From Eubacteriales bacterium (GTDB lineage: Bacteria > Bacillota > Clostridia > Lachnospirales > Lachnospiraceae), in contig JAUNSC010000001.1 of assembly GCA_030539395.1 (NCBI GenBank), forward strand, positions 167,694 to 231,693: 64,000 nucleotides of DNA. Reading direction: 5' to 3'. How positions within the stretch are numbered: position 1 is the first letter of the stretch; each line of letters opens with the position of its first letter. The position numbers and the translations under genes were made by a program. The notes under the pieces were generated by a model, which was given only the letters and a program-made list of their open reading frames with translations, was not told the origin of the DNA and did not search any database. This document shows positions 1-64,000 of this stretch, piece after piece.

Positions 1-15
1 TTCTATTCCTAAAAA

Positions 16-59
16 GCTTTTTGTGAAGTTTAAGATGCTTTTTGTGAAAAAAGTATAAT
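16..59 (+). promoter_or_regulatory. LytTR-type direct repeats before a -10 box
   Basis: Two identical 12-base copies of GCTTTTTGTGAA start at 16 and 37. The start-to-start distance is 21 bp, about two helical turns. A consensus TATAAT lies at 54-59, so the second copy covers the place of a -35 box. LytTR regulators are known to bind paired direct repeats with this kind of spacing, and the first downstream gene is a LytTR regulator. Autoregulation is therefore inferred. Confidence 0.55.
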
Positions 60-191
60 TAGGATGGGAATAAAATGTATTATAATCTGTATAGTAGAAA
101 ACAAAAAAGAGAAGTTTTGTCAGAATAAGACATTTAATCAGATGGTTAGATGTCTTGTTTTGGCGGTCATAATTCTCATGAAAGGTATGAC

Positions 192-929
192 ATGATGAAG
201 ATTGCGGTATGTGATGACAGAAAAGAAAACCTGGAGGAACTGTGCAGCTATATAGCAGAATATTTTACAGAAAGGGAAGATAATGAATATCAGCTGTATA
301 GCTGCCTTTCAGGGAAAGAACTTTTGAATGTAATAGAAAAGAAACAATTTGATATTTATTTTCTGGATGTCCTTATGCCGGAAATCGGCGGCATGGAAAT
401 CGGACGGATGATACGGGAAAAAAATCAAGAAGCGATTATCGTATATATTTCTGTTTCAAAGGAATTTGCTTTTGAAGCATTTGGAGTGAGAGCTTTCCAG
501 TATCTGCAAAAACCGGTAAAAAAAGAAGAACTGTATGATGTTTTTGATCAGATTATGTGTTTTGTGAAAAGAAAACAGGACAGAAGGGTCGGTATTCGTA
601 CCAGGGAAGGTCTGGTAAATGTAAAAATAGATGAAATTATGTATGTGGAAAATATGTCAAGGTGTGCTGTTTATATGATTAAGGATAAAGAACCGGTAGT
701 CAGTGTCTGCAATAGAGGCTCTTTCGAGAAAAGTGTAAGTTTTCTGAACAGCCATTTTGATTTTGTGCAGCCTCATAAATCTTATTTTGTGAATATGCAT
801 TACATTCATACATTTAGCTCAAAGAGTCTGATTATGGAGGATGGGACGCAGATTGCTATCAGCAGAAAGAGGTATGAGCATACGAAGAAGAGATACCTTG
901 AATTTTTAAATAATGGAGAAAAATCATGA
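192..929 (+). CDS. LytTR-family response regulator
   Basis: Cytoplasmic two-component response regulator of the AgrA/VirR type, 245 residues from the ATG at 192. That start follows a GAAAGG ribosome site; an upstream in-frame ATG at 150 has none. The receiver domain covers about residues 3-120, with the acidic pair D8/D9, phosphoacceptor D59 in FLDVLMP, and the conserved K of QKPVKK. The LytTR DNA-binding domain spans about 135-240. Its stop overlaps the start of the next gene, a GHKL histidine kinase, by 4 bases (ATGA), so the two are one regulatory pair. No autoinducer-peptide gene was seen next to them. The targets are unknown, but paired repeats upstream suggest autoregulation and the downstream channel/transporter genes are candidates. 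Confidence 0.9.
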   Translation: MMKIAVCDDRKENLEELCSYIAEYFTEREDNEYQLYSCLSGKELLNVIEKKQFDIYFLDVLMPEIGGMEIGRMIREKNQEAIIVYISVSKEFAFEAFGVRAFQYLQKPVKKEELYDVFDQIMCFVKRKQDRRVGIRTREGLVNVKIDEIMYVENMSRCAVYMIKDKEPVVSVCNRGSFEKSVSFLNSHFDFVQPHKSYFVNMHYIHTFSSKSLIMEDGTQIAISRKRYEHTKKRYLEFLNNGEKS

Positions 930-2218
930 TTAGTATGATGATGTTCTGGCAGTATCGCATCTCGATACTGTTTCTTCTTTTGTTTCTTGTTATTTTTTTG
1001 CCGTTGAGATATAGTAAATGGGTTACTTTTCTGTGTCTGACAGGCTGCTTTGTAATTACGGGTGTTATGGACTATTTATATCTGATCGTGGGAAAAAAAC
1101 ATGAGATTTCAGTGTTTTTCACATTGGGGGAAATTATTGTAGTGCAGACGGCTCCTTTTCTGATTGCAAAGTATCGTGACTTTCGTGCCATGTTTGTAGG
1201 ATTTACTGCGGCGGGCTACGTGCTGGCTGGGAATATTGTCGGTTCTATTTTGTATATTGCGGGAGTGGATTTTTTGATAGATCTGGCCTGTGAAAGCATA
1301 ATTCATCTTCTGATTCTTGGGATACTCATATGGAAAATCAGGGAGAGCTTTTTGATCAGCATGGAAAATACAGAGGTCCAGTGGGGAAAACTCTGCCTGA
1401 TACCGGCTTTGTTTTATACGGCAACTTATGCAATTTCAACGTGGCCGGCCAATATTTATAAACAGCCGGAGAACTTATTAGGTGTCTGCTGTATTATGGC
1501 TCTTATGGTAAGCTCCTATATTATGATCATCGGAATGTTCAGCAAACAGAAGCAGGATGAAGAGATGAAACGGAGTATGGAGTACCTGGAAAATTATGCG
1601 GAGCAGCTTAAGCGGGAAGCAGATGTGCTCAGGGAAAAGGAAACGGAGACTGCAGTGATACGGCATGATTTAAGACATTACAGTATTTTAATCAATTCGT
1701 ATCTTGAAGATGGGAGAACGGAAGAAATCCGGGAACTTTTAAGAGTATTGAATGAACACGGGGAAGATAGCAAATCTGTCCGTTACTGTGAAAATCTGGC
1801 AGTAAACGGTATTGTCACTCATTGTGCAAAGCAGGCGAATCAAAATAGCATACGCTTTGATGTTGATATAGAGATACCGCAGAAGATGCGGGTGAATGAG
1901 TTCGAGTTTGCCACGGTGGTATCCAATCTGCTGGAAAATGCTGTTCAGGCAGCAGCTCTGGTAGAAAATAAGCAGGAGAGGTTTGTTAAAATTACGGCTC
2001 ACGGGATAAAAGACAAACTTATTCTGGAGGTTATTAACGGTTGCTCAGGTAAACCGGAAATATCAAAGTCTACAGGGCTTCCGGTGTCACAGGGCGGCAG
2101 ACGGCATGGATATGGGATGAAGAGTGTACGGGCGTTTGCCAATAAAAATGATGCGGTATTTAGTTTTACTGCGGATGAGAAAAACTTTTCGGTGAAAATG
2201 TTATTGAAAATTATTTGA
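926..2218 (+). CDS. GHKL sensor histidine kinase (AgrC-like)
   Basis: Membrane sensor kinase of 430 residues. About six hydrophobic segments fill residues 5-205. A charged coiled-coil-like linker follows (about 210-245). The phosphoacceptor His lies in IRHDLRHY. The C-terminal HATPase_c_5-type domain has the N-box around SNLLENAVQAA and a GYGMKSV G-box. This organisation is typical of AgrC/peptide-sensing kinases paired with LytTR regulators. Its start overlaps the regulator stop by 4 bases. The stimulus cannot be read from the sequence. Confidence 0.9.
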   Translation: MISMMMFWQYRISILFLLLFLVIFLPLRYSKWVTFLCLTGCFVITGVMDYLYLIVGKKHEISVFFTLGEIIVVQTAPFLIAKYRDFRAMFVGFTAAGYVLAGNIVGSILYIAGVDFLIDLACESIIHLLILGILIWKIRESFLISMENTEVQWGKLCLIPALFYTATYAISTWPANIYKQPENLLGVCCIMALMVSSYIMIIGMFSKQKQDEEMKRSMEYLENYAEQLKREADVLREKETETAVIRHDLRHYSILINSYLEDGRTEEIRELLRVLNEHGEDSKSVRYCENLAVNGIVTHCAKQANQNSIRFDVDIEIPQKMRVNEFEFATVVSNLLENAVQAAALVENKQERFVKITAHGIKDKLILEVINGCSGKPEISKSTGLPVSQGGRRHGYGMKSVRAFANKNDAVFSFTADEKNFSVKMLLKII

Positions 2219-2239
2219 TTTTAATAGTTGGATTTCTTC

Positions 2240-2269
2240 AGACGGCTGTGAAATACAGACCGTCTTTTG
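2240..2269 (+). terminator. Rho-independent terminator after the kinase gene
   Basis: AGACGG at 2240-2245 pairs with CCGTCT at 2260-2265. The stem is extended by CTGT/ACAG and followed by a short T run. The remaining spacer up to 2470 holds a TATAAT at 2306-2311, a possible promoter for the next gene, and a small inverted repeat (ACATAA/TTATGT) at 2415-2428. Confidence 0.7.
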
Positions 2270-2470
2270 TGAAGAACGAGAGACGGAAAAAGTACCATAT
2301 CGTATTATAATAAACAGGTGAAATATCAGTAGATTGTAATGACAGAGCGGGGGGAGGGTATTACATTTTAGATGTCGCAGACAAAGAAAGTGTGACGATT
2401 AACGGCAGTTTTATACATAAGTTTATGTGTAATCTATTTGGAAAGAGATACAAAAGGAAAGGAATAAAGT

Positions 2471-3241
2471 ATGCAAAGATTTAAGAAAACAGGTGTGTTA
2501 GTGCTGGCATTGTTTTTTGTGCTGGCTGCAATGCCGGGAAAGGCTGCGGCATCCGGAAAAACATTGAGGGTAGGTGTGCGTGAAGATATCATGCATATGG
2601 GATATTTGAATTCCAATACCGGCAAATATTATGGACTGGAAATTGATCTGGCAGATAAGCTGGCAGAAATACTTGGTTATACTGCTGTAGAATACACCAG
2701 CGTAAATCCTGAGAACCGTAAGGATATGCTTTTGACCGGTGAGGTAGACTGCCTGATTGCGGCATATTCAGTGGAGGCAACACGCCTGGAGAATTTTGAT
2801 TTTTCTCCGGCTTACTATACGGATTACAGCTGTGTTATGGTGGAGAAATCTTCTCTGATTCATGAATTGAGTGACCTGGTAGGAAAAAAGACCGGAGTGC
2901 TGGAAGGCGCGAATACGGCGCCTAAACTGTATCAGAAAATGCTTGATATGGAATTGCTCACAGAAGAGGATTCCAAAGGAAGCTCCCTGATAAAGCTGGC
3001 TTCTTATGAGGAGATGTCTGTTGCTCTTGAGGAGGGGACTGTAGACGCTGTGTGTATGGATGGATGTATTGCCAGGGCTTATATGGAAGATGACAGGGAA
3101 ATTTTGGAGGAGACGGTCGGGCAGGAAGAATATGCGGTAGCTACTCTTAAGGATTCAGAACTCAGCCAGCCTGTGGCAGAGGCGATTCAGCGGATGCTGG
3201 ATGATGGAACGATAGAAGGATTGATTGAAAAGTGGAACTAG
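2471..3241 (+). CDS. Extracellular solute-binding protein, family 3
   Basis: Secreted binding protein of 256 residues. A signal peptide (about residues 1-27, basic MQRFKK then a hydrophobic core, likely cleavage after AAA) carries no lipobox Cys. The mature part has the SBP_bac_3 pattern: LRVGVREDI strand, GLEIDLADKLAEILG, a central ISO-type sequence around FSPAYYTDY, and GKKTGVLEGANTA. Family members bind polar amino acids for ABC importers or act as sensory inputs. No matching ABC permease is adjacent. It lies 11 bases before a channel with large extracellular sensor domains, so a sensing or ligand-delivery role is possible; that part is inference. Good AAAGGAAAGGA ribosome site. Confidence 0.85.
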   Translation: MQRFKKTGVLVLALFFVLAAMPGKAAASGKTLRVGVREDIMHMGYLNSNTGKYYGLEIDLADKLAEILGYTAVEYTSVNPENRKDMLLTGEVDCLIAAYSVEATRLENFDFSPAYYTDYSCVMVEKSSLIHELSDLVGKKTGVLEGANTAPKLYQKMLDMELLTEEDSKGSSLIKLASYEEMSVALEEGTVDAVCMDGCIARAYMEDDREILEETVGQEEYAVATLKDSELSQPVAEAIQRMLDDGTIEGLIEKWN

Positions 3242-3252
3242 GGGGAGAAAAA

Positions 3253-6201
3253 ATGGCGAAGAAATTGAGAGGAAAAACAATTGCTGCATTTTTGATGATA
3301 GTTATTTGTGTCCTTCTGTTCGGGTTGTTTCTGATAAAAATGCAGACAAAGCTTTCTGTCAGCAATCAGCAGGATAATACAATGGGTAAACTGGATGAGA
3401 TGCAGGCAGTTATTGATAATGCAGATGCCATGGCAGAGCAGAACAGGATCAGTTATGATGAGGTGTATCAGTCAAAAGCAGCCAGTGTGGCATATATGGC
3501 TAATAATGACCAGAGTTTCAAGTGTTCGGATGCACATCTAAAGGAACTGGCCGATATGATGAATGTCAGCAATATCCTGATTATTGATAAAGAAGGCAGG
3601 CAGATTGCCAGAGCGGATAAATCATCTGCCGATTTTACTTATCACCGCTATAATCAGCTTCGCACAGTGTTTGACACAGGAGAGCCTTCCGAAGCTTTCG
3701 AGGTAACAATAGATGATACTGTGCGCAGATATTACGCTGCTATGATTGATGACGAGCAGGAAGTGGTAATTGAACAAGACCCCGAGGAACTTCATTCTCT
3801 TCAGGAGGATACTTCTTCCTGGAAGAGCATATTGAGCAAAATCAGCGTTGGTCTGAAAGGATTTACTTTTGCCGTATCGAATCAGGATTATACATTTTTA
3901 TATTATCCTGATGAGGAAATGATTGGAAGAGATTCACTGGATGCAGGACTTAAGGCAGAGGATCTTGCTGATTACAATTTTGCATGGATGAGTATAAACG
4001 GAGAAAAATTTTTCTGTGGGGTAAAAAATATTCCGAATGATGATGCTTTTGTAATTTGTGCAGTTCCTCAGGAAGAGATAAATTCTGCAAGAGATGTTAC
4101 AGTAGCAATTGTCCTGTTCATATTTTTTGCAGTAATTACGATTGTAGCAGTTTACTCCATACTGATTCTGAAAGAACAGTGTCAGGAAGAAGCTGTGCAG
4201 GTAAAGGTTACAGATAAACTTTATTACAATAAGACAGTCGGAAGAAAAATTCTTACATTTTCAGGAGTGGGACTTATTTTGATTATTGTTGTCTCCTTCT
4301 ATATGCAGACGTTATTTTCTCTCTCAATGCGGTCTATGAGCAACAACCGTCAGGTACAGGAGACAGGGGAGACTCTGAAAAAAAATGATAGTGACATTGA
4401 ATTGATTACGGCACAGTATAATCGTCGTTACTTGAATAAATGTCAGGTTGCAGCTAAAATTCTCAGCGAAAACCATCAGCTTTGGAACAAAGAAGATCTG
4501 GCTGAACTGAGCAGAGCAATCGGAGCAGAATTTCTTCTGATTTTTGATAAAACCGGAAGAGAAATCGTATCGGATTCTACATATACCAATTTTCAGATCA
4601 GCATAAATCCGGAAGATCAGTCTTATGAATTCGGAAGTCTGCTGCAGGGCCGGGAATATTATATTCAGGAGGCACAGCCTGATCAGGTATCCGGAACATA
4701 CCGTCAGTATATAGGTGTGCTTTTGCAGGATGAAGAGGGAGAGGCCGATGGATTTGTGCAGATGTGTGTCGTTCCGGAAAAACTTGAGGAGGCATTGCAG
4801 ACTACAACACTTCCGTCCGTTTTAAGCGGTGTTAAAGCCAGTGCAGGCGGTTTTGCGTTTGCCATAGATAAAGAAACCGGAAACTTTTCCTGGTTTCCTG
4901 ATGAGAGAGTAGACGGAAAGAATGCGCTGGAGTATGGAATGAAGGAAAAACAGCTTCGGGATGGCTATTGTGATTATATTACAATTAACAGCCAGAAATA
5001 TTTTGCCTCCAGCCTTGAGACTGAAACGAATTATATTTATGTGGCGGTTCCTCAGAGAAAACTGATGGCTACAAGGCTTCCTGTAGCTTTGGCCAGCGGA
5101 GCGGCCAGCCTGGCTTGTCTGATTCTTGTATTTTTACTTCTGGCTTTCGGCAGAAAAAGTAATGTGCAGATAGAGCCGCAAAAACAGAAAGAGCAGGCTT
5201 CCGGTCCGATGGTAGATGTAATAATGCCTGACGGCTCAACAAAGAAATCTGAAGCTGCTGCCAACCGCTGGTCTGACATGGGAATACAATGGCATGAAAA
5301 AACGCCGGAGCAAAAATTAATAACTATTCTGGAAGCGCTTATGTCGGTTCTGGCACTGGCAATCTGTGTTGCGATTTTATTTAAGGACCGAATTTTTCAG
5401 GAAGATTCTATTTTCCTGCATATTATACAGGGAAACTGGGAACACAGTCTCAATGTCTTCGCATTAACAGGATGCATTATGATCATATGCGTGTGCGGTG
5501 TGGCTGTGATGATCGTGAGGGAGATTTTGCGGCTGCTTGCAAGGGCTATGAATGCCAAGGGAGCTACGATCTGTCATCTTTTACGCAATTTTGTAAAATA
5601 TATTTCTGTAATTGCCATGTTATATTATTGCTTTGCACTTTTTGGTGTAGATACACAGACCCTGCTGGCTTCTGCCGGTATTTTGTCTCTGGTCATCGGA
5701 CTTGGGGCCAAGGAATTGGTTTCGGATATTTTAGCCGGATTATTTATTATATTTGAAGGGGAGTTTCAGGTAGGCGATATCGTAACCGTGGGAGACTGGC
5801 GCGGAATCGTACAGGAGATTGGCGTACGTACCACAAAGATTCTCAGTGAAGGTAATAACGTTAAGATTATCAGCAATAGTGCTGTCAGCGGTGTTATTAA
5901 TATGACCAAGAATAATTCCCAGTGCTGCTGTGATCTGGGCATCGTAAATGACAGGACATTAGATGAGATTGAAAGTATTTTGACATCAGAACTGCCGCAG
6001 TTGAAATATAAGCTCCCGGCTGTTTTAGCAGGCCCTGTCTATAAGGGGGTTTATTCTCTGAGCGGCAGCACGATAAATATCAGACTGGTGACTGAATGCA
6101 ATGAGGCTGATAAGGCTCAGCTGGGCAGAGATCTGAATCGTGAGATAAAGATGATTTGCGACAGACATGGCATTACATTAAATTCAATAACTCACTCCTG
6201 A
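3253..6201 (+). CDS. Very large MscS-type channel with duplicated extracellular sensor domains
   Basis: 982 residues from the ATG at 3253, which follows GGGGGAG; an ATG at 3232 overlaps the previous gene and lacks a site. The order is TM helix (about 10-28), extracellular Cache-like domain (about 30-280), two TM helices (about 282-352), a second similar extracellular domain (about 355-605), TM helix (about 610-635), a basic linker, then the MscS core. The core has three TM helices and the pore-lining and beta-domain signature around SLVIGLGAKELVSDILAG and VGDIVTVGDWRGIVQEIGVR. The two extracellular domains share a repeated layout (KGFTFAVS / GGFAFAID, then YPDEE / FPDER, then SINGEKFF / TINSQKYF), so they look like an internal duplication. 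MscS proteins are mechanosensitive channels; ligand gating by the sensors is inference. Confidence 0.85.
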   Translation: MAKKLRGKTIAAFLMIVICVLLFGLFLIKMQTKLSVSNQQDNTMGKLDEMQAVIDNADAMAEQNRISYDEVYQSKAASVAYMANNDQSFKCSDAHLKELADMMNVSNILIIDKEGRQIARADKSSADFTYHRYNQLRTVFDTGEPSEAFEVTIDDTVRRYYAAMIDDEQEVVIEQDPEELHSLQEDTSSWKSILSKISVGLKGFTFAVSNQDYTFLYYPDEEMIGRDSLDAGLKAEDLADYNFAWMSINGEKFFCGVKNIPNDDAFVICAVPQEEINSARDVTVAIVLFIFFAVITIVAVYSILILKEQCQEEAVQVKVTDKLYYNKTVGRKILTFSGVGLILIIVVSFYMQTLFSLSMRSMSNNRQVQETGETLKKNDSDIELITAQYNRRYLNKCQVAAKILSENHQLWNKEDLAELSRAIGAEFLLIFDKTGREIVSDSTYTNFQISINPEDQSYEFGSLLQGREYYIQEAQPDQVSGTYRQYIGVLLQDEEGEADGFVQMCVVPEKLEEALQTTTLPSVLSGVKASAGGFAFAIDKETGNFSWFPDERVDGKNALEYGMKEKQLRDGYCDYITINSQKYFASSLETETNYIYVAVPQRKLMATRLPVALASGAASLACLILVFLLLAFGRKSNVQIEPQKQKEQASGPMVDVIMPDGSTKKSEAAANRWSDMGIQWHEKTPEQKLITILEALMSVLALAICVAILFKDRIFQEDSIFLHIIQGNWEHSLNVFALTGCIMIICVCGVAVMIVREILRLLARAMNAKGATICHLLRNFVKYISVIAMLYYCFALFGVDTQTLLASAGILSLVIGLGAKELVSDILAGLFIIFEGEFQVGDIVTVGDWRGIVQEIGVRTTKILSEGNNVKIISNSAVSGVINMTKNNSQCCCDLGIVNDRTLDEIESILTSELPQLKYKLPAVLAGPVYKGVYSLSGSTINIRLVTECNEADKAQLGRDLNREIKMICDRHGITLNSITHS

Positions 6202-6267
6202 CAGGAATTTCGTGACTATCTGCAGGGAATTCGTTGAAAATAATAATCCTGAAAGGAGGGGGTTCGT

Positions 6268-7446
6268 ATGGAAGAAAGAGAGGACATTGAAAAGGCTAAT
6301 ATAGAATGGCGTTATCTGGATTTGAAACATCAAAGCGAGGAAATATATATCAGCCGTTTTGAAGAGTCAAAGAGTGGGGAAGAGGCGGCAGTCAATCCCG
6401 GGGAAATGCCGGTTCATTATGCCACTATCCGCTGCAGGGACGGAAAATGGGAGATAGAGGATACCAGCACAAAGTTTGGTGTCAAAATCAACGGGATAAA
6501 GATGAATGAGAATACTCTGCTGCAGGAAAATGATGAAATCTGCATTGGAGATACACTATTCTATTTTACCGGCATGCAATTAAAATACAGTCACAGACAG
6601 TATACAGAAAATCGACTGTCTATTCATATTGAAGAGCGCAGCGTGTGGACACTTTTTAAGAAGAAGACACTTCTTGAAGATATTGATTTGACTATTTATC
6701 CTGGCGAAATGGTGCTTCTGTTGGGAGGGTCCGGTGCAGGAAAAACGACTTTTATTAATGCGGTTACCGGATATGAAAAAGCAAAAGCTACGATTCTTGA
6801 AGGGGATCGTGATATTTACCGAAACTATAATCAGCTAAAATACAACATCGGAATGGTTCCGCAGCAGGATTTGCTGCGCATGGATGATACGGTACAGATG
6901 ACATTGATGAATGCGGCAGAAATGAGGATGCCGGTACACTTTTCTGCACAGGAGCGGGAAGCGCGTGTTAAGGAGCTTCTGGAGATGTTTGGCCTGGATG
7001 CCGAGGCAGATGAGCTGGTGGGTAAACTTTCCGGAGGACAGAGAAAGCGTCTGTCCATATGCGTAGAATTTGTGGCGGCTCCGGATTTGTTTATCCTGGA
7101 TGAACCGGATTCCGGTCTGGATGGGGTAATGGCGCGGGAATTGATGGAATATCTGAGAAAGATTGCTGATGACAGAAAAATCGTCATGGTGATTACCCAC
7201 ACACCGGACAGAGTAATTGATCTTTTTGATAAGGTGATTGTACTGGCTAAAGGAACAGAGGACCATGTAGGACATCTGGTTTATTATGGTTCTGTTGAAG
7301 AGGCAGGGGAGTTTTTTGGTATAGATTCTATGGAGGAAATTTTAAGCCTGATTAACAGTAAGGATGAAGGGGGAGAAGGCCTTGCTGACGAGTATCTTGA
7401 GAAATATCAGAAACTTGTCGGGGAAAAGGAGGAAGTATGCAAATAA
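6268..7446 (+). CDS. ABC transporter ATPase with N-terminal FHA domain
   Basis: 392 residues. An FHA-like domain fills about residues 15-110 (DGKWEIEDTSTKFGVKING, then NDEICIGDTLFYF). An ABCG-type ATPase follows: Walker A GGSGAGKTTF, signature LSGGQRKRLS, Walker B LFILDEPDSGLDG, and H-loop VITHTPDR. FHA domains recognise phosphothreonine peptides, so a Ser/Thr-kinase input is expected from family knowledge; no kinase is in this window. It overlaps the permease gene by 10 bases, and the pair would form an ABC-2 type exporter. Strong GGAGGGGG ribosome site. Confidence 0.88.
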   Translation: MEEREDIEKANIEWRYLDLKHQSEEIYISRFEESKSGEEAAVNPGEMPVHYATIRCRDGKWEIEDTSTKFGVKINGIKMNENTLLQENDEICIGDTLFYFTGMQLKYSHRQYTENRLSIHIEERSVWTLFKKKTLLEDIDLTIYPGEMVLLLGGSGAGKTTFINAVTGYEKAKATILEGDRDIYRNYNQLKYNIGMVPQQDLLRMDDTVQMTLMNAAEMRMPVHFSAQEREARVKELLEMFGLDAEADELVGKLSGGQRKRLSICVEFVAAPDLFILDEPDSGLDGVMARELMEYLRKIADDRKIVMVITHTPDRVIDLFDKVIVLAKGTEDHVGHLVYYGSVEEAGEFFGIDSMEEILSLINSKDEGGEGLADEYLEKYQKLVGEKEEVCK

Positions 7447-8378
7447 AGCTCTGGTTCTCAGATGGACAGCGGCGCACAGGACGCTTGGGACAGACTAAAA
7501 TTTACCTTGGTAAACTGTTTCGGATATTTATCCATGAGAGAGACTGGAAGGTGCTGCCCATGTCAGCATTAATTGCTTTCATGGTAGCGTATGTAGTGGG
7601 GAAAAATATGTTTATAAATATGGAGGGAACAAAAATTGGTTCTCTGGCATTTGTCTGCTGCTGTATCTGGAATGGGTTTTTTAATTCCATTCAGGTAGTC
7701 TGCCGTGAACGTCCTATTATTAAAAGAGAGCATCGTGCAGGTTTGCATATTTCCTCATACATAGCCGCACATATCATTTATCAGGCTTTTCTTTGCATTC
7801 TGCAGGTAATAATTACTTTGACAGTCTACTGGTTTGCAGGAATGAATTTTCCGTCGGAGGGACTGGTAACCGGAAGTTTTGTGCCGGACATGGCAATTAC
7901 ACTGTTCCTGATTACGTTTGCTTCGGATATGATGGCATTGATGGTATCCTGTATTGTACGCACCACTACTTCAGCTATGACGGTAATGCCGTTTTTGCTC
8001 ATTGTTCAGCTGGTATTTGCCGGAGTGGCTTTTCCGCTGCACGGCATTCCGGAGAAACTTTCCAGCGCTACTATCAGTAAGTGGGGAATCTATGCGGTAT
8101 GTACTGAATCCAATTATAACGGACTCCCATCTACTATTGTGATTAAGGAACTGCAAATGTTTCGGAGTATTCCGGAAGTAGCAGAGCTTTATAATGCGCT
8201 TAGTAAAGAGAATAAAGAAAATCTTGAAAAATATACTGCACAGTATCTGAATGTAGATCATTATGACTACCAGGTAAATAATATTTTGAAAGAGTGGGGG
8301 ATATTGCTGGCCTTTGCAGTGCTGTATGCACTAATTGGAATGGTCAGTCTGGAATTTGTAGATTATGATAAGCGATAA
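7437..8378 (+). CDS. ABC-2 type transporter permease
   Basis: Membrane protein of 313 residues with about six hydrophobic segments: near residues 40-60, 70-90, 110-140, 155-180, 185-210 and 285-305. The layout matches an ABC2_membrane/ABCG-type half permease. An extended loop at about 210-280 precedes the last helix. The start (AGGAGG, 7 bases away) lies inside the end of the FHA-ATPase gene, giving translational coupling. The substrate is unknown. It is the last gene of the plus-strand block and is followed directly by a strong terminator. Confidence 0.8.
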   Translation: MQIKLWFSDGQRRTGRLGQTKIYLGKLFRIFIHERDWKVLPMSALIAFMVAYVVGKNMFINMEGTKIGSLAFVCCCIWNGFFNSIQVVCRERPIIKREHRAGLHISSYIAAHIIYQAFLCILQVIITLTVYWFAGMNFPSEGLVTGSFVPDMAITLFLITFASDMMALMVSCIVRTTTSAMTVMPFLLIVQLVFAGVAFPLHGIPEKLSSATISKWGIYAVCTESNYNGLPSTIVIKELQMFRSIPEVAELYNALSKENKENLEKYTAQYLNVDHYDYQVNNILKEWGILLAFAVLYALIGMVSLEFVDYDKR

Positions 8379-8379
8379 G

Positions 8380-8420
8380 AAAAACATGGTTGATGAATTT
8401 GTTCATCAGCCATGTTTTTT
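8380..8420. terminator. Bidirectional terminator
   Basis: Long inverted repeat: 8381-8397 pairs with 8402-8418 with one central mismatch. It is flanked by an A run on the left and a T run on the right, so it can end transcription from both converging genes. Confidence 0.88.
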
Positions 8421-8425
8421 AAGTC

Positions 8426-9853
8426 TTATTTATCTTTTTTTCCGTTATCTATTTCTTTTAAAGAATTTGTAACTGCTTTTGTCAGTGCAAACAGTGCAAT
8501 GGCGTTGGGGATAACCATCAGATAGTTAAATGCATCTGTCAATTCCCATACAAGATCGTTGGACATCAGTGTTCCAAGGAAGATAAAGATAAGGGCAATT
8601 ATGGTATAGAGTTTTGTGCTGATTTTTGTATTTTTCTCACCAAAAAGATAGACCACATTGATTTTACCAAACATGTTCCATCCAAGAATTGTGGAAAAAG
8701 CGAAGAAAAACAGGCAGACAGCCACAAACATGGCTCCCGGGTTTGTACCAAATACTGTGCCGAATGCTGTCTGGGCAAGATTAGCTTTGGTAATCGTTGT
8801 ACTTGCAGCAGCGGCACCGCACTCAAAGAGTGGGCCGTCTGATGTATAAAGCGTAGAGATAATTACTAAGGCATTCAGGGTAAGTACTACAAAAGTATCA
8901 ATAAACACACCGGCCATGGCAACAATACCCTGATCATGAGGATGAGCCACATTTGCCTGTGCATGTGCATGAGGGGTTGAACCCATACCGGCTTCATTGG
9001 AGAAGAGTCCGCGTTTTGCGCCCTGGCTGATGGCAGCTTTTAATGCGGCACCGAACGCACCGCCGATGACAGCCTGCGGCTGAAATGCATATTTAAAAAT
9101 CATTCCCAAAGTTGCAGGAATATATGCAGCACGTGATATAAGTATGATTAAGCCGCCCAGCAAAAAAACAGCTGCCATGACCGGAACAAGTTTTTCACAT
9201 ACGGATGCAAGACGCTGTACACCGCCAAGAAAAATAAATCCGCAGATGATAACCAAAACGATTCCTGCAGCCCATGAGGGAATTCCAAAGGCTGTTTCGA
9301 TAGTGGAGCCGATTGAATTGGATTGGACCATACATCCCATAAATCCAAGGGCAAGAATAATTGCTACAGCAAAGAAGCAGGAAAGAAATTTACCAAAGCT
9401 GCCTTTAAATGCGGTTGTAATGTAATAAACAGGACCGCCATAGATATTTCCATTTTTATCGATGATGCGTGTTTTCTGTGCCAGAACTGCTTCAGCGTAA
9501 ATTGTAGCCATACCTAAAAAGGCAATTACCCACATCCAGAAAATAGCTCCGGGACCGCCGGTAAGAATGGCTCCGGATGCACCGATAATATTGCCGGTAC
9601 CTACCTGGGCAGCAATGGCTGTTGCAAGTGCCTGAAAAGAACTCATACCTTTTTCCTGCTTACCGCCTTTTAATGACAGATTGCCGAATACTTTTTTCAT
9701 ACCGGCACCAAAGTAGCGGATCTGGACGAAACGGGTTTTGAAAGTATACCAGAGTCCCACCGCAATCAGCAGAAAAACCAGAATGTAACTGGATAAATAG
9801 TTGTTGATTGTCACCACAACGGGATAGAGTGACAATTCGATTGATTGTAACAT
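8426..9853 (-). CDS. Sodium:alanine/glycine symporter (AGCS family)
   Basis: 475-residue transporter with about 10-11 TM segments. It carries AGCS signatures: VGTGNIIGASGAILTGGPGAIFWMW early, GGPVYYI in the middle, and KRGLFSNEAGMGSTPHAHA. Family members import alanine or glycine with Na+ or H+. The start at 9853 follows GGAGAAAA; reading farther upstream would run into leader RNA. The gene sits directly downstream of a tandem glycine aptamer and a terminator hairpin, so glycine is the likely substrate and transcription should respond to glycine. The family is clear; the substrate is inferred from the riboswitch. Confidence 0.92.
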   Translation of the reverse strand: MLQSIELSLYPVVVTINNYLSSYILVFLLIAVGLWYTFKTRFVQIRYFGAGMKKVFGNLSLKGGKQEKGMSSFQALATAIAAQVGTGNIIGASGAILTGGPGAIFWMWVIAFLGMATIYAEAVLAQKTRIIDKNGNIYGGPVYYITTAFKGSFGKFLSCFFAVAIILALGFMGCMVQSNSIGSTIETAFGIPSWAAGIVLVIICGFIFLGGVQRLASVCEKLVPVMAAVFLLGGLIILISRAAYIPATLGMIFKYAFQPQAVIGGAFGAALKAAISQGAKRGLFSNEAGMGSTPHAHAQANVAHPHDQGIVAMAGVFIDTFVVLTLNALVIISTLYTSDGPLFECGAAAASTTITKANLAQTAFGTVFGTNPGAMFVAVCLFFFAFSTILGWNMFGKINVVYLFGEKNTKISTKLYTIIALIFIFLGTLMSNDLVWELTDAFNYLMVIPNAIALFALTKAVTNSLKEIDNGKKDK

Positions 9854-9932
9854 TTTTCTCCTCCGTATCTGTTCAAATATCCTTGCACGGCATTTAACCA
9901 GCCTTTTCCTTCCTGCTAAATGCCATATGCAT

Positions 9933-9965
9933 AAAAAACGGAACAGATGAAAAATCACTGTTCCG
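9933..9965 (-). terminator. Riboswitch expression-platform terminator
   Basis: On the minus strand CGGAACAG (9965-9958) pairs with CTGTTCCG (9946-9939), followed by six U at 9938-9933. It lies between the glycine aptamers and the symporter start. A second hairpin (9984-10009) sits just before it and may be part of the switch. Confidence 0.85.
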
Positions 9966-10013
9966 GAGAAGACAATATCAAGAAACACAAACAAGTTTGT
10001 CTGTGTTTCTTTA

Positions 10014-10171
10014 CTCTGTCCTTTTACCTGAGAGATTCAGCATAATTTTGCCTTGCACCTTCGGTACTCATTGTTGAGATTCTCCAGAGCCACATCCATT
10101 CTTAGTCTTTATCCGAAACGGACGCCTGAGAGTTTTACTCCTTCGGCAGGCCTGTGCCATTTCCTAAGAAT
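10014..10171 (-). promoter_or_regulatory. Tandem glycine riboswitch
   Basis: The minus-strand leader carries two consecutive gcvT-type aptamers. Aptamer 1 (10171-10098) is closed by ATTCTTAG/CTAAGAAT and contains the hallmark GCCGAAGGAG and CTCTCAGGC. Aptamer 2 (10089-10014) is closed by CTCTG/CAGAG and contains ACCGAAGGTG and AATCTCTCAGG. Glycine riboswitches usually turn on glycine cleavage genes and often turn off glycine uptake genes. With a terminator just downstream and a symporter as target, an OFF switch is expected, but the direction is inferred. Confidence 0.93.
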
Positions 10172-10203
10172 TTCATCTGCCGTTATTTAATTAACTACAT
10201 CAG

Positions 10204-10230
10204 GTTATCATTGAAAGATATGTTTGTCAA
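10204..10230 (-). promoter_or_regulatory. Promoter for the glycine riboswitch transcript
   Basis: Minus-strand TTGACA (10230-10225) is followed after 15 bases by GATAAC (10209-10204). The -35 is perfect, but the -10 is weak and the spacer short, so the exact -10 is uncertain. Confidence 0.45.
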
Positions 10231-10255
10231 ATGATATTATATAGTGTTTTAATGA

Positions 10256-11674
10256 TCAAAGATGCAAAATGTGAATCAGCAAAATCCAGGCAAGTCCATA
10301 ATATGAGACTACCGCGACTAAATCATTTATAGTTGTAATCAGGGGGCCGGAGGCTACCGCGGGATCAATTTTTATTTTCTTTAACAGAATCGGAATGACT
10401 GTTCCTGCAATACTGGAAAGTACCATGGACACTAAAAGAGCGATTCCGGTACAGGCTGAAATTGAAAATGCCGCTATCGCTGACTGTCCTTTGAACAGAA
10501 TCAGATAAACACCAATAAAGACAAAGGACAAAACACCTAAAATTAAACCATTTAGCAGACCGACACGGGCTTCTTTGGAAATCAGAATCAATTTTTGTTT
10601 TCCGCTGAGATGTTCATCCATCAGGACACGGATTGTAACAGCGAGAGACTGGGTTCCTACATTACCTGCCATATCCAGTACCAGGGACTGGAAGCATACG
10701 ATCAAAGTTAAATGAGCTGCGACCGGTTCAAACAGACCGACAACACTGGAAACGATCATGCCAAGTCCAAGCAGAATTATCAGCCATGGAAGACGCTTGG
10801 CAACACTTTTTTTCAAAGGTTCCTGTATGTCTTCTTCTGAGGATAAACCGGCCAGTTTTGCATAGTCTTCGCCCAGTATATCATTGACCAGCTGTACAAT
10901 GTCCTGCGCTGTCAGCACACCTGTAAGCCGATTATTCTCATCCAGAACCGGAATAGAGTCTTCGGAATAGTCGCGGATGCGTTCAATACAATCTTCAATC
11001 AGTTCGCTGGCGTAAACATACGGATAAGAGGTCATTATAATAGATTCTAAAGAAGAGGATTCTCTTGCAATTATTAAATCTTTCAAATCAATGGCACCGA
11101 GCAGGGTATTGTCATCATCCAAAACATAAATGGTAGAAATATTGTCATTATCTGCTGCCTGTTCCACAAGTTCTTTCATTGCCTGCCGTATACTGATTCC
11201 CGAGTGAATGGAAATATAATTTGTGGTCATTCTGCTTCCGATTTCATCTTTGTCAAAAGAGCTGGAAAGCGCTATTTCTTTTTTTAAATCATCTTCCAGC
11301 AGGTCAAGGAGTATATTGCGCTGGTTCTTATCCAGTTGATGGAGATATTCAACTGCCGTTGTTACCTCAAAGCAGGAGAGGATAGCAGCACGCCTGCGGA
11401 TACTCATTTCATTAATATAGGTATTACGCTGTTCTGAATACTCCAGTACATCAGCCAGTGTCTGCGTATCCAGAATGCTGTACAGCTTGTGCCGTTCATC
11501 TTTTTTTAAAAGATCGATCGCTGCAGCAATGTCATTTTCATGATATTCCCTGATTTTTTCTTTTAATAGTTTGGGTGCCAGCGTGCTTCGGATGATGGAA
11601 ATAATTTCATATTCATAGTCCGGATGCTGCGTTGATGTGGTAATGCTATTTGTGATGATCTTTCTGGTGTTCAT
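10256..11674 (-). CDS. mgtE: Magnesium transporter MgtE
   Basis: 472 residues with the full MgtE layout. The N-terminal helical superhelix domain covers about 10-145 and two CBS domains about 150-275 (around TIYVLDDDNTLLGAIDLKDL and IPVLDENNRLTGVLTAQDI). Five TM helices follow (about 295-470), with the pore segment near VLDMAGNVGTQSLAVTIR. MgtE is a Mg2+-selective channel closed by Mg2+ bound to its cytosolic domains. The start follows GGAGG. A small ORF ends across the start codon (ATGA), and a long structured leader precedes it, so expression is probably regulated after transcription starts. Confidence 0.95.
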   Translation of the reverse strand: MNTRKIITNSITTSTQHPDYEYEIISIIRSTLAPKLLKEKIREYHENDIAAAIDLLKKDERHKLYSILDTQTLADVLEYSEQRNTYINEMSIRRRAAILSCFEVTTAVEYLHQLDKNQRNILLDLLEDDLKKEIALSSSFDKDEIGSRMTTNYISIHSGISIRQAMKELVEQAADNDNISTIYVLDDDNTLLGAIDLKDLIIARESSSLESIIMTSYPYVYASELIEDCIERIRDYSEDSIPVLDENNRLTGVLTAQDIVQLVNDILGEDYAKLAGLSSEEDIQEPLKKSVAKRLPWLIILLGLGMIVSSVVGLFEPVAAHLTLIVCFQSLVLDMAGNVGTQSLAVTIRVLMDEHLSGKQKLILISKEARVGLLNGLILGVLSFVFIGVYLILFKGQSAIAAFSISACTGIALLVSMVLSSIAGTVIPILLKKIKIDPAVASGPLITTINDLVAVVSYYGLAWILLIHILHL

Positions 11675-11760
11675 TGTCTACATCCTCCTTTACTCATTTT
11701 AATCAGATAGATTTCATTAAGCAAAGACGGGATAGAGATTGCCAGCAGGAAAAAAGGCAT
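11671..11760 (-). CDS. Possible 29-codon hydrophobic ORF coupled to mgtE
   Basis: Short frame on the minus strand beginning MPFFLLAISIPSLLNEIYLI and ending with a TGA that overlaps the mgtE ATG by 4 bases. The first 20 residues would form one membrane helix. No good ribosome site precedes its ATG. An overlapping ATG 12 bases upstream, in another frame, has the better AGGTG site but encodes only 22 residues. It may be a leader peptide or just spacer; the overlap with mgtE is the main support. Confidence 0.3.
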   Translation of the reverse strand: MPFFLLAISIPSLLNEIYLIKMSKGGCRQ

Positions 11761-11850
11761 AAAAATACCATTGTCACCTGCAAAGCTGCTCTACGCTCGT
11801 TTTTTGCCGATGTAGTGCAGGCTCAGAAATAGACAATGGCAGACATTTTT
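11761..11850 (-). promoter_or_regulatory. Structured RNA element in the mgtE leader
   Basis: Nested helices are visible. The outer stem pairs 11850-11832 with 11775-11761 (core GCCATTGTC with GACAATGG, extended by AAAAAT/ATTTTT). The middle stem is CCTGCA (11821-11816) with TGCAGG (11782-11777). The inner stem is CTAC (11815-11812) with GTAG (11794-11791). It does not match the M-box, NiCo or yybP-ykoY motifs as I know them. Position before mgtE suggests a Mg2+-linked control element; the class is unknown. Confidence 0.5.
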
Positions 11851-11862
11851 ATATAGTAAAAT

Positions 11863-11955
11863 TCAGTCAGAAAACAGACGACACATGGTCGCAGGAATTC
11901 TGATCAAAACAATGGCTGCCTTGTCTCTACTTCGTCCACTACTACTGCCGTCCAT
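11863..11955 (-). CDS. Candidate 30-codon leader peptide upstream of mgtE
   Basis: Short minus-strand ORF beginning MDGSSSGRSRDK and ending RLFSD, with a strong GAGGTGAG ribosome site 4 bases before its ATG. It starts about 27 bases after the predicted transcription start. Inside it, the 8-mer GCCATTGT (11916-11909) repeats the 5' strand of the outer stem of the downstream RNA element. It could therefore pair instead with that stem's 3' strand (11775-11768). This is the layout expected of a leader peptide whose translation decides between RNA folds. No homologue is known to me. Confidence 0.45.
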   Translation of the reverse strand: MDGSSSGRSRDKAAIVLIRIPATMCRLFSD

Positions 11956-11988
11956 AATCTCACCTCACTTATACTCAGATTAAAATTT

Positions 11989-12017
11989 ATTATATCATTT
12001 GTCTGTGGTAATTTCAA
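11989..12017 (-). promoter_or_regulatory. Promoter of the mgtE leader
   Basis: Minus-strand TTGAAA (12017-12012), 17-base spacer, TATAAT (11994-11989). This gives a leader of roughly 300 bases before the mgtE start. The 490-base space between mgtE and the Nudix gene is filled by this promoter, the leader and the Nudix promoter. Confidence 0.7.
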
Positions 12018-12117
12018 TACGCAGGCTCTGTTTCCAGATATAAACAATGCCAGACAGTCAGATTTACTTTTAGTATAACAGACTACGAAAATCAAAATAT
12101 AAAGCGGAGAGATTATA

Positions 12118-12126
12118 TGTTATAAT
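12118..12126 (+). promoter_or_regulatory. Extended -10 promoter for the Nudix gene
   Basis: TGT followed by TATAAT (12121-12126) forms an extended -10 about 40 bases before the coding start. No clear -35 was seen. Confidence 0.5.
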
Positions 12127-12164
12127 CAGTGTAATAAATCCGGATTAATCAGGGGGCGGGACAA

Positions 12165-12785
12165 ATGGACAAGAATGAAAAATGGTTACAGTGGGCAGTT
12201 GAATTACAAAGTATAGCACAGGCAGGGCTGTTTTATGGAAAAGATGTATTTGATAAGGAACGGTATGAACAGATCAGAGATATTGCAGCTGAAATGATAT
12301 CATACAAATCGGAGATTTCAATTGATAAGGTTAAAGGCTTGTTTTGCAATGAAGCAGGATATCAAACACCTAAACTTGATACTCGTGCAGCAATATTCCA
12401 GGATGATAAAATTCTGCTTGTAAAAGAAAAGAACGGAACATGGTCATTGCCGGGAGGCTGGGTTGATGTGAACATTTCCGTCAAAGAAAATACTGTTAAA
12501 GAGGTAAAGGAAGAAGCGGGCCTGGATGTTACCGCAGATTTAGTAATCGCAGTACAGGACAGAGAAAAACATAACCTGCCAATATATGCATATAAGGTAT
12601 GCAAAATATTTGTATTGTGTACTGTAGTTGGAGGAAAGTTTGAATCTAATATAGAGACTGTGGAAAGCAGGTATTTTGGAATTGATGAACTGCCTGTTCT
12701 TGCAGCAGAAAAAAATAATGAGGAACAGATAAAAATGTGTTTTGATGCACATCATGCAGATTATTGGAAAACGTTATTTGACTGA
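12165..12785 (+). CDS. Nudix hydrolase with N-terminal Nudix-associated domain
   Basis: 206 residues. An N-terminal helical domain (about 1-65, of the Nudix_N_2 type) precedes the Nudix fold. The Nudix box runs from GGWVDV to KEVKEEAGL, with the catalytic REUXEEXGU segment present (K replaces R). The Glu in the first half of the box is replaced by Ile, as is usual in YjhB-like members with a GGWADVGLS type sequence. Relatives hydrolyse ADP-ribose, NADH or nucleoside diphosphate-X compounds; the substrate is not predictable here. Start supported by AGGGGGCGGGA. Confidence 0.88.
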   Translation: MDKNEKWLQWAVELQSIAQAGLFYGKDVFDKERYEQIRDIAAEMISYKSEISIDKVKGLFCNEAGYQTPKLDTRAAIFQDDKILLVKEKNGTWSLPGGWVDVNISVKENTVKEVKEEAGLDVTADLVIAVQDREKHNLPIYAYKVCKIFVLCTVVGGKFESNIETVESRYFGIDELPVLAAEKNNEEQIKMCFDAHHADYWKTLFD

Positions 12786-12811
12786 TTATTTGTATTGATT
12801 TGGCGCCCATT

Positions 12812-13303
12812 TTATAGTGAGGCTGCTTTATAGCGTTGTTCCATATCGTCAGTCAGCCGCCGGATACGTTCTTTGATTTTCTGAATATCAGGCGGCATGT
12901 TTTCCAACGGCATATTATCATGGACAGCAGTGGTTCCTGCTTCCAAAGCCGTCTCATAAAGCCAGGTTTTGTATTTCAGTACGTCAGGTGCATCCTGTAA
13001 TTCGGTTATCTGTTCTTCTACGTCAGCTTTTTGATCTGTAATAATTTTTAATCTTTGTGCGATTGTAGCATCTCCTTTATCACAGAGTAATGTGAACTCC
13101 CGGATTTGTTTAATGGACATTCCCACCCGTTTCAGGGACGCAATAATAAATAGCCGTTCAAAATCGGATTCTTTAAAAATACGGTTTCCATTTTGATCAC
13201 GTTCGACAAAATTCAGCAATCCTTCTTTACCATAGAAACGAATTGTATGCGGCGAAAGATTCAGTCGCCTGGCTACCTCGCAGATTGTATAGTACATACG
13301 CAT
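12812..13303 (-). CDS. MerR-family transcriptional regulator
   Basis: 163 residues. The N-terminal winged helix is typical (YTICEVARRLNLSPHTIRFY, then RDQNGNRIFKESD). A long dimerisation helix follows (about 75-120). The C-terminal tail has no metal-binding cysteines, so it belongs to the small-organic or stress-sensing MerR group rather than the metal sensors. A palindromic operator in a long-spacer promoter lies directly upstream, so autoregulation is likely. It is divergent from a disrupted lipoprotein gene. Confidence 0.88.
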   Translation of the reverse strand: MRMYYTICEVARRLNLSPHTIRFYGKEGLLNFVERDQNGNRIFKESDFERLFIIASLKRVGMSIKQIREFTLLCDKGDATIAQRLKIITDQKADVEEQITELQDAPDVLKYKTWLYETALEAGTTAVHDNMPLENMPPDIQKIKERIRRLTDDMEQRYKAASL

Positions 13304-13355
13304 TTCTCCTGTTCCCCAATTGCGGTCAAATAAGAGATCAGATAAGAGATCGTGA

Positions 13356-13390
13356 CTGAGAGTATACTCTAAGGTTTATGATATTGTCAA
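13356..13390 (-). promoter_or_regulatory. MerR-type promoter with central operator
   Basis: Minus-strand TTGACA (13390-13385), an 18-base spacer, and TATACT (13366-13361). A perfect 12-base palindrome AGAGTATACTCT (13359-13370), extended by CT/AG on both sides with one mismatch, overlaps the -10. Over-long spacers with an operator inside are characteristic of MerR-controlled promoters. It would drive the adjacent merR-type gene. Confidence 0.65.
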
Positions 13391-13412
13391 TATGTAAAAA
13401 GGAGAGAAACAG

Positions 13413-14049
13413 ATGAAAAAAATATTGTGTTCTATTTTAACTTTGCTGTTTCTGTTTTCCCTTGTGGGGTGCTCACAGGAAAAGGCAGCTGAAACAGATA
13501 TGCCGCTCACCGATATTGTGGCGGCTGTTACGGAAAGCCAGTCAGAACTTCCGGCATTGAAACAAATTACTTCAAAAGATCAAAATTTTGATATATGGAT
13601 ATCGGATTACTATTCTCTGCAGAAAGAAAATGTGGAGGATGGGGTGATTTGTTATGCCGACGGTGTGGAAGCAAGTGAAATTGCCGTGCTGGCTCTGTCA
13701 GATGAAGAAGATTGCAGGGCCGCTGAAAAAGCGTTGACTGAGTATATTCAGGATCGGGCTGGTGCCTTTGAAGGATATGCACCACAGCAGGCTGCAATGG
13801 TAAAAGACGGAATTATAGTGGAAAATGGCAGATATATGGCGTTTCTGATTTGTCCGGAACCGTCAGCAGCAAAAAGTGCGTTTTTAGGCTGCTTCGAAAA
13901 AAATCCGAATCTTATGATGCCGAGGCTGTTTTGCAGGCATGGAAATCAGGAGATGATTCAGATTTGTCAGAGTTAAACCGCAGGATTCTGGGGGCGGCAA
14001 AAGAGGTGATTGAATCAGAAATTGACGAGACCATGAGCGACTATGAATA
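13413..14049 (+). pseudogene. Disrupted DUF4358-like lipoprotein gene
   Basis: Starts with a lipoprotein signal: MKKILCSILTLLFLFSLVGC with the lipobox LVGC. A domain resembling DUF4358 follows (about residues 30-155). At an A7 run (13897-13903) the reading frame shifts. The continuation in the next frame reads naturally (SYDAEAVLQAWKSGDDSDLS to ETMSDYE) and resembles the approach to a transglutaminase-like domain. Coding sense is then lost at about 14050, where dxs-like sequence begins abruptly. So there is one frameshift (mutation or assembly error in a homopolymer) and a 3' truncation by rearrangement. Good AAAGGAGAG ribosome site. Confidence 0.7.
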
Positions 14050-15091
14050 CTGTGTGGACGTGGTGTCAGTGGTTTTACAAATCCTTCTGAAAGCGAGCAT
14101 GATGTTTTCTCTATTGGTCATACATCCACGGCAATCAGCCTTGCATGCGGACTTGCAAAAGGGCGTGACGTAAAGGGCGGGACAAATAATGTTATTGCAG
14201 TGGTTGGTGATGGCGCACTAAGCGGCGGTGAAGCTTTTGAGGGATTGAATAATGCGGCTGTACTTGGAAGTAATATCATTATTGTAGTGAATGATAATGA
14301 GATAAGTATTGTTGAAAATCATGGTGGATATTTTGACAAAAGTGGAAGATACCGGTCACCCGGTTGTAATTCATATGTGTACGGTAAAAGGAAAAGGATA
14401 CCGATTTGCAGAATCGGACAGAGAAAACTGGCACTATATGGGACCTTTTGATATTGGTACGGGAAAACTGCGTTATGAAACACTGTCTGCTCCGACTTAT
14501 GAAGCGTTGACTGCTGCATATTTGTCAGGCCAGATGGAAAAAGATTCAAGCATTACAATAATTACTGCCGGAACACCAAAGGTGCTGGGATTTGATGAAA
14601 AACTTCGGAGACAGTTTCCGCAGCAATTTGTAGATGTAGGGATCGCGGAGGGGCATGCAGTGTCTATGCCAATATTATTTATCTGGCCCCGACCTGCAGT
14701 GAAGAATATTGTCATATGCTGGAATGGGACATAAAGAGTTGGGTATAAGTGTGAGAAAAAACTGGAAACAGACCATAAAATCTATGCTACTCTTATTAAT
14801 CCACGTTATGTTTCTGATGTGGATGAAACCATACTGAATGCATTGCCTGAATGGGGCCACCGTCTGGTTGTCACACTGGAAGATGGTGTGATTGACGGCG
14901 GCTTTGGCGGAAAAATTGCGCGATTTTACGGAAATTCGTATATGAAAGTATTAAACTTTGGGGCAGGAAAGGAGTTCGTTGATCATGAAACGGTGGAAGA
15001 ACAATATTACAGATATCATTTAACGGCGGAGCAGATCGTTTCGGATATATTGAGGAAAATTATGATTTTAACAGGTACTTTTGTGTGTTAA
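14050..15091 (+). pseudogene. dxs: Degraded 1-deoxy-D-xylulose-5-phosphate synthase (dxs) remnant
   Basis: Clear Dxs pieces occur in shifting frames. From 14050: CGRGVSGFTNPSESEHD, then GHTSTAISLACGLAKG and VVGDGALSGGEAFEGLNNAA. From about 14309: EDTGHPVVIHMCTVKGKGY. Then SSITIITAGTPKVLGF and FVDVGIAEGHAVSM. Then a piece near 14670-14730 with YLAPTCSEEYCHMLEW. Finally VVTLEDGVIDGGFGGKIARF and HLTAEQIVSDI. Intact Dxs is about 620 residues; here the N-terminus and at least two internal blocks are missing, with several frameshifts. The gene cannot make a working enzyme. Dxs catalyses the first step of the MEP isoprenoid pathway, so another copy should exist elsewhere. Confidence 0.85.
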
Positions 15092-15140
15092 AAATTTAAC
15101 TAAATTATCAGAAAAGTCTGAAAATAGTCAGAAAGTTTTG

Positions 15141-15169
15141 TTGTAAATCTCATGGTCATAGTGTATAAT
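15141..15169 (+). promoter_or_regulatory. Promoter of the formate dehydrogenase operon
   Basis: TTGTAA (15141-15146), 17-base spacer, TATAAT (15164-15169) preceded by GTG. It lies about 70 bases before the first subunit gene. Confidence 0.65.
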
Positions 15170-15239
15170 AAAGTCAATATGAGTAGAGAGTTATGCCAAA
15201 CTTATATGTGGGTTGCAAAAAACAAAGGAGGTAGGTTAT

Positions 15240-15722
15240 ATGCTTGATCAGTCGTATTATGCAAAAGCAGATGAGATCATTTTGCGCTACGGGCGGAAGG
15301 CCGGTTCGCTGATTCCCATTATGCAGGATATTCAGGAGGAATATCGGTATTTGCCGGGTGAGCTTTTGTCGTATGTTGCGGATCAGATCGGTGTGACGGA
15401 GGCTAAGGCTTACAGCGTGGCAACATTTTATGAGAACTTTTCTTTTGATGCAAAAGGAAAGTATGTCATCAAAGTCTGTGACGGAACGGCATGCCATGTG
15501 CGTAAATCCGTCCCGGTGCTGGAAGCTCTGCACAAAAAACTTGGGCTTAGCAAGACCAAAAGAACGACGGATGATATGATGTTTACGGTAGAAACAGTTT
15601 CCTGTCTTGGTGCCTGCGGATTGGCGCCAACAATGATGGTGAATGATGAGGTGCATCCGAGAATGACACCGGAAAAAGCGGAAGCACTGATTGACACTTT
15701 GAAAGGGGGCGGACAGGTATGA
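15240..15722 (+). CDS. nuoE: NuoE-like [2Fe-2S] subunit of NAD-linked formate dehydrogenase
   Basis: Small electron-transfer subunit of 160 residues. The start at 15240 follows AAAGGAGGT. An N-terminal helical bundle (IILRYGRKAGSLIPIMQDIQ, a typical NuoE start) precedes a thioredoxin-like [2Fe-2S] domain. Its ligands lie in VCDGTACHV and SCLGACGLAP. It matches HydC/HndA/NuoE proteins that work with a NuoF-like flavoprotein. Its stop overlaps the start of the NuoF-like gene (4 bases), and the catalytic subunit follows, so the three form one complex. Confidence 0.92.
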   Translation: MLDQSYYAKADEIILRYGRKAGSLIPIMQDIQEEYRYLPGELLSYVADQIGVTEAKAYSVATFYENFSFDAKGKYVIKVCDGTACHVRKSVPVLEALHKKLGLSKTKRTTDDMMFTVETVSCLGACGLAPTMMVNDEVHPRMTPEKAEALIDTLKGGGQV

Positions 15723-17596
15723 TTCAGAGCAGAGAAGCATTGCAGCAGGTAAGAGATGAGGCGAAAAAAGTCCTGAATTCCTATGATTGCCGAATTCTTG
15801 TCTGTTCCGGAACTGGCTGTATTGCAACTGGTTCTCAGAAAATATATGAAAAATTTATGGAAATTGCAAAGGACGCTCCGGGTGTTACCATTGAGTTTGG
15901 TCCGCATGACGGGAAAGCTCATGTGGGTGTGAAGAAGACCGGCTGTCAGGGCGTCTGTGAATTGGGTCCTCTTGTCCGTATTCAAAAGGGTGAGGATGTG
16001 ATTCAGTATACAAAGGTTCAGTTGGAAGACTGTCGGGAAATTTTTGAACAGAGTGTCCTTGGAAATGAAGTGATTGAGCGCCTGCTTTATCAGAAGGGCG
16101 GCAAGGTAAGCAAAGGCCCGGATGATATCCCGTTTATTGCAAAACAGACGAGAATCGTGCTGAAGAACTGCGGCAAATTTGATGCAGAATCGCTTCAGGA
16201 GTACATAGCGAGCGGTGGTTTTGAAGCGCTCTGTAAAGCGATGTATGAGATGAGTCCTGATCTTGTAGTGGATGAGGTTGATAAATCCGGCATCCGCGGA
16301 CGAGGAGGCGGAGGATTCCCGGCAGGTCAGAAGTGGAAACAGGTAGCACGCCAGGCGGATCCTGTTCATTATGTAGTGTGTAACGGTGATGAGGGCGATC
16401 CGGGTGCATTCATGGACGGTTCCGTTATGGAAGGCGACCCGTATCGTCTGATTGAAGGTATGATGCTGGCGGCATACGCAGTAAAAGCCCAGCATGGATA
16501 TATTTATGTGCGTGCGGAGTATCCGCAGTCAGTGGCCCGGCTGAAACACGCGATTGCTGTACTGGAAGAGGCGGGACTGCTGGGGGACAACATCATGGGC
16601 ACTGATTTCAGTTTCCATATGCACATTAACCGCGGTGCAGGTGCGTTTGTGTGCGGTGAGGGTTCTGCGCTTACGGCGTCTATTGAGGGAAGCCGGGGAA
16701 TGCCGCGTGTAAAACCGCCCCGTACAGTTGAACAGGGTCTCTGGGCCAAACCGACTGTTTTGAATAATGTAGAGACTTACGCAAATATACCTGAAATTAT
16801 TTTGAACGGTGCAGACTGGTACCGCAGCATCGGTACGGCAGGATCACCGGGTACAAAGACGTTCTCCCTGACCGGAAGTATCGAGAACACAGGTTTGATC
16901 GAGGTACCGATGGGCACGACTTTACGGGAGATTATATTTGACATCGGCGGCGGGCTGAAAGAAGGCGCTGCGTTCAAGGCTGTCCAGATTGGCGGACCGT
17001 CCGGCGGCTGCCTGACAGAAGAACATCTTGACGTGCCGCTTGATTTTGACTCAGTTAAGAAATATGGTGCAATCGTAGGCTCCGGCGGACTTGTTGTTAT
17101 GGATGAGCATACGTGTATGGTAGAGGTGGCGCGCTTCTTCATGGGCTTCACACAGAGAGAATCCTGCGGAAAATGCGGTCCGTGCCGTATCGGTACAAAA
17201 CGTATGCTTGAGATTCTGGAGAAAATTGTGGACGGCAAAGGCGAGATGGAAGATCTCGACAAATTGGAGGAACTGGGCCGCTTCATAAAAGACCGTTCTC
17301 TCTGCGGCCTTGGAAAGAGTGCTCCGCTGCCGGTTCTTTCTACGCTCAAGAACTTCCGGGATGAGTATGTTGAGCATATCGTAGATAAGAAATGTGCGGC
17401 ACATGTATGTAAGTCGATGCAGGTATATGCAATTGATCCGGACAAATGCAGGGGCTGTACGAAGTGTGCAAGGAATTGTCCGGTGAATGCAATCACAGGC
17501 AACAAGAAGGAGGCACATACGATTGATACCTCCAGATGTATTAAGTGTGGAACGTGTCTGGATAACTGTGCATTTGGCGCAGTATACGTGAATTAA
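15719..17596 (+). CDS. nuoF: NuoF-like flavoprotein subunit (NADH/FMN, Fe-S)
   Basis: 625 residues with HydB/HndC architecture. The N-terminal thioredoxin-like [2Fe-2S] domain covers about 20-115. The NuoF core follows: RGRGGGGFPAGQKW, the NADH/FMN-binding VCNGDEGDPGAFMD, and GAGAFVCGEGSALTASIEG. The SLBB segment and the [4Fe-4S] site ESCGKCGPCRIGT come next. Two C-terminal ferredoxin clusters are in CRGCTKCARNCP and CIKCGTCLDNC. This subunit oxidises or reduces NAD(H) and is the presumed bifurcation site in related HydABC and formate dehydrogenase complexes; bifurcation here is inferred. Confidence 0.93.
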   Translation: MIQSREALQQVRDEAKKVLNSYDCRILVCSGTGCIATGSQKIYEKFMEIAKDAPGVTIEFGPHDGKAHVGVKKTGCQGVCELGPLVRIQKGEDVIQYTKVQLEDCREIFEQSVLGNEVIERLLYQKGGKVSKGPDDIPFIAKQTRIVLKNCGKFDAESLQEYIASGGFEALCKAMYEMSPDLVVDEVDKSGIRGRGGGGFPAGQKWKQVARQADPVHYVVCNGDEGDPGAFMDGSVMEGDPYRLIEGMMLAAYAVKAQHGYIYVRAEYPQSVARLKHAIAVLEEAGLLGDNIMGTDFSFHMHINRGAGAFVCGEGSALTASIEGSRGMPRVKPPRTVEQGLWAKPTVLNNVETYANIPEIILNGADWYRSIGTAGSPGTKTFSLTGSIENTGLIEVPMGTTLREIIFDIGGGLKEGAAFKAVQIGGPSGGCLTEEHLDVPLDFDSVKKYGAIVGSGGLVVMDEHTCMVEVARFFMGFTQRESCGKCGPCRIGTKRMLEILEKIVDGKGEMEDLDKLEELGRFIKDRSLCGLGKSAPLPVLSTLKNFRDEYVEHIVDKKCAAHVCKSMQVYAIDPDKCRGCTKCARNCPVNAITGNKKEAHTIDTSRCIKCGTCLDNCAFGAVYVN

Positions 17597-17608
17597 GGGG
17601 GAATAACT

Positions 17609-20317
17609 ATGATTCATTTGAAAATAGACGGCATTCCTGTGGAAGTCGAAAAGGGTACGACAATTCTGCAGGCGGCGAAAAAAATTGGTGTTAAAATTCC
17701 GACACTGTGTTATCTGGAAAATGTGCTGCCGGATGGTTCCTGCCGCCTGTGTGTGGTGGAAGTGACAAATAGTGGCAGAACGAAGTTTGATACGGCATGT
17801 ACACTTCGCTGCTCAGAGGGCGATGAAGTGCAGACCATGTCTGAAAAGGTGGTTGAATACCGCAGAAAAACACTGGATCTGCTTCTTTCTGATCACCGCA
17901 TACATTGTTTTTCCTGTGAGGCAAATGGCGACTGTAAGCTGCAGGATTATTGTTTTGAGTATGGGGTGACGGAGACGAGCTGTCCCGGCGAAATGAAACC
18001 CGGTGAGATCGATGACACGAATAAGTTCTTTACATATGATCCGAGTCTTTGTATTCTCTGCCACCGCTGCGTAAATACATGTAAAGAGATTGTTGGACGC
18101 GGCGCAATTGATACAATGGACCGTGGATTCCAGTCTGTGATTGGCGCGCATTACAAAAATAAATGGGCAGAAGGTATCTGCGAATCCTGTGGTAACTGTG
18201 TTCAGGCCTGTCCGACAGGTGCCCTGTCTATGAAGCGCAGGAAAAATTACCGTCCATGGCAGATTGAAAAGAAAGTCCTTACCACCTGTCCTCACTGCGC
18301 AACCGGCTGTCAGTATTATCTGATTGTTAAGGATGGAAAAATTGTTGATACGGAGGCATATGACGGTCCGTCTAACAAAGGGCTGCTCTGCGTGAAGGGC
18401 CGCAGCGGAAGCTTTGATTTCGTGCATTCACCGGAACGTATTAAATATCCTCTGATTAAGAATAAAGAAACTGGCGAATTTGAGCGTGCTACCTGGGATG
18501 AGGCGCTTGATCTTGTGGCTTCCAAATTTATGGAAATCAAGAAACAGTATGGTTCTAATGCATTGGCAGGATTTGCATGTTCCCGTTCTCCGAACGAAGA
18601 CATTTATATGGTGCAGAAAATGGTTCGCTGCTGTTTTGGTACTAATAATACCGATAACTGTGCGCGTGTCTGTCATTCTGCATCCGTATCAGGACTGGCA
18701 ATGACACTGGGTTCAGGTGCCATGACGAACCCGATTGAAGATATTACGAAGAATGCAGAAGTAATTATGCTGGTGGGTTCTAATCCGGAAGAAGCACATC
18801 CGGTTGTAGGTATGCAGATTCGTCAGGCAATCAAGCGCGGCTGCAAGCTTATTGTTGTTGATCCCCGTGATATCGGTCTTGCGAAAAAGGCTGACATTCA
18901 TTTGAAGCTGAAACCGGGTACCAATGTTGCATTTGCAAATGGTATCATGAATGTCATTATTGAAGAAGGACTTCAGGATGAAAAATTTATTGCAGAGCGT
19001 ACAGAGGGATATGAAAAATTAAAAGAAATCGTAAAAGAATATACACCGGAGAGAGTGGCGGAAATCTGTCATATTGATGCGGATGATCTGAGGAAAGCAG
19101 CTATCATGTATGCAAAGGCAGACCGTGCCCCGATTATTTACTGTCTGGGTGTAACAGAACACTCCACAGGAACAGAGGGTGTTATGTCCATGTCCAACAT
19201 GGCAATGATGGTTGGCAAGCTGGGCCGTGAGGGATGCGGTGTAAACCCGCTTCGTGGACAGAATAACGTACAGGGTGCCTGTGATATGGGCGCTCAGCCA
19301 AATGTATATCCTGGTTATCAGAAGGTAACGGATCCGGCAGTCAGAGAAAAATTTGAAAAGGCATGGGGCGTAAAACTTGATCCTGAAATCGGAACCCATG
19401 CAACGGATATCTTCCCCAAGGCTATCTCCGGAGAGGTAAAAGGCCTGTATATTTACGGTGAAGATCCGGTGGTAACGGACCCGGATACTTCTCATATTAT
19501 TAAAGCATTGAAGAACCTTGATTTCTTTGTATTGCAGGAATTATTCATGACAGAGACCGCGCAGTATGCAGATGTAATCCTTCCGGGCGTAAGTTATGCG
19601 GAGAAGGAGGGGACCTTCACCAATACGGAGCGCCGTGTACAAAGAGTGCGCAAAGCAGTGACGCTGGAAGGTGAGATGAGACTGGATACGGATATCATTA
19701 TTGATCTGATGAACCGCATGGGATATCCGCAGCCGCACCTGACTTCTGCTCAGATTATGGATGAGATTGCTTCTCTGACACCGAGCTTTGCGGGAATCAG
19801 CCATGAGCGCCTTGACAGCAAGGAAGTAGGCGGAAGAGGGCTGCAGTGGCCATGTATCGCTAAAGATCATCCGGGGACAAAGATTATGCATGTGGGCAAA
19901 TTTACCCGGGGTCTTGGCTGGTTCTATCCGGCAGAGTATGTACCGTCAGCAGAGCTTCCCGATGAGGAGTACCCGATCATTCTGATGACAGGACGTATTC
20001 TGTACCACTATACTACAAGGGCAATGACCGGAAAGACACCGGAACTGATGGAAATCGAGGGCAAATCCTTCATTGAAATGAATATCGTGGATGCCGAGAA
20101 GCTTGGTATCGCAGACGGTGACAAAGTTAAAGTATCTTCGAGACGCGGTTCTATTGAATCCACAGCACGTGTCGGTACAAAGACTTCACCGGGTGAGACC
20201 TGGATGCCTTTCCACTTCCCGGATGGAAATGCCAACTGGCTGACAAATGCAGCACTTGACAAATATGCGAGAATACCCGAATATAAGGTATGTGCAATTA
20301 AAATTGAAAAAGCATAA
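17609..20317 (+). CDS. fdhF: Formate dehydrogenase catalytic subunit, Cys type, with NuoG-like N-terminus
   Basis: 902 residues. The N-terminal [2Fe-2S] domain uses C34, C45, C48 and C64. The His-Cys [4Fe-4S] segment is HCFSCEANGDCKLQDYC. Two ferredoxin clusters follow (CILCHRCVNTC, CESCGNCVQAC). The molybdopterin domain opens with TTCPHCATGCQYY (its own [4Fe-4S]). The active-site segment CARVCHSASVSG places Cys (codon TGT at 18671, residue about 355) where E. coli FdhF has selenocysteine; the following His is kept. The C-terminal molydopterin-dinucleotide domain ends around WLTNAALDK. It oxidises formate or reduces CO2 at a Mo or W bis-MGD centre. With the NuoE/F-like subunits it should couple to NAD(H), possibly also ferredoxin. 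Confidence 0.92.
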   Translation: MIHLKIDGIPVEVEKGTTILQAAKKIGVKIPTLCYLENVLPDGSCRLCVVEVTNSGRTKFDTACTLRCSEGDEVQTMSEKVVEYRRKTLDLLLSDHRIHCFSCEANGDCKLQDYCFEYGVTETSCPGEMKPGEIDDTNKFFTYDPSLCILCHRCVNTCKEIVGRGAIDTMDRGFQSVIGAHYKNKWAEGICESCGNCVQACPTGALSMKRRKNYRPWQIEKKVLTTCPHCATGCQYYLIVKDGKIVDTEAYDGPSNKGLLCVKGRSGSFDFVHSPERIKYPLIKNKETGEFERATWDEALDLVASKFMEIKKQYGSNALAGFACSRSPNEDIYMVQKMVRCCFGTNNTDNCARVCHSASVSGLAMTLGSGAMTNPIEDITKNAEVIMLVGSNPEEAHPVVGMQIRQAIKRGCKLIVVDPRDIGLAKKADIHLKLKPGTNVAFANGIMNVIIEEGLQDEKFIAERTEGYEKLKEIVKEYTPERVAEICHIDADDLRKAAIMYAKADRAPIIYCLGVTEHSTGTEGVMSMSNMAMMVGKLGREGCGVNPLRGQNNVQGACDMGAQPNVYPGYQKVTDPAVREKFEKAWGVKLDPEIGTHATDIFPKAISGEVKGLYIYGEDPVVTDPDTSHIIKALKNLDFFVLQELFMTETAQYADVILPGVSYAEKEGTFTNTERRVQRVRKAVTLEGEMRLDTDIIIDLMNRMGYPQPHLTSAQIMDEIASLTPSFAGISHERLDSKEVGGRGLQWPCIAKDHPGTKIMHVGKFTRGLGWFYPAEYVPSAELPDEEYPIILMTGRILYHYTTRAMTGKTPELMEIEGKSFIEMNIVDAEKLGIADGDKVKVSSRRGSIESTARVGTKTSPGETWMPFHFPDGNANWLTNAALDKYARIPEYKVCAIKIEKA

Positions 20318-20328
20318 AGCTTGTAATA

Positions 20329-20358
20329 ACGCAGGATGGGGTATCCCTCCTGCGTTTT
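20329..20358 (+). terminator. Terminator of the formate dehydrogenase operon
   Basis: ACGCAGGA (20329-20336) pairs with TCCTGCGT (20348-20355), followed by TTTT. The 120 bases after it, up to the next gene, hold no clear feature; a 27-codon frame there has no ribosome site. Confidence 0.85.
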
Positions 20359-20482
20359 ACTGAGAAAACAGAAGGATGCGGCGGCTGTACCGGGCAGAAT
20401 GCTGTTTGATATGGCTGCAGATGTGCATCTTTTCTTTGAAAGCGCCTTTTGCGCTGTGGGCGCTGTAGAGAGGATGGTATGA

Positions 20483-20923
20483 ATGGGAGTTTTGAAGTGT
20501 GTCTGCATCAGTAAAGAAAGAAAGGCCAGTGCGTATAATGTTCATAATTGCGGTGCCACAAAGAAAGGTCTTGAGGGGGATATCCATTATGGAGTCAGCA
20601 ATAAGCAGATAAGTTTGCTGCCCTGTGACAAGGTGAGGGAGTATTTTGAGGAAAAGGGTGAGGACATTCTCTATGGAAGGTTCGGGGAAAATCTGGTTGT
20701 AGAGGGAATCGGATGGAAAGATATATGTATAGGAAAAAGGTTTATCAGTGGAAATGTTATATTGGAGGTCGTTAAGATCGGAGCGGGCGGACCGGCTTCA
20801 GATGCTTATAAGGGTGAAAAGGTGTGTTCTCCCATGGAACCGTATTTTGTGTTTTGCAAAGTGATTCGGAGCGGTATATTGGCGGAGAATGATGAGATAT
20901 ATGAAATGGATGAAAGGATGTAA
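20483..20923 (+). CDS. MOSC domain protein
   Basis: 146 residues covering one MOSC domain (GLEGDIHYGVSNKQISLL, then YGRFGENLVVEGI). MOSC domains are relatives of the Moco sulfurase C-terminus and are thought to carry sulfur or bind molybdopterin. The usual single conserved Cys region near GAGGPASDAY is not cleanly preserved: there is no Cys where many MOSC proteins have CKHPC-like sequence. It starts an operon with moeA, mobB and an NTP transferase-ModE fusion. A second MOSC protein is encoded at 44952. Confidence 0.85.
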   Translation: MGVLKCVCISKERKASAYNVHNCGATKKGLEGDIHYGVSNKQISLLPCDKVREYFEEKGEDILYGRFGENLVVEGIGWKDICIGKRFISGNVILEVVKIGAGGPASDAYKGEKVCSPMEPYFVFCKVIRSGILAENDEIYEMDERM

Positions 20924-20938
20924 CCGGAAAGGAGTTTT

Positions 20939-22144
20939 ATGGAAGGAATTACAGTAGAGCAGGCGGTGGAACTGATCCTGGAGCATACGCCTGTGATTTG
21001 CGAGACGGAGGAGGCAGGTCTGTTGGAAACCCCGGGACGAATACTTGCGGAGGATATGAAGGCGGCATTTGACAATCCTCCCTTTGACCGGTCGCCGATT
21101 GACGGTTATGCCTGCCGTGCGGAAGATGTTGCGGGGGCTTCGAAGGAGAATCCGGTACGGCTTAAAGTGACAGAAGAAATTGATGCCGGACAGTATTCTG
21201 TGAGAAAAGTAAAACCCGGGGAAGCCGTGCGGATTATGACGGGGGCGGCAATTCCACAAGGCTGCGATTGCTGTATTCGTCAGGAAGATACGGATTACGG
21301 CGAAGAAACAGTGGAAATTTACCGTCCGGAAAAGAAGCGGGGAAATTATTGTTTTGCCGGAGAGGATTTTAAAAAGGGAACCGTATTGCTGGAAAAGGGA
21401 ACAAGGCTGGGATATGTGGAGGCAGCCATTCTGGCGGGAATGGGAGCTGACCGGGTGAAGGTGTACCGTAAACCCAGAGCCGTGCTTCTGACATCGGGGG
21501 ACGAGGTTGTGGAACCGGGAAGAGAACTTACACAGGGAAAGATTTATAACAGCAATCTGACGCTTCTGACTGCGAGAATGATGGATTTCGGAGTTTGCCC
21601 TGTTTATACAGTTACGGTGGGAGATGATGCGGCAGTAATGGCAGATCAACTGCAGAAGGCTGCGAAGGATGCAGATGTGATCATTACGACAGGTGGAGTT
21701 TCGGTTGGGAAAAAGGATATTATGCATGAGTCACTGCGAATGATTGGAGCAGAGCGCATTTTTTGGCGTGTGCAGATGAAACCGGGAATGCCAACATTGT
21801 TTTCTGTTTATCAGGGGGTTCCGATTGTCAGTCTGTCGGGAAATCCCTTTGGCGTCGCAGTAACAATGGAACTTTTGATTCGTCCGCTGCTGCAGAAAAT
21901 GATGCAGGATGATACGCTGGGACTGGTGCGGGTAAAAGGTATTATGGCGGATACATTTGAGAAATCTGCCCGTGGACGCAGGTTTATTCGGGCAATCTGG
22001 GAAAATGGTGTATTCCATCTGCCAGATGGGCTTCATTCGAACGGAATTTTGTCATCTATGGTGGGGTGTAACTGCCTGATTGACAGAAAGTCCGGGCTGG
22101 GGCCTCTTCAGACAGGCTGTGAGGCAGAGGCGATTTTGCTGTAG
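20939..22144 (+). CDS. moeA: Molybdopterin molybdenumtransferase MoeA
   Basis: 401 residues, full length. It shows the MoeA order: N-terminal domain with FDRSPIDGYACRAEDV, GEAVRIMTGAAIPQGCD, the MPT-binding domain with LLTSGDEVVEPG and TTGGVSVGKKDI, then VSLSGNPFGV and the C-terminal beta domain. MoeA inserts molybdate into adenylylated molybdopterin. Strong AAAGGAG ribosome site 4 bases upstream. Two shorter MoeA-like paralogues lie at 36973 and 39119; this is the only conventional one. Confidence 0.93.
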   Translation: MEGITVEQAVELILEHTPVICETEEAGLLETPGRILAEDMKAAFDNPPFDRSPIDGYACRAEDVAGASKENPVRLKVTEEIDAGQYSVRKVKPGEAVRIMTGAAIPQGCDCCIRQEDTDYGEETVEIYRPEKKRGNYCFAGEDFKKGTVLLEKGTRLGYVEAAILAGMGADRVKVYRKPRAVLLTSGDEVVEPGRELTQGKIYNSNLTLLTARMMDFGVCPVYTVTVGDDAAVMADQLQKAAKDADVIITTGGVSVGKKDIMHESLRMIGAERIFWRVQMKPGMPTLFSVYQGVPIVSLSGNPFGVAVTMELLIRPLLQKMMQDDTLGLVRVKGIMADTFEKSARGRRFIRAIWENGVFHLPDGLHSNGILSSMVGCNCLIDRKSGLGPLQTGCEAEAILL

Positions 22145-22175
22145 TGTTTGAAAGAAAATATCGGGAGGGCTTTAA

Positions 22176-22685
22176 ATGGGCAGTCAGCAGAAAATTTTTG
22201 CTATCAGTGGAGTAAAAAATTCCGGTAAAACAACCTTGATTTGCAGGCTGTTGGAAATCTTTTCAAAAATGGGGATGAAAGTAGCTGTTATTAAGCATGA
22301 CGGCCACGAGTTCGATGCGGATGTTCCCGGCACAGATACATACCGGCAGTTTGAGGCTGGCGCTTATGGAACTGCCGTTTTCTCTTCCGGGAAATACATG
22401 GTTGTCAAGGAACGGAAAAATGTAACGGAAGAGGAGCTTATGAAGCTGTTTCCGGAGGCGGATATGATCTTGCTGGAAGGATTTAAGAATGATCCGTATC
22501 CCAAAATTGAGGTGATCCGCAGGGGAAATTCGGTAAAAAGCGTCTGCAGCGGATGTAATTTAGCAGCGATTGCGACGAACATACCGTCAGAAGAGATTTT
22601 ACAGGATAGTCCTGGGGTTTTGCTGCTGGACATAGATGATCCACAGGCCACAGCGGAGTTTATTTTATCTTATCACAGCGTGTAA
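22176..22685 (+). CDS. mobB: Molybdopterin-guanine dinucleotide biosynthesis protein MobB
   Basis: 169 residues. P-loop GVKNSGKTTLICRL near the N-terminus, VIKHDGHEFDADVPGTDTYR and the later LLEGFKNDPYPKIEVIR are all MobB signatures. MobB is a GTP-binding accessory to MobA in MGD formation. The formate dehydrogenase just upstream would need MGD. Confidence 0.92.
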   Translation: MGSQQKIFAISGVKNSGKTTLICRLLEIFSKMGMKVAVIKHDGHEFDADVPGTDTYRQFEAGAYGTAVFSSGKYMVVKERKNVTEEELMKLFPEADMILLEGFKNDPYPKIEVIRRGNSVKSVCSGCNLAAIATNIPSEEILQDSPGVLLLDIDDPQATAEFILSYHSV

Positions 22686-22717
22686 TTTTATTACTGAAAA
22701 TATTAAGGATGATTTTT

Positions 22718-23647
22718 ATGAAAACAGCTGCACTTATTGTCGCTGCAGGTATGGATAAAGGGACGGATGCCATCGGTCCTATGAGAAATCTGGGTTCCAT
22801 ATCTGTGGCACAGAGAATTATTGCTACGTACCATCAGGCCGGAATACGCAGGATTGCTATCGTGACTGGATATCAGGCAGATGAACTGGAGCGTCATCTG
22901 TCAAATAACGGGGTAGTGTTTTTGCGTAATCCGGAATATGCTGATACATTTATGTTTGATTCGGTGAAAATAGGTATTGAATATCTTAAGGATAAATGTG
23001 ACAGAGTCTTCCTCTCGCCGGTAAATATCCCGCTGTTTACCTCTGAGACAGTCAAGCAGCTGAGCGCTTGTCCTCAGTCTCTGGTCTGTCCTGTCTGTGA
23101 TGGGAAAAGCGGTCATCCGATATTAATTTCAGCTGCATTGTTTGATCAGATCCTGTCTGATTCCGGCGAGAACGGAATTCAGGGAGCGCTCTCAAGATGT
23201 AATGTGGATATGGCGATGATTCCGGTAGAGGATTCAGGCATCTTCAATGATTTCAGGGCCACCGGAAAATATAATTTGCTTTTGGAACAACACAATGCCA
23301 GGCTGGCACGTCCTGTTATTCATGTCTCTCTCGCAAGAGAGAAAATATTTTTTGATGCAAAAGTGGCTCTGCTTTTGAACCTGGTGGATGAGACAGGTTC
23401 TGTACGGACCGCGTGTCAGCGAATGCAGATATCTTATTCCGGTGGCTGGAATATGATTCGGACACTGGAATCCCAGCTTCATCATCAATTGATTGAGCGC
23501 AGTCAGGGGGGAGCCAGGGGAGGAAGAAGCAATCTGACAGAGGAGGGACGGTGGTTCATCCGAAGCTTCCAAAGATTTGAAGAGGAACTGCGTGTGCAGG
23601 CAAATATCCTTTTTGAGAACTGTTTTGGCAGTTTTTTTAATGAATAA
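22718..23647 (+). CDS. MocA-like NTP transferase fused to a C-terminal ModE-type HTH
   Basis: 309 residues from the ATG at 22718 (AAGGA 8 bases away; an ATG at 22709 is less well placed). The N-terminal half (about 1-190) is a nucleotidyltransferase fold related to MobA/MocA (AALIVAAGMDKG, VTGYQADELERHL, VFLSPVNIPLF). The glycine-rich loop lacks the usual SSRMG, so activity is uncertain. The C-terminal half (about 205-305) is a ModE-like winged helix (LLNLVDETGSVRTACQRMQI, SYSGGWNMIRTLE, GGARGGRSNLTEEG). A paralogue is encoded at 40160. A Mo-responsive regulator role is inferred. Confidence 0.85.
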   Translation: MKTAALIVAAGMDKGTDAIGPMRNLGSISVAQRIIATYHQAGIRRIAIVTGYQADELERHLSNNGVVFLRNPEYADTFMFDSVKIGIEYLKDKCDRVFLSPVNIPLFTSETVKQLSACPQSLVCPVCDGKSGHPILISAALFDQILSDSGENGIQGALSRCNVDMAMIPVEDSGIFNDFRATGKYNLLLEQHNARLARPVIHVSLAREKIFFDAKVALLLNLVDETGSVRTACQRMQISYSGGWNMIRTLESQLHHQLIERSQGGARGGRSNLTEEGRWFIRSFQRFEEELRVQANILFENCFGSFFNE

Positions 23648-23648
23648 G

Positions 23649-23677
23649 GGCAGCGGAATCTTCGTTCCGCTGCCTTT
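23649..23677 (+). terminator. Terminator of the MOSC-moeA-mobB operon
   Basis: GGCAGCGGAA (23649-23658) pairs perfectly with TTCCGCTGCC (23665-23674), with a 6-base loop followed by TTT. The next 140 bases are very A+T rich and hold no recognised signal beyond a TTGACG at about 23744. Confidence 0.85.
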
Positions 23678-23817
23678 GTGCTTAAAAAATATATGATTTA
23701 ATACAAAAAATTATAAAAAATGCACAAAAAAATGAATGTTTTTTTGACGACTTCTTTTTTTTTACAAGTTGCTGCGGAGGAGAAGGAAAGTTAAAATAAT
23801 ATTAAGGAGGTGTTAGG

Positions 23818-24063
23818 GTGGAAGAAAAAATTTTTGAAATTGTGGCCAAAACAGTTACCGTGGAGGTCACAGACCAGAACACCGGCAGAGTTTATCGCAG
23901 AGAGCTGCCGATTGATTATTATGAGAATGCTAATTGTATCCGGATGCAGGGAGAACGGTTGGATGGAAGCTTTTCTGAACTGATTTTCTATTCTGAGCGG
24001 GGACTTCAGCGATTGAAAGACCTGACTGGTGCAGGTGCAGACCATGATAACTGCAGCCATTGA
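23818..24063 (+). CDS. Small protein of unknown function upstream of the aldehyde oxidoreductase
   Basis: 81 residues from a GTG at 23818 with a strong AAGGAGGTG site 7 bases upstream. It is hydrophilic, without signal peptide or membrane segment. Visible features are TVTVEVTDQNTGRVYRREL, an apparent beta-rich N-terminus, and a His/Cys-bearing tail (GADHDNCSH). I do not recognise the family. Its position, 110 bases before the Mop-type aldehyde oxidoreductase and on the same strand, suggests it belongs to that enzyme's operon. Confidence 0.65.
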   Translation: MEEKIFEIVAKTVTVEVTDQNTGRVYRRELPIDYYENANCIRMQGERLDGSFSELIFYSERGLQRLKDLTGAGADHDNCSH

Positions 24064-24172
24064 AAAATAACGGAATGGGATATACCTTTCTTCTGGATAC
24101 AGAGGACAGTAAAAATAAAGGTATTCGAACAGAGCAACACGTAAAAATTATTTTGGAGAAGGGGGCAATAAT

Positions 24173-26929
24173 ATGGTAAGAAAAACATTGGTGATCAATG
24201 GTGTTACAAGGATTCTTGTGGTAGATGAGAACGAGAGCCTTGCAACAGTGCTTCGTGAGCATCTGCTTTTGACCGGCTGTAAAATCGGATGCGGTGAGGG
24301 ACATTGCGGTGCATGTAATGTAATTATGGACGGAAAAGTTACAAGATCCTGTGTTTATAAGATGGGCAGGATCCGTGACAATGCAGAAATTACTACCATT
24401 GAGGGCATCGGAACCATTCATGACATGCATCCTCTGCAGGTTGCGTGGATGGCACATGGATGCGCACAGTGCGGATTCTGTACACCTGGCTTTATTGTTA
24501 CGGCAAAGGTATTGCTGGATAATAACCCGAGTCCGACCAGAGAGGAAGTAAGAGACTGGTTCCAGAAGAATCGTAATCTCTGCCGTTGTACCGGATATAA
24601 GCCGCTGGTGGATGCCGTTATGGATGCAGCAGCTGTCATGCGCGGTGAGATGACCAGGGAAGACTTGATTTTTAAACAGACCGGTGACAGTATTGTCGGA
24701 ACAAAATATGTTCGTCCGTCGGCTCCGCAGAAGGTGACAGGTACCTGGGACTTCGGTGCAGATGATGCATTAAAGATGCCGGAAGGAACACTTCGTCTGG
24801 CATTGACGCAGGCAAAAGTTTCTCATGCAAATATCATTTCCATTGATACGTCAGAGGCGGAAAAGATGCCGGGTGTATTTAAGGTTATTACCGGAAAAGA
24901 CATTATTGCAGCAGGCGGAAAGAATAAGATTAATGGTCTTGTCATGCTGCCGCTGAATAACAAGTGTGACGGTTGGGATCGTCCGGTACTCTGCGATGAA
25001 AAGATTTTCCAGTTCGGCGATGCTATTGCCATTGTTGCGGCAGATACTGAGAAACATGCGAGAGAAGCAGCAGATGCTGTTAAGGTTGAACTGGAGGTTC
25101 TGCCTGCATATATGAGCGCACCGGAGGCAATGGCTGAGGATGCAATTGAGATTCATCCTGGTACACCGAATGCATATTATGAAACAAGCTGCATTAAGGG
25201 ACCGGATTTTGATTTTGACAGTGCACCGAATGTAGTTGAGATTGAGAGCTATTGTTCACGTCAGCCGCATCTGCATCTGGAACCTGACTGTGGATATGCT
25301 TATATTGATGAAGACGGTATGGTTACCGTTCATTCCAAATCCATCGGTATTCATTTGCATATGCCGATGATCGCAGATGGTATTGGTGTCCCAATGGAGA
25401 AATTACGTCTTGTTCAGAACCATGCAGGAGGAACTTTCGGTTACAAGTTCTCACCTACCAACGAAGCAATTCTCGGCGCGGCTGCAAAGATCTGTGAACG
25501 TCCTGTATCGCTGGTATTTAATCAGTTCCAGAATATTACTTATACCGGAAAACGTTCTCCGGCGTTCATGCATATTAAGCTTGCGGCTGATGAGAAGGGC
25601 AAACTTCTGGCTCTCTGGGGTGACAATTATGTGGATCATGGTCCGTACTCTGAGTTTGGCGATCTTCTGACCCATCGTCTCAGCCAGTTTGTTGGTGCCG
25701 GATATGGTATTCCGACGATCCGTAATAAGAATACTACGGTATTTACCAATCATGCATGGGGATCTGCATTCCGTGCTTACGGTTCTCCGCAGTCCTTCAT
25801 GGGCTCTGAGATTGCCATTGATGTGCTGGCAGCAAAAATGGGCATCGATCCCTTTGATATCCGTGAAATGAACTGCTATAAAGAATCTGAGGGAACAACG
25901 ATTCCCACAGGCTATGCTCCTGATGTATACTGTGAAGAGGAAATGTATCGTCGGGCACGTCCGCTGTATGAGGCTGCAAAGAAGAGAGTGGCAGAGAAAA
26001 ATGCGGCATCTGACGGCCGTTACAAATATGGTATCGGTGTATCAAACGGCGTTTATGGCTGCGGTCTTGATGGTGTTGACTCCTCACAGGCTTATGCAGA
26101 GCTGAATCCGGACGGTACGGTTACGATTTATGTATCCTGGGAAGATCATGGTCAGGGAGCAGATATGGGAGCTCTTGCTTCTGCACATGAGACACTGAGG
26201 CAGGCAGGCTTTAAACCGGAAGATGTGAAGCTGGTTATGAATGACACAAAATATACTCCGAACTCCGGCCCGGCAGGCGGTTCACGTTCTCAGGTAATGT
26301 CAGGTAATGCATGCCGTCTTGCAGCAGAGAACCTGTTGGCAAATATGAAGAAAGAAGACGGTACTTATCGTACATATGAAGAGATGAAACAGGAAGGTAT
26401 TGAGACAAAGGTTCTCGGTCAGTGGGTATGCTCTTATTGTGCGGATCATCCGGTGGATCAGGCTACAGCCCAGGGTGAACCGTTTGCAACCTATATGTAC
26501 ACCATATTCCTTCCGGAGGTATGTGTTGATACCCAGACCGGCAAAGTTACTGTTGAGAAGTTTACGGTAGTAACTGATGTAGGAACTATTATGAATAAGC
26601 TTCTGGTAGACGGCAACTTCTACGGAGGTCTTGCACAGGGTATTGGTCTGGCATTGACAGAGGATTTCGAAGATCTGACAAAACACACCACCCTTGCAAA
26701 ATGCGGTATTCCTTATCCCAAGGATGTTCCGGATGATATTGAGCTTCATTATGTTGAGACTCCTCGTCCAAACGGACCTTACGGCGCAGCAGGCTGCGGC
26801 GAGGCACCTCTGGATGCTCCGCATCCGGCTATCCTGAATGCGATCTACAATGCGACAGGAGCGCGTATCACTCGAATTCCGGCGCTTCCTGAAGTAGTTC
26901 TGGCAGCATTGAAAGAGTTAGAGAACTAA
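24173..26929 (+). CDS. mop: Mop-type aldehyde oxidoreductase (Mo, two [2Fe-2S])
   Basis: 918 residues, close to the 907 of Desulfovibrio gigas Mop, and alike from end to end. The plant-type [2Fe-2S] domain has GCKIGCGEGHCGAC. The second [2Fe-2S] domain has CAQCGFCTPGF and RNLCRCTGYKPLVDAVMDAA. The Mo domains contain VKVELEVLPAYMS, EIHPGTPNAYYE, AGGTFGYKFSPT, NHAWGSAFRAYGSPQSFMGS, EDHGQGADMGA and the catalytic Glu in GCGEAPLDAPHP. There is no FAD domain. D. gigas Mop uses molybdopterin cytosine dinucleotide with a sulfido ligand and oxidises aldehydes to acids. The nearby XdhC, cysteine desulfurase and NTP transferases fit those needs. Physiological substrate unknown. Confidence 0.92.
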   Translation: MVRKTLVINGVTRILVVDENESLATVLREHLLLTGCKIGCGEGHCGACNVIMDGKVTRSCVYKMGRIRDNAEITTIEGIGTIHDMHPLQVAWMAHGCAQCGFCTPGFIVTAKVLLDNNPSPTREEVRDWFQKNRNLCRCTGYKPLVDAVMDAAAVMRGEMTREDLIFKQTGDSIVGTKYVRPSAPQKVTGTWDFGADDALKMPEGTLRLALTQAKVSHANIISIDTSEAEKMPGVFKVITGKDIIAAGGKNKINGLVMLPLNNKCDGWDRPVLCDEKIFQFGDAIAIVAADTEKHAREAADAVKVELEVLPAYMSAPEAMAEDAIEIHPGTPNAYYETSCIKGPDFDFDSAPNVVEIESYCSRQPHLHLEPDCGYAYIDEDGMVTVHSKSIGIHLHMPMIADGIGVPMEKLRLVQNHAGGTFGYKFSPTNEAILGAAAKICERPVSLVFNQFQNITYTGKRSPAFMHIKLAADEKGKLLALWGDNYVDHGPYSEFGDLLTHRLSQFVGAGYGIPTIRNKNTTVFTNHAWGSAFRAYGSPQSFMGSEIAIDVLAAKMGIDPFDIREMNCYKESEGTTIPTGYAPDVYCEEEMYRRARPLYEAAKKRVAEKNAASDGRYKYGIGVSNGVYGCGLDGVDSSQAYAELNPDGTVTIYVSWEDHGQGADMGALASAHETLRQAGFKPEDVKLVMNDTKYTPNSGPAGGSRSQVMSGNACRLAAENLLANMKKEDGTYRTYEEMKQEGIETKVLGQWVCSYCADHPVDQATAQGEPFATYMYTIFLPEVCVDTQTGKVTVEKFTVVTDVGTIMNKLLVDGNFYGGLAQGIGLALTEDFEDLTKHTTLAKCGIPYPKDVPDDIELHYVETPRPNGPYGAAGCGEAPLDAPHPAILNAIYNATGARITRIPALPEVVLAALKELEN

Positions 26930-26981
26930 AATATTCCGCCCTTCTGTAAAGAAGGGCAGAAATTACAGTAAAAGTTGTAGA

Positions 26982-27018
26982 AATCGTAAGATGTCAGGTG
27001 CGGCATCTTACGATTTTT
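26982..27018 (+). terminator. Terminator after the aldehyde oxidoreductase gene
   Basis: AATCGTAAGATG (26982-26993) pairs with CATCTTACGATT (27004-27015), followed by TTTTTT. A smaller hairpin GCCCTTCT/AGAAGGGC lies just before it (26938-26957). Confidence 0.88.
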
Positions 27019-27027
27019 TGATAATAA

Positions 27028-27036
27028 TGCTATAAT
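27028..27036 (+). promoter_or_regulatory. Extended -10 promoter of the redox/radical SAM operon
   Basis: TGC followed by TATAAT at 27031-27036. The -35 region (about 27008-27013) falls in the preceding terminator stem and is poor. Confidence 0.5.
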
Positions 27037-27120
27037 TGAAACATGATTGGATTATCAATTTGGCACCGAATATATAAATGTAATTTTAAAGAAAAACAGG
27101 ACGAGAGGGGAGGCGGTATA

Positions 27121-29430
27121 ATGGATTTTGAAGAGCGTTCCACCCATGTTTACAGACAGAAGCAAATGATGTCCAGGGAAGAATTGGTGGCAAGAGAAAG
27201 TCTGTGCGTTTATGAGCAGCCAGCGTATTGTGTTGCAGCCTGTCCCCTGAAGCTGGATACGAAGGCGCTGATTAGAGCCATAGCTTCAGCGGATTTTAAT
27301 CAGGCACGGCAGTTATATGAGAAGATAACCATGTTTCCCCATATCCTGTCTGCAGGCTGTGATGCTCCCTGTCAGGAAAAATGCAAACTGGGAGAAGTGG
27401 GAGATGGCGTTGCCGTCCGGCAGCTGGAATATGCAGCTGTAAATTACGGGGAGAAATCCAAAGCAAAAGGTATGTTCAGGTTTAAAAAGAAACAGACAGT
27501 ATGCATACTGGGCAGTGACTTGTTTACATTGTTTCTTGTCGGGGAGCTTGCTCAGAAAAATTATCCGCTGACGGTTTTCTGCAGTGAGTCATCTGCAGAA
27601 AAATTTTTTCTTTCCTGCATCAGGAGCCAGCTGGAAGGCGGGGATTCGCGAAAGACGTTTCTTCTGGAAGATTTAAAGGCATTGAAGAATCTGGATATTC
27701 GGTTTGAGTGCGGTATGGAATTTACAGCGCCGGAGGCAGAAAAACTGCGTGACCGATATGATGTGACATGTATTTCTCTGACGCTTGCCGGAGAATTATT
27801 TGGTGAGGTATCCCATGATGAACAGCTGATGATGTGTTTTGAAAAAAATATGGTTATGGGAGGAGAACAGTTCTCTGTCCGGAGAGCAGCTTTTGCAGCA
27901 AAAAAAGCAGCTCTTACTGTTGACCGTCTGGCGCAGAAACTGTCGCCTGATAACAGCCGCGGCGAAGAAGGAAGCTGTGAGACGAAGCTGTTCACAAATC
28001 TGGAGGATGCAAAGGAGCTGCGGAGAGTTCCTGTCGGGGAAGAAGGATACAGCCGGGAGGAGGCTGTGTGCGAAGCGGGGAGATGCATTCAGTGTCATTG
28101 TGATGAATGTATTAAAGGCTGTGCTTATCTGCAGCATTACAAGAAGTTTCCCAGGGTATTGACCAGAGAAATTTACAATAATGTGAGTATCATTATGGGA
28201 GATCATATGATGAATAAGCCCATTAATGCCTGTTCGCTTTGCGGGCAGTGTACAGTAACCTGCCCAAATGGTTACGATATGGCTCAAATTTGTCATGCTG
28301 CACGGGAAAATATGGTTTTCACCGGTAAGATGCCGCTGGCGCCACATGAATTCGCTCTGCACGATATGCTGTTTTCGAATAATGAGGCATTTCTGTGCAA
28401 AAAACAGCCCGGATTTGAAACCTGCAGATATGTATTTTTCCCGGGATGTCAGGCGGCTGCAGTCTCTCCGGAAACTGTGAAGGCCGCATATCTGGATTTG
28501 TGTTCCCGGCTGAAGGGCGGCGTGGCCCTGATGCTGGGCTGCTGCGGTGCAATCTGTGACTGGGCCGGCAGATATGAGATGTATGATGATACAAAGAAGT
28601 TTATAGAGGAAAAACTGAAAGAGCTTGGGAATCCACAGATAATAGCGGCCTGTCCGATGTGTAAAAAAGAATTGTCGACACATGTAGAAGCGGATATTAT
28701 GGGTATGTGGGATATTCTGCTGGAAATTGGTCTTCCCGGGAAACACATAAAGTACGATTCTTCCTATGCATTGCATGACAGCTGCGGGGCCAGAGGAGAT
28801 GCGCACACCCAGGAGGCAATACGCAAGCTGTTAAATCAATCAGGCTGCAAAGTGATTGATACGGAATATTCGGGTAATCGCTCGCCCTGCTGCGGTTATG
28901 GGGGCCTGACCTCCTATGCAAACCGGGAGGTGGCAAAAAAGATGACAGAAAAATGTCTGGAGCGCTCCCAGCTTCCGTATATTTCTTATTGTATGGCCTG
29001 CAGAGATCGATTCGCACGGGAAGGCCGGGAGTCGGTACATGTTTTAGAATTGATTTATGGCATTGTACCCGGTTCACCGCCGGATATCAGTGAGAAGAGA
29101 TATAACCGGCTGAAGCTGAAAAATCATTTGCTGGAATTACTCTGGGGAGAGGAGATAAAACCTGTGGAGTTAGGATTTCAATTAGAGTATACAAAGGATG
29201 CTTTGGAGATGATGGATGACCGCATGATTCTGAAAAGTGATGTGGAAGCGGTCATGAAGAGCTGTCATGAGACAGGGGAAGCACTTCTGGATATGGAGAC
29301 AGGTCTGCTGGTATCCAGAGCGCGGCTTGGAAATGTGACCTTTTGGGTGAAATATACCAGGACGGATAACGGTTATCTGGTTCATCGCGCATATAGTCAC
29401 CGAATGAATGTAGAAAAGAGAATGGGGTAA
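27121..29430 (+). CDS. Dicluster-binding redox protein with degenerate flavin domain and HdrD-like CCG domains
   Basis: 769 residues from the ATG at 27121 after GGGGAGGCGG. The N-terminal domain resembles the Fe-S domain of glutamate synthase small subunit/DPD (CVAACPLKLD, CDAPCQEKCKLG). A Rossmann-like section (about 120-320) reads VCILGSDLF where an FAD protein needs GxGxxG, so flavin binding is doubtful. Fe-S ligands follow in CIQCHCDECIKGC and ACSLCGQCTVTCP. Two cysteine-rich CCG modules come next (FFPGCQ/GCCGAICDW/CPMC and HDSCG/SPCCGYGG/CMAC), like heterodisulfide reductase HdrD. I recall such proteins being annotated beside Mop-type enzymes. Role as electron acceptor for the aldehyde oxidoreductase is inferred. 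Confidence 0.75.
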   Translation: MDFEERSTHVYRQKQMMSREELVARESLCVYEQPAYCVAACPLKLDTKALIRAIASADFNQARQLYEKITMFPHILSAGCDAPCQEKCKLGEVGDGVAVRQLEYAAVNYGEKSKAKGMFRFKKKQTVCILGSDLFTLFLVGELAQKNYPLTVFCSESSAEKFFLSCIRSQLEGGDSRKTFLLEDLKALKNLDIRFECGMEFTAPEAEKLRDRYDVTCISLTLAGELFGEVSHDEQLMMCFEKNMVMGGEQFSVRRAAFAAKKAALTVDRLAQKLSPDNSRGEEGSCETKLFTNLEDAKELRRVPVGEEGYSREEAVCEAGRCIQCHCDECIKGCAYLQHYKKFPRVLTREIYNNVSIIMGDHMMNKPINACSLCGQCTVTCPNGYDMAQICHAARENMVFTGKMPLAPHEFALHDMLFSNNEAFLCKKQPGFETCRYVFFPGCQAAAVSPETVKAAYLDLCSRLKGGVALMLGCCGAICDWAGRYEMYDDTKKFIEEKLKELGNPQIIAACPMCKKELSTHVEADIMGMWDILLEIGLPGKHIKYDSSYALHDSCGARGDAHTQEAIRKLLNQSGCKVIDTEYSGNRSPCCGYGGLTSYANREVAKKMTEKCLERSQLPYISYCMACRDRFAREGRESVHVLELIYGIVPGSPPDISEKRYNRLKLKNHLLELLWGEEIKPVELGFQLEYTKDALEMMDDRMILKSDVEAVMKSCHETGEALLDMETGLLVSRARLGNVTFWVKYTRTDNGYLVHRAYSHRMNVEKRMG

Positions 29431-29433
29431 GAA

Positions 29434-29658
29434 ATGGCGGTATCAGAGAAAAACTATTATACAATTGATCCGGAAGGCAAACTGATCTGTATGAAGTGTC
29501 AGGTGCCTCTGGTAAAAGGAAAAGCGAAATTTATGTATCTGGACAATGGCTTTCCGGTGGAACTGCCGGTTTGTCCGGTGTGCGGATTTGTTTATGTTCC
29601 GGAAGAGTTGGCGCTGGGTAAGGTGCTGGCTGTGGAAAAAGCACTGGAGGACAAATAA
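29434..29658 (+). CDS. DVU_1557-like small redox protein
   Basis: 74 residues with two CxxC pairs, CMKCQVPL near the start and CPVCGFVYVPEELA later, i.e. a zinc-ribbon or rubredoxin-like fold. It lies between the dicluster protein and a methyltransferase with 0-3 base gaps. I place it in the family I know from Desulfovibrio (DVU_1557), whose function is not established. Confidence 0.75.
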   Translation: MAVSEKNYYTIDPEGKLICMKCQVPLVKGKAKFMYLDNGFPVELPVCPVCGFVYVPEELALGKVLAVEKALEDK

Positions 29659-30201
29659 ATGAACCGGCATCCGGGCGGAGAAGCCCGAACCAGACAACTG
29701 CTGGAGAAGGCGGGATTTGATTCCGGCGCAAGAATTCTTGATATGGGAGCAGGTGACGGAAGTGCGGTTCGTTTTATGCGTGAGCAGGGACTGCGGGCGG
29801 AAGGCATCGATCTGTGTCCTCAGGGGCCCTGGGTAGAGAAAGGTGACTTCCTTAGAACCGGTTTTCCGGCAGAGGCATTTGACGGAATTCTGAGCCAGTG
29901 TTCCTTTTACGTCAGCGGAGATGTGGAGGCTGCTTTTAAAGAAAGCGTCAGACTTTTGAAAACCGGCGGCAAGCTTTTGTTTTCAGATGTATGGTTTTCC
30001 GGAGAGGATGAACTGCGGAAAATTCTGGATAAGAATGGCTTATGTCTCCTTTTTCTTGAAGACGAGACTTCTGCGTGGAAGGAATATTATATAGAGGCGA
30101 TCTGGAACGGAACAATGGAGGCGGCACCTGCGGGAGCAGGAAAATGCAGGTATTATTCATTGACAGCGGTAAAGCAGAGCGGCCAGGAAATGTTGGTGTA
30201 A
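29659..30201 (+). CDS. trsM: SAM-dependent methyltransferase (DVU_1556/TrsM-like)
   Basis: 180 residues with a class I methyltransferase fold: motif I ILDMGAGDGSAVRFM, AEGIDLCPQG, the later FDGILSQCSFYV and LKTGGKLLFSDVWF. The substrate is unknown. The start abuts the previous stop with no gap. It is embedded in a conserved-looking set with a radical SAM protein, a C-GCAxxG-C-C protein and a CoA-ligase-like protein. The symbol is recalled from annotation practice, not from experiment. Confidence 0.72.
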   Translation: MNRHPGGEARTRQLLEKAGFDSGARILDMGAGDGSAVRFMREQGLRAEGIDLCPQGPWVEKGDFLRTGFPAEAFDGILSQCSFYVSGDVEAAFKESVRLLKTGGKLLFSDVWFSGEDELRKILDKNGLCLLFLEDETSAWKEYYIEAIWNGTMEAAPAGAGKCRYYSLTAVKQSGQEMLV

Positions 30202-30222
30202 GATAAGGAAAGGAATACAGAT

Positions 30223-30648
30223 ATGGATATTTTTGACAGAATTATGGAGCTTTCTGCTTCAGGTTATTACTGTTCTCAGATTTTGGCAATTTTGCTTCTT
30301 GAAATGACGGAGGAGGAAAATGACGGTTTAGTAAAAGCAATGGGAGGACTTTGCGGCGGAGTGGGTTATTCCAGTGGCTGCTGCGGCTGCATGACCGGAG
30401 GCTGCTGCCTGATTTCCTATTTTACAGGTAAGGGCGGTCAGAATGAAATGGATCTTGAGGAACACAAACCGGCAATGAAAGCATTTGTCGACTGGTTTAC
30501 GGAAGAAATGCAGATGGAGCACGGGGGAATTGAGTGCAGTGATATTATTCGGGGGAACCCTGCAAAGCGGGTGCAGTACTGTCCGCAGATTATTGCCGCC
30601 TCCTTTGAAAAATGTATGGAAATCCTGGAGGAGGAAGGAATCATATGA
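30223..30648 (+). CDS. C-GCAxxG-C-C family protein (DVU_1555-like)
   Basis: 141 residues. The Cys pattern is characteristic: YYCSQILAILLL near the N-terminus, then GGLCGGVGYSSGCCGCMTGGCC, and a C-terminal YCPQII. This family is thought to bind a metal or Fe-S cluster and is common in redox operons of anaerobes. The classic GCAxxG Cys (GA here) reads GGLCGG, which is slightly atypical. Its stop overlaps the start of the radical SAM gene by 4 bases (ATGA). Confidence 0.75.
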   Translation: MDIFDRIMELSASGYYCSQILAILLLEMTEEENDGLVKAMGGLCGGVGYSSGCCGCMTGGCCLISYFTGKGGQNEMDLEEHKPAMKAFVDWFTEEMQMEHGGIECSDIIRGNPAKRVQYCPQIIAASFEKCMEILEEEGII

Positions 30649-31982
30649 GGATTTTGATTGATAAGACCCGGAGCGTTTGCCCGGTATGTCTGAAAACCAT
30701 TGAGGCAGAGCGGATACTGGACGATGATGACAAAATCTATATGCAGAAAAAATGTGAGGAGCATGGCAGTTTTCGGACACTGATCTGGGAGGATAATCTG
30801 ACCAGCTATTACCGATGGGGTATGCAGAAGAAAAAGCAGGAAACGCCGGTAAATCCGGAAAAGACACTGCAAAAGGGATGTCCCGGCGACTGTGGACTGT
30901 GCACAGAACATCTCAGTAAGGGCTGCTGTATGCTGCTGGAACTGACCAATCGCTGCAATCTGCGGTGTCCGGTCTGCTTTGCATCTGCGGGAGAAAAATC
31001 GCTCAAAGATCTGTCTCTGGAAGAAATCGGACAGCAGTATGATTTTCTTATGAATCATGGAGGTCCGTTTAATATTCAGCTCTCCGGAGGAGAACCGACA
31101 ATGCGTGATGATCTGCCTGAAATTATCCGTATGGGGAGAGAAAAAGGGTTCACCTTTTTTCAGTTAAATACTAACGGAATCCGACTGGCCAGGGAGGAGG
31201 CCTATGCGGCGGAATTGAAAGCGGCGGGGCTTAATACCGTATTTCTTCAGTTTGACGGTGTTACAGATGAGGTATATCAGATCCTGAGAGGACAGGCTTT
31301 GATGGAGGAAAAACAAAGTGCAATCTGCAATTGCGGTGCAGCCGGCCTGGGTGTAGTTCTGGTTCCGGTGATTGCGCCGGGGATTAACGAAAACCAGGTG
31401 GGAGATATCCTGAAATTTGCAATGGAACGAATGCCGGAGGTTCGGGGAGTACATTTTCAGCCAATCAGCTATTTTGGAAGATGTTCTTTAGACCCTCAGG
31501 GAGATCGGATTACCATACCCAGAATGCTGCGCTTGATTGAGGAACAGACAGGCGGGCAAATGAAGGCAGAGGACTTTGCCGGCGGAGGTGCCGAGAATCC
31601 GTACTGTTCTTTCCATGCCAGTTATATGCAGGGAGAGAGCGGAGCATTCAGGGCTTTGAGGAAAAAGAATACCTGCTGTTGCTGTACCGGCTCTGACGAT
31701 TCCAGAGAGTTTGTGGCGAAGCAGTGGAGCGGTGAGGAAACGCGGTTTGAGATGCCGGAGGACGGCCCCCTTTCTGATACTTCTGAGTTAGATGCTTTTT
31801 TGGAACAGGCAAGAAAAAGGACATTTGCCGTGTCCGGTATGATTTTTCAGGATGCCTGTAATTTTGATATAGACAGAATCCGCCGCTGCTATATTTGTGA
31901 GATGGATACAGATTATGGCATGGTACCATTTTGTGCCTATAACTTAACAAACAGAAAGGGAGAATATCTTTACAGGAAATAA
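30645..31982 (+). CDS. trsS: Radical SAM protein (TrsS-like)
   Basis: 445 residues from the ATG at 30645 (GGAGGAGGA upstream). The N-terminal metal-binding section, SVCPVCLKTI then CEEHG and CPGDCGLCTEH, resembles that of MJ0619/Tes-type radical SAM proteins. The radical SAM cluster motif is CNLRCPVC, followed by SGGEP. A Cys-rich segment (TCCCCTG) and CYICEMD near the C-terminus suggest further clusters. Some relatives are selenoproteins, but no in-frame TGA is seen here. Such enzymes alkylate or methylate unreactive carbons. The actual reaction in this operon is unknown. Confidence 0.75.
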   Translation: MRILIDKTRSVCPVCLKTIEAERILDDDDKIYMQKKCEEHGSFRTLIWEDNLTSYYRWGMQKKKQETPVNPEKTLQKGCPGDCGLCTEHLSKGCCMLLELTNRCNLRCPVCFASAGEKSLKDLSLEEIGQQYDFLMNHGGPFNIQLSGGEPTMRDDLPEIIRMGREKGFTFFQLNTNGIRLAREEAYAAELKAAGLNTVFLQFDGVTDEVYQILRGQALMEEKQSAICNCGAAGLGVVLVPVIAPGINENQVGDILKFAMERMPEVRGVHFQPISYFGRCSLDPQGDRITIPRMLRLIEEQTGGQMKAEDFAGGGAENPYCSFHASYMQGESGAFRALRKKNTCCCCTGSDDSREFVAKQWSGEETRFEMPEDGPLSDTSELDAFLEQARKRTFAVSGMIFQDACNFDIDRIRRCYICEMDTDYGMVPFCAYNLTNRKGEYLYRK

Positions 31983-31984
31983 AG

Positions 31985-33223
31985 ATGAAAAGAAGCAGAC
32001 TGGATGATATGATTATGAAACTGGAAGGAATCGATAATCTGGGGCGCAGGGAAATTGAGGAACTGCAGTTTCGCAAATTGAATGAATTGCTGCACAGAGA
32101 GCATGAGAGGGGAGGATTCTATTCGGGGCTTCCCAGGAAACTGGATTCTCTCGAAGAGCTGTCCGCGTTGCCTTTTACTACGGCGGAAGATCTGCAGCAG
32201 CACAGCGGTCGTATGCTGCTGTGTTCGCAGAATGAGGTGCAGAGAGTCATCACAGATCGGACAAGCGGAACCACCGGTCACCCTAAACGACTTTTCTATA
32301 CCAGAGAAGATCTGGAACATACGGTGCTTTTATTTATGGCAGGACTTGGCGAATTCATTTACCGGGGAAGCAAAACTATGATATGTATGCCCTTTTCAGG
32401 GCCATACGGCTTAGGTGAGCTGATTGCGGAGGCTGTGGAGAGGCTGGGAGCGGAAGCACTGCGCATCGGTCCGTTTCTCACATATTCAGAGTATGAAGAG
32501 GTAATCCGCAGGGAGCAGCCGGATACTTTTGTGGGAATGCCGGTACAGCTGCTTTCTATTTTGCGCTTCTGCAAAAAAGGCAGCCTGCAGCGCGCATTGG
32601 TCAGCGGTGATGCCTGCCCGGAAACTGTAATGGCTCAGTGTGAGTCTTTACTGGGGACAAAGCTGTTTCCCCATTACGGCTCCAGGGAAATGGCATTGGG
32701 CGGCGCAGTTACCTGTCCGGCACACAGGGGGATGCATTTGCGGGAAAATCATGTGATTGCGGAAATTATAGATGAACGGGGAAAGGTACTTCCTGATGGG
32801 CAGTATGGGGAACTTGTGATCACAACGATTGGGATGGCTGCACAGCCCTTAATCCGCTATCGGACCGGAGACTTTACCAGAATTCTCGCAGATCCGTGTC
32901 CCTGCGGAAGTAAAGTAATCCGCTTAGATCAGGTGCGGCGAAAAGAGGAAGACGAAATACCTGTTATAGAGGATCTGGATAATATTCTCTTTGGATTTCC
33001 GGAGGTGGTGGACTATTATGCAGGTTATGAGCCTTCCGGTCTGCATCTGGAGCTGCTCATCCGGAAGGAATGTCAGGAAGAAGTCATTTGTCAGATGGTC
33101 AGAGAAAAATACAGAGATCTGAATGTGACAATAAATGCAAGGCAATGTACCGGTGAATTCAGATCTCTGTATAAGGCAAAGCGCTCTGTGGAGAGGCCGA
33201 TTACTTCAGAAGAAATGGTTTGA
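31985..33223 (+). CDS. AMP-dependent CoA-ligase-like protein (DVU_1553-like)
   Basis: 412 residues, similar in size and layout to phenylacetate-CoA ligases (PaaK). It has TDRTSGTTGHPKRLFYTREDL as the P-loop region, PHYGSREMALGG as the adenylate-binding motif, LIRYRTGDFTRI, and a C-terminal small domain. Such enzymes activate an acid as an acyl-adenylate, then thioester. Acid activation next to an enzyme that makes acids from aldehydes is suggestive, but a role in cofactor or protein modification is equally possible. It ends the operon, and its 3' end overlaps the convergent cysteine desulfurase gene by 23 bases. Confidence 0.75.
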   Translation: MKRSRLDDMIMKLEGIDNLGRREIEELQFRKLNELLHREHERGGFYSGLPRKLDSLEELSALPFTTAEDLQQHSGRMLLCSQNEVQRVITDRTSGTTGHPKRLFYTREDLEHTVLLFMAGLGEFIYRGSKTMICMPFSGPYGLGELIAEAVERLGAEALRIGPFLTYSEYEEVIRREQPDTFVGMPVQLLSILRFCKKGSLQRALVSGDACPETVMAQCESLLGTKLFPHYGSREMALGGAVTCPAHRGMHLRENHVIAEIIDERGKVLPDGQYGELVITTIGMAAQPLIRYRTGDFTRILADPCPCGSKVIRLDQVRRKEEDEIPVIEDLDNILFGFPEVVDYYAGYEPSGLHLELLIRKECQEEVICQMVREKYRDLNVTINARQCTGEFRSLYKAKRSVERPITSEEMV

Positions 33224-34391
33224 GTCCTTCACATTTTTCCTTCCAAAGGGGAGAATGGTCTCTGAGGGAAGCCACTGCCTGGGTTACGGCCCCAATTACT
33301 TTTTCTATTTCTTCTATGGTGTTGTCTGCACACAGTGAGATGCGAAGAGAGCCGCGGGCCAGCTCATGGGGAAGGCCGATGGCCCGGAGTACATGGCTGG
33401 GATCTGCCGAGGAGGCAGTACAGGCGGAACCGGCCGAGGCACAGATTCCCTGCTGATCCAGAGCAAGGAGCAGACGCTCTCCCTCGATACCTTCAAAGCA
33501 TATATTTATATTTCCCGGCAGCCTGCAGTCCGGGCTTCCGTTTAAAGCGGAATGAGGAATTTGCAGCAGGCCGTCTAAAAGCCTGGAACGAAGGGAGGAT
33601 ACTTTGGAGGAATTTTCTTCCATGTGAAGGCAGGATTCCTTCAGGGCAGCAGCCATTCCGAGAATGGCAGGTACATTTTCTGTGCCGGCTCTCCTGCCGC
33701 CTTCCTGACCGCCGCCTTCGATGAGACTGGCTACCGGAATTCCCTTCTGCGCATATAAAACGCCGATTCCCTTTGGACCGTGGAATTTGTGGGCAGAGAG
33801 TGAAAGCATCTGAATTTCCTGCTGCTTCACATGAATCGGAAGATGGCCCACTGCCTGAACGGCATCCGTGTGGAAGAGGACCTGACGCCTGGCGCAGAGA
33901 CGGCCGATTTCCGGAACAGGGAGAATGGTACCGATTTCATTATTGGCATACATGACAGTGACCAGAGCTGTATCCGGCCGGATGGCATCGGCCACCTGCT
34001 TTGGAGTTATCTCACCAAAGGAATTTACCGGGAGATATTCTATGGAAAAACCTTCTTTCTGAAGTCTTTGCAGCGTATGAAGGACAGCATGATGCTCAAT
34101 GGGAGTGGACAGGATATGTTTTTTTCCCTTTCTGGCCCCGATCCTGGCAGCAGTAAGAATTGCCTGGTTGTCCGCTTCACTGCCACCGGAGGTGAAAATA
34201 ATCTCCTTTGGATGACAGCCGAGGCAGGCAGCAATCTGTGTTCTGGCTTCATAGACGGCATCGGCAGCCTGCTGGCCGATGGAATGCAGACTGGAAGGGT
34301 TGCCGTAAATGCGGTCAAAGCAGGTGAGCATTGCCTGGATTGCGGCAGGAGACATTTTTGTGGTTGCGGCATTATCTACATAAATTTTCAT
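33201..34391 (-). CDS. Cysteine desulfurase (NifS/IscS-like)
   Basis: 396 residues from the ATG at 34391 (GGAGG 7 bases away; an in-frame GTG at 34397 is too close). PLP-dependent fold type I: N-terminal YVDNAATTKMS, TSGGSEADNQAIL, HTDAVQAVGH, the PLP lysine in SLSAHKFHGPKGIGV, and the active Cys loop CASAGSACTASSADPSHVL. Known relatives (NifS4 with XdhC in Rhodobacter) supply sulfur to the terminal Mo ligand of hydroxylases. With an XdhC and a Mop-type enzyme nearby, the same role is likely. It is transcribed against the radical SAM operon. Confidence 0.9.
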   Translation of the reverse strand: MKIYVDNAATTKMSPAAIQAMLTCFDRIYGNPSSLHSIGQQAADAVYEARTQIAACLGCHPKEIIFTSGGSEADNQAILTAARIGARKGKKHILSTPIEHHAVLHTLQRLQKEGFSIEYLPVNSFGEITPKQVADAIRPDTALVTVMYANNEIGTILPVPEIGRLCARRQVLFHTDAVQAVGHLPIHVKQQEIQMLSLSAHKFHGPKGIGVLYAQKGIPVASLIEGGGQEGGRRAGTENVPAILGMAAALKESCLHMEENSSKVSSLRSRLLDGLLQIPHSALNGSPDCRLPGNINICFEGIEGERLLLALDQQGICASAGSACTASSADPSHVLRAIGLPHELARGSLRISLCADNTIEEIEKVIGAVTQAVASLRDHSPLWKEKCEGLKPFLLK

Positions 34392-34571
34392 TTTCACACC
34401 TCCATTCGAATGGGAGAGCAGGGACGGTAACTTATAAAAACGTTCTGAATTATTATAAAAATTATAGCAATTATTATTGAAATAATCAATAAAGAGCAGC
34501 AGTACAACAGGATTATTGTCTTATTGAGAGATCTCTTTAAAAGAATTCAGGTGGATGAGAAAGGAGCTTTT

Positions 34572-35777
34572 TTGAATATAATATCAGAAACAGGAGCAAA
34601 ATTTGGAGCGGGACTGAAAACGGGAGCGGTGATTACAGCTGCAGGACTTTCTTCCAGAATGAGTGATTTTAAACCGCTGCTGCCTTACAAAGATACTACG
34701 ATGGTAAGATTTCTGGTAAGTCTCCTGCGTGATGCAGGGGCGGCGCCTGTTGTTGTGGTAGTTGGCTATCGTGGGAATGAACTGCGGAAACATCTGGAAG
34801 ACATGGATGTTCTGCTGGTTGAGAATCCGCAGTACGCAGAGACAGAGATGTTTGATTCTATTAAGCTGGGGCTGCAGAGACTGGCAGGGCATTGTGATCG
34901 CGCAGCATTTGTGCCGGTGGATGTGCCGGATCTGTCTCCTGCGCTGCTGCAGCGCGTATTTCACACTGAGGGAAGTATTGTCCGTCCTGTGTATCATGGG
35001 AGACCAGGGCATCCGGTGGTGATGGATGCAGCGCTGATTCCTGAAGTCTGCGTATATACAGGAGACAGGGGATTTCGCGGTGCGCTGGAGTCGCTTGGCT
35101 GCGGTATTACTGAAGTGGAGGCAGAAAATGATGGTATTTATAATGATATTGATACCATTGAGGATTATCAAAGCCTGATAGGAAAAGAAAGAACAAGGAC
35201 TCTTTATATTGTGAGGCATGGGGCCGTGGAATTTCCGGGAGGAGAAAAACTGTGTATCGGCAGAACAGATTTGCCGCTTTCGAAGACCGGGCGCAGACAG
35301 GCATTGCAGCTGCAAGAATATTTTCATAATAAGGGAATTGAAGCTGTATATGCCAGTCCTCTGAGACGTGCCCGGGAAACGGCTCAGCTTATAGCAGGGG
35401 GAGATATTGCTGTTCGCATCCGGGATGATCTGACGGAGATGTATATGGGAAGCTGGGAAAATCAGCCGCTTGCCAGCCTTCAGAAGAAATTAGAGGACGA
35501 GGCACCCGGCGGGGAAACGCGATATAGTGCGCTGCTGCGTTTTTCGGAGGCAGTAAATCAGATTATTGCAGAAACCAGCGGGGATATTGTAATTGTTTCC
35601 CATGCGGGGGTGATATGCGCTTACCTTTCAGAGCGGATGAACACTCCGTTGGAAACGTCACGGGGACTTCGTCAGCCTTACTGCGGGCTTAACATTTTTG
35701 AAGTACGCATCGGAAGCAGTCCGAAACTTCGGGAATATGGAGTGAGAGCAAATCAGGTACCGGAAGAAACGTCATGA
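34572..35777 (+). CDS. NTP transferase-histidine phosphatase fusion (DVU_1551-like)
   Basis: 401 residues from a TTG at 34572 with AAAGGAG 5 bases away; an earlier TTG at 34524 has no site. N-terminal half (about 15-200): MocA/MobA-type nucleotidyltransferase, with AVITAAGLSSRMSDFKPLL and a metal-site DVPDLSP. C-terminal half (about 208-395): histidine phosphatase, LYIVRHGAVEFPG, then YASPLRRARETAQ and VSHAGVICAY. The first half would attach CMP to molybdopterin for the Mop-type enzyme. The phosphatase could act on a phosphorylated cofactor intermediate; that is inference. Its intact SSRM loop contrasts with the two ModE fusions. Confidence 0.8.
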   Translation: MNIISETGAKFGAGLKTGAVITAAGLSSRMSDFKPLLPYKDTTMVRFLVSLLRDAGAAPVVVVVGYRGNELRKHLEDMDVLLVENPQYAETEMFDSIKLGLQRLAGHCDRAAFVPVDVPDLSPALLQRVFHTEGSIVRPVYHGRPGHPVVMDAALIPEVCVYTGDRGFRGALESLGCGITEVEAENDGIYNDIDTIEDYQSLIGKERTRTLYIVRHGAVEFPGGEKLCIGRTDLPLSKTGRRQALQLQEYFHNKGIEAVYASPLRRARETAQLIAGGDIAVRIRDDLTEMYMGSWENQPLASLQKKLEDEAPGGETRYSALLRFSEAVNQIIAETSGDIVIVSHAGVICAYLSERMNTPLETSRGLRQPYCGLNIFEVRIGSSPKLREYGVRANQVPEETS

Positions 35778-35813
35778 CCGAAAGGACGGTGCTGCGGGAG
35801 CGGGATATCCGGA

Positions 35814-36752
35814 TTACAGGCATAACTTTCCGTCATCATAAGCCGAAACAGATTTTTCCGGGCGGGGCAGCTGTGATTTTTGATGCGGAAAAGGTTTCAG
35901 AATCATACAGGAGCCGTGGAGATCAGCCAGGGGTATCAGACAAAGAGGACCATGAAGAACTTCATATTCTTCAACAGCCCGGTATACTCCCTGAAATCGC
36001 TGATTATTGTAATCGTGCAGTATAATAACGCCTCCGGGATTCAGACGGGGATAGAAATAATCCAGTCCCGCCCGGGTAGGTGCATAGAGATCCGCATCCA
36101 GACTGACCAGAGCAAATCGCTCCCGGCGCAGATCTTCGGCAGTGTCTGGAAAAAACCCTTTTTTGATAACAGTGTTTTCCGGATAGGGAATACGTGCCAA
36201 AACTGTCTCGGCAGAGGTGTCTGAAAAATCCCCTTCCTTTGCGCAGGAGAGATTTTGAGACTGCTCCAGAGCAGTGTCACGAGAATCAAAACCGGAAAAG
36301 GTATCGAACAGGTACAGAGTTCGCTCAGGAAAAAGCAGGGATAGCAGGACAGAGAACTCGCCCTGATAGACTCCCAGCTCAGCAATGGCGCCGGGGATGC
36401 AATGGTGCTGAATGCGCTCTGCCATTTTCTGTATGGAAGCACCCCGGATATCTATGGCTTCATAGAAATCAGTCAGCAGACAGATACGGCCGTCATACCC
36501 AAGGTCTAAGAGCTGCTGTTTCAAATCTGCTGCTCTTGCCCTGCTGATGGGGCAAAGCAGCATTACATCACTTCGGCAGGCTACAGCCTTTTCCACGGAT
36601 ATGATTCGATGTGTTCCGTCAGGTAAGTCTTTCGTCCATTTTCCGGGATCATTATCTGCAAATCCAAGAATATCCCAATGAGAAGTATGAAGCAGAGGTA
36701 ATACGGCTTTTCCCATTTGACCAAATCCGACCAGAATAATTGTACGTTTCAT
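35814..36752 (-). CDS. TylF/MycF-like methyltransferase with N-terminal Rossmann segment
   Basis: 312 residues from the ATG at 36752 (GAGGTG 5 bases away). About residues 1-95 form a nucleotide-binding-like segment (TIILVGFGQMGKAVLPLL). The rest resembles macrocin O-methyltransferase TylF: AIAELGVYQGEFSVLLS, LYLFDTFSGFD, FALVSLDADLYAPT, GGVIILHDY. TylF-type enzymes methylate sugars or natural products. It lies antisense between two molybdenum-related genes, with no obvious link to them. Substrate unknown. Confidence 0.72.
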   Translation of the reverse strand: MKRTIILVGFGQMGKAVLPLLHTSHWDILGFADNDPGKWTKDLPDGTHRIISVEKAVACRSDVMLLCPISRARAADLKQQLLDLGYDGRICLLTDFYEAIDIRGASIQKMAERIQHHCIPGAIAELGVYQGEFSVLLSLLFPERTLYLFDTFSGFDSRDTALEQSQNLSCAKEGDFSDTSAETVLARIPYPENTVIKKGFFPDTAEDLRRERFALVSLDADLYAPTRAGLDYFYPRLNPGGVIILHDYNNQRFQGVYRAVEEYEVLHGPLCLIPLADLHGSCMILKPFPHQKSQLPRPEKSVSAYDDGKLCL

Positions 36753-36972
36753 AAAACACCTCAAAATGAATGGAAACAGTTGATTTAATTGGTAAAAAGT
36801 GATATAGTTAGGTGAAAATATATAATCAGAATATTATATTTTGCACAAAAAATCAATAATAATCAGACTTTTCAATCGAAAATGCTGTGAGGTGTGAAGG
36901 ACTGCAGGCAAAGATATAGTAATGAAGCTGGCCCGCGGACAATGTGATGATATAGTCTGGGGAGGACACGAA

Positions 36973-37992
36973 ATGAAGTTAATCAGAACAGAAGATGCGG
37001 TAGGACAAGTATTATGCCATGATATTACACAGATTATCAGAGGAGTGACAAAGGATGCAGTATTCCGCAAGGGTCATGTAGTACGGGAGGAAGATATTCC
37101 GGTTCTCTTATCAGTGGGGAAGGAAAATCTGTATGTGTGGGAATGTGATGAGAATATGCTGCATGAAAATGATGCGGCAGAGATACTGAGGGAAATATGT
37201 CAGGGCGAGAACATGCATCCGTCCGAGGTGAAGGAAGGAAAGATCGAATTAATCTCAGATATCGACGGTTTGCTGAAAATTGACACGGAGAAAATGAACC
37301 GCATTAATTCTCTGGGAGAGATTATGATCGCCAGCCGGCACGGGAATTTTCCGGTACATAAGGGTGATAAGCTTTGCGGAACAAGAGTAATACCGTTGGT
37401 TATTAAAAAAGAAAAAATGGAAGAGGCGGTACGGATAGCAGGGAAAACACCCTTGTTCCGAATTCTGCCCTATCAGAAAAAGAAGGTGGGTATTGTCACC
37501 ACAGGCAGTGAGGTATATAAGCATCGGATCGAAGATACTTTTACACCGGTGGTGGCTGCCAGGGTGCAGGAGTACGGAGCGGAAATTGGAGGTCACGAGA
37601 TTTGCGATGACAGTCATGAGATGATTACCGGGGCGATCCGGAAACTTTTAGCAGCAGGATGCAATATGATTCTGTGCACTGGCGGCATGAGTGTGGATCC
37701 GGATGATCGGACACCATTGGCCATTAAAAATGCAGGCGTGGAGGTTATAACGTATGGCGCACCTGTGTTGCCGGGAGCGATGCTTATGCTCTCATATTAC
37801 AACGGGGATATTCCGGTGATTGGCCTTCCGGGCTGCGTAATGTATGCAAAAAGGACTGTATTTGATCTTGTTTTACCGCGCATTATGGCGGGTGAGAAGA
37901 TCACCGCAGAAGAAATCAGCAGACTGGGAGAAGGCGGTCTTTGCCTGTCATGTCCGGTTTGTCACTTCCCAAACTGCGGTTTTGGAAAGTAG
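36973..37992 (+). CDS. MoeA/MogA-like molybdopterin-binding protein, paralogue A
   Basis: 339 residues from the ATG at 36973 after GGGGAGG. N-terminal section: EDAVGQVLCHDITQIIRG and FRKGHVV, as in MoeA-related proteins. A MoaB/MogA-type MPT-binding domain occupies about 175-310 (VGIVTTGSEVY, LCTGGMSVDPDDRTP, VLPGAMLML, GLPGCVMYA). The C-terminus carries four cysteines, CLSCPVC then PNCGFGK. It is shorter than MoeA and is clearly homologous along its length to the gene at 39119; the two flank XdhC. A role in delivering or finishing Moco for the hydroxylase is inferred. Confidence 0.82.
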   Translation: MKLIRTEDAVGQVLCHDITQIIRGVTKDAVFRKGHVVREEDIPVLLSVGKENLYVWECDENMLHENDAAEILREICQGENMHPSEVKEGKIELISDIDGLLKIDTEKMNRINSLGEIMIASRHGNFPVHKGDKLCGTRVIPLVIKKEKMEEAVRIAGKTPLFRILPYQKKKVGIVTTGSEVYKHRIEDTFTPVVAARVQEYGAEIGGHEICDDSHEMITGAIRKLLAAGCNMILCTGGMSVDPDDRTPLAIKNAGVEVITYGAPVLPGAMLMLSYYNGDIPVIGLPGCVMYAKRTVFDLVLPRIMAGEKITAEEISRLGEGGLCLSCPVCHFPNCGFGK

Positions 37993-38040
37993 CATAATTT
38001 GAGCAATATAAAATGTAAATTACAGGGGCAGGGAATCAGG

Positions 38041-39099
38041 ATGGAGATGATAGAGTTATATGAGCGAATCCGCGAATTCGGAAGCAGTCGCTTAAGTATG
38101 GTTCTTACAGCGATTGACCCGGAGCTGCTGGGAGAAAAGGCGCTGTTTTCAGAAGGAGAAATACTCTGGGAGGCTTTAGACGGCGGTTTTTTTTCACAAA
38201 ATGTCATAGAAGCAGCAGCACTGCATGAAACTGGTGTATTTTGTATAGGCGGCAAACGGGTTTTCTGTGAATTAACAGGACATGGTAAACGGATGGTAAT
38301 CTGCGGCGGCGGTCATGTGGCCATCCCTGTTATCAAAATTGCCAGGATAGTTGGGTTTGAAGTGACGGTGATTGAAGACCGGGCACAGTTTGCACAGAAC
38401 GCGCATGAGGCCGGGGCAGATCATGTGATCTGTAATGCATATGATGCTGCGTTGGATGAGATTGAAGGAGATTCGGATACATATTTTGTAATTGTTACAC
38501 GGGGCCACAGGCATGATCAGGCATGTCTGGAAAAAATTGCATTCAAGCCCCATGCTTATATTGGTATGATCGGCAGTCGCAGACGTACCAGAATGGTGAT
38601 GGATCTGCTGGCGGAGCGGGGAGTATCCAGAGAAGTGTTGGACAGAGTATACACTCCTATCGGCATGGATATCGGCTCAGAGACTCCGGAGGAGATTGCT
38701 GTTGCCGTTCTGGCCGAAGTGATTCAAGTGAAGAATCGAAGTCAAAGGGCGGGAGGGTATCCCAAAGAAATTCTGAGGGCAATACTGGGAGATGAACCAC
38801 TTCCGGGGGTTGTACCTGGACCAGAAAAGTCCAGGGCATTGGCTACCATTGTGAATCGGGATGGCTCTGCTCCAAGAGAAGCAGGTTCTAAGATGGTGGT
38901 TTATGAAGATGGAACAATTGCGGGCACTGTCGGCGGCGGACTTTCCGAGGCTGAAACTATCTGCAAGGCTGTTGCTATGCTTCAGGCGGGGGAGAAGAGA
39001 CCATTTTTGCTCCATTCTGATATGACGAATGAGAAAGCGGAGGAAGAAGGCATGGTCTGCGGCGGAATCATGGATATCATCATAGAACCGGTATATTAA
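38041..39099 (+). CDS. xdhC: XdhC/CoxI-family Moco maturation protein, rearranged domain order
   Basis: 352 residues from the ATG at 38041; an earlier TTG at 37999 is not supported. An N-terminal part (about 1-80) precedes the Rossmann-like XdhC_C domain (VICGGGHVAIPVIKIA, DRAQFA, VIVTRGHRHDQACLE, YIGMIGSRRR, PIGMDIGSETPEEIAV). The CoxI domain is at the C-terminus (RALATIVNRDGSAPREAGSK, GTVGGGLSEAE, GMVCGGIMDI). The usual XdhC order is the reverse. XdhC binds sulfurated Moco and loads it into xanthine-dehydrogenase-family enzymes, with sulfur from a cysteine desulfurase. The client here should be the Mop-type enzyme at 24173. Confidence 0.88.
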   Translation: MEMIELYERIREFGSSRLSMVLTAIDPELLGEKALFSEGEILWEALDGGFFSQNVIEAAALHETGVFCIGGKRVFCELTGHGKRMVICGGGHVAIPVIKIARIVGFEVTVIEDRAQFAQNAHEAGADHVICNAYDAALDEIEGDSDTYFVIVTRGHRHDQACLEKIAFKPHAYIGMIGSRRRTRMVMDLLAERGVSREVLDRVYTPIGMDIGSETPEEIAVAVLAEVIQVKNRSQRAGGYPKEILRAILGDEPLPGVVPGPEKSRALATIVNRDGSAPREAGSKMVVYEDGTIAGTVGGGLSEAETICKAVAMLQAGEKRPFLLHSDMTNEKAEEEGMVCGGIMDIIIEPVY

Positions 39100-39118
39100 A
39101 TTTCCTGGAGGCAGACAG

Positions 39119-40144
39119 ATGAAATGTATTGATACGACAGATGCTGTTGGACATGTGCTGTGCCATGATATTACAAGAATCATTAAGGATGTGGTGAAAG
39201 ATACAGCCTTTCGGAAAGGACATGTGGTGACAGAAGAAGATATTTCGGTGCTTTTGTCTCTTGGCAAAGATAAGCTTTATGTATGGGAACAGGATGAGAC
39301 AATGCTTCACGAGGATGAGGCTGCACAGATTTTGTATGACATTTGTAAAAATGACAACATGCATCCAACAGATGTGAAAGAAGGAAAAATTGAGTTAGTT
39401 GCAGATTGCGACGGTCTTTTTTGTGTGGATGTGGAGCGGCTGAATGCTGTCAATGAAATTGATGAGGTTATGATTGCTGCGAGACATACAAATTCTGCGG
39501 TGAAAAAGGGTGACCGGCTGTTGGGGACAAGAGTGATTCCGCTTGTTGTAAAGAAAGAAAAGATGGAGATTGTGAAAAAAGCTGCAGGCGATGTACCGCT
39601 TGTTTCTCTGACACCATACAAAAAAATGAGGGCTGGCATTGTGACAACCGGAAATGAAGTCTACTATGGAAGGGTTAAAGATACCTTTACTCCGGTGATT
39701 GAAGAAAAACTGGCTTCTTACGGAATTGAAGTATGCGGACATGTCCTCTGCAACGATGACCGGCAAAAAATAGCGGGGGCAATTCTGGAATTGAAAAATC
39801 AGGGCGCAGACTTAATAGTATGTACAGGCGGTATGAGTGTGGATCCGGATGACAGGACACCGGGAGCTGTTTTGGAAGCCGGCGCGCGCATTGTCTCCTA
39901 TGGAGCTCCGGTACTGCCGGGTGCAATGTTTCTGTTGGGGTATTTTGAGGATGGGACGCCTGTTATGGGCCTGCCCGGCTGTGTAATGTATGCAAGGGCA
40001 ACGATATTTGATCTGATTCTGCCAAGGATTGCGGCAGGACATGAGGTGACAAAAAAAGATCTGTCACATATGGGAAACGGCGGTTTTTGTCTTGGATGCA
40101 GGGTATGCCGCTATCCGGACTGTCCATTTGGAAAGGGAGTATAA
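39119..40144 (+). CDS. MoeA/MogA-like molybdopterin-binding protein, paralogue B
   Basis: 341 residues, paralogous to the protein at 36973. It has the same start (DTTDAVGHVLCHDITRIIKD), the same central domain (AGIVTTGNEVYYGRVKDTFT, VCTGGMSVDPDDRTPG, VLPGAMFLLG) and the same Cys tail (CLGCRVC then PDCPFGK). The two probably arose by duplication around the XdhC gene and have since diverged. Start supported by GGAGGCAG. It is followed after 15 bases by the NTP transferase-ModE fusion, so one operon is likely. Confidence 0.82.
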   Translation: MKCIDTTDAVGHVLCHDITRIIKDVVKDTAFRKGHVVTEEDISVLLSLGKDKLYVWEQDETMLHEDEAAQILYDICKNDNMHPTDVKEGKIELVADCDGLFCVDVERLNAVNEIDEVMIAARHTNSAVKKGDRLLGTRVIPLVVKKEKMEIVKKAAGDVPLVSLTPYKKMRAGIVTTGNEVYYGRVKDTFTPVIEEKLASYGIEVCGHVLCNDDRQKIAGAILELKNQGADLIVCTGGMSVDPDDRTPGAVLEAGARIVSYGAPVLPGAMFLLGYFEDGTPVMGLPGCVMYARATIFDLILPRIAAGHEVTKKDLSHMGNGGFCLGCRVCRYPDCPFGKGV

Positions 40145-40159
40145 CCGGAGGAAAATGGA

Positions 40160-41110
40160 ATGAAAACAGGAGCTTTAATTGTTGCTTCACTGAGTCTTGA
40201 CAGCGAAAGCAGGAGCAATGAGGATATGACAGCTTTTTTGCCGATGCAGCATCTGGAGGGCACGACAGTAATTAAGAGAGAAATTTCCATACTTCGCAAA
40301 GCCGGAATCACACCAATTATTGTACTGTGCGGATATCAGATGGAGGTTCTGAAAAATCATCTGATTCACAATGGGGTTATTTTTTGCGAAGACAGGCGAT
40401 TTGAGGAGCATGGGTTTGATGAGACACTTGAGGTTGGACTTTCATTTGCGGAGAGAATATGCGACCGTGTGATCATCGTTCCGGTAGAATGTCCGGTTTT
40501 TTCCGGAAAAACAGTGGAAAATCTGGCAAAATGCAGGGAGAGTACCATACCGGTATATCAGGGAAAGGCGGGATGGCCGGGGCTGTGTGTGTTTGGAAAG
40601 AAGACGAAGGTATTAAAAGAAGCAGATTCGCCGGATTTTTATTCAATAGATGATTGGAAAAAGACAGCGCTGCGGCTGGATACGGAAGATACAGGAATTC
40701 TTTATTCATTGACGGATGCAGATGGCTATGGACGGGTGCAGGTGTATGCAAGACAGAAGCGTCAGGCAAATGTTCTTCAGATGAAACTCAAAGTGATGCT
40801 TACAAAAGAAGAGGATTTCTTCGGGCCGGGTGTATATCACCTGCTGCGCAATATTGATGAGACAGGGTCTATTCAGGCAGCTGCGGGAAAAATGCAGATG
40901 TCTTATTCTAAATGCTGGAAAATGATCAATAAGGCTGAGGCACAGATGGGCTTCAAATTTGTAGATCGTGTAAATGGCGGAAAACATGGGGGAAGCTCTA
41001 CACTGACGGAAGATGCGCGGGTATTTTTGGATCGGTATAAGGCACTGACGGAGGATATCGGGCGTATGAGCCAGAATTTTTTTGATGTTTATTTCAGAGA
41101 TTTCCAGTGA
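40160..41110 (+). CDS. NTP transferase-like protein fused to ModE-type HTH, copy 2
   Basis: 316 residues, the same architecture as the protein at 22718. The N-terminal nucleotidyltransferase-like half is KTGALIVASLSLDS, LCGYQMEVLKNHL and VIIVPVECPVF; the usual glycine-rich substrate loop is lost, so it may sense rather than catalyse. The C-terminal ModE winged helix (about 215-312) is LLRNIDETGSIQAAAGKMQM, SYSKCWKMINKAE, GGKHGGSSTLTEDA. It lies directly upstream of modABC, whose promoter has a ModE-like palindrome, so it is the best candidate for the repressor of molybdate uptake. Confidence 0.83.
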   Translation: MKTGALIVASLSLDSESRSNEDMTAFLPMQHLEGTTVIKREISILRKAGITPIIVLCGYQMEVLKNHLIHNGVIFCEDRRFEEHGFDETLEVGLSFAERICDRVIIVPVECPVFSGKTVENLAKCRESTIPVYQGKAGWPGLCVFGKKTKVLKEADSPDFYSIDDWKKTALRLDTEDTGILYSLTDADGYGRVQVYARQKRQANVLQMKLKVMLTKEEDFFGPGVYHLLRNIDETGSIQAAAGKMQMSYSKCWKMINKAEAQMGFKFVDRVNGGKHGGSSTLTEDARVFLDRYKALTEDIGRMSQNFFDVYFRDFQ

Positions 41111-41144
41111 TTTTATTGCCTCACGGAGATGCTGCGTCTTTTGA

Positions 41145-41173
41145 TTGACGGAAGCCGCTTTGTGGGGTATAAT
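41145..41173 (+). promoter_or_regulatory. modABC promoter
   Basis: TTGACG (41145-41150), 17-base spacer, TATAAT (41168-41173), 70 bases before modA. Confidence 0.75.
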
Positions 41174-41182
41174 TTATTTAAC

Positions 41183-41206
41183 CGTTATTTTTTTAAAAAA
41201 ATAACG
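41183..41206. promoter_or_regulatory. ModE box overlapping the modA transcription start
   Basis: A perfect 24-bp palindrome: CGTTAT at 41183-41188 and ATAACG at 41201-41206, joined by T and A runs that also mirror each other. The half-sites and the total length match the E. coli ModE operator type (CGTTAT...ATAACG). It begins 10 bases after the -10 box, i.e. over the expected start site, where bound regulator would block transcription. Confidence 0.75.
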
Positions 41207-41245
41207 AAAAACGCAGAGGGCGTACACACGACAGGAGGTAAAAAA

Positions 41246-42067
41246 ATGAACAAATTATGGAAGAAGGCCAGTGTAATGATTCTTGCAGGTGCGATTGCAA
41301 TGGGCATGAGTGCATCCGCAGAAGAAGAGGTTGAAATTGTTGTATTTGCAGCAGCATCCATGACGGAAACACTGACAGAGATTGCAGAAATGTATAAGGA
41401 GACAGCTCCGAATGTTACAATTACGTACAATTTCGATTCGTCAGGCACTCTGAAAACTCAGATTCAGGAAGGCGCTGACTGCGATTTGTTTATTTCTGCA
41501 GCACAGAAGCAGATGAATCAGCTTGACATCACAGCGGATGCTTCCGTGAATGAAGAAGGACTTGACTTTGTAATAGAAGACAGCAGAATCGATCTTGTTG
41601 AGAATAAAGTGGTTCTTGTAGTACCGGAGGGCAATGCGGCAGGCATTGAGTCATTTGATGATCTCACTTCTGATAAGCTTTCCCTCCTCTGCCTTGGAAA
41701 TGAGGATGTACCGGTAGGTGCTTATTCAGATGAGATTCTTGAGAATCTGGGTATTGACAAAGCACAGCTTGAAGCAGAAGGAAAAGTGACTTATGGATCC
41801 AACGTTAAAGAAGTCACCTCTCAGGTATCTGAAGCAGCAGTGGATGCGGGCATTATCTATGCAACGGATGCTTACTCAGCAGAACTTACTGTAGTGGATG
41901 AGGCAACATCAGATATGTGCCGTCAGGTTATTTATCCGGCAGCAGTTCTGAATGTTTCCAGTAATCCGGAAGCAGCGCAGGCCTTCCTTGATTACCTGCA
42001 GACAGATGAGTGTGCAGCAGTATTTGAGGAGGTTGGTTTCACGATGGTTCAGCCGGCCGGAGCTTAA
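41246..42067 (+). CDS. modA: Molybdate ABC transporter substrate-binding protein ModA
   Basis: 273 residues from the ATG at 41246 (AGGAGG 7 bases away). The signal peptide spans about 1-24 (MNKLWKK, hydrophobic core, SASAEE) without a lipobox. The mature domain has the ModA pattern: VFAAASMTETLTEIAE, YNFDSSGTLKTQIQEGADCDLFIS, VPVGAYSDE and a late YPAAVLNVSSNPE. It binds molybdate or tungstate outside the membrane. First gene of modABC. Confidence 0.93.
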   Translation: MNKLWKKASVMILAGAIAMGMSASAEEEVEIVVFAAASMTETLTEIAEMYKETAPNVTITYNFDSSGTLKTQIQEGADCDLFISAAQKQMNQLDITADASVNEEGLDFVIEDSRIDLVENKVVLVVPEGNAAGIESFDDLTSDKLSLLCLGNEDVPVGAYSDEILENLGIDKAQLEAEGKVTYGSNVKEVTSQVSEAAVDAGIIYATDAYSAELTVVDEATSDMCRQVIYPAAVLNVSSNPEAAQAFLDYLQTDECAAVFEEVGFTMVQPAGA

Positions 42068-42127
42068 ATAAAAGACGCGGCAGAATAGCCGACGTATCCG
42101 CCGGATATATTTTCAGGAGAATAAAAC

Positions 42128-42823
42128 ATGGATTGGTTTCCTTTATATAATTCACTTAGAATTGCATTGATTTCCAGTGTGATCGTGTTTTTTACGGGCG
42201 TGTTTGCCGCATATTATATAGCAAAATTGAATCCGGTACTGAAAGGTGTGCTGGATGTAATTCTGACGCTCCCGATGGTATTGCCGCCGACGGTGGTGGG
42301 ATATTTTCTTCTCGTGCTGATGGGACCAAAACGCCCGTTCGGAAGCTGGTTTCTGGACACGTTTCATACGAAACTCGTGATGACCTGGTATTCTGGGATT
42401 TTTGCCGCTGTTGTGGTGGCGTTTCCTCTTATGTACCGCACAGCGCGCGGTGCGTTTGAGAGTTTTGATGAGACGCTGTCCTTTTCCGGAAAAACACTTG
42501 GATTGTCTAATGCGTTTATTTTCTGGCGTATCAGAATGCCTGCATGCAGGCAGGGAATCATGGCTGGCGCCGTACTTGCGTTTGCAAGGGCTTTGGGAGA
42601 ATATGGGGCGACCAGTATGATTGCGGGATATACACCTGGAAAGACGGCCACTATATCAACGACAGTTTATCAGCTTTGGAGAACGAATGATGATGAAATG
42701 GCATTTCGCTGGGTTATGATTAATATTGCAATTTCTGCCGTGGTACTGCTGGCGGTAAATCTTCTGGAAAAAAGAAACGCAACCAGGAAAAAAACGGCAG
42801 AGGATACGGTCGGGAGGAATTGA
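42128..42823 (+). CDS. modB: Molybdate ABC transporter permease ModB
   Basis: 231 residues with about five TM helices and the ABC permease EAA motif region (ALGEYGATSMIAG). It also has LPMVLPPTVVGYFLL, typical of ModB/CysT permeases. It lies between modA and modC; the gap to modC is one base. Confidence 0.93.
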   Translation: MDWFPLYNSLRIALISSVIVFFTGVFAAYYIAKLNPVLKGVLDVILTLPMVLPPTVVGYFLLVLMGPKRPFGSWFLDTFHTKLVMTWYSGIFAAVVVAFPLMYRTARGAFESFDETLSFSGKTLGLSNAFIFWRIRMPACRQGIMAGAVLAFARALGEYGATSMIAGYTPGKTATISTTVYQLWRTNDDEMAFRWVMINIAISAVVLLAVNLLEKRNATRKKTAEDTVGRN

Positions 42824-42824
42824 A

Positions 42825-43934
42825 ATGGCTTTGCGCGTGGATATCAAAAAAGATTTTGGTGGATTCGTACTTCAGACTAAATTTGAGACAGACGGCGGTG
42901 TGATGGGGATTCTTGGTGCATCAGGCTGCGGGAAGAGCATGACACTGCGCTGTATTGCCGGTATCGTAAAGCCGGATGAGGGCAGAATCGAGTTGGACGG
43001 TACGGTATTCTTTGATTCTGATAAAAGAATCAATTTAAAACCGCAGGAGCGCCATGTGGGACTTTTATTTCAGAACTATGCGCTTTTTCCGAATATGACA
43101 GTGCAGCAAAATCTGATGATGGGATTAAAACCATATGAAAAGGATAAAAAGAAGGCGAAGGCTGAAGTGGAGCAGATGATACGTAAATTTTATCTGATTG
43201 GTCTTGAGAAACATAAACCATTTCAGCTTTCCGGCGGACAGCAGCAGAGAGTCGCCCTGGCGCGTATCCTGCTGTCAAAGCCGCACTTGCTGATGCTGGA
43301 CGAACCTTTTTCGGCTCTGGATGAGTTCCTTCGCTGGAATCTGGAACTGGAGCTTTCGGAAGTTCTGAAAGAATTCAGTGGCAATACTTTGTTTGTATCC
43401 CACAATCGGGCCGAGATTTACCGTATTTGTGACAGAGTATGTGTTATGGAGCAGGGAAAATCCAACCCGGTCATTCCGGTGAAGCAGCTCTTTGAAGATC
43501 CGGATACTCGCGCGGCGGCATATCTGTCGGGATGTAAGAATTTCTCACGCGCACATGCAAAGGGAGAGCGTGAGATTTTTGCAGATGATTGGGGTGTAGC
43601 GCTCGAGAGTGAGGAAGCTGTGCCGGAAGGGTTTTCCTGTATTGGGGTCCGCAGCCATTATATTTATCCGGTTGAGGCAGCAAAGGCACCCGGACAAAAA
43701 AATACTTTTCTCTGCAGTATCCTGAAAGTTGTGGAGGACGTGTTTTCTATTGTGATTATGCTTCGTCCGATAGGAGCAAAAAACAGCGGGTTCCCGGAAC
43801 TTACGGATCGGCAGGAAGGGCAGATTAGAATGGAAGTTACGAAAGAGTGCTGGAAGGAATTTTGTGAAAAAGAGCACCCGACACAGGAAGTGTGGGTGCA
43901 GATTCAGACTCATGATATAATGCTGCTGCGGTAA
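42825..43934 (+). CDS. modC: Molybdate ABC transporter ATP-binding protein ModC
   Basis: 369 residues. Walker A LGASGCGKSMTL, Q-loop LLFQNYALFPNMTV, signature LSGGQQQRVALARIL, Walker B LLMLDEPFSALD, H-loop FVSHNR. A C-terminal extension (about 235-369) corresponds to the MOP/TOBE-type regulatory domain of ModC. Convergent with fdhD, 20 bases apart. Confidence 0.93.
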   Translation: MALRVDIKKDFGGFVLQTKFETDGGVMGILGASGCGKSMTLRCIAGIVKPDEGRIELDGTVFFDSDKRINLKPQERHVGLLFQNYALFPNMTVQQNLMMGLKPYEKDKKKAKAEVEQMIRKFYLIGLEKHKPFQLSGGQQQRVALARILLSKPHLLMLDEPFSALDEFLRWNLELELSEVLKEFSGNTLFVSHNRAEIYRICDRVCVMEQGKSNPVIPVKQLFEDPDTRAAAYLSGCKNFSRAHAKGEREIFADDWGVALESEEAVPEGFSCIGVRSHYIYPVEAAKAPGQKNTFLCSILKVVEDVFSIVIMLRPIGAKNSGFPELTDRQEGQIRMEVTKECWKEFCEKEHPTQEVWVQIQTHDIMLLR

Positions 43935-43954
43935 AAAATCAGATACCTGCCAGA

Positions 43955-44809
43955 TTATGGTGTTGCATTTGGGGACCCGTCCACAGGAGATGGTCCGCAA
44001 AATTGCTTCATACGATCGCGTCGGGCTGCACAGATCAGGGTAAGCTGATATTTGTCTGCAAGTCGGATCGCTTCAGCAGAAGGTGAAGCTTTGCTGGCAA
44101 GAATCGGGATACCGGCACGGATGGCTTTGGCAGCCATATCTGTGGGAATGCGCCCGCTGGAATATACGATGCATTTTGTCAGGTCAATGTGATGGCGGAG
44201 TGCATAACCGATTGCTTTGTCAAGCGCATTGTGCCGGCCGATATCTTCGCATTGGAAAAGCAGTTTGCCTTCAGATGCAAGGAAACAGCTGTGAGTTGCC
44301 CAGGTCTGGCTGTGCAGAGGCATTCCTCTGGAGAACCGGTCTGCAAGATCGAAGATCCAGGATGTTTTCCAGGGAATCGGTGCAACCGGATAAATTTCTG
44401 TATGTGTCAGAAAATAATTGTTCAAAATGTGATTTCCGGTACAACAGGAAAGTGTCGATTCCACATAATTACTGCTGTCAGGAGATGGCTGGCTTTTTAT
44501 AATGCGGAAATCAGTGGAATTTTTCAGCATAACTCTGACACGATTACCAAATTCACATACATATATTTGTTCGACCTCGTCAGAGGTGCGGATGATGCCT
44601 TCGGTAAGCAGGCGGCCAAGAACAAGCTCGGTCAGAAATTCAGGGATACAGATCAGCTTCATTGTGAGCCGGTCATTCACATATACATCAAGCAGATGCT
44701 CAATGAGTACCGGTTCTGTCTCATCGTAAGATTCTCCGTCACGTCCGATAAACTGATGCTTCACATTTTTCAATAATGAAAGATTATGATACTGCTCATT
44801 AATATGCAT
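43955..44809 (-). CDS. fdhD: Formate dehydrogenase accessory sulfurtransferase FdhD
   Basis: 284 residues. FdhD features are visible: LTEGIIRTSDEVEQI, THSCFLASEGKLLFQCEDIGRHNALDKAIGYAL and YSSGRIPTDMAAKAIRAGIPILASKASPS. FdhD passes sulfur from IscS to the Mo ligand of formate dehydrogenase. The E. coli CxxC sulfur-transfer loop is replaced by a region reading TLSCCTGNHI, so at least one Cys is kept. The client is the formate dehydrogenase at 17609. Divergent from the MOSC-moaC operon. Confidence 0.92.
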   Translation of the reverse strand: MHINEQYHNLSLLKNVKHQFIGRDGESYDETEPVLIEHLLDVYVNDRLTMKLICIPEFLTELVLGRLLTEGIIRTSDEVEQIYVCEFGNRVRVMLKNSTDFRIIKSQPSPDSSNYVESTLSCCTGNHILNNYFLTHTEIYPVAPIPWKTSWIFDLADRFSRGMPLHSQTWATHSCFLASEGKLLFQCEDIGRHNALDKAIGYALRHHIDLTKCIVYSSGRIPTDMAAKAIRAGIPILASKASPSAEAIRLADKYQLTLICAARRDRMKQFCGPSPVDGSPNATP

Positions 44810-44843
44810 GGTTTGCTCCGATCAAAATAAGATGTTTTCTGTC

Positions 44844-44873
44844 ATTGTACTCTGATACAACAGCGTCTGTCAA
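44844..44873 (-). promoter_or_regulatory. fdhD promoter
   Basis: Minus-strand TTGACA (44873-44868), 18-base spacer, TACAAT (44849-44844), 35 bases before the fdhD start. Confidence 0.7.
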
Positions 44874-44892
44874 ATAAAAAGATCATTGCTTT

Positions 44893-44920
44893 TTGACAGT
44901 GAATATTGTACTATTAAGAT
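44893..44920 (+). promoter_or_regulatory. Promoter of the MOSC-moaC-moaA-mogA-mobA operon
   Basis: TTGACA (44893-44898), 16-base spacer, TAAGAT (44915-44920), about 30 bases before the MOSC gene. No ModE-type palindrome is seen here. Confidence 0.65.
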
Positions 44921-44951
44921 AGTTGCCGGTCGGTGCTCAGGAGGTATTGGT

Positions 44952-45404
44952 ATGGGGAAAATTATGGCTGTAAATATCAGTGAAAAAAAAGGAACACAAA
45001 AAGTAAACGTACATTCTGCAAAAGTTATTGAAGATTTTGGCCTGGAAAATGATGCTCATGCGGGTAAATGGCATCGCCAGGTCAGTTTGTTATCTTATGA
45101 AAAAATTGAAGCCTTCAAGGCAAAGGGAGCACCGGTAGAGGAGGGAGCGTTCGGAGAAAATCTGATTGTTCAGGGCTTTGATTTGAAGACACTGCCGGTA
45201 GGCACGAAGCTTTGCTGCAATGATGTGGTGTTGGAAGTGACACAGATCGGAAAACAGTGTCACAGTGGTTGCGAGATATATAAGATTATGGGTGATTGTA
45301 TTATGCCGCGGGAAGGAATTTTTACGCGGGTGCTGCATGGTGGAGTGATATCTGAAGGCGATGAAGTGAGGATCATAGATGGAAACGAAGCTGAATCATT
45401 TTGA
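44952..45404 (+). CDS. MOSC domain protein, copy 2
   Basis: 150 residues from the ATG at 44952 (CAGGAGG 7 bases away). It has MOSC features: [30 protein letters not shown], and the conserved Cys region [27 protein letters not shown]. That cysteine pattern is more complete than in the copy at 20483. It leads an operon of classical moa/mog/mob genes, and its 3' end overlaps moaC by 26 bases. Confidence 0.87.
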
Positions 45405-45864
45405 TAAAAAGGGAAATGCAGTGATGGTCGATGTGTCCGGTAAGATGCCTGCGTCGCGTACAGCTGTCGCAAAGGGTGTGATTCGCGTTAATGACATGGT
45501 TATGCGTGCCATTATGGAAGGAACGGTAAAGAAAGGGGATGTGCTTGGTGTAGCCCGGGTAGCAGGTATCATGGGCGTAAAGCAGACATCTTCGCTGATT
45601 CCGATGTGTCATCCGCTGATGATCCAGAAGTGCAGCGTAGATTTCGAGATTGATGAACGGGAACTGTCAATCACTGCTGTCTGTACTGTGAAGACAGAAG
45701 GACAGACCGGTGTCGAGATGGAGGCGCTGACCGGCGTGAGCATAACGCTGCTTACGATTTATGATATGTGTAAGGCCCTGGATAAGTCCATGGAGATCGG
45801 CAGTGTTCATCTGGTGGAAAAGATTGGAGGAAAAAGCGGGCATTATGTGAACCCGAAACAATAG
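45379..45864 (+). CDS. moaC: Cyclic pyranopterin monophosphate synthase MoaC
   Basis: 161 residues, full Moa[60 protein letters not shown] and [11 protein letters not shown]. It completes the first step of Moco synthesis with MoaA, which is encoded 1 base downstream. Confidence 0.95.
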
Positions 45865-45865
45865 A

Positions 45866-46840
45866 ATGGTTGATAAATATGGCAGAACGATTGACTATCT
45901 GCGCATCTCATTGACAGACCGCTGCAATCTGAGGTGCGTGTACTGTATGCCGGAAGAAGGAATTCATCAGATTCCGCATACGGAGATTTTGACGTATGAC
46001 GAGATTTTGCGCATCTGTCGGTGTGCAGCAAAGCTTGGAATACGCAAAATAAAACTGACAGGCGGTGAACCGCTGGTGAGAAAAGACTGTGCCTGGCTTA
46101 CGGGGATGCTGAAAACAATTTCGGGAATTGAAAAAGTGACCCTGACGACCAATGGAATTTTGCTGGGGGAGCAGCTCGGGGCATTAATGGAGGCAGGGAT
46201 TGATGCGGTCAATATCAGTCTGGATACGCTGGATGAGGAGTTGTTCCGGCAGATTACAAGAAGAGACGATCTTAATAAAGTGATGGATGGGCTGACGGCG
46301 GCGCTTGCTTATCCACAGCTTTCGCTGAAGATCAATTGCGTTCCGGCAGTGAAAAAGAAAGAAAATTTTGTGGCAATGGCCGGGCTTGCAAAAAAGTATC
46401 CGCTGCATGTTCGTTTTATTGAGATGATGCCCATCGGATATGGTAAGCAGTTTCCGTTCCAGGATGAAGAATCTATTAAGGCGGTTCTGGAAGAAGCGTA
46501 TGGTCCAATGACTCTGATTGCAGAACGCTTCGGCAATGGACCATGTCATTATTATGCAGTGGAAGGTTTTCAGGGAAAAATCGGGTTTATCAGTGCGGTG
46601 ACACATAAGTTCTGCAATCAGTGTAACCGGGTACGGCTGACTGCGGAGGGATATTTGAAAGGCTGTCTTCAGTTTCAGGAGGGAACTGATCTTCGGACAC
46701 TTTTGCGCGGCGGCTGTACAGATGAGGAACTGACAGAGGCAATAAAGAAGGTAATATGGAACAAACCTGTCAGTCATAATTTTTATGAGGCGAAGACGGA
46801 ACAGGATGAAGTGCGCGTTATGTCTCAGATTGGCGGATAG
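45866..46840 (+). CDS. moaA: GTP 3',8-cyclase MoaA
   Basis: 324 residues. N-terminal radical SAM motif CNLRCVYC, KLTGGEPLVRKD, and the second [4Fe-4S] site in CNQCNRVRLTAEGYLKGC; the terminal GG of typical MoaA is here GG after SQI. It converts GTP to the 3',8-cyclised intermediate. Start immediately follows moaC without its own clear ribosome site, so coupling is likely. Confidence 0.95.
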   Translation: MVDKYGRTIDYLRISLTDRCNLRCVYCMPEEGIHQIPHTEILTYDEILRICRCAAKLGIRKIKLTGGEPLVRKDCAWLTGMLKTISGIEKVTLTTNGILLGEQLGALMEAGIDAVNISLDTLDEELFRQITRRDDLNKVMDGLTAALAYPQLSLKINCVPAVKKKENFVAMAGLAKKYPLHVRFIEMMPIGYGKQFPFQDEESIKAVLEEAYGPMTLIAERFGNGPCHYYAVEGFQGKIGFISAVTHKFCNQCNRVRLTAEGYLKGCLQFQEGTDLRTLLRGGCTDEELTEAIKKVIWNKPVSHNFYEAKTEQDEVRVMSQIGG

Positions 46841-46862
46841 CGGGAGTAATGTTTAGAAGGGA

Positions 46863-47363
46863 ATGGAAATCTGGATGAGAGCAGCAATTATTACATCAAG
46901 TGATTCAGGATATGAGGGAAAGAGAGAGGACCTTAGCGGACCATTGATCAGGGAGATTCTGGAGGAGAACGGTTATGAGGTAGTGCATATGGTTCTGCTG
47001 CCGGATGATCGGGAAATGCTGGCCAGAGAGATGGCGGGAATTGCAGATGAAGGCATGGCAGAACTGATTGTGACAACGGGGGGAACAGGATTTTCTCCGA
47101 GAGACTGTATGCCGGAAGCAACGGCTGATGTTACAGAACGGGCTGTACCCGGCATTCCGGAGGCAATGAGAGCTTACAGCATGACGATCACACCGCGGGC
47201 GATGTTAAGCCGTGCTGCGGCGGGAATAAGAAAATCCACGCTTATTGTGAATCTCCCCGGCAGTCCGAAGGCGGTTCGGGAAAGTCTGGAGTATATAATT
47301 CCTGCGCTGCGCCATGGCCTTGAGATTTTGACGGGGGAGACGGCGAATTGTGCCAGACAATAA
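46863..47363 (+). CDS. mogA: Molybdopterin adenylyltransferase MogA/MoaB
   Basis: 166 residues with the MogA fold: AAIITSSDSGYEGKREDLSG, VTTGGTGFSPRDCMPEAT, IPEAMRAYS and VNLPGSPKAV. It adenylylates molybdopterin before MoeA inserts Mo. An in-frame ATG at 46875 is an alternative start, since the first ATG sits too close to its AGAAGGG. Confidence 0.92.
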   Translation: MEIWMRAAIITSSDSGYEGKREDLSGPLIREILEENGYEVVHMVLLPDDREMLAREMAGIADEGMAELIVTTGGTGFSPRDCMPEATADVTERAVPGIPEAMRAYSMTITPRAMLSRAAAGIRKSTLIVNLPGSPKAVRESLEYIIPALRHGLEILTGETANCARQ

Positions 47364-47952
47364 AAATATGTTCAGACAGCAGAAATTATCCATGGTAATC
47401 CTGGCAGGCGGGGCCAGCAGCCGTATGGGCAAAGACAAATCAGATCTGCCGATATGCGGAAAAACTTTTCTTGAAATACAGATTGAAAAGGGACAGCTGC
47501 TTGGCATCAAAGATATTCTTGTTTCAGGTTACCGGGGAAAAAAGTGCAGTGTACGTGTTGTGGAGGATCGTATTCCGGGCAGGGGACCCCTCGGCGGGCT
47601 TGAATCATGTCTTCGTGAAGCAGAGAATGAATGGTGTCTGGTACTTGGCGTTGATGTACCGATGGTTCCGGCAGATGTTCTGGAACGACTGATTGAAAAG
47701 GCTTTTAACAGCAGTGCACCGGCGGTTATTCTGCGGCATGGGGAGCATGAAGAGCCTCTTATAGGTGTTTATCGGACAGATCTGGCGGATGCGATGGCGC
47801 AGGAGATCACTGAGAGGAAAGGTTCTGTTTTTGCGTTCCTTCGGCGGATTGGATACGGGACGTACGTAAGTGGGGCGGCGGATAAATATTTTGCGAATGT
47901 GAATGATCCGGCTGCTTACGATACTTTAATAAGAAATGCATGTGTCCGGTGA
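47350..47952 (+). CDS. mobA: Molybdenum cofactor guanylyltransferase MobA
   Basis: 200 residues if started at the GTG at 47350 (GGGGGAG upstream), overlapping mogA by 14 bases; ATG 47368 is possible. MobA motifs: MVILAGGASSRMGKDKSDL, EDRIPGRGPLGGLESCL, LVLGVDVPMVP. It attaches GMP to Moco, giving the MGD form required by the formate dehydrogenase, not by the Mop-type enzyme. Confidence 0.92.
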   Translation: MPDNKNMFRQQKLSMVILAGGASSRMGKDKSDLPICGKTFLEIQIEKGQLLGIKDILVSGYRGKKCSVRVVEDRIPGRGPLGGLESCLREAENEWCLVLGVDVPMVPADVLERLIEKAFNSSAPAVILRHGEHEEPLIGVYRTDLADAMAQEITERKGSVFAFLRRIGYGTYVSGAADKYFANVNDPAAYDTLIRNACVR

Positions 47953-48009
47953 TATCTGAGAAAATGCAGGGAAGATAATCGATAAAAAAGAATGGTTGAA
48001 TAATATATT

Positions 48010-48975
48010 ATGAAAAATAAAGTAATTAAAATATCAGGTATTGCCGCTTCGGCAGCTGTTGTATTTATGGCGTTTGGATGGTCGTTTTTTGAGATGACGG
48101 TTCGCTGTAAAAAGAACAGGAAGCTGGTTAAAAAGAAATGGTTTCGATTATCTCATACAAAAATTAATCATCCAGTGGATAAATTTGAGAAAGAATACGA
48201 GGATGGTAAAGCGTGGTGCAGAGAGCAGAACATGCAGGATTGTTATATCAGAAGCAAAGATGGGCTGGTATTGCACGCATATTATTTACCGGCAGAACAT
48301 GCAAAACGGTTTGTTTTGTTAAGCCATGGGTATAAAGGCAGCGGTTTTGGAGATTTTGCGTATATAGCCGGATTTCTTCATGAGAATAACTGCAATCTGC
48401 TTTTTATTGACCAGAGATGCTGCGGAGAGAGTGAAGGGCAATTTATTACCTTTGGAGCGAAGGAACAGTATGATGTACAGAGCTGGACATATTATATCGC
48501 AGATAGAAACAAGGATAAGCTTCCCATATATCTTTATGGGGAATCTATGGGAGCGTCAGCGGTACTTATGGCATCCGGGCAAACCTTGCCGTGGGAGGTG
48601 AGGGGACTCATTGCAGATTGTGGATTCCGCTCCATGAAAAGTCAGCTCCAGGATATGGCGGCCAATTGGTTTCATCTCAACTGGGTTGAGCTGCTGCTGT
48701 TTCGAGTAGACTTGTTTTGCAGATTTTTTGCCCGATTTCGCATGAAGGATGCAGATACGACAAATGCCATGAAGAAAAATAGAAGACCGGTTCTGTTTTT
48801 TCATGGAATGAAGGATACTTATGTGGTTCCGGAAAATTCACAATATAATTATTCCGTATGCCAGGCTCCCAAAGAGCTGGTGATGATACCGGAGGCAAGG
48901 CATCTCTGCAGTGCATATGAAGCTCCGGGATTATATAGGGAAAAGATTTTAGAATTTTTTGCAAAATATGATTAA
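48010..48975 (+). CDS. Alpha/beta hydrolase with N-terminal membrane anchor
   Basis: 321 residues. One TM helix (about 8-28) precedes an alpha/beta-hydrolase domain (about 75-320). The nucleophile elbow is YGESMGAS (Ser), the oxyanion region LLSHGYKGSG, a catalytic Asp near MKDTYVVPEN and the His in EARHLCS. This layout is common in Firmicute BAAT/DUF-type hydrolases of unknown substrate. Weak ribosome site. Not part of the Mo island. Confidence 0.85.
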   Translation: MKNKVIKISGIAASAAVVFMAFGWSFFEMTVRCKKNRKLVKKKWFRLSHTKINHPVDKFEKEYEDGKAWCREQNMQDCYIRSKDGLVLHAYYLPAEHAKRFVLLSHGYKGSGFGDFAYIAGFLHENNCNLLFIDQRCCGESEGQFITFGAKEQYDVQSWTYYIADRNKDKLPIYLYGESMGASAVLMASGQTLPWEVRGLIADCGFRSMKSQLQDMAANWFHLNWVELLLFRVDLFCRFFARFRMKDADTTNAMKKNRRPVLFFHGMKDTYVVPENSQYNYSVCQAPKELVMIPEARHLCSAYEAPGLYREKILEFFAKYD

Positions 48976-48984
48976 AATAACAGG

Positions 48985-49013
48985 ACGTCGGCTTAAACAG
49001 GCCGGCGTTTTTG
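48985..49013 (+). terminator. Terminator after the hydrolase gene
   Basis: ACGTCGGC (48985-48992) pairs with GCCGGCGT (49001-49008, one G-U pair), followed by TTTTT. Confidence 0.8.
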
Positions 49014-49048
49014 TTCTTCTTTTGTCATGTTATTGAACACTTTTTTTT

Positions 49049-49098
49049 AAACTGTTTGATAAGTCTCGGACAATTTGGGGCAAACTGTTTGTTAAGTC
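49049..49098 (+). repeat. Two direct repeats upstream of the condensation-carrier-adenylation operon
   Basis: AAACTGTTTGATAAGTC (49049-49065) and AAACTGTTTGTTAAGTC (49082-49098) differ at one base and lie 33 bp apart, about three helical turns. AAACTGTTT is itself nearly palindromic. They lie 72 bases before the coding start and look like paired operator sites. The regulator is unknown; the TetR protein at 52394 is a candidate. Confidence 0.55.
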
Positions 49099-49169
49099 CT
49101 GAAGGGGCTGGAAATCAAAAATGAAATGTGCTAAGTTCTCGAAAGAAGGAAGGAAACAGGAGGTTATAC

Positions 49170-50555
49170 ATGAAAGAATTTTATCCTTTAACAGCCGCAC
49201 AGAAAATGCATCACAACTGGATTCAGAAATACAAAACACAGCAGGTGTCAGGAGTCAGTGTTGTGGCTTCTCTGCAATCAGCTTTGGATTTTGGCCTTTT
49301 AAAGAAATGCATTCAGCTGGAAATTGAACGCTATGGATGTATGAGAATCCGTTTTACCAGGCCTGATGAAAAGGGAGAGGTAAAGCAGTATATTGCGGAA
49401 AAAGATACCAGAGATATCCCGCTTAAGGATCTGTCCGGGATGAGTATGGCTGAAGCAGATGCTCTGATGCAGAAGTGGGCATATGAGACTTTTGACGGTG
49501 ACGATATTCCACTGTGTGATGTGACAATGGTAAAACTTCCGGAGGGATACAATGGATTTTTTATTCATATGGATCATAGGTTGATTGATTCCTGCGGCCT
49601 GGTGGTTATGATAAACGACCTGATGCAGCTGTATACACATTATAGATTTCAATCGGACTATCCGCAGGACCTGGCAGATTTTGAGGCAGTTCTTGCAAAA
49701 GATTTGAAAAAAGCAAATAATGAAAAACGTTTTGCAAGGGATAAGAAGTTTTGGGATGATCAGCTGGATGCTTTGGGAGAGCCGATTTATTCTGATATTC
49801 AGGGCCCGTCGGTTCTTGAAGAGGCGAGAGGACGGCACGGTAATGAAAACTTGAGAGCTGCTGATATAGAATTGAAGAATTTGTTTGTGGAAGTAAAGGA
49901 TTATTATCTGGAGCCTGAGCCGACAAAGCATTTGATTGATTTTTGTATGAATCACCAGCTTTCCATGACGAATCTTTTGCTGCTTGGTATCAGAACTTAT
50001 TTGTCGAAAGTAAATAATGGTCAGGAAGATATTACGATTGAAAACTTTATTTCAAGACGATCCACCCATGACGAGTGGACATCCGGCGGAAGCAGGACGA
50101 TCATGTTCCCTTGCAGGACAGTGATTTCTGCCGAGACGGATTTTCTGGCAGCAGCTTATGAGATTCAGAATGTGCAAAACAGAATTTATATGCATAGCAA
50201 CTATGATCCGGCACTTATCGAGGAAGAAATGAGAAGACGCTATCACACGCCGGAAAATACAACGTATGAGAGTTGTTATCTCACATATCAGCCGATGCCG
50301 GTTAAGATGGAAAATCCGCATCTTATAAATATTCCACAGCATTCGAAATGGTTTGCAAATGGTGCGGCTACTAAAAAGATGTATCTGACCGTATCCCACA
50401 CGGCGGATGGAGGAATGAACTTCTCCTACCATTATCAGACGGCTCATTTGGAAGAGCATGATATGGAGCTTTTATATTATTATATGATGCGTATTCTTTT
50501 TAAAGGAATTGCAGAGCCGGATATGAGTATAGGGGAAATTATGAAACTGGTATAA
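49170..50555 (+). CDS. Stand-alone condensation-domain protein
   Basis: 461 residues from the ATG at 49170 (AGGAGG 6 bases away). It resembles a single NRPS condensation/acyltransferase domain: N-terminal FYPLTAAQKMHHNWIQ, and an active-site segment HMDHRLIDSCG in which the second His and the Asp of HHxxxDG are kept while the first His is Asp. C-terminal features such as SMTNLLLLGIRTYL and a late FSYHYQT are compatible. Expected action is acyl transfer from a carrier protein to an amine or alcohol. The next two genes encode a carrier protein and an adenylating ligase. Confidence 0.75.
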   Translation: MKEFYPLTAAQKMHHNWIQKYKTQQVSGVSVVASLQSALDFGLLKKCIQLEIERYGCMRIRFTRPDEKGEVKQYIAEKDTRDIPLKDLSGMSMAEADALMQKWAYETFDGDDIPLCDVTMVKLPEGYNGFFIHMDHRLIDSCGLVVMINDLMQLYTHYRFQSDYPQDLADFEAVLAKDLKKANNEKRFARDKKFWDDQLDALGEPIYSDIQGPSVLEEARGRHGNENLRAADIELKNLFVEVKDYYLEPEPTKHLIDFCMNHQLSMTNLLLLGIRTYLSKVNNGQEDITIENFISRRSTHDEWTSGGSRTIMFPCRTVISAETDFLAAAYEIQNVQNRIYMHSNYDPALIEEEMRRRYHTPENTTYESCYLTYQPMPVKMENPHLINIPQHSKWFANGAATKKMYLTVSHTADGGMNFSYHYQTAHLEEHDMELLYYYMMRILFKGIAEPDMSIGEIMKLV

Positions 50556-50587
50556 AAACACGAAAATAGATTGTTTATGGAGGAAAT

Positions 50588-50824
50588 ATGATGACACAGG
50601 AAATGCAGTTTAAGACAATTGCAGCTCAGTATTGTAAAGTGAAGCCGGAAGAAATGACGGAAGATATGAGGTTCAGAGAGGACCTGGGTTTTAGTTCTCT
50701 TGACTTTATGTCTTTTTTGGGAGAACTGGAAGACACATTTGACGTAGAACTGGAAGAGGAAGATGCTGTGCAGGTTCTTACTATTGCAGAAGCTCTTGAA
50801 TTATTAGAAAGATTGCGGGGGTAA
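50588..50824 (+). CDS. Acyl/peptidyl carrier protein
   Basis: 78 residues. Phosphopantetheine attachment at Ser37 in LGFSSLDFM. Acidic helix II and III follow, as in ACPs (ELEDTFDVELEEEDAV). It should carry the acyl group activated by the ligase 2 bases downstream and present it to the condensation protein upstream. Confidence 0.88.
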   Translation: MMTQEMQFKTIAAQYCKVKPEEMTEDMRFREDLGFSSLDFMSFLGELEDTFDVELEEEDAVQVLTIAEALELLERLRG

Positions 50825-50826
50825 TT

Positions 50827-52404
50827 ATGGAAATGCTTATCCGGGATATTTTAGAAGAAAGTGGAAAAAAATATTCAGAAATTAAGGCGGTAAAGTGGCT
50901 GAAGAAAAAGGAAATTTTTGAGAGAAGCTATCGTGAGATGGCAGAGAATGTTGCAGAGATAAGGAAGGGACTGCTTGCAGAGGGATTCAAGAAAAAGCAC
51001 ATTGCACTTATTGGTGCCAGTTCTGTGGAGTGGATTGAAAGTTATCTGGGTATTATTACAGGAAATACAGTTGCTGTACCCCTTGACGCAGGTCTTCCGG
51101 GTGAGGATCTGACCGATCTTATCAATCGCTCAGATTCAGAGGCACTTTTCTTAAGTCCTAAAAATAAGGCACTTCTGGATGTGATTTTAGCTGAATGTCC
51201 GAAACTTAAAAAAATCTGGCTGCTGCAGGAGGAAGAAACAGAAGTTTCAGATGATAGAGTGGCGACCCTGGCTGAGATAAAGTCAGCTTCTAAACACAGT
51301 GATACTGATGCGGACAGACCGGATTCTGAAGACGTGGCAACTATTATTTTTACATCCGGAACAACCGGAAAAAGCAAGGGCGTAATGCTGACACAAAATA
51401 ATCTGGCAGCAAACGTGAATGCTGTGAATTACTGGACAAAGCCGGGCAGTGTATTGCTCAGCGTACTTCCGATCCACCATGCTTTTTGTCTGGTCATGGA
51501 CTGGCTTAAGGGATTTTCTCTGGGTACAACAGTGTGTATCAATGATTCTTTGCTGCATATGGTGAAGAACATGAGCGTGTTTCAGCCTGAAGTGATGCTT
51601 ATGGTTCCGTTAATGGTGGAAACTGTTTATAAAAGACTTGCCAGTGCAGATACATCTATCCCGAAAAAGGTTTTAGCAAATGCGGTATTTGGCGGAAATC
51701 TCAGAATTATATTTACCGGAGGTGCACACCTTGATCCATATTATATTGAAAAGTTTGCTGAATATGGAGTGGATGTCTATGAAGGATATGGTATGTCAGA
51801 GTGTTCACCGGTTATCAGCTCCAATACGCCGGAAGATCATAAGGCCGGATCTATTGGAAGGCCTCTTTCCAATGTTGAAATTGCATTTGATAATGGAGAG
51901 ATTCTGGTAAGAGGCAGCAGTGTTATGAAGGGATATTACAATATGCCGGATGAAACAGCAGAAACGCTGAAAGACGGCTGGCTGCATACGGGAGATAAAG
52001 GCTATCTGGATGAGGATGGTTTCCTGTTTATAAACGGTCGTGTAAAGAATTTGATTATTCTTTCGAACGGAGAGAATATATCGCCGGAGGAAATTGAAAA
52101 TAAACTGGCACTGGGTGAGCTTGTTGGTGAAGTTATTGTAACGGGTGAGAATAACGGACTTACAGCAAGAATTTATCCGGATCAGGATGTAGTTTCGGCA
52201 AAAGGGTTGGATGAAGGGTCTATCCAGACTACTTTGCAGGCATTTTTGGATCAATATAATAAAACTCAGCCCACATATCGTCAGATTACGGGGCTGGTTG
52301 TGAGAAAAAATCCATTTATTAAAAGCTCAACAAAGAAAATAAAAAGGCAGGAAGCTATGATTGATGAGGCTGTGCTTCCCGGAGAACATCAGGTCAGGAC
52401 ATAA
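50827..52404 (+). CDS. AMP-dependent acyl-CoA/acyl-ACP synthetase
   Basis: 525 residues, ANL superfamily. P-loop IIFTSGTTGKSKGVMLTQNN, YEGYGMSECSPVIS, WLHTGDKGYLDEDGFLFINGR, NGENISPEEIE, and the C-terminal catalytic Lys region IKSSTKKIKR. Similar to long-chain acyl ligases or stand-alone adenylation enzymes that load carrier proteins. The substrate (fatty or amino acid) cannot be told by eye. Its 3' end overlaps the convergent TetR gene by 11 bases. Confidence 0.85.
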   Translation: MEMLIRDILEESGKKYSEIKAVKWLKKKEIFERSYREMAENVAEIRKGLLAEGFKKKHIALIGASSVEWIESYLGIITGNTVAVPLDAGLPGEDLTDLINRSDSEALFLSPKNKALLDVILAECPKLKKIWLLQEEETEVSDDRVATLAEIKSASKHSDTDADRPDSEDVATIIFTSGTTGKSKGVMLTQNNLAANVNAVNYWTKPGSVLLSVLPIHHAFCLVMDWLKGFSLGTTVCINDSLLHMVKNMSVFQPEVMLMVPLMVETVYKRLASADTSIPKKVLANAVFGGNLRIIFTGGAHLDPYYIEKFAEYGVDVYEGYGMSECSPVISSNTPEDHKAGSIGRPLSNVEIAFDNGEILVRGSSVMKGYYNMPDETAETLKDGWLHTGDKGYLDEDGFLFINGRVKNLIILSNGENISPEEIENKLALGELVGEVIVTGENNGLTARIYPDQDVVSAKGLDEGSIQTTLQAFLDQYNKTQPTYRQITGLVVRKNPFIKSSTKKIKRQEAMIDEAVLPGEHQVRT

Positions 52405-52972
52405 AAGGGAGCATGCCTTTTACAAAAGCATGTGTCAAAATATCAGCAATGACTTCTGAGGATGTCTGAAAATTTTCCATGCTCCACTTGTGCAGTACAC
52501 CGATTGAACTGCCAATTGCGCAGGCGATCATATAGGAAAATTCCTCTTTGCTGTGGCAGGAAGGGGTTGTGTTCTGCATAACGTTTGTTACATAGCGGTG
52601 GAGCATGGTTAATGTTTTCTCAAAAAATGTATTTCCCTGTGGATTTCGAAGAAGATTGGCCAAAAAAGGATTTGTCCGGGTGTAATTGCAGATTGTCAAA
52701 AAATATGATTTACACATATCCTGGTCATTTTTCGGATGAAACGTTTCCATGAGGGAGAATATATCATGGATGGTTTTGTCTTCAATAGCAGTTATAAGGG
52801 CTGGAATGTTTTCGTAGTGATTATAAAAAGTGCTGCGAACAATTCCGGCTTTTTTTATTACATCAGATACCGTTATTTTATCTAATTCCTTTTCTTTTAA
52901 TATCAGAAAAAACGCATCATAGATGGCTTCATCGGCTATATGATATCTCTCGTCCTGTATTTCATTATTCAT
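52394..52972 (-). CDS. TetR-family transcriptional regulator
   Basis: 192 residues from the ATG at 52972 (AGGAGG 5 bases away); the longer reading frame upstream has no ribosome site. N-terminal HTH: AIYDAFFLILKEKELDKITV, SDVIKKAGIVRSTFYNHYEN. The C-terminal helical ligand domain resembles TetR_C_7/33 types. It may control the convergent condensation operon or the divergent nitroreductase; neither is proven. Confidence 0.87.
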   Translation of the reverse strand: MNNEIQDERYHIADEAIYDAFFLILKEKELDKITVSDVIKKAGIVRSTFYNHYENIPALITAIEDKTIHDIFSLMETFHPKNDQDMCKSYFLTICNYTRTNPFLANLLRNPQGNTFFEKTLTMLHRYVTNVMQNTTPSCHSKEEFSYMIACAIGSSIGVLHKWSMENFQTSSEVIADILTHAFVKGMLPFMS

Positions 52973-53178
52973 ATTGGCCTCCTGTGTTATGGTAAGTATA
53001 TTGTACTTTATCAATTGTAACATAAATTGATTGGAAAAACTATTCTTGAAAAACATACCAACGGCATGATAATGTAACATTATACTGGCTTCCGTCTCGA
53101 TTTTCTTTACCAATGTTCTTTTTGTGCAAAAATATGATATAATCCGTTTAAATGCTTAAACCAAAGGGGAATTTTATT

Positions 53179-53829
53179 ATGGATATTTTAGAAATTATGA
53201 AAGTACGTCATAGTGTACGGCAATATAGCACAAAAAAGATTGAGAGCGAGAAAAAAGAAACACTGATTGGCATGGTAAAGGAGTGCAACATAGAAAGTGG
53301 TTTGCACATCCAGATTATTTTTGACGAACCAAAATGTTTTGACAGTATGATGGCGCATTACGGAAAATTTAGCGGTGTAGAGAATTACATTGCACTTGTC
53401 GGAAAAAAGGGGGACGATCTGGAAGAAAAAGCAGGATACTATGGTGAGAAACTGGTATTAAAGGCTCAGGAACTTGGATTGAACACCTGTTGGGTTGCTA
53501 TGACACATGGAAAGAGTACCGCAGAAATTAAGAAGGGTGAAAAACTGGCATGTATTATTGCATTAGGATATGGGGTTACACAGGGAGAGGCACATAAAAG
53601 TAAGTCTGTAGACCAGCTCTGTAACTGTGCATCTGCTATGCCAGACTGGTTTGCAAAGGGAATGGAAGCGGCTTTGCTTGCACCTACGGCGGTGAATCAG
53701 CAGAAATTCTATTTTATGCTTGAAAATGAAAAGGTATCTGCTAAAGCAGGAAAAGGATTTTATGCAAAGATGGATCTTGGTATCGTAAAATACCATTTTG
53801 AAGCTGTTACAGGCCGTAAGGTGGAATAG
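53179..53829 (+). CDS. Nitroreductase-family protein
   Basis: 216 residues from the ATG at 53179 (AAAGGGG upstream). Nitroreductase fold: IMKVRHSVRQYSTKKI at the FMN site, LVLKAQELGLNTCWVAM, IIALGYGVTQGE, and a late ALLAPTAVNQQKFYF. FMN-dependent NAD(P)H reduction is expected; the substrate is unknown. A TATAAT lies upstream at about 53137. Confidence 0.85.
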   Translation: MDILEIMKVRHSVRQYSTKKIESEKKETLIGMVKECNIESGLHIQIIFDEPKCFDSMMAHYGKFSGVENYIALVGKKGDDLEEKAGYYGEKLVLKAQELGLNTCWVAMTHGKSTAEIKKGEKLACIIALGYGVTQGEAHKSKSVDQLCNCASAMPDWFAKGMEAALLAPTAVNQQKFYFMLENEKVSAKAGKGFYAKMDLGIVKYHFEAVTGRKVE

Positions 53830-53997
53830 CAGAAATGTGACCTGCTTATTTCAGTTTCATATTTTTCACTCCCCATATTCCAAAATCTATGGTAGAATAA
53901 TCGCAGCAGCACAATTGGATAGACGGCTTCGGTCTGATTCTGTTGGGAAGATACTGCATAGTACGTTTTAAACTGTATATTTTTAAGGGGATGAAAG

Positions 53998-55461
53998 ATG
54001 GCTTTTAATTCAATTGATTTTTTGATTTTTTTTCCAATTGCCGTAGCAATATATTTTATTATTCCGAGGAAAATCAGATATATATGGCTGTTAGTCATAA
54101 GCTACTACTTTTATATGGGATGGAATCCGAAATATGCACTTTTAATAGCTCTTTCAACTGTTATTACATATATGGCCAGCCTATTAATCAGCTCATGCGC
54201 AAAGAAAAACAATGTGGCGGGTAAAAAATTTTTTTTATGGGGAAGTTTACTGGTTAATTTAGGAATCTTAGGCATATTCAAGTATGCTGATTTTTTCTTG
54301 AGTAATTTGAACATTGTGCTTGCACATTTGGGATTTGAGACCCTCGACAGGAGGTTGGATTTGTTACTTCCTGTTGGTATTTCTTTTTATACTTTTCAAG
54401 CATTAAGCTATACCTTAGATGTTTATTATGGAAAAATCAAAGCTGAAAAAAATATGTTCAGATATGCCCTCTATGTGTCTTTTTTCCCTCAGCTGGTAGC
54501 GGGGCCTATAGAAAGATCAGTAAATTTACTTCCACAGATCCAGAATGTAGAAAATATCAGTGTATGGAATTATGAGCGAATACGTGATGGATTGCTTTTA
54601 ATGATTTGGGGATTATTTCAGAAGCTGGTAATTGCCGATAGAGCTTCTTTGCTGGTGGATAATGTTGTGAACAACTATACCAATTATGGTTTTTTTGAAA
54701 TATCTATAGCAGTTTCTTTATTTGCAATACAGATATATTGCGATTTTGGAGGCTATACGAATATTGCAATTGGGGCTGCCAGGGTCATGGGATTTAATTT
54801 AATGAATAATTTCAGACAACCCTATCTGGCTGTGAGTATAAAGGATTTTTGGAGACGCTAGCATATATCACTTACATCGTGGTTCACGGATTATTTATAT
54901 ATACCGCTGGGTGGAAATCGCAAGGGAACGTTAAGAAAATATATTAACATTTTGATTGTTTTTGGAGTTAGCGGACTTTGGCATGGTGCGAGTTGGAATT
55001 ATGTCGCATGGGGGTTAATTCATGCCCTTTTCCAGATAATCGGGGACATGAAAAATAAAATTTTTGCTGAAGAGAAGAAAGAAGATATAAAATTAAGTAC
55101 ACGTATCAGAAAATGTATGTGTACTTTTGTGCTTGTTGATTTTGCATGGATTTTCTTTGTTTCTAATGGGGTTTTTCATGCAATTGGTTTGATTAAGCAG
55201 ATGCTTATCTGCTTTCAGACAACAGGAATTTATGAACTTGGATTAGATAGAGGAAATTGGTTCTTTTTGATATTCGGAATACTTATTCTGGTTATTGTTG
55301 ATATTCTTCATGAAAAAGGGATTTCGATTTATAGGATAGTTAATTCACAGGAAATATGGTTTAGATGGATACTGTATTTAGGATTGATATGGACAATTAT
55401 AATGTTTGGCATATATGGAATCGCTTATGATGCCAGTGCGTTTATATATTTCCAGTTTTAG
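53998..55461 (+). pseudogene. MBOAT O-acyltransferase interrupted by an in-frame TAG
   Basis: A multi-pass AlgI/DltB-type acyltransferase, 487 codons if read through. The frame is open up to residue 287 (IKDFWRR), then TAG at 54859-54861. It continues without shift into HISLTSWFTDYLYIPLGGNR and LWHGASWNYVAWGLIHAL. In this family the interrupted motif is FWRRWHISL, so the stop replaces the conserved Trp (TGG to TAG, one base) just before the HIS block. Either the gene is recently dead, the codon is suppressed, or the base is an error. MBOAT partners move acyl groups across the membrane to polymers; an SGNH-type partner follows. Confidence 0.8.
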
Positions 55462-55475
55462 AAAGGATGGCGAAA

Positions 55476-56801
55476 ATGAAAAAAATATTTACAAGAAGCA
55501 TTTCGGTCATTCTGTTTATAGTATGTTTTGTTGCTTGCGGAAAAGGCTTGAATTATATATTAGTAGATGATACGAATTCATATACAAGGGTTATGATGCA
55601 TCAACTGTATGAGCCGGAAAAAAATATAGATGTCATTTTTATTGGGTCATCACATGTGTATCGATCACTTATTCCGGCTGTAACAGATGTTGAGTTTGGA
55701 TGTTATACATTTAATGCAGGCAGTTCGGGTCAGTTTATGGACGGATCGGCAGCTTTGATTAAAGAAGCCGCAACTTATAATGATTTAAGTCATGTATATT
55801 TGGAACTTTATTATGGTGTCGCAGAAGACGTTGATCATAGTGAAAGAACGAATATGACAGCTACATATATTATATCCGATTATATGAAACCATCATTACG
55901 ACGCATAAGATATTTGCTGCAGGCAAGTTCTAAGGATTATTGGACAAATGGTTTTATACTTGCAAGAAGAAATTGGACAGATTTTTTTGATTCTGATTAT
56001 GTTAGGAATTTAATTGAAAAAAAACAGTCTAATAATTACAAAAATTATATTTTGACAAATGCAGAAGGACAAGAGGAGTATTATGTTGACAGAGGATTTG
56101 TTGCCAATGATAATGTAGTTTCAGAAAGGACTTATTGGAACAGCATTGCCTATGGATCAATAGCAGTTGACAATCTTTCTGGGAGTGACTGGGAAAGATC
56201 ATTACTTGAAGCGATAAATTATTGTAAAAAAAACAATATTGAAATCACTCTTTTTGTGGCTCCCGAGCCGGAGTGGACGATTGTGGGAAAAGGAAATTAT
56301 CAGGAATATCATGATTATGTTCAGAAACTGGCTGCTGATAAAAATGTAACGTTTTATGACTTTAATTTGTGTTCAAACAAATATTTAGATGCAAATGATG
56401 GGAATTTGTTTAAGGACTCTGATCATTTGAATACATATGGAGCAGAAGCATTTAGCCATCTTTTTGGACAATTCTTCACAGGAAAGTTAAAAGCAGATGA
56501 CTTATTCTATGATTCGTATTCGGAAAAGTTAAATGAGGAAGAGCCTGTTGTTTATGGGATAGCTGGTCCAAAGGATAATTCTGAAACGGGTCTAAGAGAT
56601 TGCTATATGATTTCTAATAGGAACTCGGGAATAGAATATAGAATAATTGCCACAACATCGGAGGGAAAACAGTATTACATTCAAGATTTTGATGAAAACA
56701 GGAGCTTTTCATTACCAACAGATGAAGCGGGTACTCTTACTGTTGTATGGCGTATTACATCCGAATCAGATACGGTTAACTCTTTTGAAGCGGCGTATTA
56801 G
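55476..56801 (+). CDS. DltD/AlgJ-like SGNH protein
   Basis: 441 residues from the ATG at 55476 (GAAAGGA about 8 bases away); ATG 55467 is too close to that site. An N-terminal membrane anchor or signal (about 5-25; a VACG could be a lipobox) precedes an extracellular SGNH-like domain: VIFIGSSHVYRSLIP (Ser motif), YTFNAGSSGQF, and a C-terminal Asp/His pair in FKDSDHLNTYGAEAF. Such proteins act with MBOAT acyltransferases in O-acylation of exopolysaccharide or teichoic acid. Codon use and base composition are A+T rich, like the MBOAT gene and unlike the Mo island. Confidence 0.78.
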   Translation: MKKIFTRSISVILFIVCFVACGKGLNYILVDDTNSYTRVMMHQLYEPEKNIDVIFIGSSHVYRSLIPAVTDVEFGCYTFNAGSSGQFMDGSAALIKEAATYNDLSHVYLELYYGVAEDVDHSERTNMTATYIISDYMKPSLRRIRYLLQASSKDYWTNGFILARRNWTDFFDSDYVRNLIEKKQSNNYKNYILTNAEGQEEYYVDRGFVANDNVVSERTYWNSIAYGSIAVDNLSGSDWERSLLEAINYCKKNNIEITLFVAPEPEWTIVGKGNYQEYHDYVQKLAADKNVTFYDFNLCSNKYLDANDGNLFKDSDHLNTYGAEAFSHLFGQFFTGKLKADDLFYDSYSEKLNEEEPVVYGIAGPKDNSETGLRDCYMISNRNSGIEYRIIATTSEGKQYYIQDFDENRSFSLPTDEAGTLTVVWRITSESDTVNSFEAAY

Positions 56802-56869
56802 TAAATATGAATGTTTTTTTAACCGAAGAATTTGATTCCGGTTTTTCGACAAGAGAGGAGACATAGTAC

Positions 56870-57858
56870 ATGAAAGCAGCGATTTATTTAGGACAGGAAA
56901 ATGTGGAAGTTCGGAAATTGCCCAATCCTGTTTGTGGTGATAATGATGTGATTATTAAAAATATTTATTCCAGCATTTGCGGCACTGACGTGGCGGTCTA
57001 TACGAAAGGACCGAACACTGGTCATCGGGTTACTGTGGGCGGAGAGTTTGGACATGAAACAGTTTCCCGTATCGTAGAAGTGGGTAAAATGTAACGGAAT
57101 TTAAGGTCGGTGAGAGAGTCTACCCATATCCCCTTTACGCAAAGAACGATACCAGACGGGCAGGAATCATCGGCGGGTTTTCTGAATATATTCTTGTACC
57201 GGAGGCAAAGCGCGATCATTCCCTCTACGCTGTTCCGGAGGAAATCTCAGATAGGCTGGCCTGCCTGATTGAGCCGTTTACGGTAGGATGCCGCGCTGCC
57301 CGCCGGGGCCAGCCGCATAAGGGCGAAAGTGCTGTAGTGTTTGGATGTGGGACGATTGGTCTGGGCGCAGCTGTGGCATTGAAATATTTCGGCATGGACA
57401 AGGTTATGCTTTGTGATGTGTCCGATTTCCGGTTAAGAATTGCAGAGAACCTTGGGTTTGCTGTCTGCAACACGGAAACAGACGATTTTATAAAAAGAGC
57501 TGCAGATTACTTTGGAACTGCCGCTTCTCTGACTGGCATGGTACCAAAGATTGACTGTTGGATCGATGCTGCCGGTGCAGAGAGTATTCCAGAGTCCTTC
57601 ATGCAGCACGGTAAGATCATCAGCCGCTTTGTGTCAGTGGCAGTAAATAATAAACCGCGTCAGCTCGATCTTCTGCATATGACTTACGCACAGAAAAGTA
57701 TCATTAGTTCCGGCGGGTATTTCCCGGAGGATGTTCGGGATATTATGAAGATTATGGCAAGCGGTAAATGGAACCTGGAATCTATTATTACACAGATATT
57801 TCCTTTAGAGCGGATTTCCGAGGCAATCAACCGCGGCAGACCCGGAAAAGGCTTTTAA
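56870..57858 (+). pseudogene. Zinc-type alcohol dehydrogenase with a single-base frameshift
   Basis: MDR-family dehydrogenase. The first 74 codons give ICGTDVAVYTKGP and GGEFGHETVSRIVEVGK, then stop. The next frame continues at once with NVTEFKVGERVYPYP, then GGFSEYILVP, VFGCGTIGLGAAVALKYFG and the C-terminus up to 57858. Restoring one A in the A4 run at 57086-57089 would give VGKNVTEFKVGERV and a protein of about 329 residues. The gene is therefore either recently frameshifted or miscalled in a homopolymer. The zinc-site Cys (SSICGTD) and GHE motif are intact; the four-Cys structural zinc loop is missing. Confidence 0.8.
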
Positions 57859-57881
57859 TGTAACAATTATGTTTTGATTCA

Positions 57882-57916
57882 AAAGGATTTCTGTACACCA
57901 GGCAGGAATCCTTTTT
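57882..57916 (+). terminator. Terminator after the alcohol dehydrogenase
   Basis: AAAGGATT (57882-57889) pairs with AATCCTTT (57907-57914), followed by more T. A second, weaker hairpin with a T run lies at about 57977-58001. Confidence 0.7.
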
Positions 57917-58011
57917 TAAATGCTTAAAGAGCTGTCAGCATTTTATGTCTGAAGTAAGCCATTTTCCAGTAAAAAGTACTGAGATTATTTCAGTATTTTT
58001 TAAACTAATTA

Positions 58012-58046
58012 TTGACAGCCATTATTATAATGATTATAATAATGGC
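58012..58046 (+). promoter_or_regulatory. Consensus promoter filled by a perfect 13-bp inverted-repeat operator
   Basis: TTGACA (58012-58017), 17-base spacer, TATAAT (58035-58040). GCCATTATTATAA (58018-58030) and its exact inverse TTATAATAATGGC (58034-58046) are separated by TGA. The operator thus starts right after the -35 and covers the -10. Bound repressor must block the promoter. The ROK regulator two genes along is the likely binder. Confidence 0.8.
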
Positions 58047-58067
58047 TGAGTGGAGGATGAATAATCT

Positions 58068-59219
58068 ATGAATAAGAGAATGCTGGGTAAAACAGGGCTT
58101 CTTGTAAGCGAGATTGGATTTGGTGGTGAATGGCTGGAACGACATCCGGAAGAAGAGTCTATAGAGCTTATCAGATATGCCTCAAAAAAAGGAATCAATA
58201 TAATTGACTGCTGGATGCCTGATCCAAAGTCCAGAGACATTATTGGAAAGGCAATTCAGGGAAACAGGGAACAATGGTACGTTCAGGGGCATCTGGGTTC
58301 AACATGGCAGGATGGGCAGTATGTTAGAACAAGAGAGATGAAGTATGTAAAACCTGCTTTTGAGGATTTACTTGCAAGACTGCAGACAGATTATATAGAT
58401 CTTGGTATGATCCACTTTGTTGATACGTTAGAAGACTGGGATTATATTCAGACTTCTGATTTCCTTAAATATGTTAAAGAGCTTCAGGAAAAAGGGATTA
58501 TCAGGCATATAGGAATGAGTTCACATAATCCTGCGGTTGCTAAAATTGCTGTTAAATCAGGATTGATTAAAATGCTTCTTTTCAGCGTAAATCCTGCTTT
58601 TGATATGCTTCCGGCAGGTGAAAAACTGGATGATCTATTATCAGAGAATTACAAATACGGAGAAAATCTTTCGGGGATTGATACGGAAAGGGCAGAATTA
58701 TATAGATTATGCGAAGAAGAAAATATAGGCATAACTGTGATGAAAGGGTTTGCCGGAGGTCGGCTTTTTGATGCGGACCGCTCGCCTTTTGGAGTTAGCC
58801 TTACGCCTTTACAGTGTATTCATTATGCCCTTACGAGACCGGGAGTTGCATCTATCATGTGCGGATATGACACAGTGGAGCAGGTTGAAGAGGCTCTGTA
58901 TTATGAAGAGGCCAGAGAAACTGAAAAAAATTATGCATCAGTTCTCGCAAACGCACCACTTCACTCCTATAAGGGGGAGTGTACTTATTGTGGACATTGT
59001 AAGCCTTGTCCGGTAGATCTGGATATCGCAATGATAAATAAGTATTATGATCTGGCAATTATGCAGCCTGAGGTACCTGCAACAATAAAATCGCATTATA
59101 TGTTGCTTGAGCATAAGGCATCGGAATGTCTGGAATGCCATGCATGTGAAACAAGATGTCCATTTAACGTTGCTATTTCGGAAAGAATGAAAAAAGCAAA
59201 GGAATTGTTTGAAAAATAA
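58068..59219 (+). CDS. Aldo/keto reductase with C-terminal [4Fe-4S] domain
   Basis: 383 residues. AKR barrel (about 1-285): MLGKTGLLVSEIGFGGEWL, then NIIDCWMPDP where the catalytic Asp lies, LQTDYIDLGMIHFVD, GIIRHIGMSSHNP. A ferredoxin-like part follows with CTYCGHCKPCP and CLECHACETRCP. Fe-S AKRs of this kind are frequent in anaerobic Firmicutes; substrate unknown. Controlled by the operator-promoter immediately upstream. Start follows GGAGGATG. Confidence 0.87.
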   Translation: MNKRMLGKTGLLVSEIGFGGEWLERHPEEESIELIRYASKKGINIIDCWMPDPKSRDIIGKAIQGNREQWYVQGHLGSTWQDGQYVRTREMKYVKPAFEDLLARLQTDYIDLGMIHFVDTLEDWDYIQTSDFLKYVKELQEKGIIRHIGMSSHNPAVAKIAVKSGLIKMLLFSVNPAFDMLPAGEKLDDLLSENYKYGENLSGIDTERAELYRLCEEENIGITVMKGFAGGRLFDADRSPFGVSLTPLQCIHYALTRPGVASIMCGYDTVEQVEEALYYEEARETEKNYASVLANAPLHSYKGECTYCGHCKPCPVDLDIAMINKYYDLAIMQPEVPATIKSHYMLLEHKASECLECHACETRCPFNVAISERMKKAKELFEK

Positions 59220-59242
59220 TAGGAATAAAAAGGTGCATTATT

Positions 59243-60232
59243 ATGATTAATTCATCTGATATTAGAAAAAAGAATAAAAAGATTATATACAAAACAATGC
59301 TCGATGGTCGCCATTATACGAAACAGCAGATATCAACTTTAACAGGGTTAAGCATTGCTACCTGTAATACTTTGCTTAATGATATGAAATCAAATAAAGA
59401 GCTTGATGTTGATGAAGAGAAAGAACTTCGTGGTGTTGGCAGGGGATCTGCTCTCTTTGCAATCAGTTCAGAACATGAATATTATATTCTGATAAATATT
59501 CATGTTAGAAAGGGGAAAAGGATTGCTGATTTCTATCTGGTGAATGCAATAGGAACCATTGTTGAAGAAAAGCAAAATACTTACGATATTTTTGACCTGG
59601 ATGACATGATTTTTGCAGTGAATATCATGAATGCCAAATATGAAAATGTAAAGCAGATTGTCATTGCTGTACCTGGAGTAATAGACGAGGACGAGGTTAA
59701 GTTTTGTGATATAGAAGAACTCGAAGGGGTAAAAATTGCATCACATTTTACCAGAGTAACGGTCTGTATGATTTCAGTAATTAATGATATGCACGGAATT
59801 GTCTATGGATATCAGGCAGAGCGGAAAGATGAAAAAAGCGTTGTAACACTTGCAGGATTTACCAGTCATCTTCTTCCAGGTACAGTGACAATGCATAAAG
59901 GTCAGGTTATCAGTGGCAGTAATGGTATTGCAGGTCTCGTTGGCTTTATGCCGTTTGATGTTGATGTGGCTGAAATTCCAGGTATGATGGCAGAGGGAAA
60001 ATGTTTTGATATTATAGCCAAAACCATCGGATCTATTATTGCGTTTCTTAATCCGAATGAGATTGTTCTTACGGGAGATTTGATCAACCGTAATATCGTA
60101 GCAGACCTGATTACTTATTGTAAAAGAAGTGTTCCTGAAAAGTACATGCCGGAGTTTATTATTGTTTCCGGCTTTGATGAGTATCTGTTCCGGGGAATGT
60201 TTCAGATCGCAGTTGATAATAAGATGTTATAA
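59243..60232 (+). CDS. ROK-family transcriptional regulator
   Basis: 329 residues. N-terminal winged helix (about 10-75): YTKQQISTLTGLSIATCNTLLND. The ROK sugar-kinase-like domain follows (VIAVPGVIDEDEV, DMHGIVYGY, SGSNGIAGLVGFMPF, NPNEIVLTGDL). The zinc-binding CxCGxxGCxE motif of ROK kinases is absent, so it is a regulator rather than a kinase. Sits 23 bases after the reductase gene and probably represses the shared promoter in response to a sugar. Confidence 0.83.
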   Translation: MINSSDIRKKNKKIIYKTMLDGRHYTKQQISTLTGLSIATCNTLLNDMKSNKELDVDEEKELRGVGRGSALFAISSEHEYYILINIHVRKGKRIADFYLVNAIGTIVEEKQNTYDIFDLDDMIFAVNIMNAKYENVKQIVIAVPGVIDEDEVKFCDIEELEGVKIASHFTRVTVCMISVINDMHGIVYGYQAERKDEKSVVTLAGFTSHLLPGTVTMHKGQVISGSNGIAGLVGFMPFDVDVAEIPGMMAEGKCFDIIAKTIGSIIAFLNPNEIVLTGDLINRNIVADLITYCKRSVPEKYMPEFIIVSGFDEYLFRGMFQIAVDNKML

Positions 60233-60274
60233 CAGAACTTGTAATAGTAGAAAAGAACAGGAGACAGAATCAAT

Positions 60275-60886
60275 ATGAAGATTAATTGTAATGAATGGAT
60301 ATGGACAAGACAGCCAAAAGACTACAGCATCAGCGAAGATAAGATAGAGATTACTACGAATCCGCACACAGACCTGTGGCAGAGAACCTACTATCATTTC
60401 CGTAATGATAATGCACCGGTCCTTCAGATGAGAACAAAAGAGAAGTTTTTTTCTTTTGTCGTAAAAACAGAATTCCCGGAAAGCCATCATCGTTTTGACC
60501 AGTGTGGAATCGTGATGTATCTGGATAGTGAAAACTGGCTGAAAGGTTCCATAGAATATGAAAATGAACAGTTTCAGCATCTGGGAAGCGTTGCAACCAA
60601 TATGGGATATTCAGACTGGGCAACCACAGCAATCTCAGCTGATGTCAAGTCTATGTGGTACCGTTTCAGCAGACGTGAAGATGATTACTGTATTGAATGT
60701 TCAGAAGATGGTGTTAACTATTCTCAGATGAGAGTATGCCATATGTGGAAAGCATCCGATGAGATTCAGTTTGGAATTTATGCATGTAGTCCGGAAGATT
60801 CTTCTTTTACAGCGGTCTTTACCAATATGGAAGTAACAGAATGTAAATGGCTGGCACACAATGGTCAGGCACCAGATAAGGAGTAA
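60275..60886 (+). CDS. DUF1349-like (concanavalin-fold) protein
   Basis: 203 residues without signal peptide. Features fit the DUF1349 family of jelly-roll proteins: an early TNPHTDLWQRTYYHF, FFSFVVKTEFPESHHRFDQCG, VMYLDSENWLKGSIEYEN, WYRFSRREDDYCIECSEDG, FGIYACSPEDSSFTAVF. Members accompany sugar-utilisation genes and are thought to act in carbohydrate metabolism. The neighbouring ROK regulator and acetyltransferase agree with that. Confidence 0.82.
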   Translation: MKINCNEWIWTRQPKDYSISEDKIEITTNPHTDLWQRTYYHFRNDNAPVLQMRTKEKFFSFVVKTEFPESHHRFDQCGIVMYLDSENWLKGSIEYENEQFQHLGSVATNMGYSDWATTAISADVKSMWYRFSRREDDYCIECSEDGVNYSQMRVCHMWKASDEIQFGIYACSPEDSSFTAVFTNMEVTECKWLAHNGQAPDKE

Positions 60887-60890
60887 GGAT

Positions 60891-61412
60891 ATGAAAGAGT
60901 GGGAAAAGGCTCAGGCAGGATATCTGTATGATGCGAATTATGAATCGGAACTGCTTGCAATGCGTGAGAAATGTGCAGATCTTTGTTACGAATTCAATAT
61001 GTGCAGACCATCCAACACGGAAAAACAAAAGGAACTAATCAGAAAAATCATAGATCAGATCAAAGGAAATATCACAATCACAGCACCGTTTTACTGCGAC
61101 TATGGAAGGAATATTTCTGTAGGGAATAACTTTTACACAAATCATAATGTTACTATTCTGGATGGATCAAAGGTGATTTTTGGGGACAATGTGTTCATTG
61201 CTCCGGATTGTGTCTTTTCGACTGCTGGCCATCCGCTTGATGTAGAACAGAGAAATCGCGGACTGGAGATTGCTTTACCAATCACAGTAGGGGATAATGT
61301 ATGGATTGGAACGCACGTTTCGGTACTTCCTGGTGTTACGATTGGAAATAAAATATCTGGATTAATAAATATACTCAACAGTAAAAAGTTTACATGCTTA
61401 AGAAGCCTGTGA
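60891..61412 (+). pseudogene. 3'-truncated sugar O-acetyltransferase (LacA/Maa type)
   Basis: 173 codons from the ATG at 60891 (AAGGAGTAAGGAT upstream). Maltose/galactoside acetyltransferase: N-terminal helical part and left-handed beta-helix with YCDYGRNISVGNNFYTNHN, the catalytic-His region FSTAGHPLDVEQRNRG, and GDNVWIGTHVSVLPGVTIGN. After GVTIGN the family's closing turns and C-terminus are replaced by an unrelated 20-residue tail. The break at about 61350 coincides with the start of a stretch of gene relics. The catalytic His is present; trimer stability is doubtful. Confidence 0.8.
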
Positions 61413-61627
61413 ATCCCAGTAGATACCAGACTGCTCCTGTTTTTCATGAATTAATTGTGTTATGTATAATTCAGAGCTTTTCGTTATAAGTCGAAAAATG
61501 TGATGCCTCAAATAATACATGATTGTTGTCTCGGACAGTTTGCCTTCCGAAGGTGTCAGCAGATAACGGATCTCTCGGGAGTTCACAGTTCCGGTCAGAC
61601 GTACAGACAGAATCTGTTCTGACTTCC

Positions 61628-61708
61628 GGGGGAAAAGTGACATGGTTGAAGCAATCCATTGAAACCATTCTGGTCAATGAGAAATATGTGGGTGATGTGA
61701 TCCTCTAA
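61628..61708 (+). pseudogene. Serine recombinase fragment
   Basis: About 26 codons, reading GGKVTWLKQSIETILVNEKY then VGDVIL and a stop. This matches the zinc-ribbon-proximal segment of large serine recombinases (W...SI..IL.NEKY.GD). Nothing else of the gene is seen. It indicates past mobile-element activity at this spot. Confidence 0.5.
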
Positions 61709-61756
61709 AAATTATATTTTGGAATTAGAAAGATTGGAATTAGTGGTGAAAAACAA

Positions 61757-61928
61757 ATGACTGTACAGCAATTAAAATATATTGTGACTGTGGCTGAAAC
61801 AGGATCGGTTCGGTGTCTCTGCTCAGCATTATACTTTTACAGAAAATGCGTTTGTGGAACTCGTAAAGAAATTCGGACAGGAACGGTATGAGTTTTATTT
61901 TAATGCAACCAGTACGAGAATGGGATAG
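61757..61928 (+). pseudogene. LysR-family regulator relic
   Basis: Begins MTVQQLKYIVTVAETGS, a standard LysR N-terminus, then jumps frame near 61808 to GVSAQHYTFTENAFVELVKK. That segment is like the opening of a LysR ligand-binding domain. It ends at 61928. The HTH core and most of the sensor domain are missing, so it is a deletion remnant. The stretch 61413-61627 and 61929-62065 holds nothing else I can name. Confidence 0.55.
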
Positions 61929-62065
61929 GTTTACAAAGTAGGTGTTGATATTCGTTTCAGGTTTTAAAGTGTTGCAGTTTTGGGTTGGAATGTCTCTCTG
62001 ACAGATTCTACTGCATGAAATTGCGATTACTCGCAAAAATTTTCAGTAGAAAGAAGGAGTATAGT

Positions 62066-63319
62066 ATGGAAATTAAGAGAGACATCTATTTGAATAAGCT
62101 TATCAGTAAGCAACACAATGGACTTATCAAGGTGGTAACTGGCATCCGTCGCTGCGGAAAGTCCTACTTGTTGTTTAATCTGTTCGAGGATCATTTGCTG
62201 GCAGAAGGAGTGGATGAACAGCACATTATAGAAATTGCGTTTGATTCCTTTGAGAATAAGCGTTTTCGTGATCCAGAAGTTCTGTATCCCTATCTCAAGG
62301 AGCAGATTAAAGATGATGGAATGTACTATGTGCTGCTGGATGAGGTGCAGCTTTTGGGAGAGTTTGAATCCGTATTAAACAGCCTGATTCGTATGAAAAA
62401 TGTGGATGTATATGTGACAGGAAGCAATGCCCGGTTTTTGTCCAAGGATGTGATCACCGAATTTCGGGGACGGGGAGATGAAGTTCATATGCATCCTCTC
62501 AGTTTTGCTGAATTTATGTCTGTCTATTCGGGGACAAAACAGGATGGCTGGAATGAATATATGCTTTACGGCGGACTGCCGCCTATCATGAACATTTCAA
62601 GTCCGGAGGAAAAGATTAATTTCCTCAAGTCGCTGTTTGAGGAAACCTATATTTCGGATATTGTAGGAAGGCATAATGTACGCAATCGGGCAGAATTGGA
62701 GGAACTTCTGAATATTCTCTCATCTGCTATCGGCTCGCTTACAAACCCGACAAAGTTGTCGGCTACCTTCAAAAGTGTCAAGCAGAAAACTATCAGCAAC
62801 ACAACCATCAAAAGGTATATCGACTATCTTTGTGATTCTTTTCTGATCGACAGTGCTGTCCGATATGACATTAAGGGTAAAAAGTATATCGACACGCCAA
62901 TCAAATATTACTTTACCGATTTGGGGTTTCGGACTGCCCGTCTCAATTTCCGCCAACTGGAAGGAACTCATGCTATGGAGAATATCATCTTCAATGAGCT
63001 GAAGATACGCGGCTTCAATGTGGATGTGGGCGTTATCACTCTGAATAAAACCAATGAAAAAGGTCATGGAATCCGCAAGCAGCTGGAAATTGATTTTGTC
63101 TGCAACAAGGGTTCTAAGCGTTATTATATCCAGTCGGCCTATGCAATTCCGGATCAGGCAAAGATGGACCAGGAGCAGCGTTCTCTGATGCTGACTGGCG
63201 ATTTCTTCAAGAAGATTATCATAACGAAAGATGCACCTGCGCCGTATTACAATGATGATGGAATACTGGTTATGAGTGTCTATGACTTTCTGTTGAATGA
63301 GGACAGTTTGGATAACTGA
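62066..63319 (+). CDS. AAA ATPase with DUF4143
   Basis: 417 residues from the ATG at 62066 (AGAAGGAG 7 bases away). AAA_14-type domain: Walker A VVTGIRRCGKSYLLF, Walker B YYVLLDEVQLLG, VTGSNARFLSKDV, and LSFAEFMSVY. DUF4143 C-terminal part: RNRAELEELLNIL, VKQKTISNTTIKRYIDYL and a nuclease-like patch near LEIDFVC. These proteins are common in anaerobes and of unknown role, often thought to be mobile or defence-linked. Confidence 0.85.
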   Translation: MEIKRDIYLNKLISKQHNGLIKVVTGIRRCGKSYLLFNLFEDHLLAEGVDEQHIIEIAFDSFENKRFRDPEVLYPYLKEQIKDDGMYYVLLDEVQLLGEFESVLNSLIRMKNVDVYVTGSNARFLSKDVITEFRGRGDEVHMHPLSFAEFMSVYSGTKQDGWNEYMLYGGLPPIMNISSPEEKINFLKSLFEETYISDIVGRHNVRNRAELEELLNILSSAIGSLTNPTKLSATFKSVKQKTISNTTIKRYIDYLCDSFLIDSAVRYDIKGKKYIDTPIKYYFTDLGFRTARLNFRQLEGTHAMENIIFNELKIRGFNVDVGVITLNKTNEKGHGIRKQLEIDFVCNKGSKRYYIQSAYAIPDQAKMDQEQRSLMLTGDFFKKIIITKDAPAPYYNDDGILVMSVYDFLLNEDSLDN

Positions 63320-63410
63320 TTGATGAGAAAACGAAAAGTTATAGTTGGTAAAACGGATTGAAATGCGGTTTCTCAGCAGGATCTGCATTTATGATAAAGA
63401 GAGGATATGT

Positions 63411-63968
63411 GTGGAGGACTTAAATTTAAAACCTGTTCAGAAAGCGGCATTATCTTTGATTCAAAATGATCTAAGATTTTTGTACACAGTTATAAAAAGA
63501 ATTAATCCTAATGAATCAAATTATATTCCGTCACTTTTGCCATATATGGGTGTTATAATTGATGGAGCAGAAGAATGGGTAAAAGCTATTAATAATTCCA
63601 GTAAAGTGAAATTGAAGATACCGGCTTTTTCCAAATCGGAACAGACTTACTATGAAGAAATGAGAAATTCTATTAAAATGTGGCAGAATGATTATTCTGT
63701 TATTTATGAAACTCTTAAAGAAGCGTATCATGTAAGTGATGACTATTTCGGAAATGTTTGCAAACCAATTGCTAAAAAATTCAAGTTATATGATATTTTT
63801 GGTGTTGATAGGGCAAATGGGGTAATTTGTGGAAATACAATTTTATACTATTATTATACTCCGCTGTTTTTATATGGTCGGAATAATGGAGAATATATCA
63901 AAGCAATGTCAGTTATTGGAGGCAAGTATATAAAACTTTTTAATGGTAAGCGTTTAATTCTTGGGTAG
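63411..63968 (+). CDS. Protein of unknown function near the window end
   Basis: 185 residues if started at the GTG at 63411 with AGAGAGGAT upstream; the same frame is open from 63345 without a good site. It is soluble-looking and A+T rich in codons, with helical segments (VQKAALSLIQNDLRFLYTVI, YYEEMRNSIKMWQNDYSVIY) and a tyrosine-rich hydrophobic segment (NTILYYYYTPLFLYG). No family is recognised. It follows the ATPase gene by 90 bases and may be transcribed with it. The last 32 bases of the window hold nothing visible. Confidence 0.55.
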   Translation: MEDLNLKPVQKAALSLIQNDLRFLYTVIKRINPNESNYIPSLLPYMGVIIDGAEEWVKAINNSSKVKLKIPAFSKSEQTYYEEMRNSIKMWQNDYSVIYETLKEAYHVSDDYFGNVCKPIAKKFKLYDIFGVDRANGVICGNTILYYYYTPLFLYGRNNGEYIKAMSVIGGKYIKLFNGKRLILG

Positions 63969-64000
63969 ATGGACATTTACCTATTTCAAGCTCATAATGA

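Follow-up and report, generated by a model that had tools for sequence, protein, structure and literature searches.

An aldehyde oxidoreductase of the Mop type and the neighbouring genes for a dicluster protein (Dicl), a mini-protein with two CxxC motifs, a methyltransferase, a C-GCAxxG-C-C protein, the radical SAM protein TrsS and a PaaK-like ligase form one linked set, as originally predicted, and the linkage of this set to Mop-type enzymes is real and beyond chance. In the class of the window (the whole stretch of 64,000 nucleotides that was analysed), TrsS scores over its family cut-off in 14 of 293 genomes and Mop does so in the identical 14 (Fisher p 3e-24, in a test that ignores kinship); among 197 genomes sampled from the phylum of genome G293, all 17 in which Mop passes its cut-off have a TrsS that passes as well. 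The window comes from a gut-type anaerobe, and the helper set accompanies Mop in many bacteria. By their sequences, the helper genes seem to make or maintain an electron carrier based on sulfur and not the metal cofactor of Mop. As a tentative best explanation, which we rate a little short of an even chance, the locus would combine aldehyde oxidation, a private electron outlet and a group of genes that mature a thiol/disulfide relay; that the Trs genes serve the relay and not the molybdenum cofactor (Moco) is, taken by itself, rather likely.

Gene content and layout of the locus

ORFs and family profile searches recovered all seven predicted genes, with the same positions and identities, six of them over the curated cut-off of an NCBI family (NCBIfam profiles) and the methyltransferase short of it. 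The features of the locus are:

24173..26929, + strand: Mop-type aldehyde oxidoreductase, XO family, with two [2Fe-2S] and Moco domains (NF045668; PDB 1dgj, 1sij)
26979..27018, + strand: hairpin resembling an intrinsic terminator, after Mop and ahead of the operon (folding, sequence reading)
27121..29430, + strand: Dicl (NF045663; ORF from 27043, start codon by inspection)
29434..29658, + strand: DVU_1557-family mini-protein (DUF7479) with two CxxC and C-terminus -LEDK (NF045645)
29659..30201, + strand: class I SAM methyltransferase, DVU_1556-like (NF045667 below cut-off; Methyltransf_23/11)
30223..30648, + strand: C-GCAxxG-C-C protein, DVU_1555 family (NF045669)
30645..31982 (alternative start 30612), + strand: TrsS, radical SAM, Tes architecture, Cys form (NF045646)
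31985..33223, + strand: PaaK-like AMP-forming ligase, DVU_1553 family (NF045666; PDB 4r1l)
33201..34397, - strand: convergent NifS/IscS-like cysteine desulfurase (NF002806 over, TIGR03402 below cut-off)
34524..35777, + strand: MocA-like NTP transferase fused to a CobC-like histidine phosphatase (His_Phos_1, NTP_transf_3)
37999..39099, + strand: XdhC-family protein, like an aldehyde oxidoreductase maturation factor (NF045664 below cut-off)

The six genes from Dicl to the ligase are separated by gaps of 3, 0 and 21 nt, then by a 4-nt overlap and 2 nt, so that the gap-free operon predicted downstream of Mop holds for this run. Mop, however, is split off by the hairpin (-21.8 kcal/mol, z -6.65, 0 of 200 shuffles equally good), which is missing from the pattern-scan terminator list and was found by sequence reading and folding. 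Because this strong hairpin separates the two, Mop in the window is probably a transcription unit distinct from the Dicl-to-ligase operon.

Family scores (bits, cut-off in brackets) reach 1531.6 (1100) for Mop, 800.5 (530) for Dicl, 94.3 (60) for the mini-protein, 154.6 (103) for the C-GCAxxG-C-C protein, 606.3 (490) for TrsS and 338.5 (300) for the ligase, whose nearest solved relative is PaaK. The methyltransferase, at 110.1 (155), is a divergent relative of the DVU_1556 family, since its operon place is identical. Among the neighbours, the cysteine desulfurase scores 316.1 (304) with NF002806 and 514.9, slightly under 530.75, with TIGR03402; the MocA-like part stays below cut-off with NTPtran_DVU1551 (166.4 against 315) and TIGR03310 (128.9 against 186), while both Pfam domains of its fusion pass theirs; the XdhC-family protein reaches 264.7 (350).

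The description of the system as undescribed was too strong, as every member has a curated and named NCBI family. Judging from names and numbers, NF045645, NF045646 and NF045663-NF045669 are one curated set, linked to aldehyde oxidoreductases (AOR), apparently catalogued by NCBI under neighbouring accessions and DVU names (several being DVU_1551-1557 of D. vulgaris) with no function assigned; the name Trs, predicted for two members, is borne in the database matches by TrsS only. The window is a typical example of this set, from which it differs in its below-cut-off methyltransferase, MocA-like and XdhC proteins, its MocA-CobC-like phosphatase fusion, its convergent NifS and its Mop behind a terminator.

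Distribution of the cassette and the cofactor of Mop

The mini-protein and the ligase score over cut-off in the same 14 class genomes plus one, G088 (n=293), in which Mop is interrupted by a contig end and TrsS is a remnant. Profiling of the genes against Mop, proposed as a check, bears out TrsS, mini-protein and ligase in the window's class, but Mop-free cassettes occur in the phylum sample: 5 of its 23 TrsS genomes are without Mop at E <= 1e-200, with none beside TrsS. Most cassettes without an adjoining Mop form a TrsS clade of their own, and one group of them adjoins a formate-dehydrogenase-like molybdopterin enzyme of the DMSO-reductase family, so that wide occurrence of the operon without Mop, named beforehand as evidence against the prediction, is found in part. 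At loci L207-L210 and L218, neither a Mop nor an FdhA-like gene lies within the stretch read.

Several Mop-free cassettes lie in catabolic-looking islands (TRAP transporter, acyl-CoA, corrinoid and RACo genes, several identified by eye), methyltransferase and ligase are fused in L131 and L135, and ligase and phosphatase in L130, which ties these three together and counts for the relay explanation. Such a context, the ligase-methyltransferase fusion and the PaaK-like ligase would suit a substrate pathway, in which the acid from Mop is converted to acyl-CoA or acyl-AMP and remodelled by TrsS and the methyltransferase, with Dicl and mini-proteins handling electrons only. We consider this somewhat unlikely: by contig titles, the set is kept across gut Bacillota, Chloroflexota, Spirochaetota, Fusobacteriota and Proteobacteria, an unsystematic reading of the loci noticed no transporter or degradative gene constant across them, and such a pathway would not account for a mini-protein whose C-terminus is invariant.

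Nine divergent Mop-like genes (740-809 bits) were also found. Eight of their loci (L247-L254) were read and hold no gene for the mini-protein, TrsS, methyltransferase, C-GCAxxG-C-C protein or ligase, which counts for the relay explanation, as does a second Mop in genome G079 that is adjoined by Dicl and mini-protein alone, with TrsS elsewhere in the genome. Counting against it are the ninth divergent gene (G492, in L213), which adjoins a Trs cassette, a protein partly similar to Dicl at three of the eight loci (L249, L252, L253), a second, over-cut-off Mop in G389 without relay genes beside it, and two TrsS genes out of place: in G159 it is some 25 kb away from Mop and falls in neither of the two TrsS clades, and G210 has an over-cut-off TrsS in the Mop-free clade with a 216-aa TrsS fragment beside a ligase elsewhere. 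The same holds for the scarcity of NifS, present in only 15 of 80 related loci and directly upstream of TrsS in 13 of the 80 (gap 31-482 nt).

The window Mop matches PDB 1dgj and 1sij (D. gigas/D. desulfuricans AOR) end to end and is, by sequence, an ortholog of these enzymes; one complete Trs cassette contains a Mop whose identity to 1SIJ is 100% across the compared stretches of 206 and 285 residues. The D. gigas AOR (1VLB/1SIJ) thus comes with the same cassette, its locus differing from the window in a nitroreductase gene between Mop and Dicl, and no NifS match lies within the 19.9 kb read there. Passages of PMC3877041 describe crystals of this enzyme with a plain pyranopterin cytidine dinucleotide (PCD) and oxo/hydroxo ligands, the sulfido ligand being absent. 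Because an enzyme from a complete cassette has this ordinary cofactor, a lasting change to the molybdenum centre of Mop by Trs is unlikely. Modification of Moco or of a metal ligand, the main idea of the original prediction, is accordingly improbable as a whole: Moco-related genes (MocA-like, XdhC, MoeA-like) are frequent near cassettes, and Moco would be what Mop shares with the molybdopterin enzyme of a different family beside one cassette group, but the normal D. gigas cofactor and the loci with neither Mop nor an FdhA-like gene speak against it. The prediction had left open whether the cofactor would serve Mop or the redox chain downstream of it, and it is the second half that is favoured.

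TrsS and its relation to Tes

The second-best family of TrsS is the tetraether synthase Tes (MJ0619, PDB 7tol/7tom), at 360 bits under the cut-off of 450 (NF045702), and the TrsS profile matches 7tol in two stretches (E 1.2e-125). The rubredoxin-site, N-terminal-cluster and RS-cluster ligands and the labile Met of Tes, with the N-cluster His and this Met of the C-terminal cluster placed via the alignment by hand, are invariant in 89 of 89 TrsS sequences; in the Mop-linked clade they are kept in 125 of 125, or in 124 with one gap (Met and the two last Cys sites). As every mapped metal ligand is kept, TrsS may work like Tes, though not classed as Tes. The weight of the kept Met is lessened by the Tes variant M439A, which loses the labile Met and retains activity. 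Selenocysteine, optional in the family, does not occur in the window TrsS ORF, which has no in-frame TGA, and the sole TGA-flagged over-cut-off TrsS among the 293 class genomes (G137:C203) carries an ordinary stop at its end; family membership stands, because selenocysteine is optional.

TrsS differs from Tes in its neighbours, in the residue aligned with Tes Tyr459, which in the TrsS profile is not Tyr, and in a Cys at position 326 of the window protein, found in 146 of 148 TrsS rows (2 gaps) against 1 of 9 Tes-like outgroup rows. Its closeness to Tes would allow TrsS to join alkyl chains into a lipid that spans the membrane or is cross-linked, with Mop acting on the aldehyde precursors of this lipid. 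This is highly improbable given the Tyr459 counterpart and a CC pair, in most TrsS sequences, within the stretch unaligned to Tes; in addition, the window's cassette families include no lipid enzyme by name, and Dicl and the mini-protein would be left unexplained.

The relay and its possible arm

Dicl combines a GltD-like Fer4_20 domain with a degenerate Rossmann part, a [4Fe-4S] dicluster, two CCG domains and a C-terminal domain of ~90 aa (Pfam Fer4_20, Fer4_17, CCG). The cysteines of both CCG motifs (HdrB/HdrD-type) are complete in all 72 distinct full-length sequences. The broken flavin motif ascribed to it holds for the window protein but not for the whole family, since 38 of the 72 aligned sequences keep GxGxx[G/A]; the loss is confined to some lineages. 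In the mini-protein, the four ribbon cysteines are invariant (54/54), and of 114 distinct sequences 112 end in Lys, the other two having it among their three final residues, with -EDK at the end of 107 (Lys codons AAA 68, AAG 39). Five of the seven exceptions belong to Mop-free cassettes, two of these ending AKME and GKLQ. Of six other cassette families, five have no preference above a quarter for any last residue; in the sixth, Mop, 64 of 139 sequences end in Lys. The mini-protein part stays C-terminal in fusions with DiclC (L234, L242-L245).

In the relay explanation, whose reactions, acyl arm and arm site we infer, Mop would oxidise aldehyde to acid and pass electrons from its [2Fe-2S] clusters to Dicl, where the Fer4_20 and dicluster domains would form a wire of Fe-S clusters leading to the two HdrB-type CCG sites, which are of the disulfide-reducing kind, their partner most likely being the mini-protein. 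Dicl is unproved as partner of the D. gigas AOR, because flavodoxin accepts electrons of that enzyme in vitro, the physiological acceptor being merely proposed in passages of PMC3877041 and PMC10223205. TrsS, methyltransferase, C-GCAxxG-C-C protein and ligase would ready the Dicl/mini-protein relay: the ligase would activate a carboxylic acid as acyl-AMP, the acyl group would come to sit on the C-terminal Lys of the mini-protein, and TrsS would then form a C-S (or C-C) bond on the acyl arm, a step modelled on Tes in which a carbon radical is captured by cluster sulfide, to give a lipoyl-like thiol arm that Dicl oxidises and reduces. The scheme leaves methyltransferase, C-GCAxxG-C-C protein (C17, C54, C105 and C120 in 75/75) and phosphatase without a role.

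This full lysine-arm chemistry is unlikely in our estimate. The near-invariant C-terminal Lys, its mixed codons and its C-terminal place in fusions count for it; the seven mini-proteins without -EDK count against it, as does the option that the Lys could be a docking tail. Further points against it are that the Tes product is a C-C bond, that the ligase is PaaK-like and not LplA/LplB-like, and that neither an octanoyl source nor a transferase turned up.

Alternatively, Trs could use the mini-protein tail as precursor of a redox cofactor comparable to PQQ or mycofactocin, either diffusible or peptide-derived, which would serve as electron acceptor of the Dicl module. A radical SAM protein, a methyltransferase and a short protein with an invariant tail, co-occurring with an oxidoreductase, would fit, as would the second Mop-Dicl-mini-protein unit of G079 without adjacent Trs genes. 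We regard it as quite unlikely: no peptidase is found among the window's cassette genes (Pfam, NCBIfam), the mini-protein retains its four ribbon cysteines, and its three copies in G079 (one at C1:1753170) fit a working part and not a shared precursor.

The lysine arm has a parallel in sHdr-LbpA, where, according to parts of PMC10332631, the thiol arm that serves an Hdr-like complex is assembled on a lysine by two radical SAM enzymes together with a ligase reserved for this task (LipS1/LipS2, sLpl(AB)); a CCG protein, a small carrier candidate, an AMP-forming ligase and a radical SAM protein are likewise co-encoded here. The likeness of ligase, carrier and radical SAM protein is one of possible working only: the window cassette holds no LipS1/LipS2 or LipA and no Lpl/LipB homologs, its radical SAM protein being Tes-like and its ligase PaaK-like, the Trs carrier candidate would be a CxxC mini-protein with a C-terminal Lys, and the electron source would be Mop.

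The D. gigas AOR, which passages of PMC10223205 present as the structural model for xanthine oxidase until the latter was solved, has its gene within a cassette of constant make-up, in which genes for Fe-S, radical SAM, ligase and mini-proteins stand together. The C-terminal Lys of the mini-protein is a pointer to a possible new protein-bound cofactor, and the mini-protein might, though this is doubtful, carry on this Lys a new kind of protein-borne redox arm, which would be the disulfide substrate of Dicl, Dicl in turn draining electrons from Mop, the D. gigas enzyme included.

The Trs gene set of the window

The genes of the original prediction, at 24173-33223, encode a Mop-type aldehyde oxidoreductase (Mop) followed by an HdrD-like dicluster protein (Dicl), a mini-protein with two CxxC motifs (DVU_1557 family), a DVU_1556-like methyltransferase, a C-GCAxxG-C-C protein (DVU_1555 family), the Tes-like radical SAM protein TrsS (Tes being tetraether synthase) and a PaaK-like ligase (DVU_1553 family). 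All seven genes are confirmed, six of them above the curated NCBIfam cut-off, the methyltransferase matching its own family below it. The window Mop is orthologous to the aldehyde oxidoreductases crystallised from Desulfovibrio gigas and D. desulfuricans, and a terminator hairpin parts its gene from the remaining cassette genes. The set is adjoined by a MocA-phosphatase fusion, an XdhC-like gene and the following feature:

33201-34397, minus strand: NifS

As the cassette families carry adjacent accessions (NF045645/646 and NF045663-669) and DVU names, curators appear to handle them as a set, and the window genes are a member of a catalogued yet unexplained system. The name TrsS reportedly comes from Haft and Tolstoy (2025, mSystems). 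A search of the accessible literature turned up no functional study of DVU_1551-1558. In the portions of these sources that were available, TrsS is a table row in a 2026 selenoproteome review, citing a 2025 paper (PMC13188914), DVU1558 is mentioned once (PMC3114432), DVU_1559 is placed under 'ethanol metabolism' (PMC10920352) and listed in a table (PMC11784015), and the string 'DVU155' is absent from the main text of a D. vulgaris fitness paper (PMC10102598).

Several other genes of the window were recorded. Two proteins (22709-23647 and 40160-41110) each join a MocA-like transferase to a ModE-type DNA-binding domain, possibly combining cofactor synthesis and regulation on one chain, and paired molybdopterin-binding (MoeA/MogA-like) proteins lie on either side of the XdhC-like gene (36922-37992 and 39119-40144). 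The same Moco gene region holds a NuoE-NuoF-FdhA set, which resembles an NADH-linked formate dehydrogenase, together with FdhD (15213-20317 and 43955-44809). A condensation-domain protein, a carrier-protein-sized ORF and an AMP-binding enzyme are consecutive at 49128-52404, perhaps a small NRPS-like cluster. Two short ORFs at 14309-15091, transketolase pieces by eye with no Pfam match at 1e-5, are perhaps a decayed gene.

Linkage with Mop, and cassettes without it

In the window's class (293 genomes), TrsS exceeds the cut-off in 14 and Mop in the identical 14, while the mini-protein and the ligase each do so in 15, namely those 14 and G088; in a further genome, G225, the mini-protein match reaches 22 bits, under the cut-off. 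Two of the 14 are unusual: in G159, about 25 kb separate TrsS from Mop, and this TrsS falls outside both main TrsS clades, and in G210 the TrsS over cut-off sits in a Mop-free clade, a second contig carrying a TrsS fragment beside a ligase. The reading of G088 as a Mop genome lacking TrsS was rejected; a short TrsS remnant occupies the expected place. Its operon is otherwise complete, with Mop (truncated by the contig end), Dicl, the mini-protein (ending LEDK), the methyltransferase, the C-GCAxxG-C-C protein and the ligase, and no further TrsS was found in the genome. The remnant (L255 6600-6900), flanked by intact C-GCAxxG-C-C and ligase genes, reflects either natural loss or an assembly error.

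A second sample comprised 197 genomes from the phylum of a Desulfobulbaceae locus (L136) whose genome has Mop. Here Mop exceeds the cut-off in 17 genomes, all 17 with TrsS over cut-off, and G403 combines a partial Mop (890 bits) with TrsS over cut-off; TrsS itself does so in 23 genomes, five of them without Mop at E <= 1e-200. For the Fisher test of co-occurrence, G403 was scored as Mop-positive and kinship was ignored.

At the level of loci, a contig scan yielded at least 551 TrsS relatives, of which the best 80 loci were retained. In the 39 of these with a full upstream flank, Dicl is present throughout, Mop and the mini-protein in 38 each, and the C-GCAxxG-C-C protein, the methyltransferase and the ligase in 37 each. 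All 18 of the 80 loci without a Mop match were checked genome-wide: 11 genomes have Mop over cut-off, three have fragments and four have none, and in these four the contig stops upstream of TrsS, short of the expected Mop position. NifS is found in 15 of the best 80 loci, directly upstream of TrsS in 13.

Mop relatives also occur apart from the cassette. Nine divergent Mop-like genes score 740-809 bits, and eight of them (L247-L254) have no mini-protein, TrsS, methyltransferase, C-GCAxxG-C-C protein or ligase nearby, three (L249, L252, L253) encoding a protein with partial similarity to Dicl; the ninth (G492, L213) adjoins a Trs cassette. Of the genomes with these eight genes, G360, G480 and G459 carry a full Mop and TrsS elsewhere. 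A second, full Mop in G389 (L256) has none of the cassette genes beside it, and a second Mop in G079 (L217) is accompanied by Dicl and the mini-protein only. In the L213 cassette, a DUF5714 protein (7477-8295) lies directly 3' of TrsS and the C-GCAxxG-C-C gene was not seen; its weak match to the C-GCAxxG-C-C Pfam family (E 0.0012, under cut-off) hints at a stand-in.

Conversely, Trs cassettes occur without an adjoining Mop (L207-L211, L216, L218, L231-L235, L242-L246; L246 is the same G443 locus as L211, and L236 the same G381 locus as L208). L243-L245 lie close to contig ends, the genome of L216 (G096) carries Mop elsewhere, and for L231-L235 and L242-L245 the check for Mop covered the retrieved stretch of each genome. 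In a FastTree phylogeny of TrsS with a Tes-like outgroup, L207-L211, L216, L218, L231-L233 and L246 form, among the branches listed, a clade beside the Mop-linked one. The group of L234, L235 and L242 (relatives L219-L224) has an FdhA-like enzyme immediately upstream and falls, among the same branches, within the Mop-linked clade, which looks like a replacement of one enzyme by the other. The L234 protein is a molybdopterin oxidoreductase by Pfam, scoring 364.7 bits with TIGR01591 against a cut-off of 666, and its gene neighbours FmdE, which was recognised by eye in the other members.

Dicl varies in Mop-less cassettes: in several it is an HdrD-like core alone, the C-terminal domain being a separate small protein, and in others only that domain is seen, fused N-terminal to the mini-protein; L231 and L233 have the long form, with the full pyridine-nucleotide domain retained in L233. 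A pyridine-nucleotide disulfide oxidoreductase (Pyr_redox_2 plus dimerisation domain) is encoded within the L216 cassette (4418-5827). Near L231-L233 and L246 lie genes for a corrinoid protein and RACo activator, identified with Pfam in L233 and by eye elsewhere, and, also by eye, TRAP-transporter-like genes, which together hint at methyl or aromatic metabolism there.

The probable D. gigas cassette and the molybdenum cofactor

In a protein search, the Mop of one genome matches 1SIJ at all of 206 residues compared and at all of a further 285, from which we infer that this genome is probably D. gigas. The gene order there is MoeA-like, Mop, nitroreductase, Dicl, mini-protein, methyltransferase, C-GCAxxG-C-C, TrsS, ligase, XdhC and a weak MocA-like match. 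According to the available part of PMC3877041, the D. gigas enzyme, whether active or inactive, contains pyranopterin cytidine dinucleotide with oxo and hydroxo ligands and without a sulfido ligand. The proposal that the Trs genes build a modified cofactor or metal ligand for Mop itself is thus disfavoured, both by this cassette with its crystallographically defined cofactor and by the cassettes without a Mop gene, although a labile change may have been lost during purification.

Protein anatomy and a possible thiol/disulfide relay

Of 114 distinct mini-protein sequences (134 before removal of duplicates, entries without a stop codon having been excluded beforehand), 112 end in Lys, and the tail codons vary synonymously; a C-terminal Lys is found in 64 of 139 Mop sequences and less often in the remaining five cassette families. 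We know of no earlier description of this tail, whose -EDK ending may resemble lipoyl motifs. Dicl retains both CCG motifs in all 72 distinct full-length sequences (650-900 aa, >300 bits). Sequence searches found no significant solved relative of the mini-protein (best E 0.029) or of the Dicl C-terminal domain (best E 0.091).

In 89 of 89 sequences, TrsS retains the Tes ligands of the rubredoxin site, N-cluster and RS cluster as well as the labile Met, the N-cluster His and labile Met being mapped via a TrsS-Tes alignment. In a wider set, the sites are invariant in the Mop-linked clade (n=125) bar a single gap at the Met and at the two last Cys sites; in the Mop-free clade (n=23), each site departs or is gapped in 0 to 4 sequences, and in the Tes-like outgroup (n=9) the C-terminal sites align poorly. 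The Tes reaction intermediate has an S-C bond on the C-terminal cluster (PMC9433317, in part). Selenocysteine in TrsS was rejected, the sole TGA flag among the class-sample matches over cut-off (G137:C203) being an ordinary stop codon.

A mini-protein-methyltransferase fusion in L127/L138 was likewise rejected as overlapping frames, and the fusion in L130 is a ligase-phosphatase. A CobC-like histidine phosphatase domain is joined to the cassette ligase in this Sporomusa acidovorans locus (11341-13296), and to a MocA-type transferase at 34524-35777 of the window.

Read from sequence, the anatomy of Dicl, TrsS and the mini-protein points to a thiol/disulfide relay. Mop would pass electrons to Dicl, which would reduce or oxidise the disulfide of a partner, the simplest candidate being the mini-protein; the ligase would load an acyl group onto the C-terminal lysine of the latter, and TrsS would add sulfur (or carbon) to the lysine-bound acyl group. 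The scheme assigns no step to the methyltransferase, the C-GCAxxG-C-C protein or the phosphatase. By analogy, the closest working precedent comes from the sulfur-oxidising Hdr system, whose lipoyl-LbpA arm is assembled by two radical SAM enzymes together with a dedicated ligase (PMC10332631, in part). What this analysis adds above all is the link to D. gigas, the finding of cassettes lacking Mop, an apparent exchange of partner enzymes and the invariant lysine at the mini-protein's C-terminus; together these make a vague 'cofactor' idea specifically testable.
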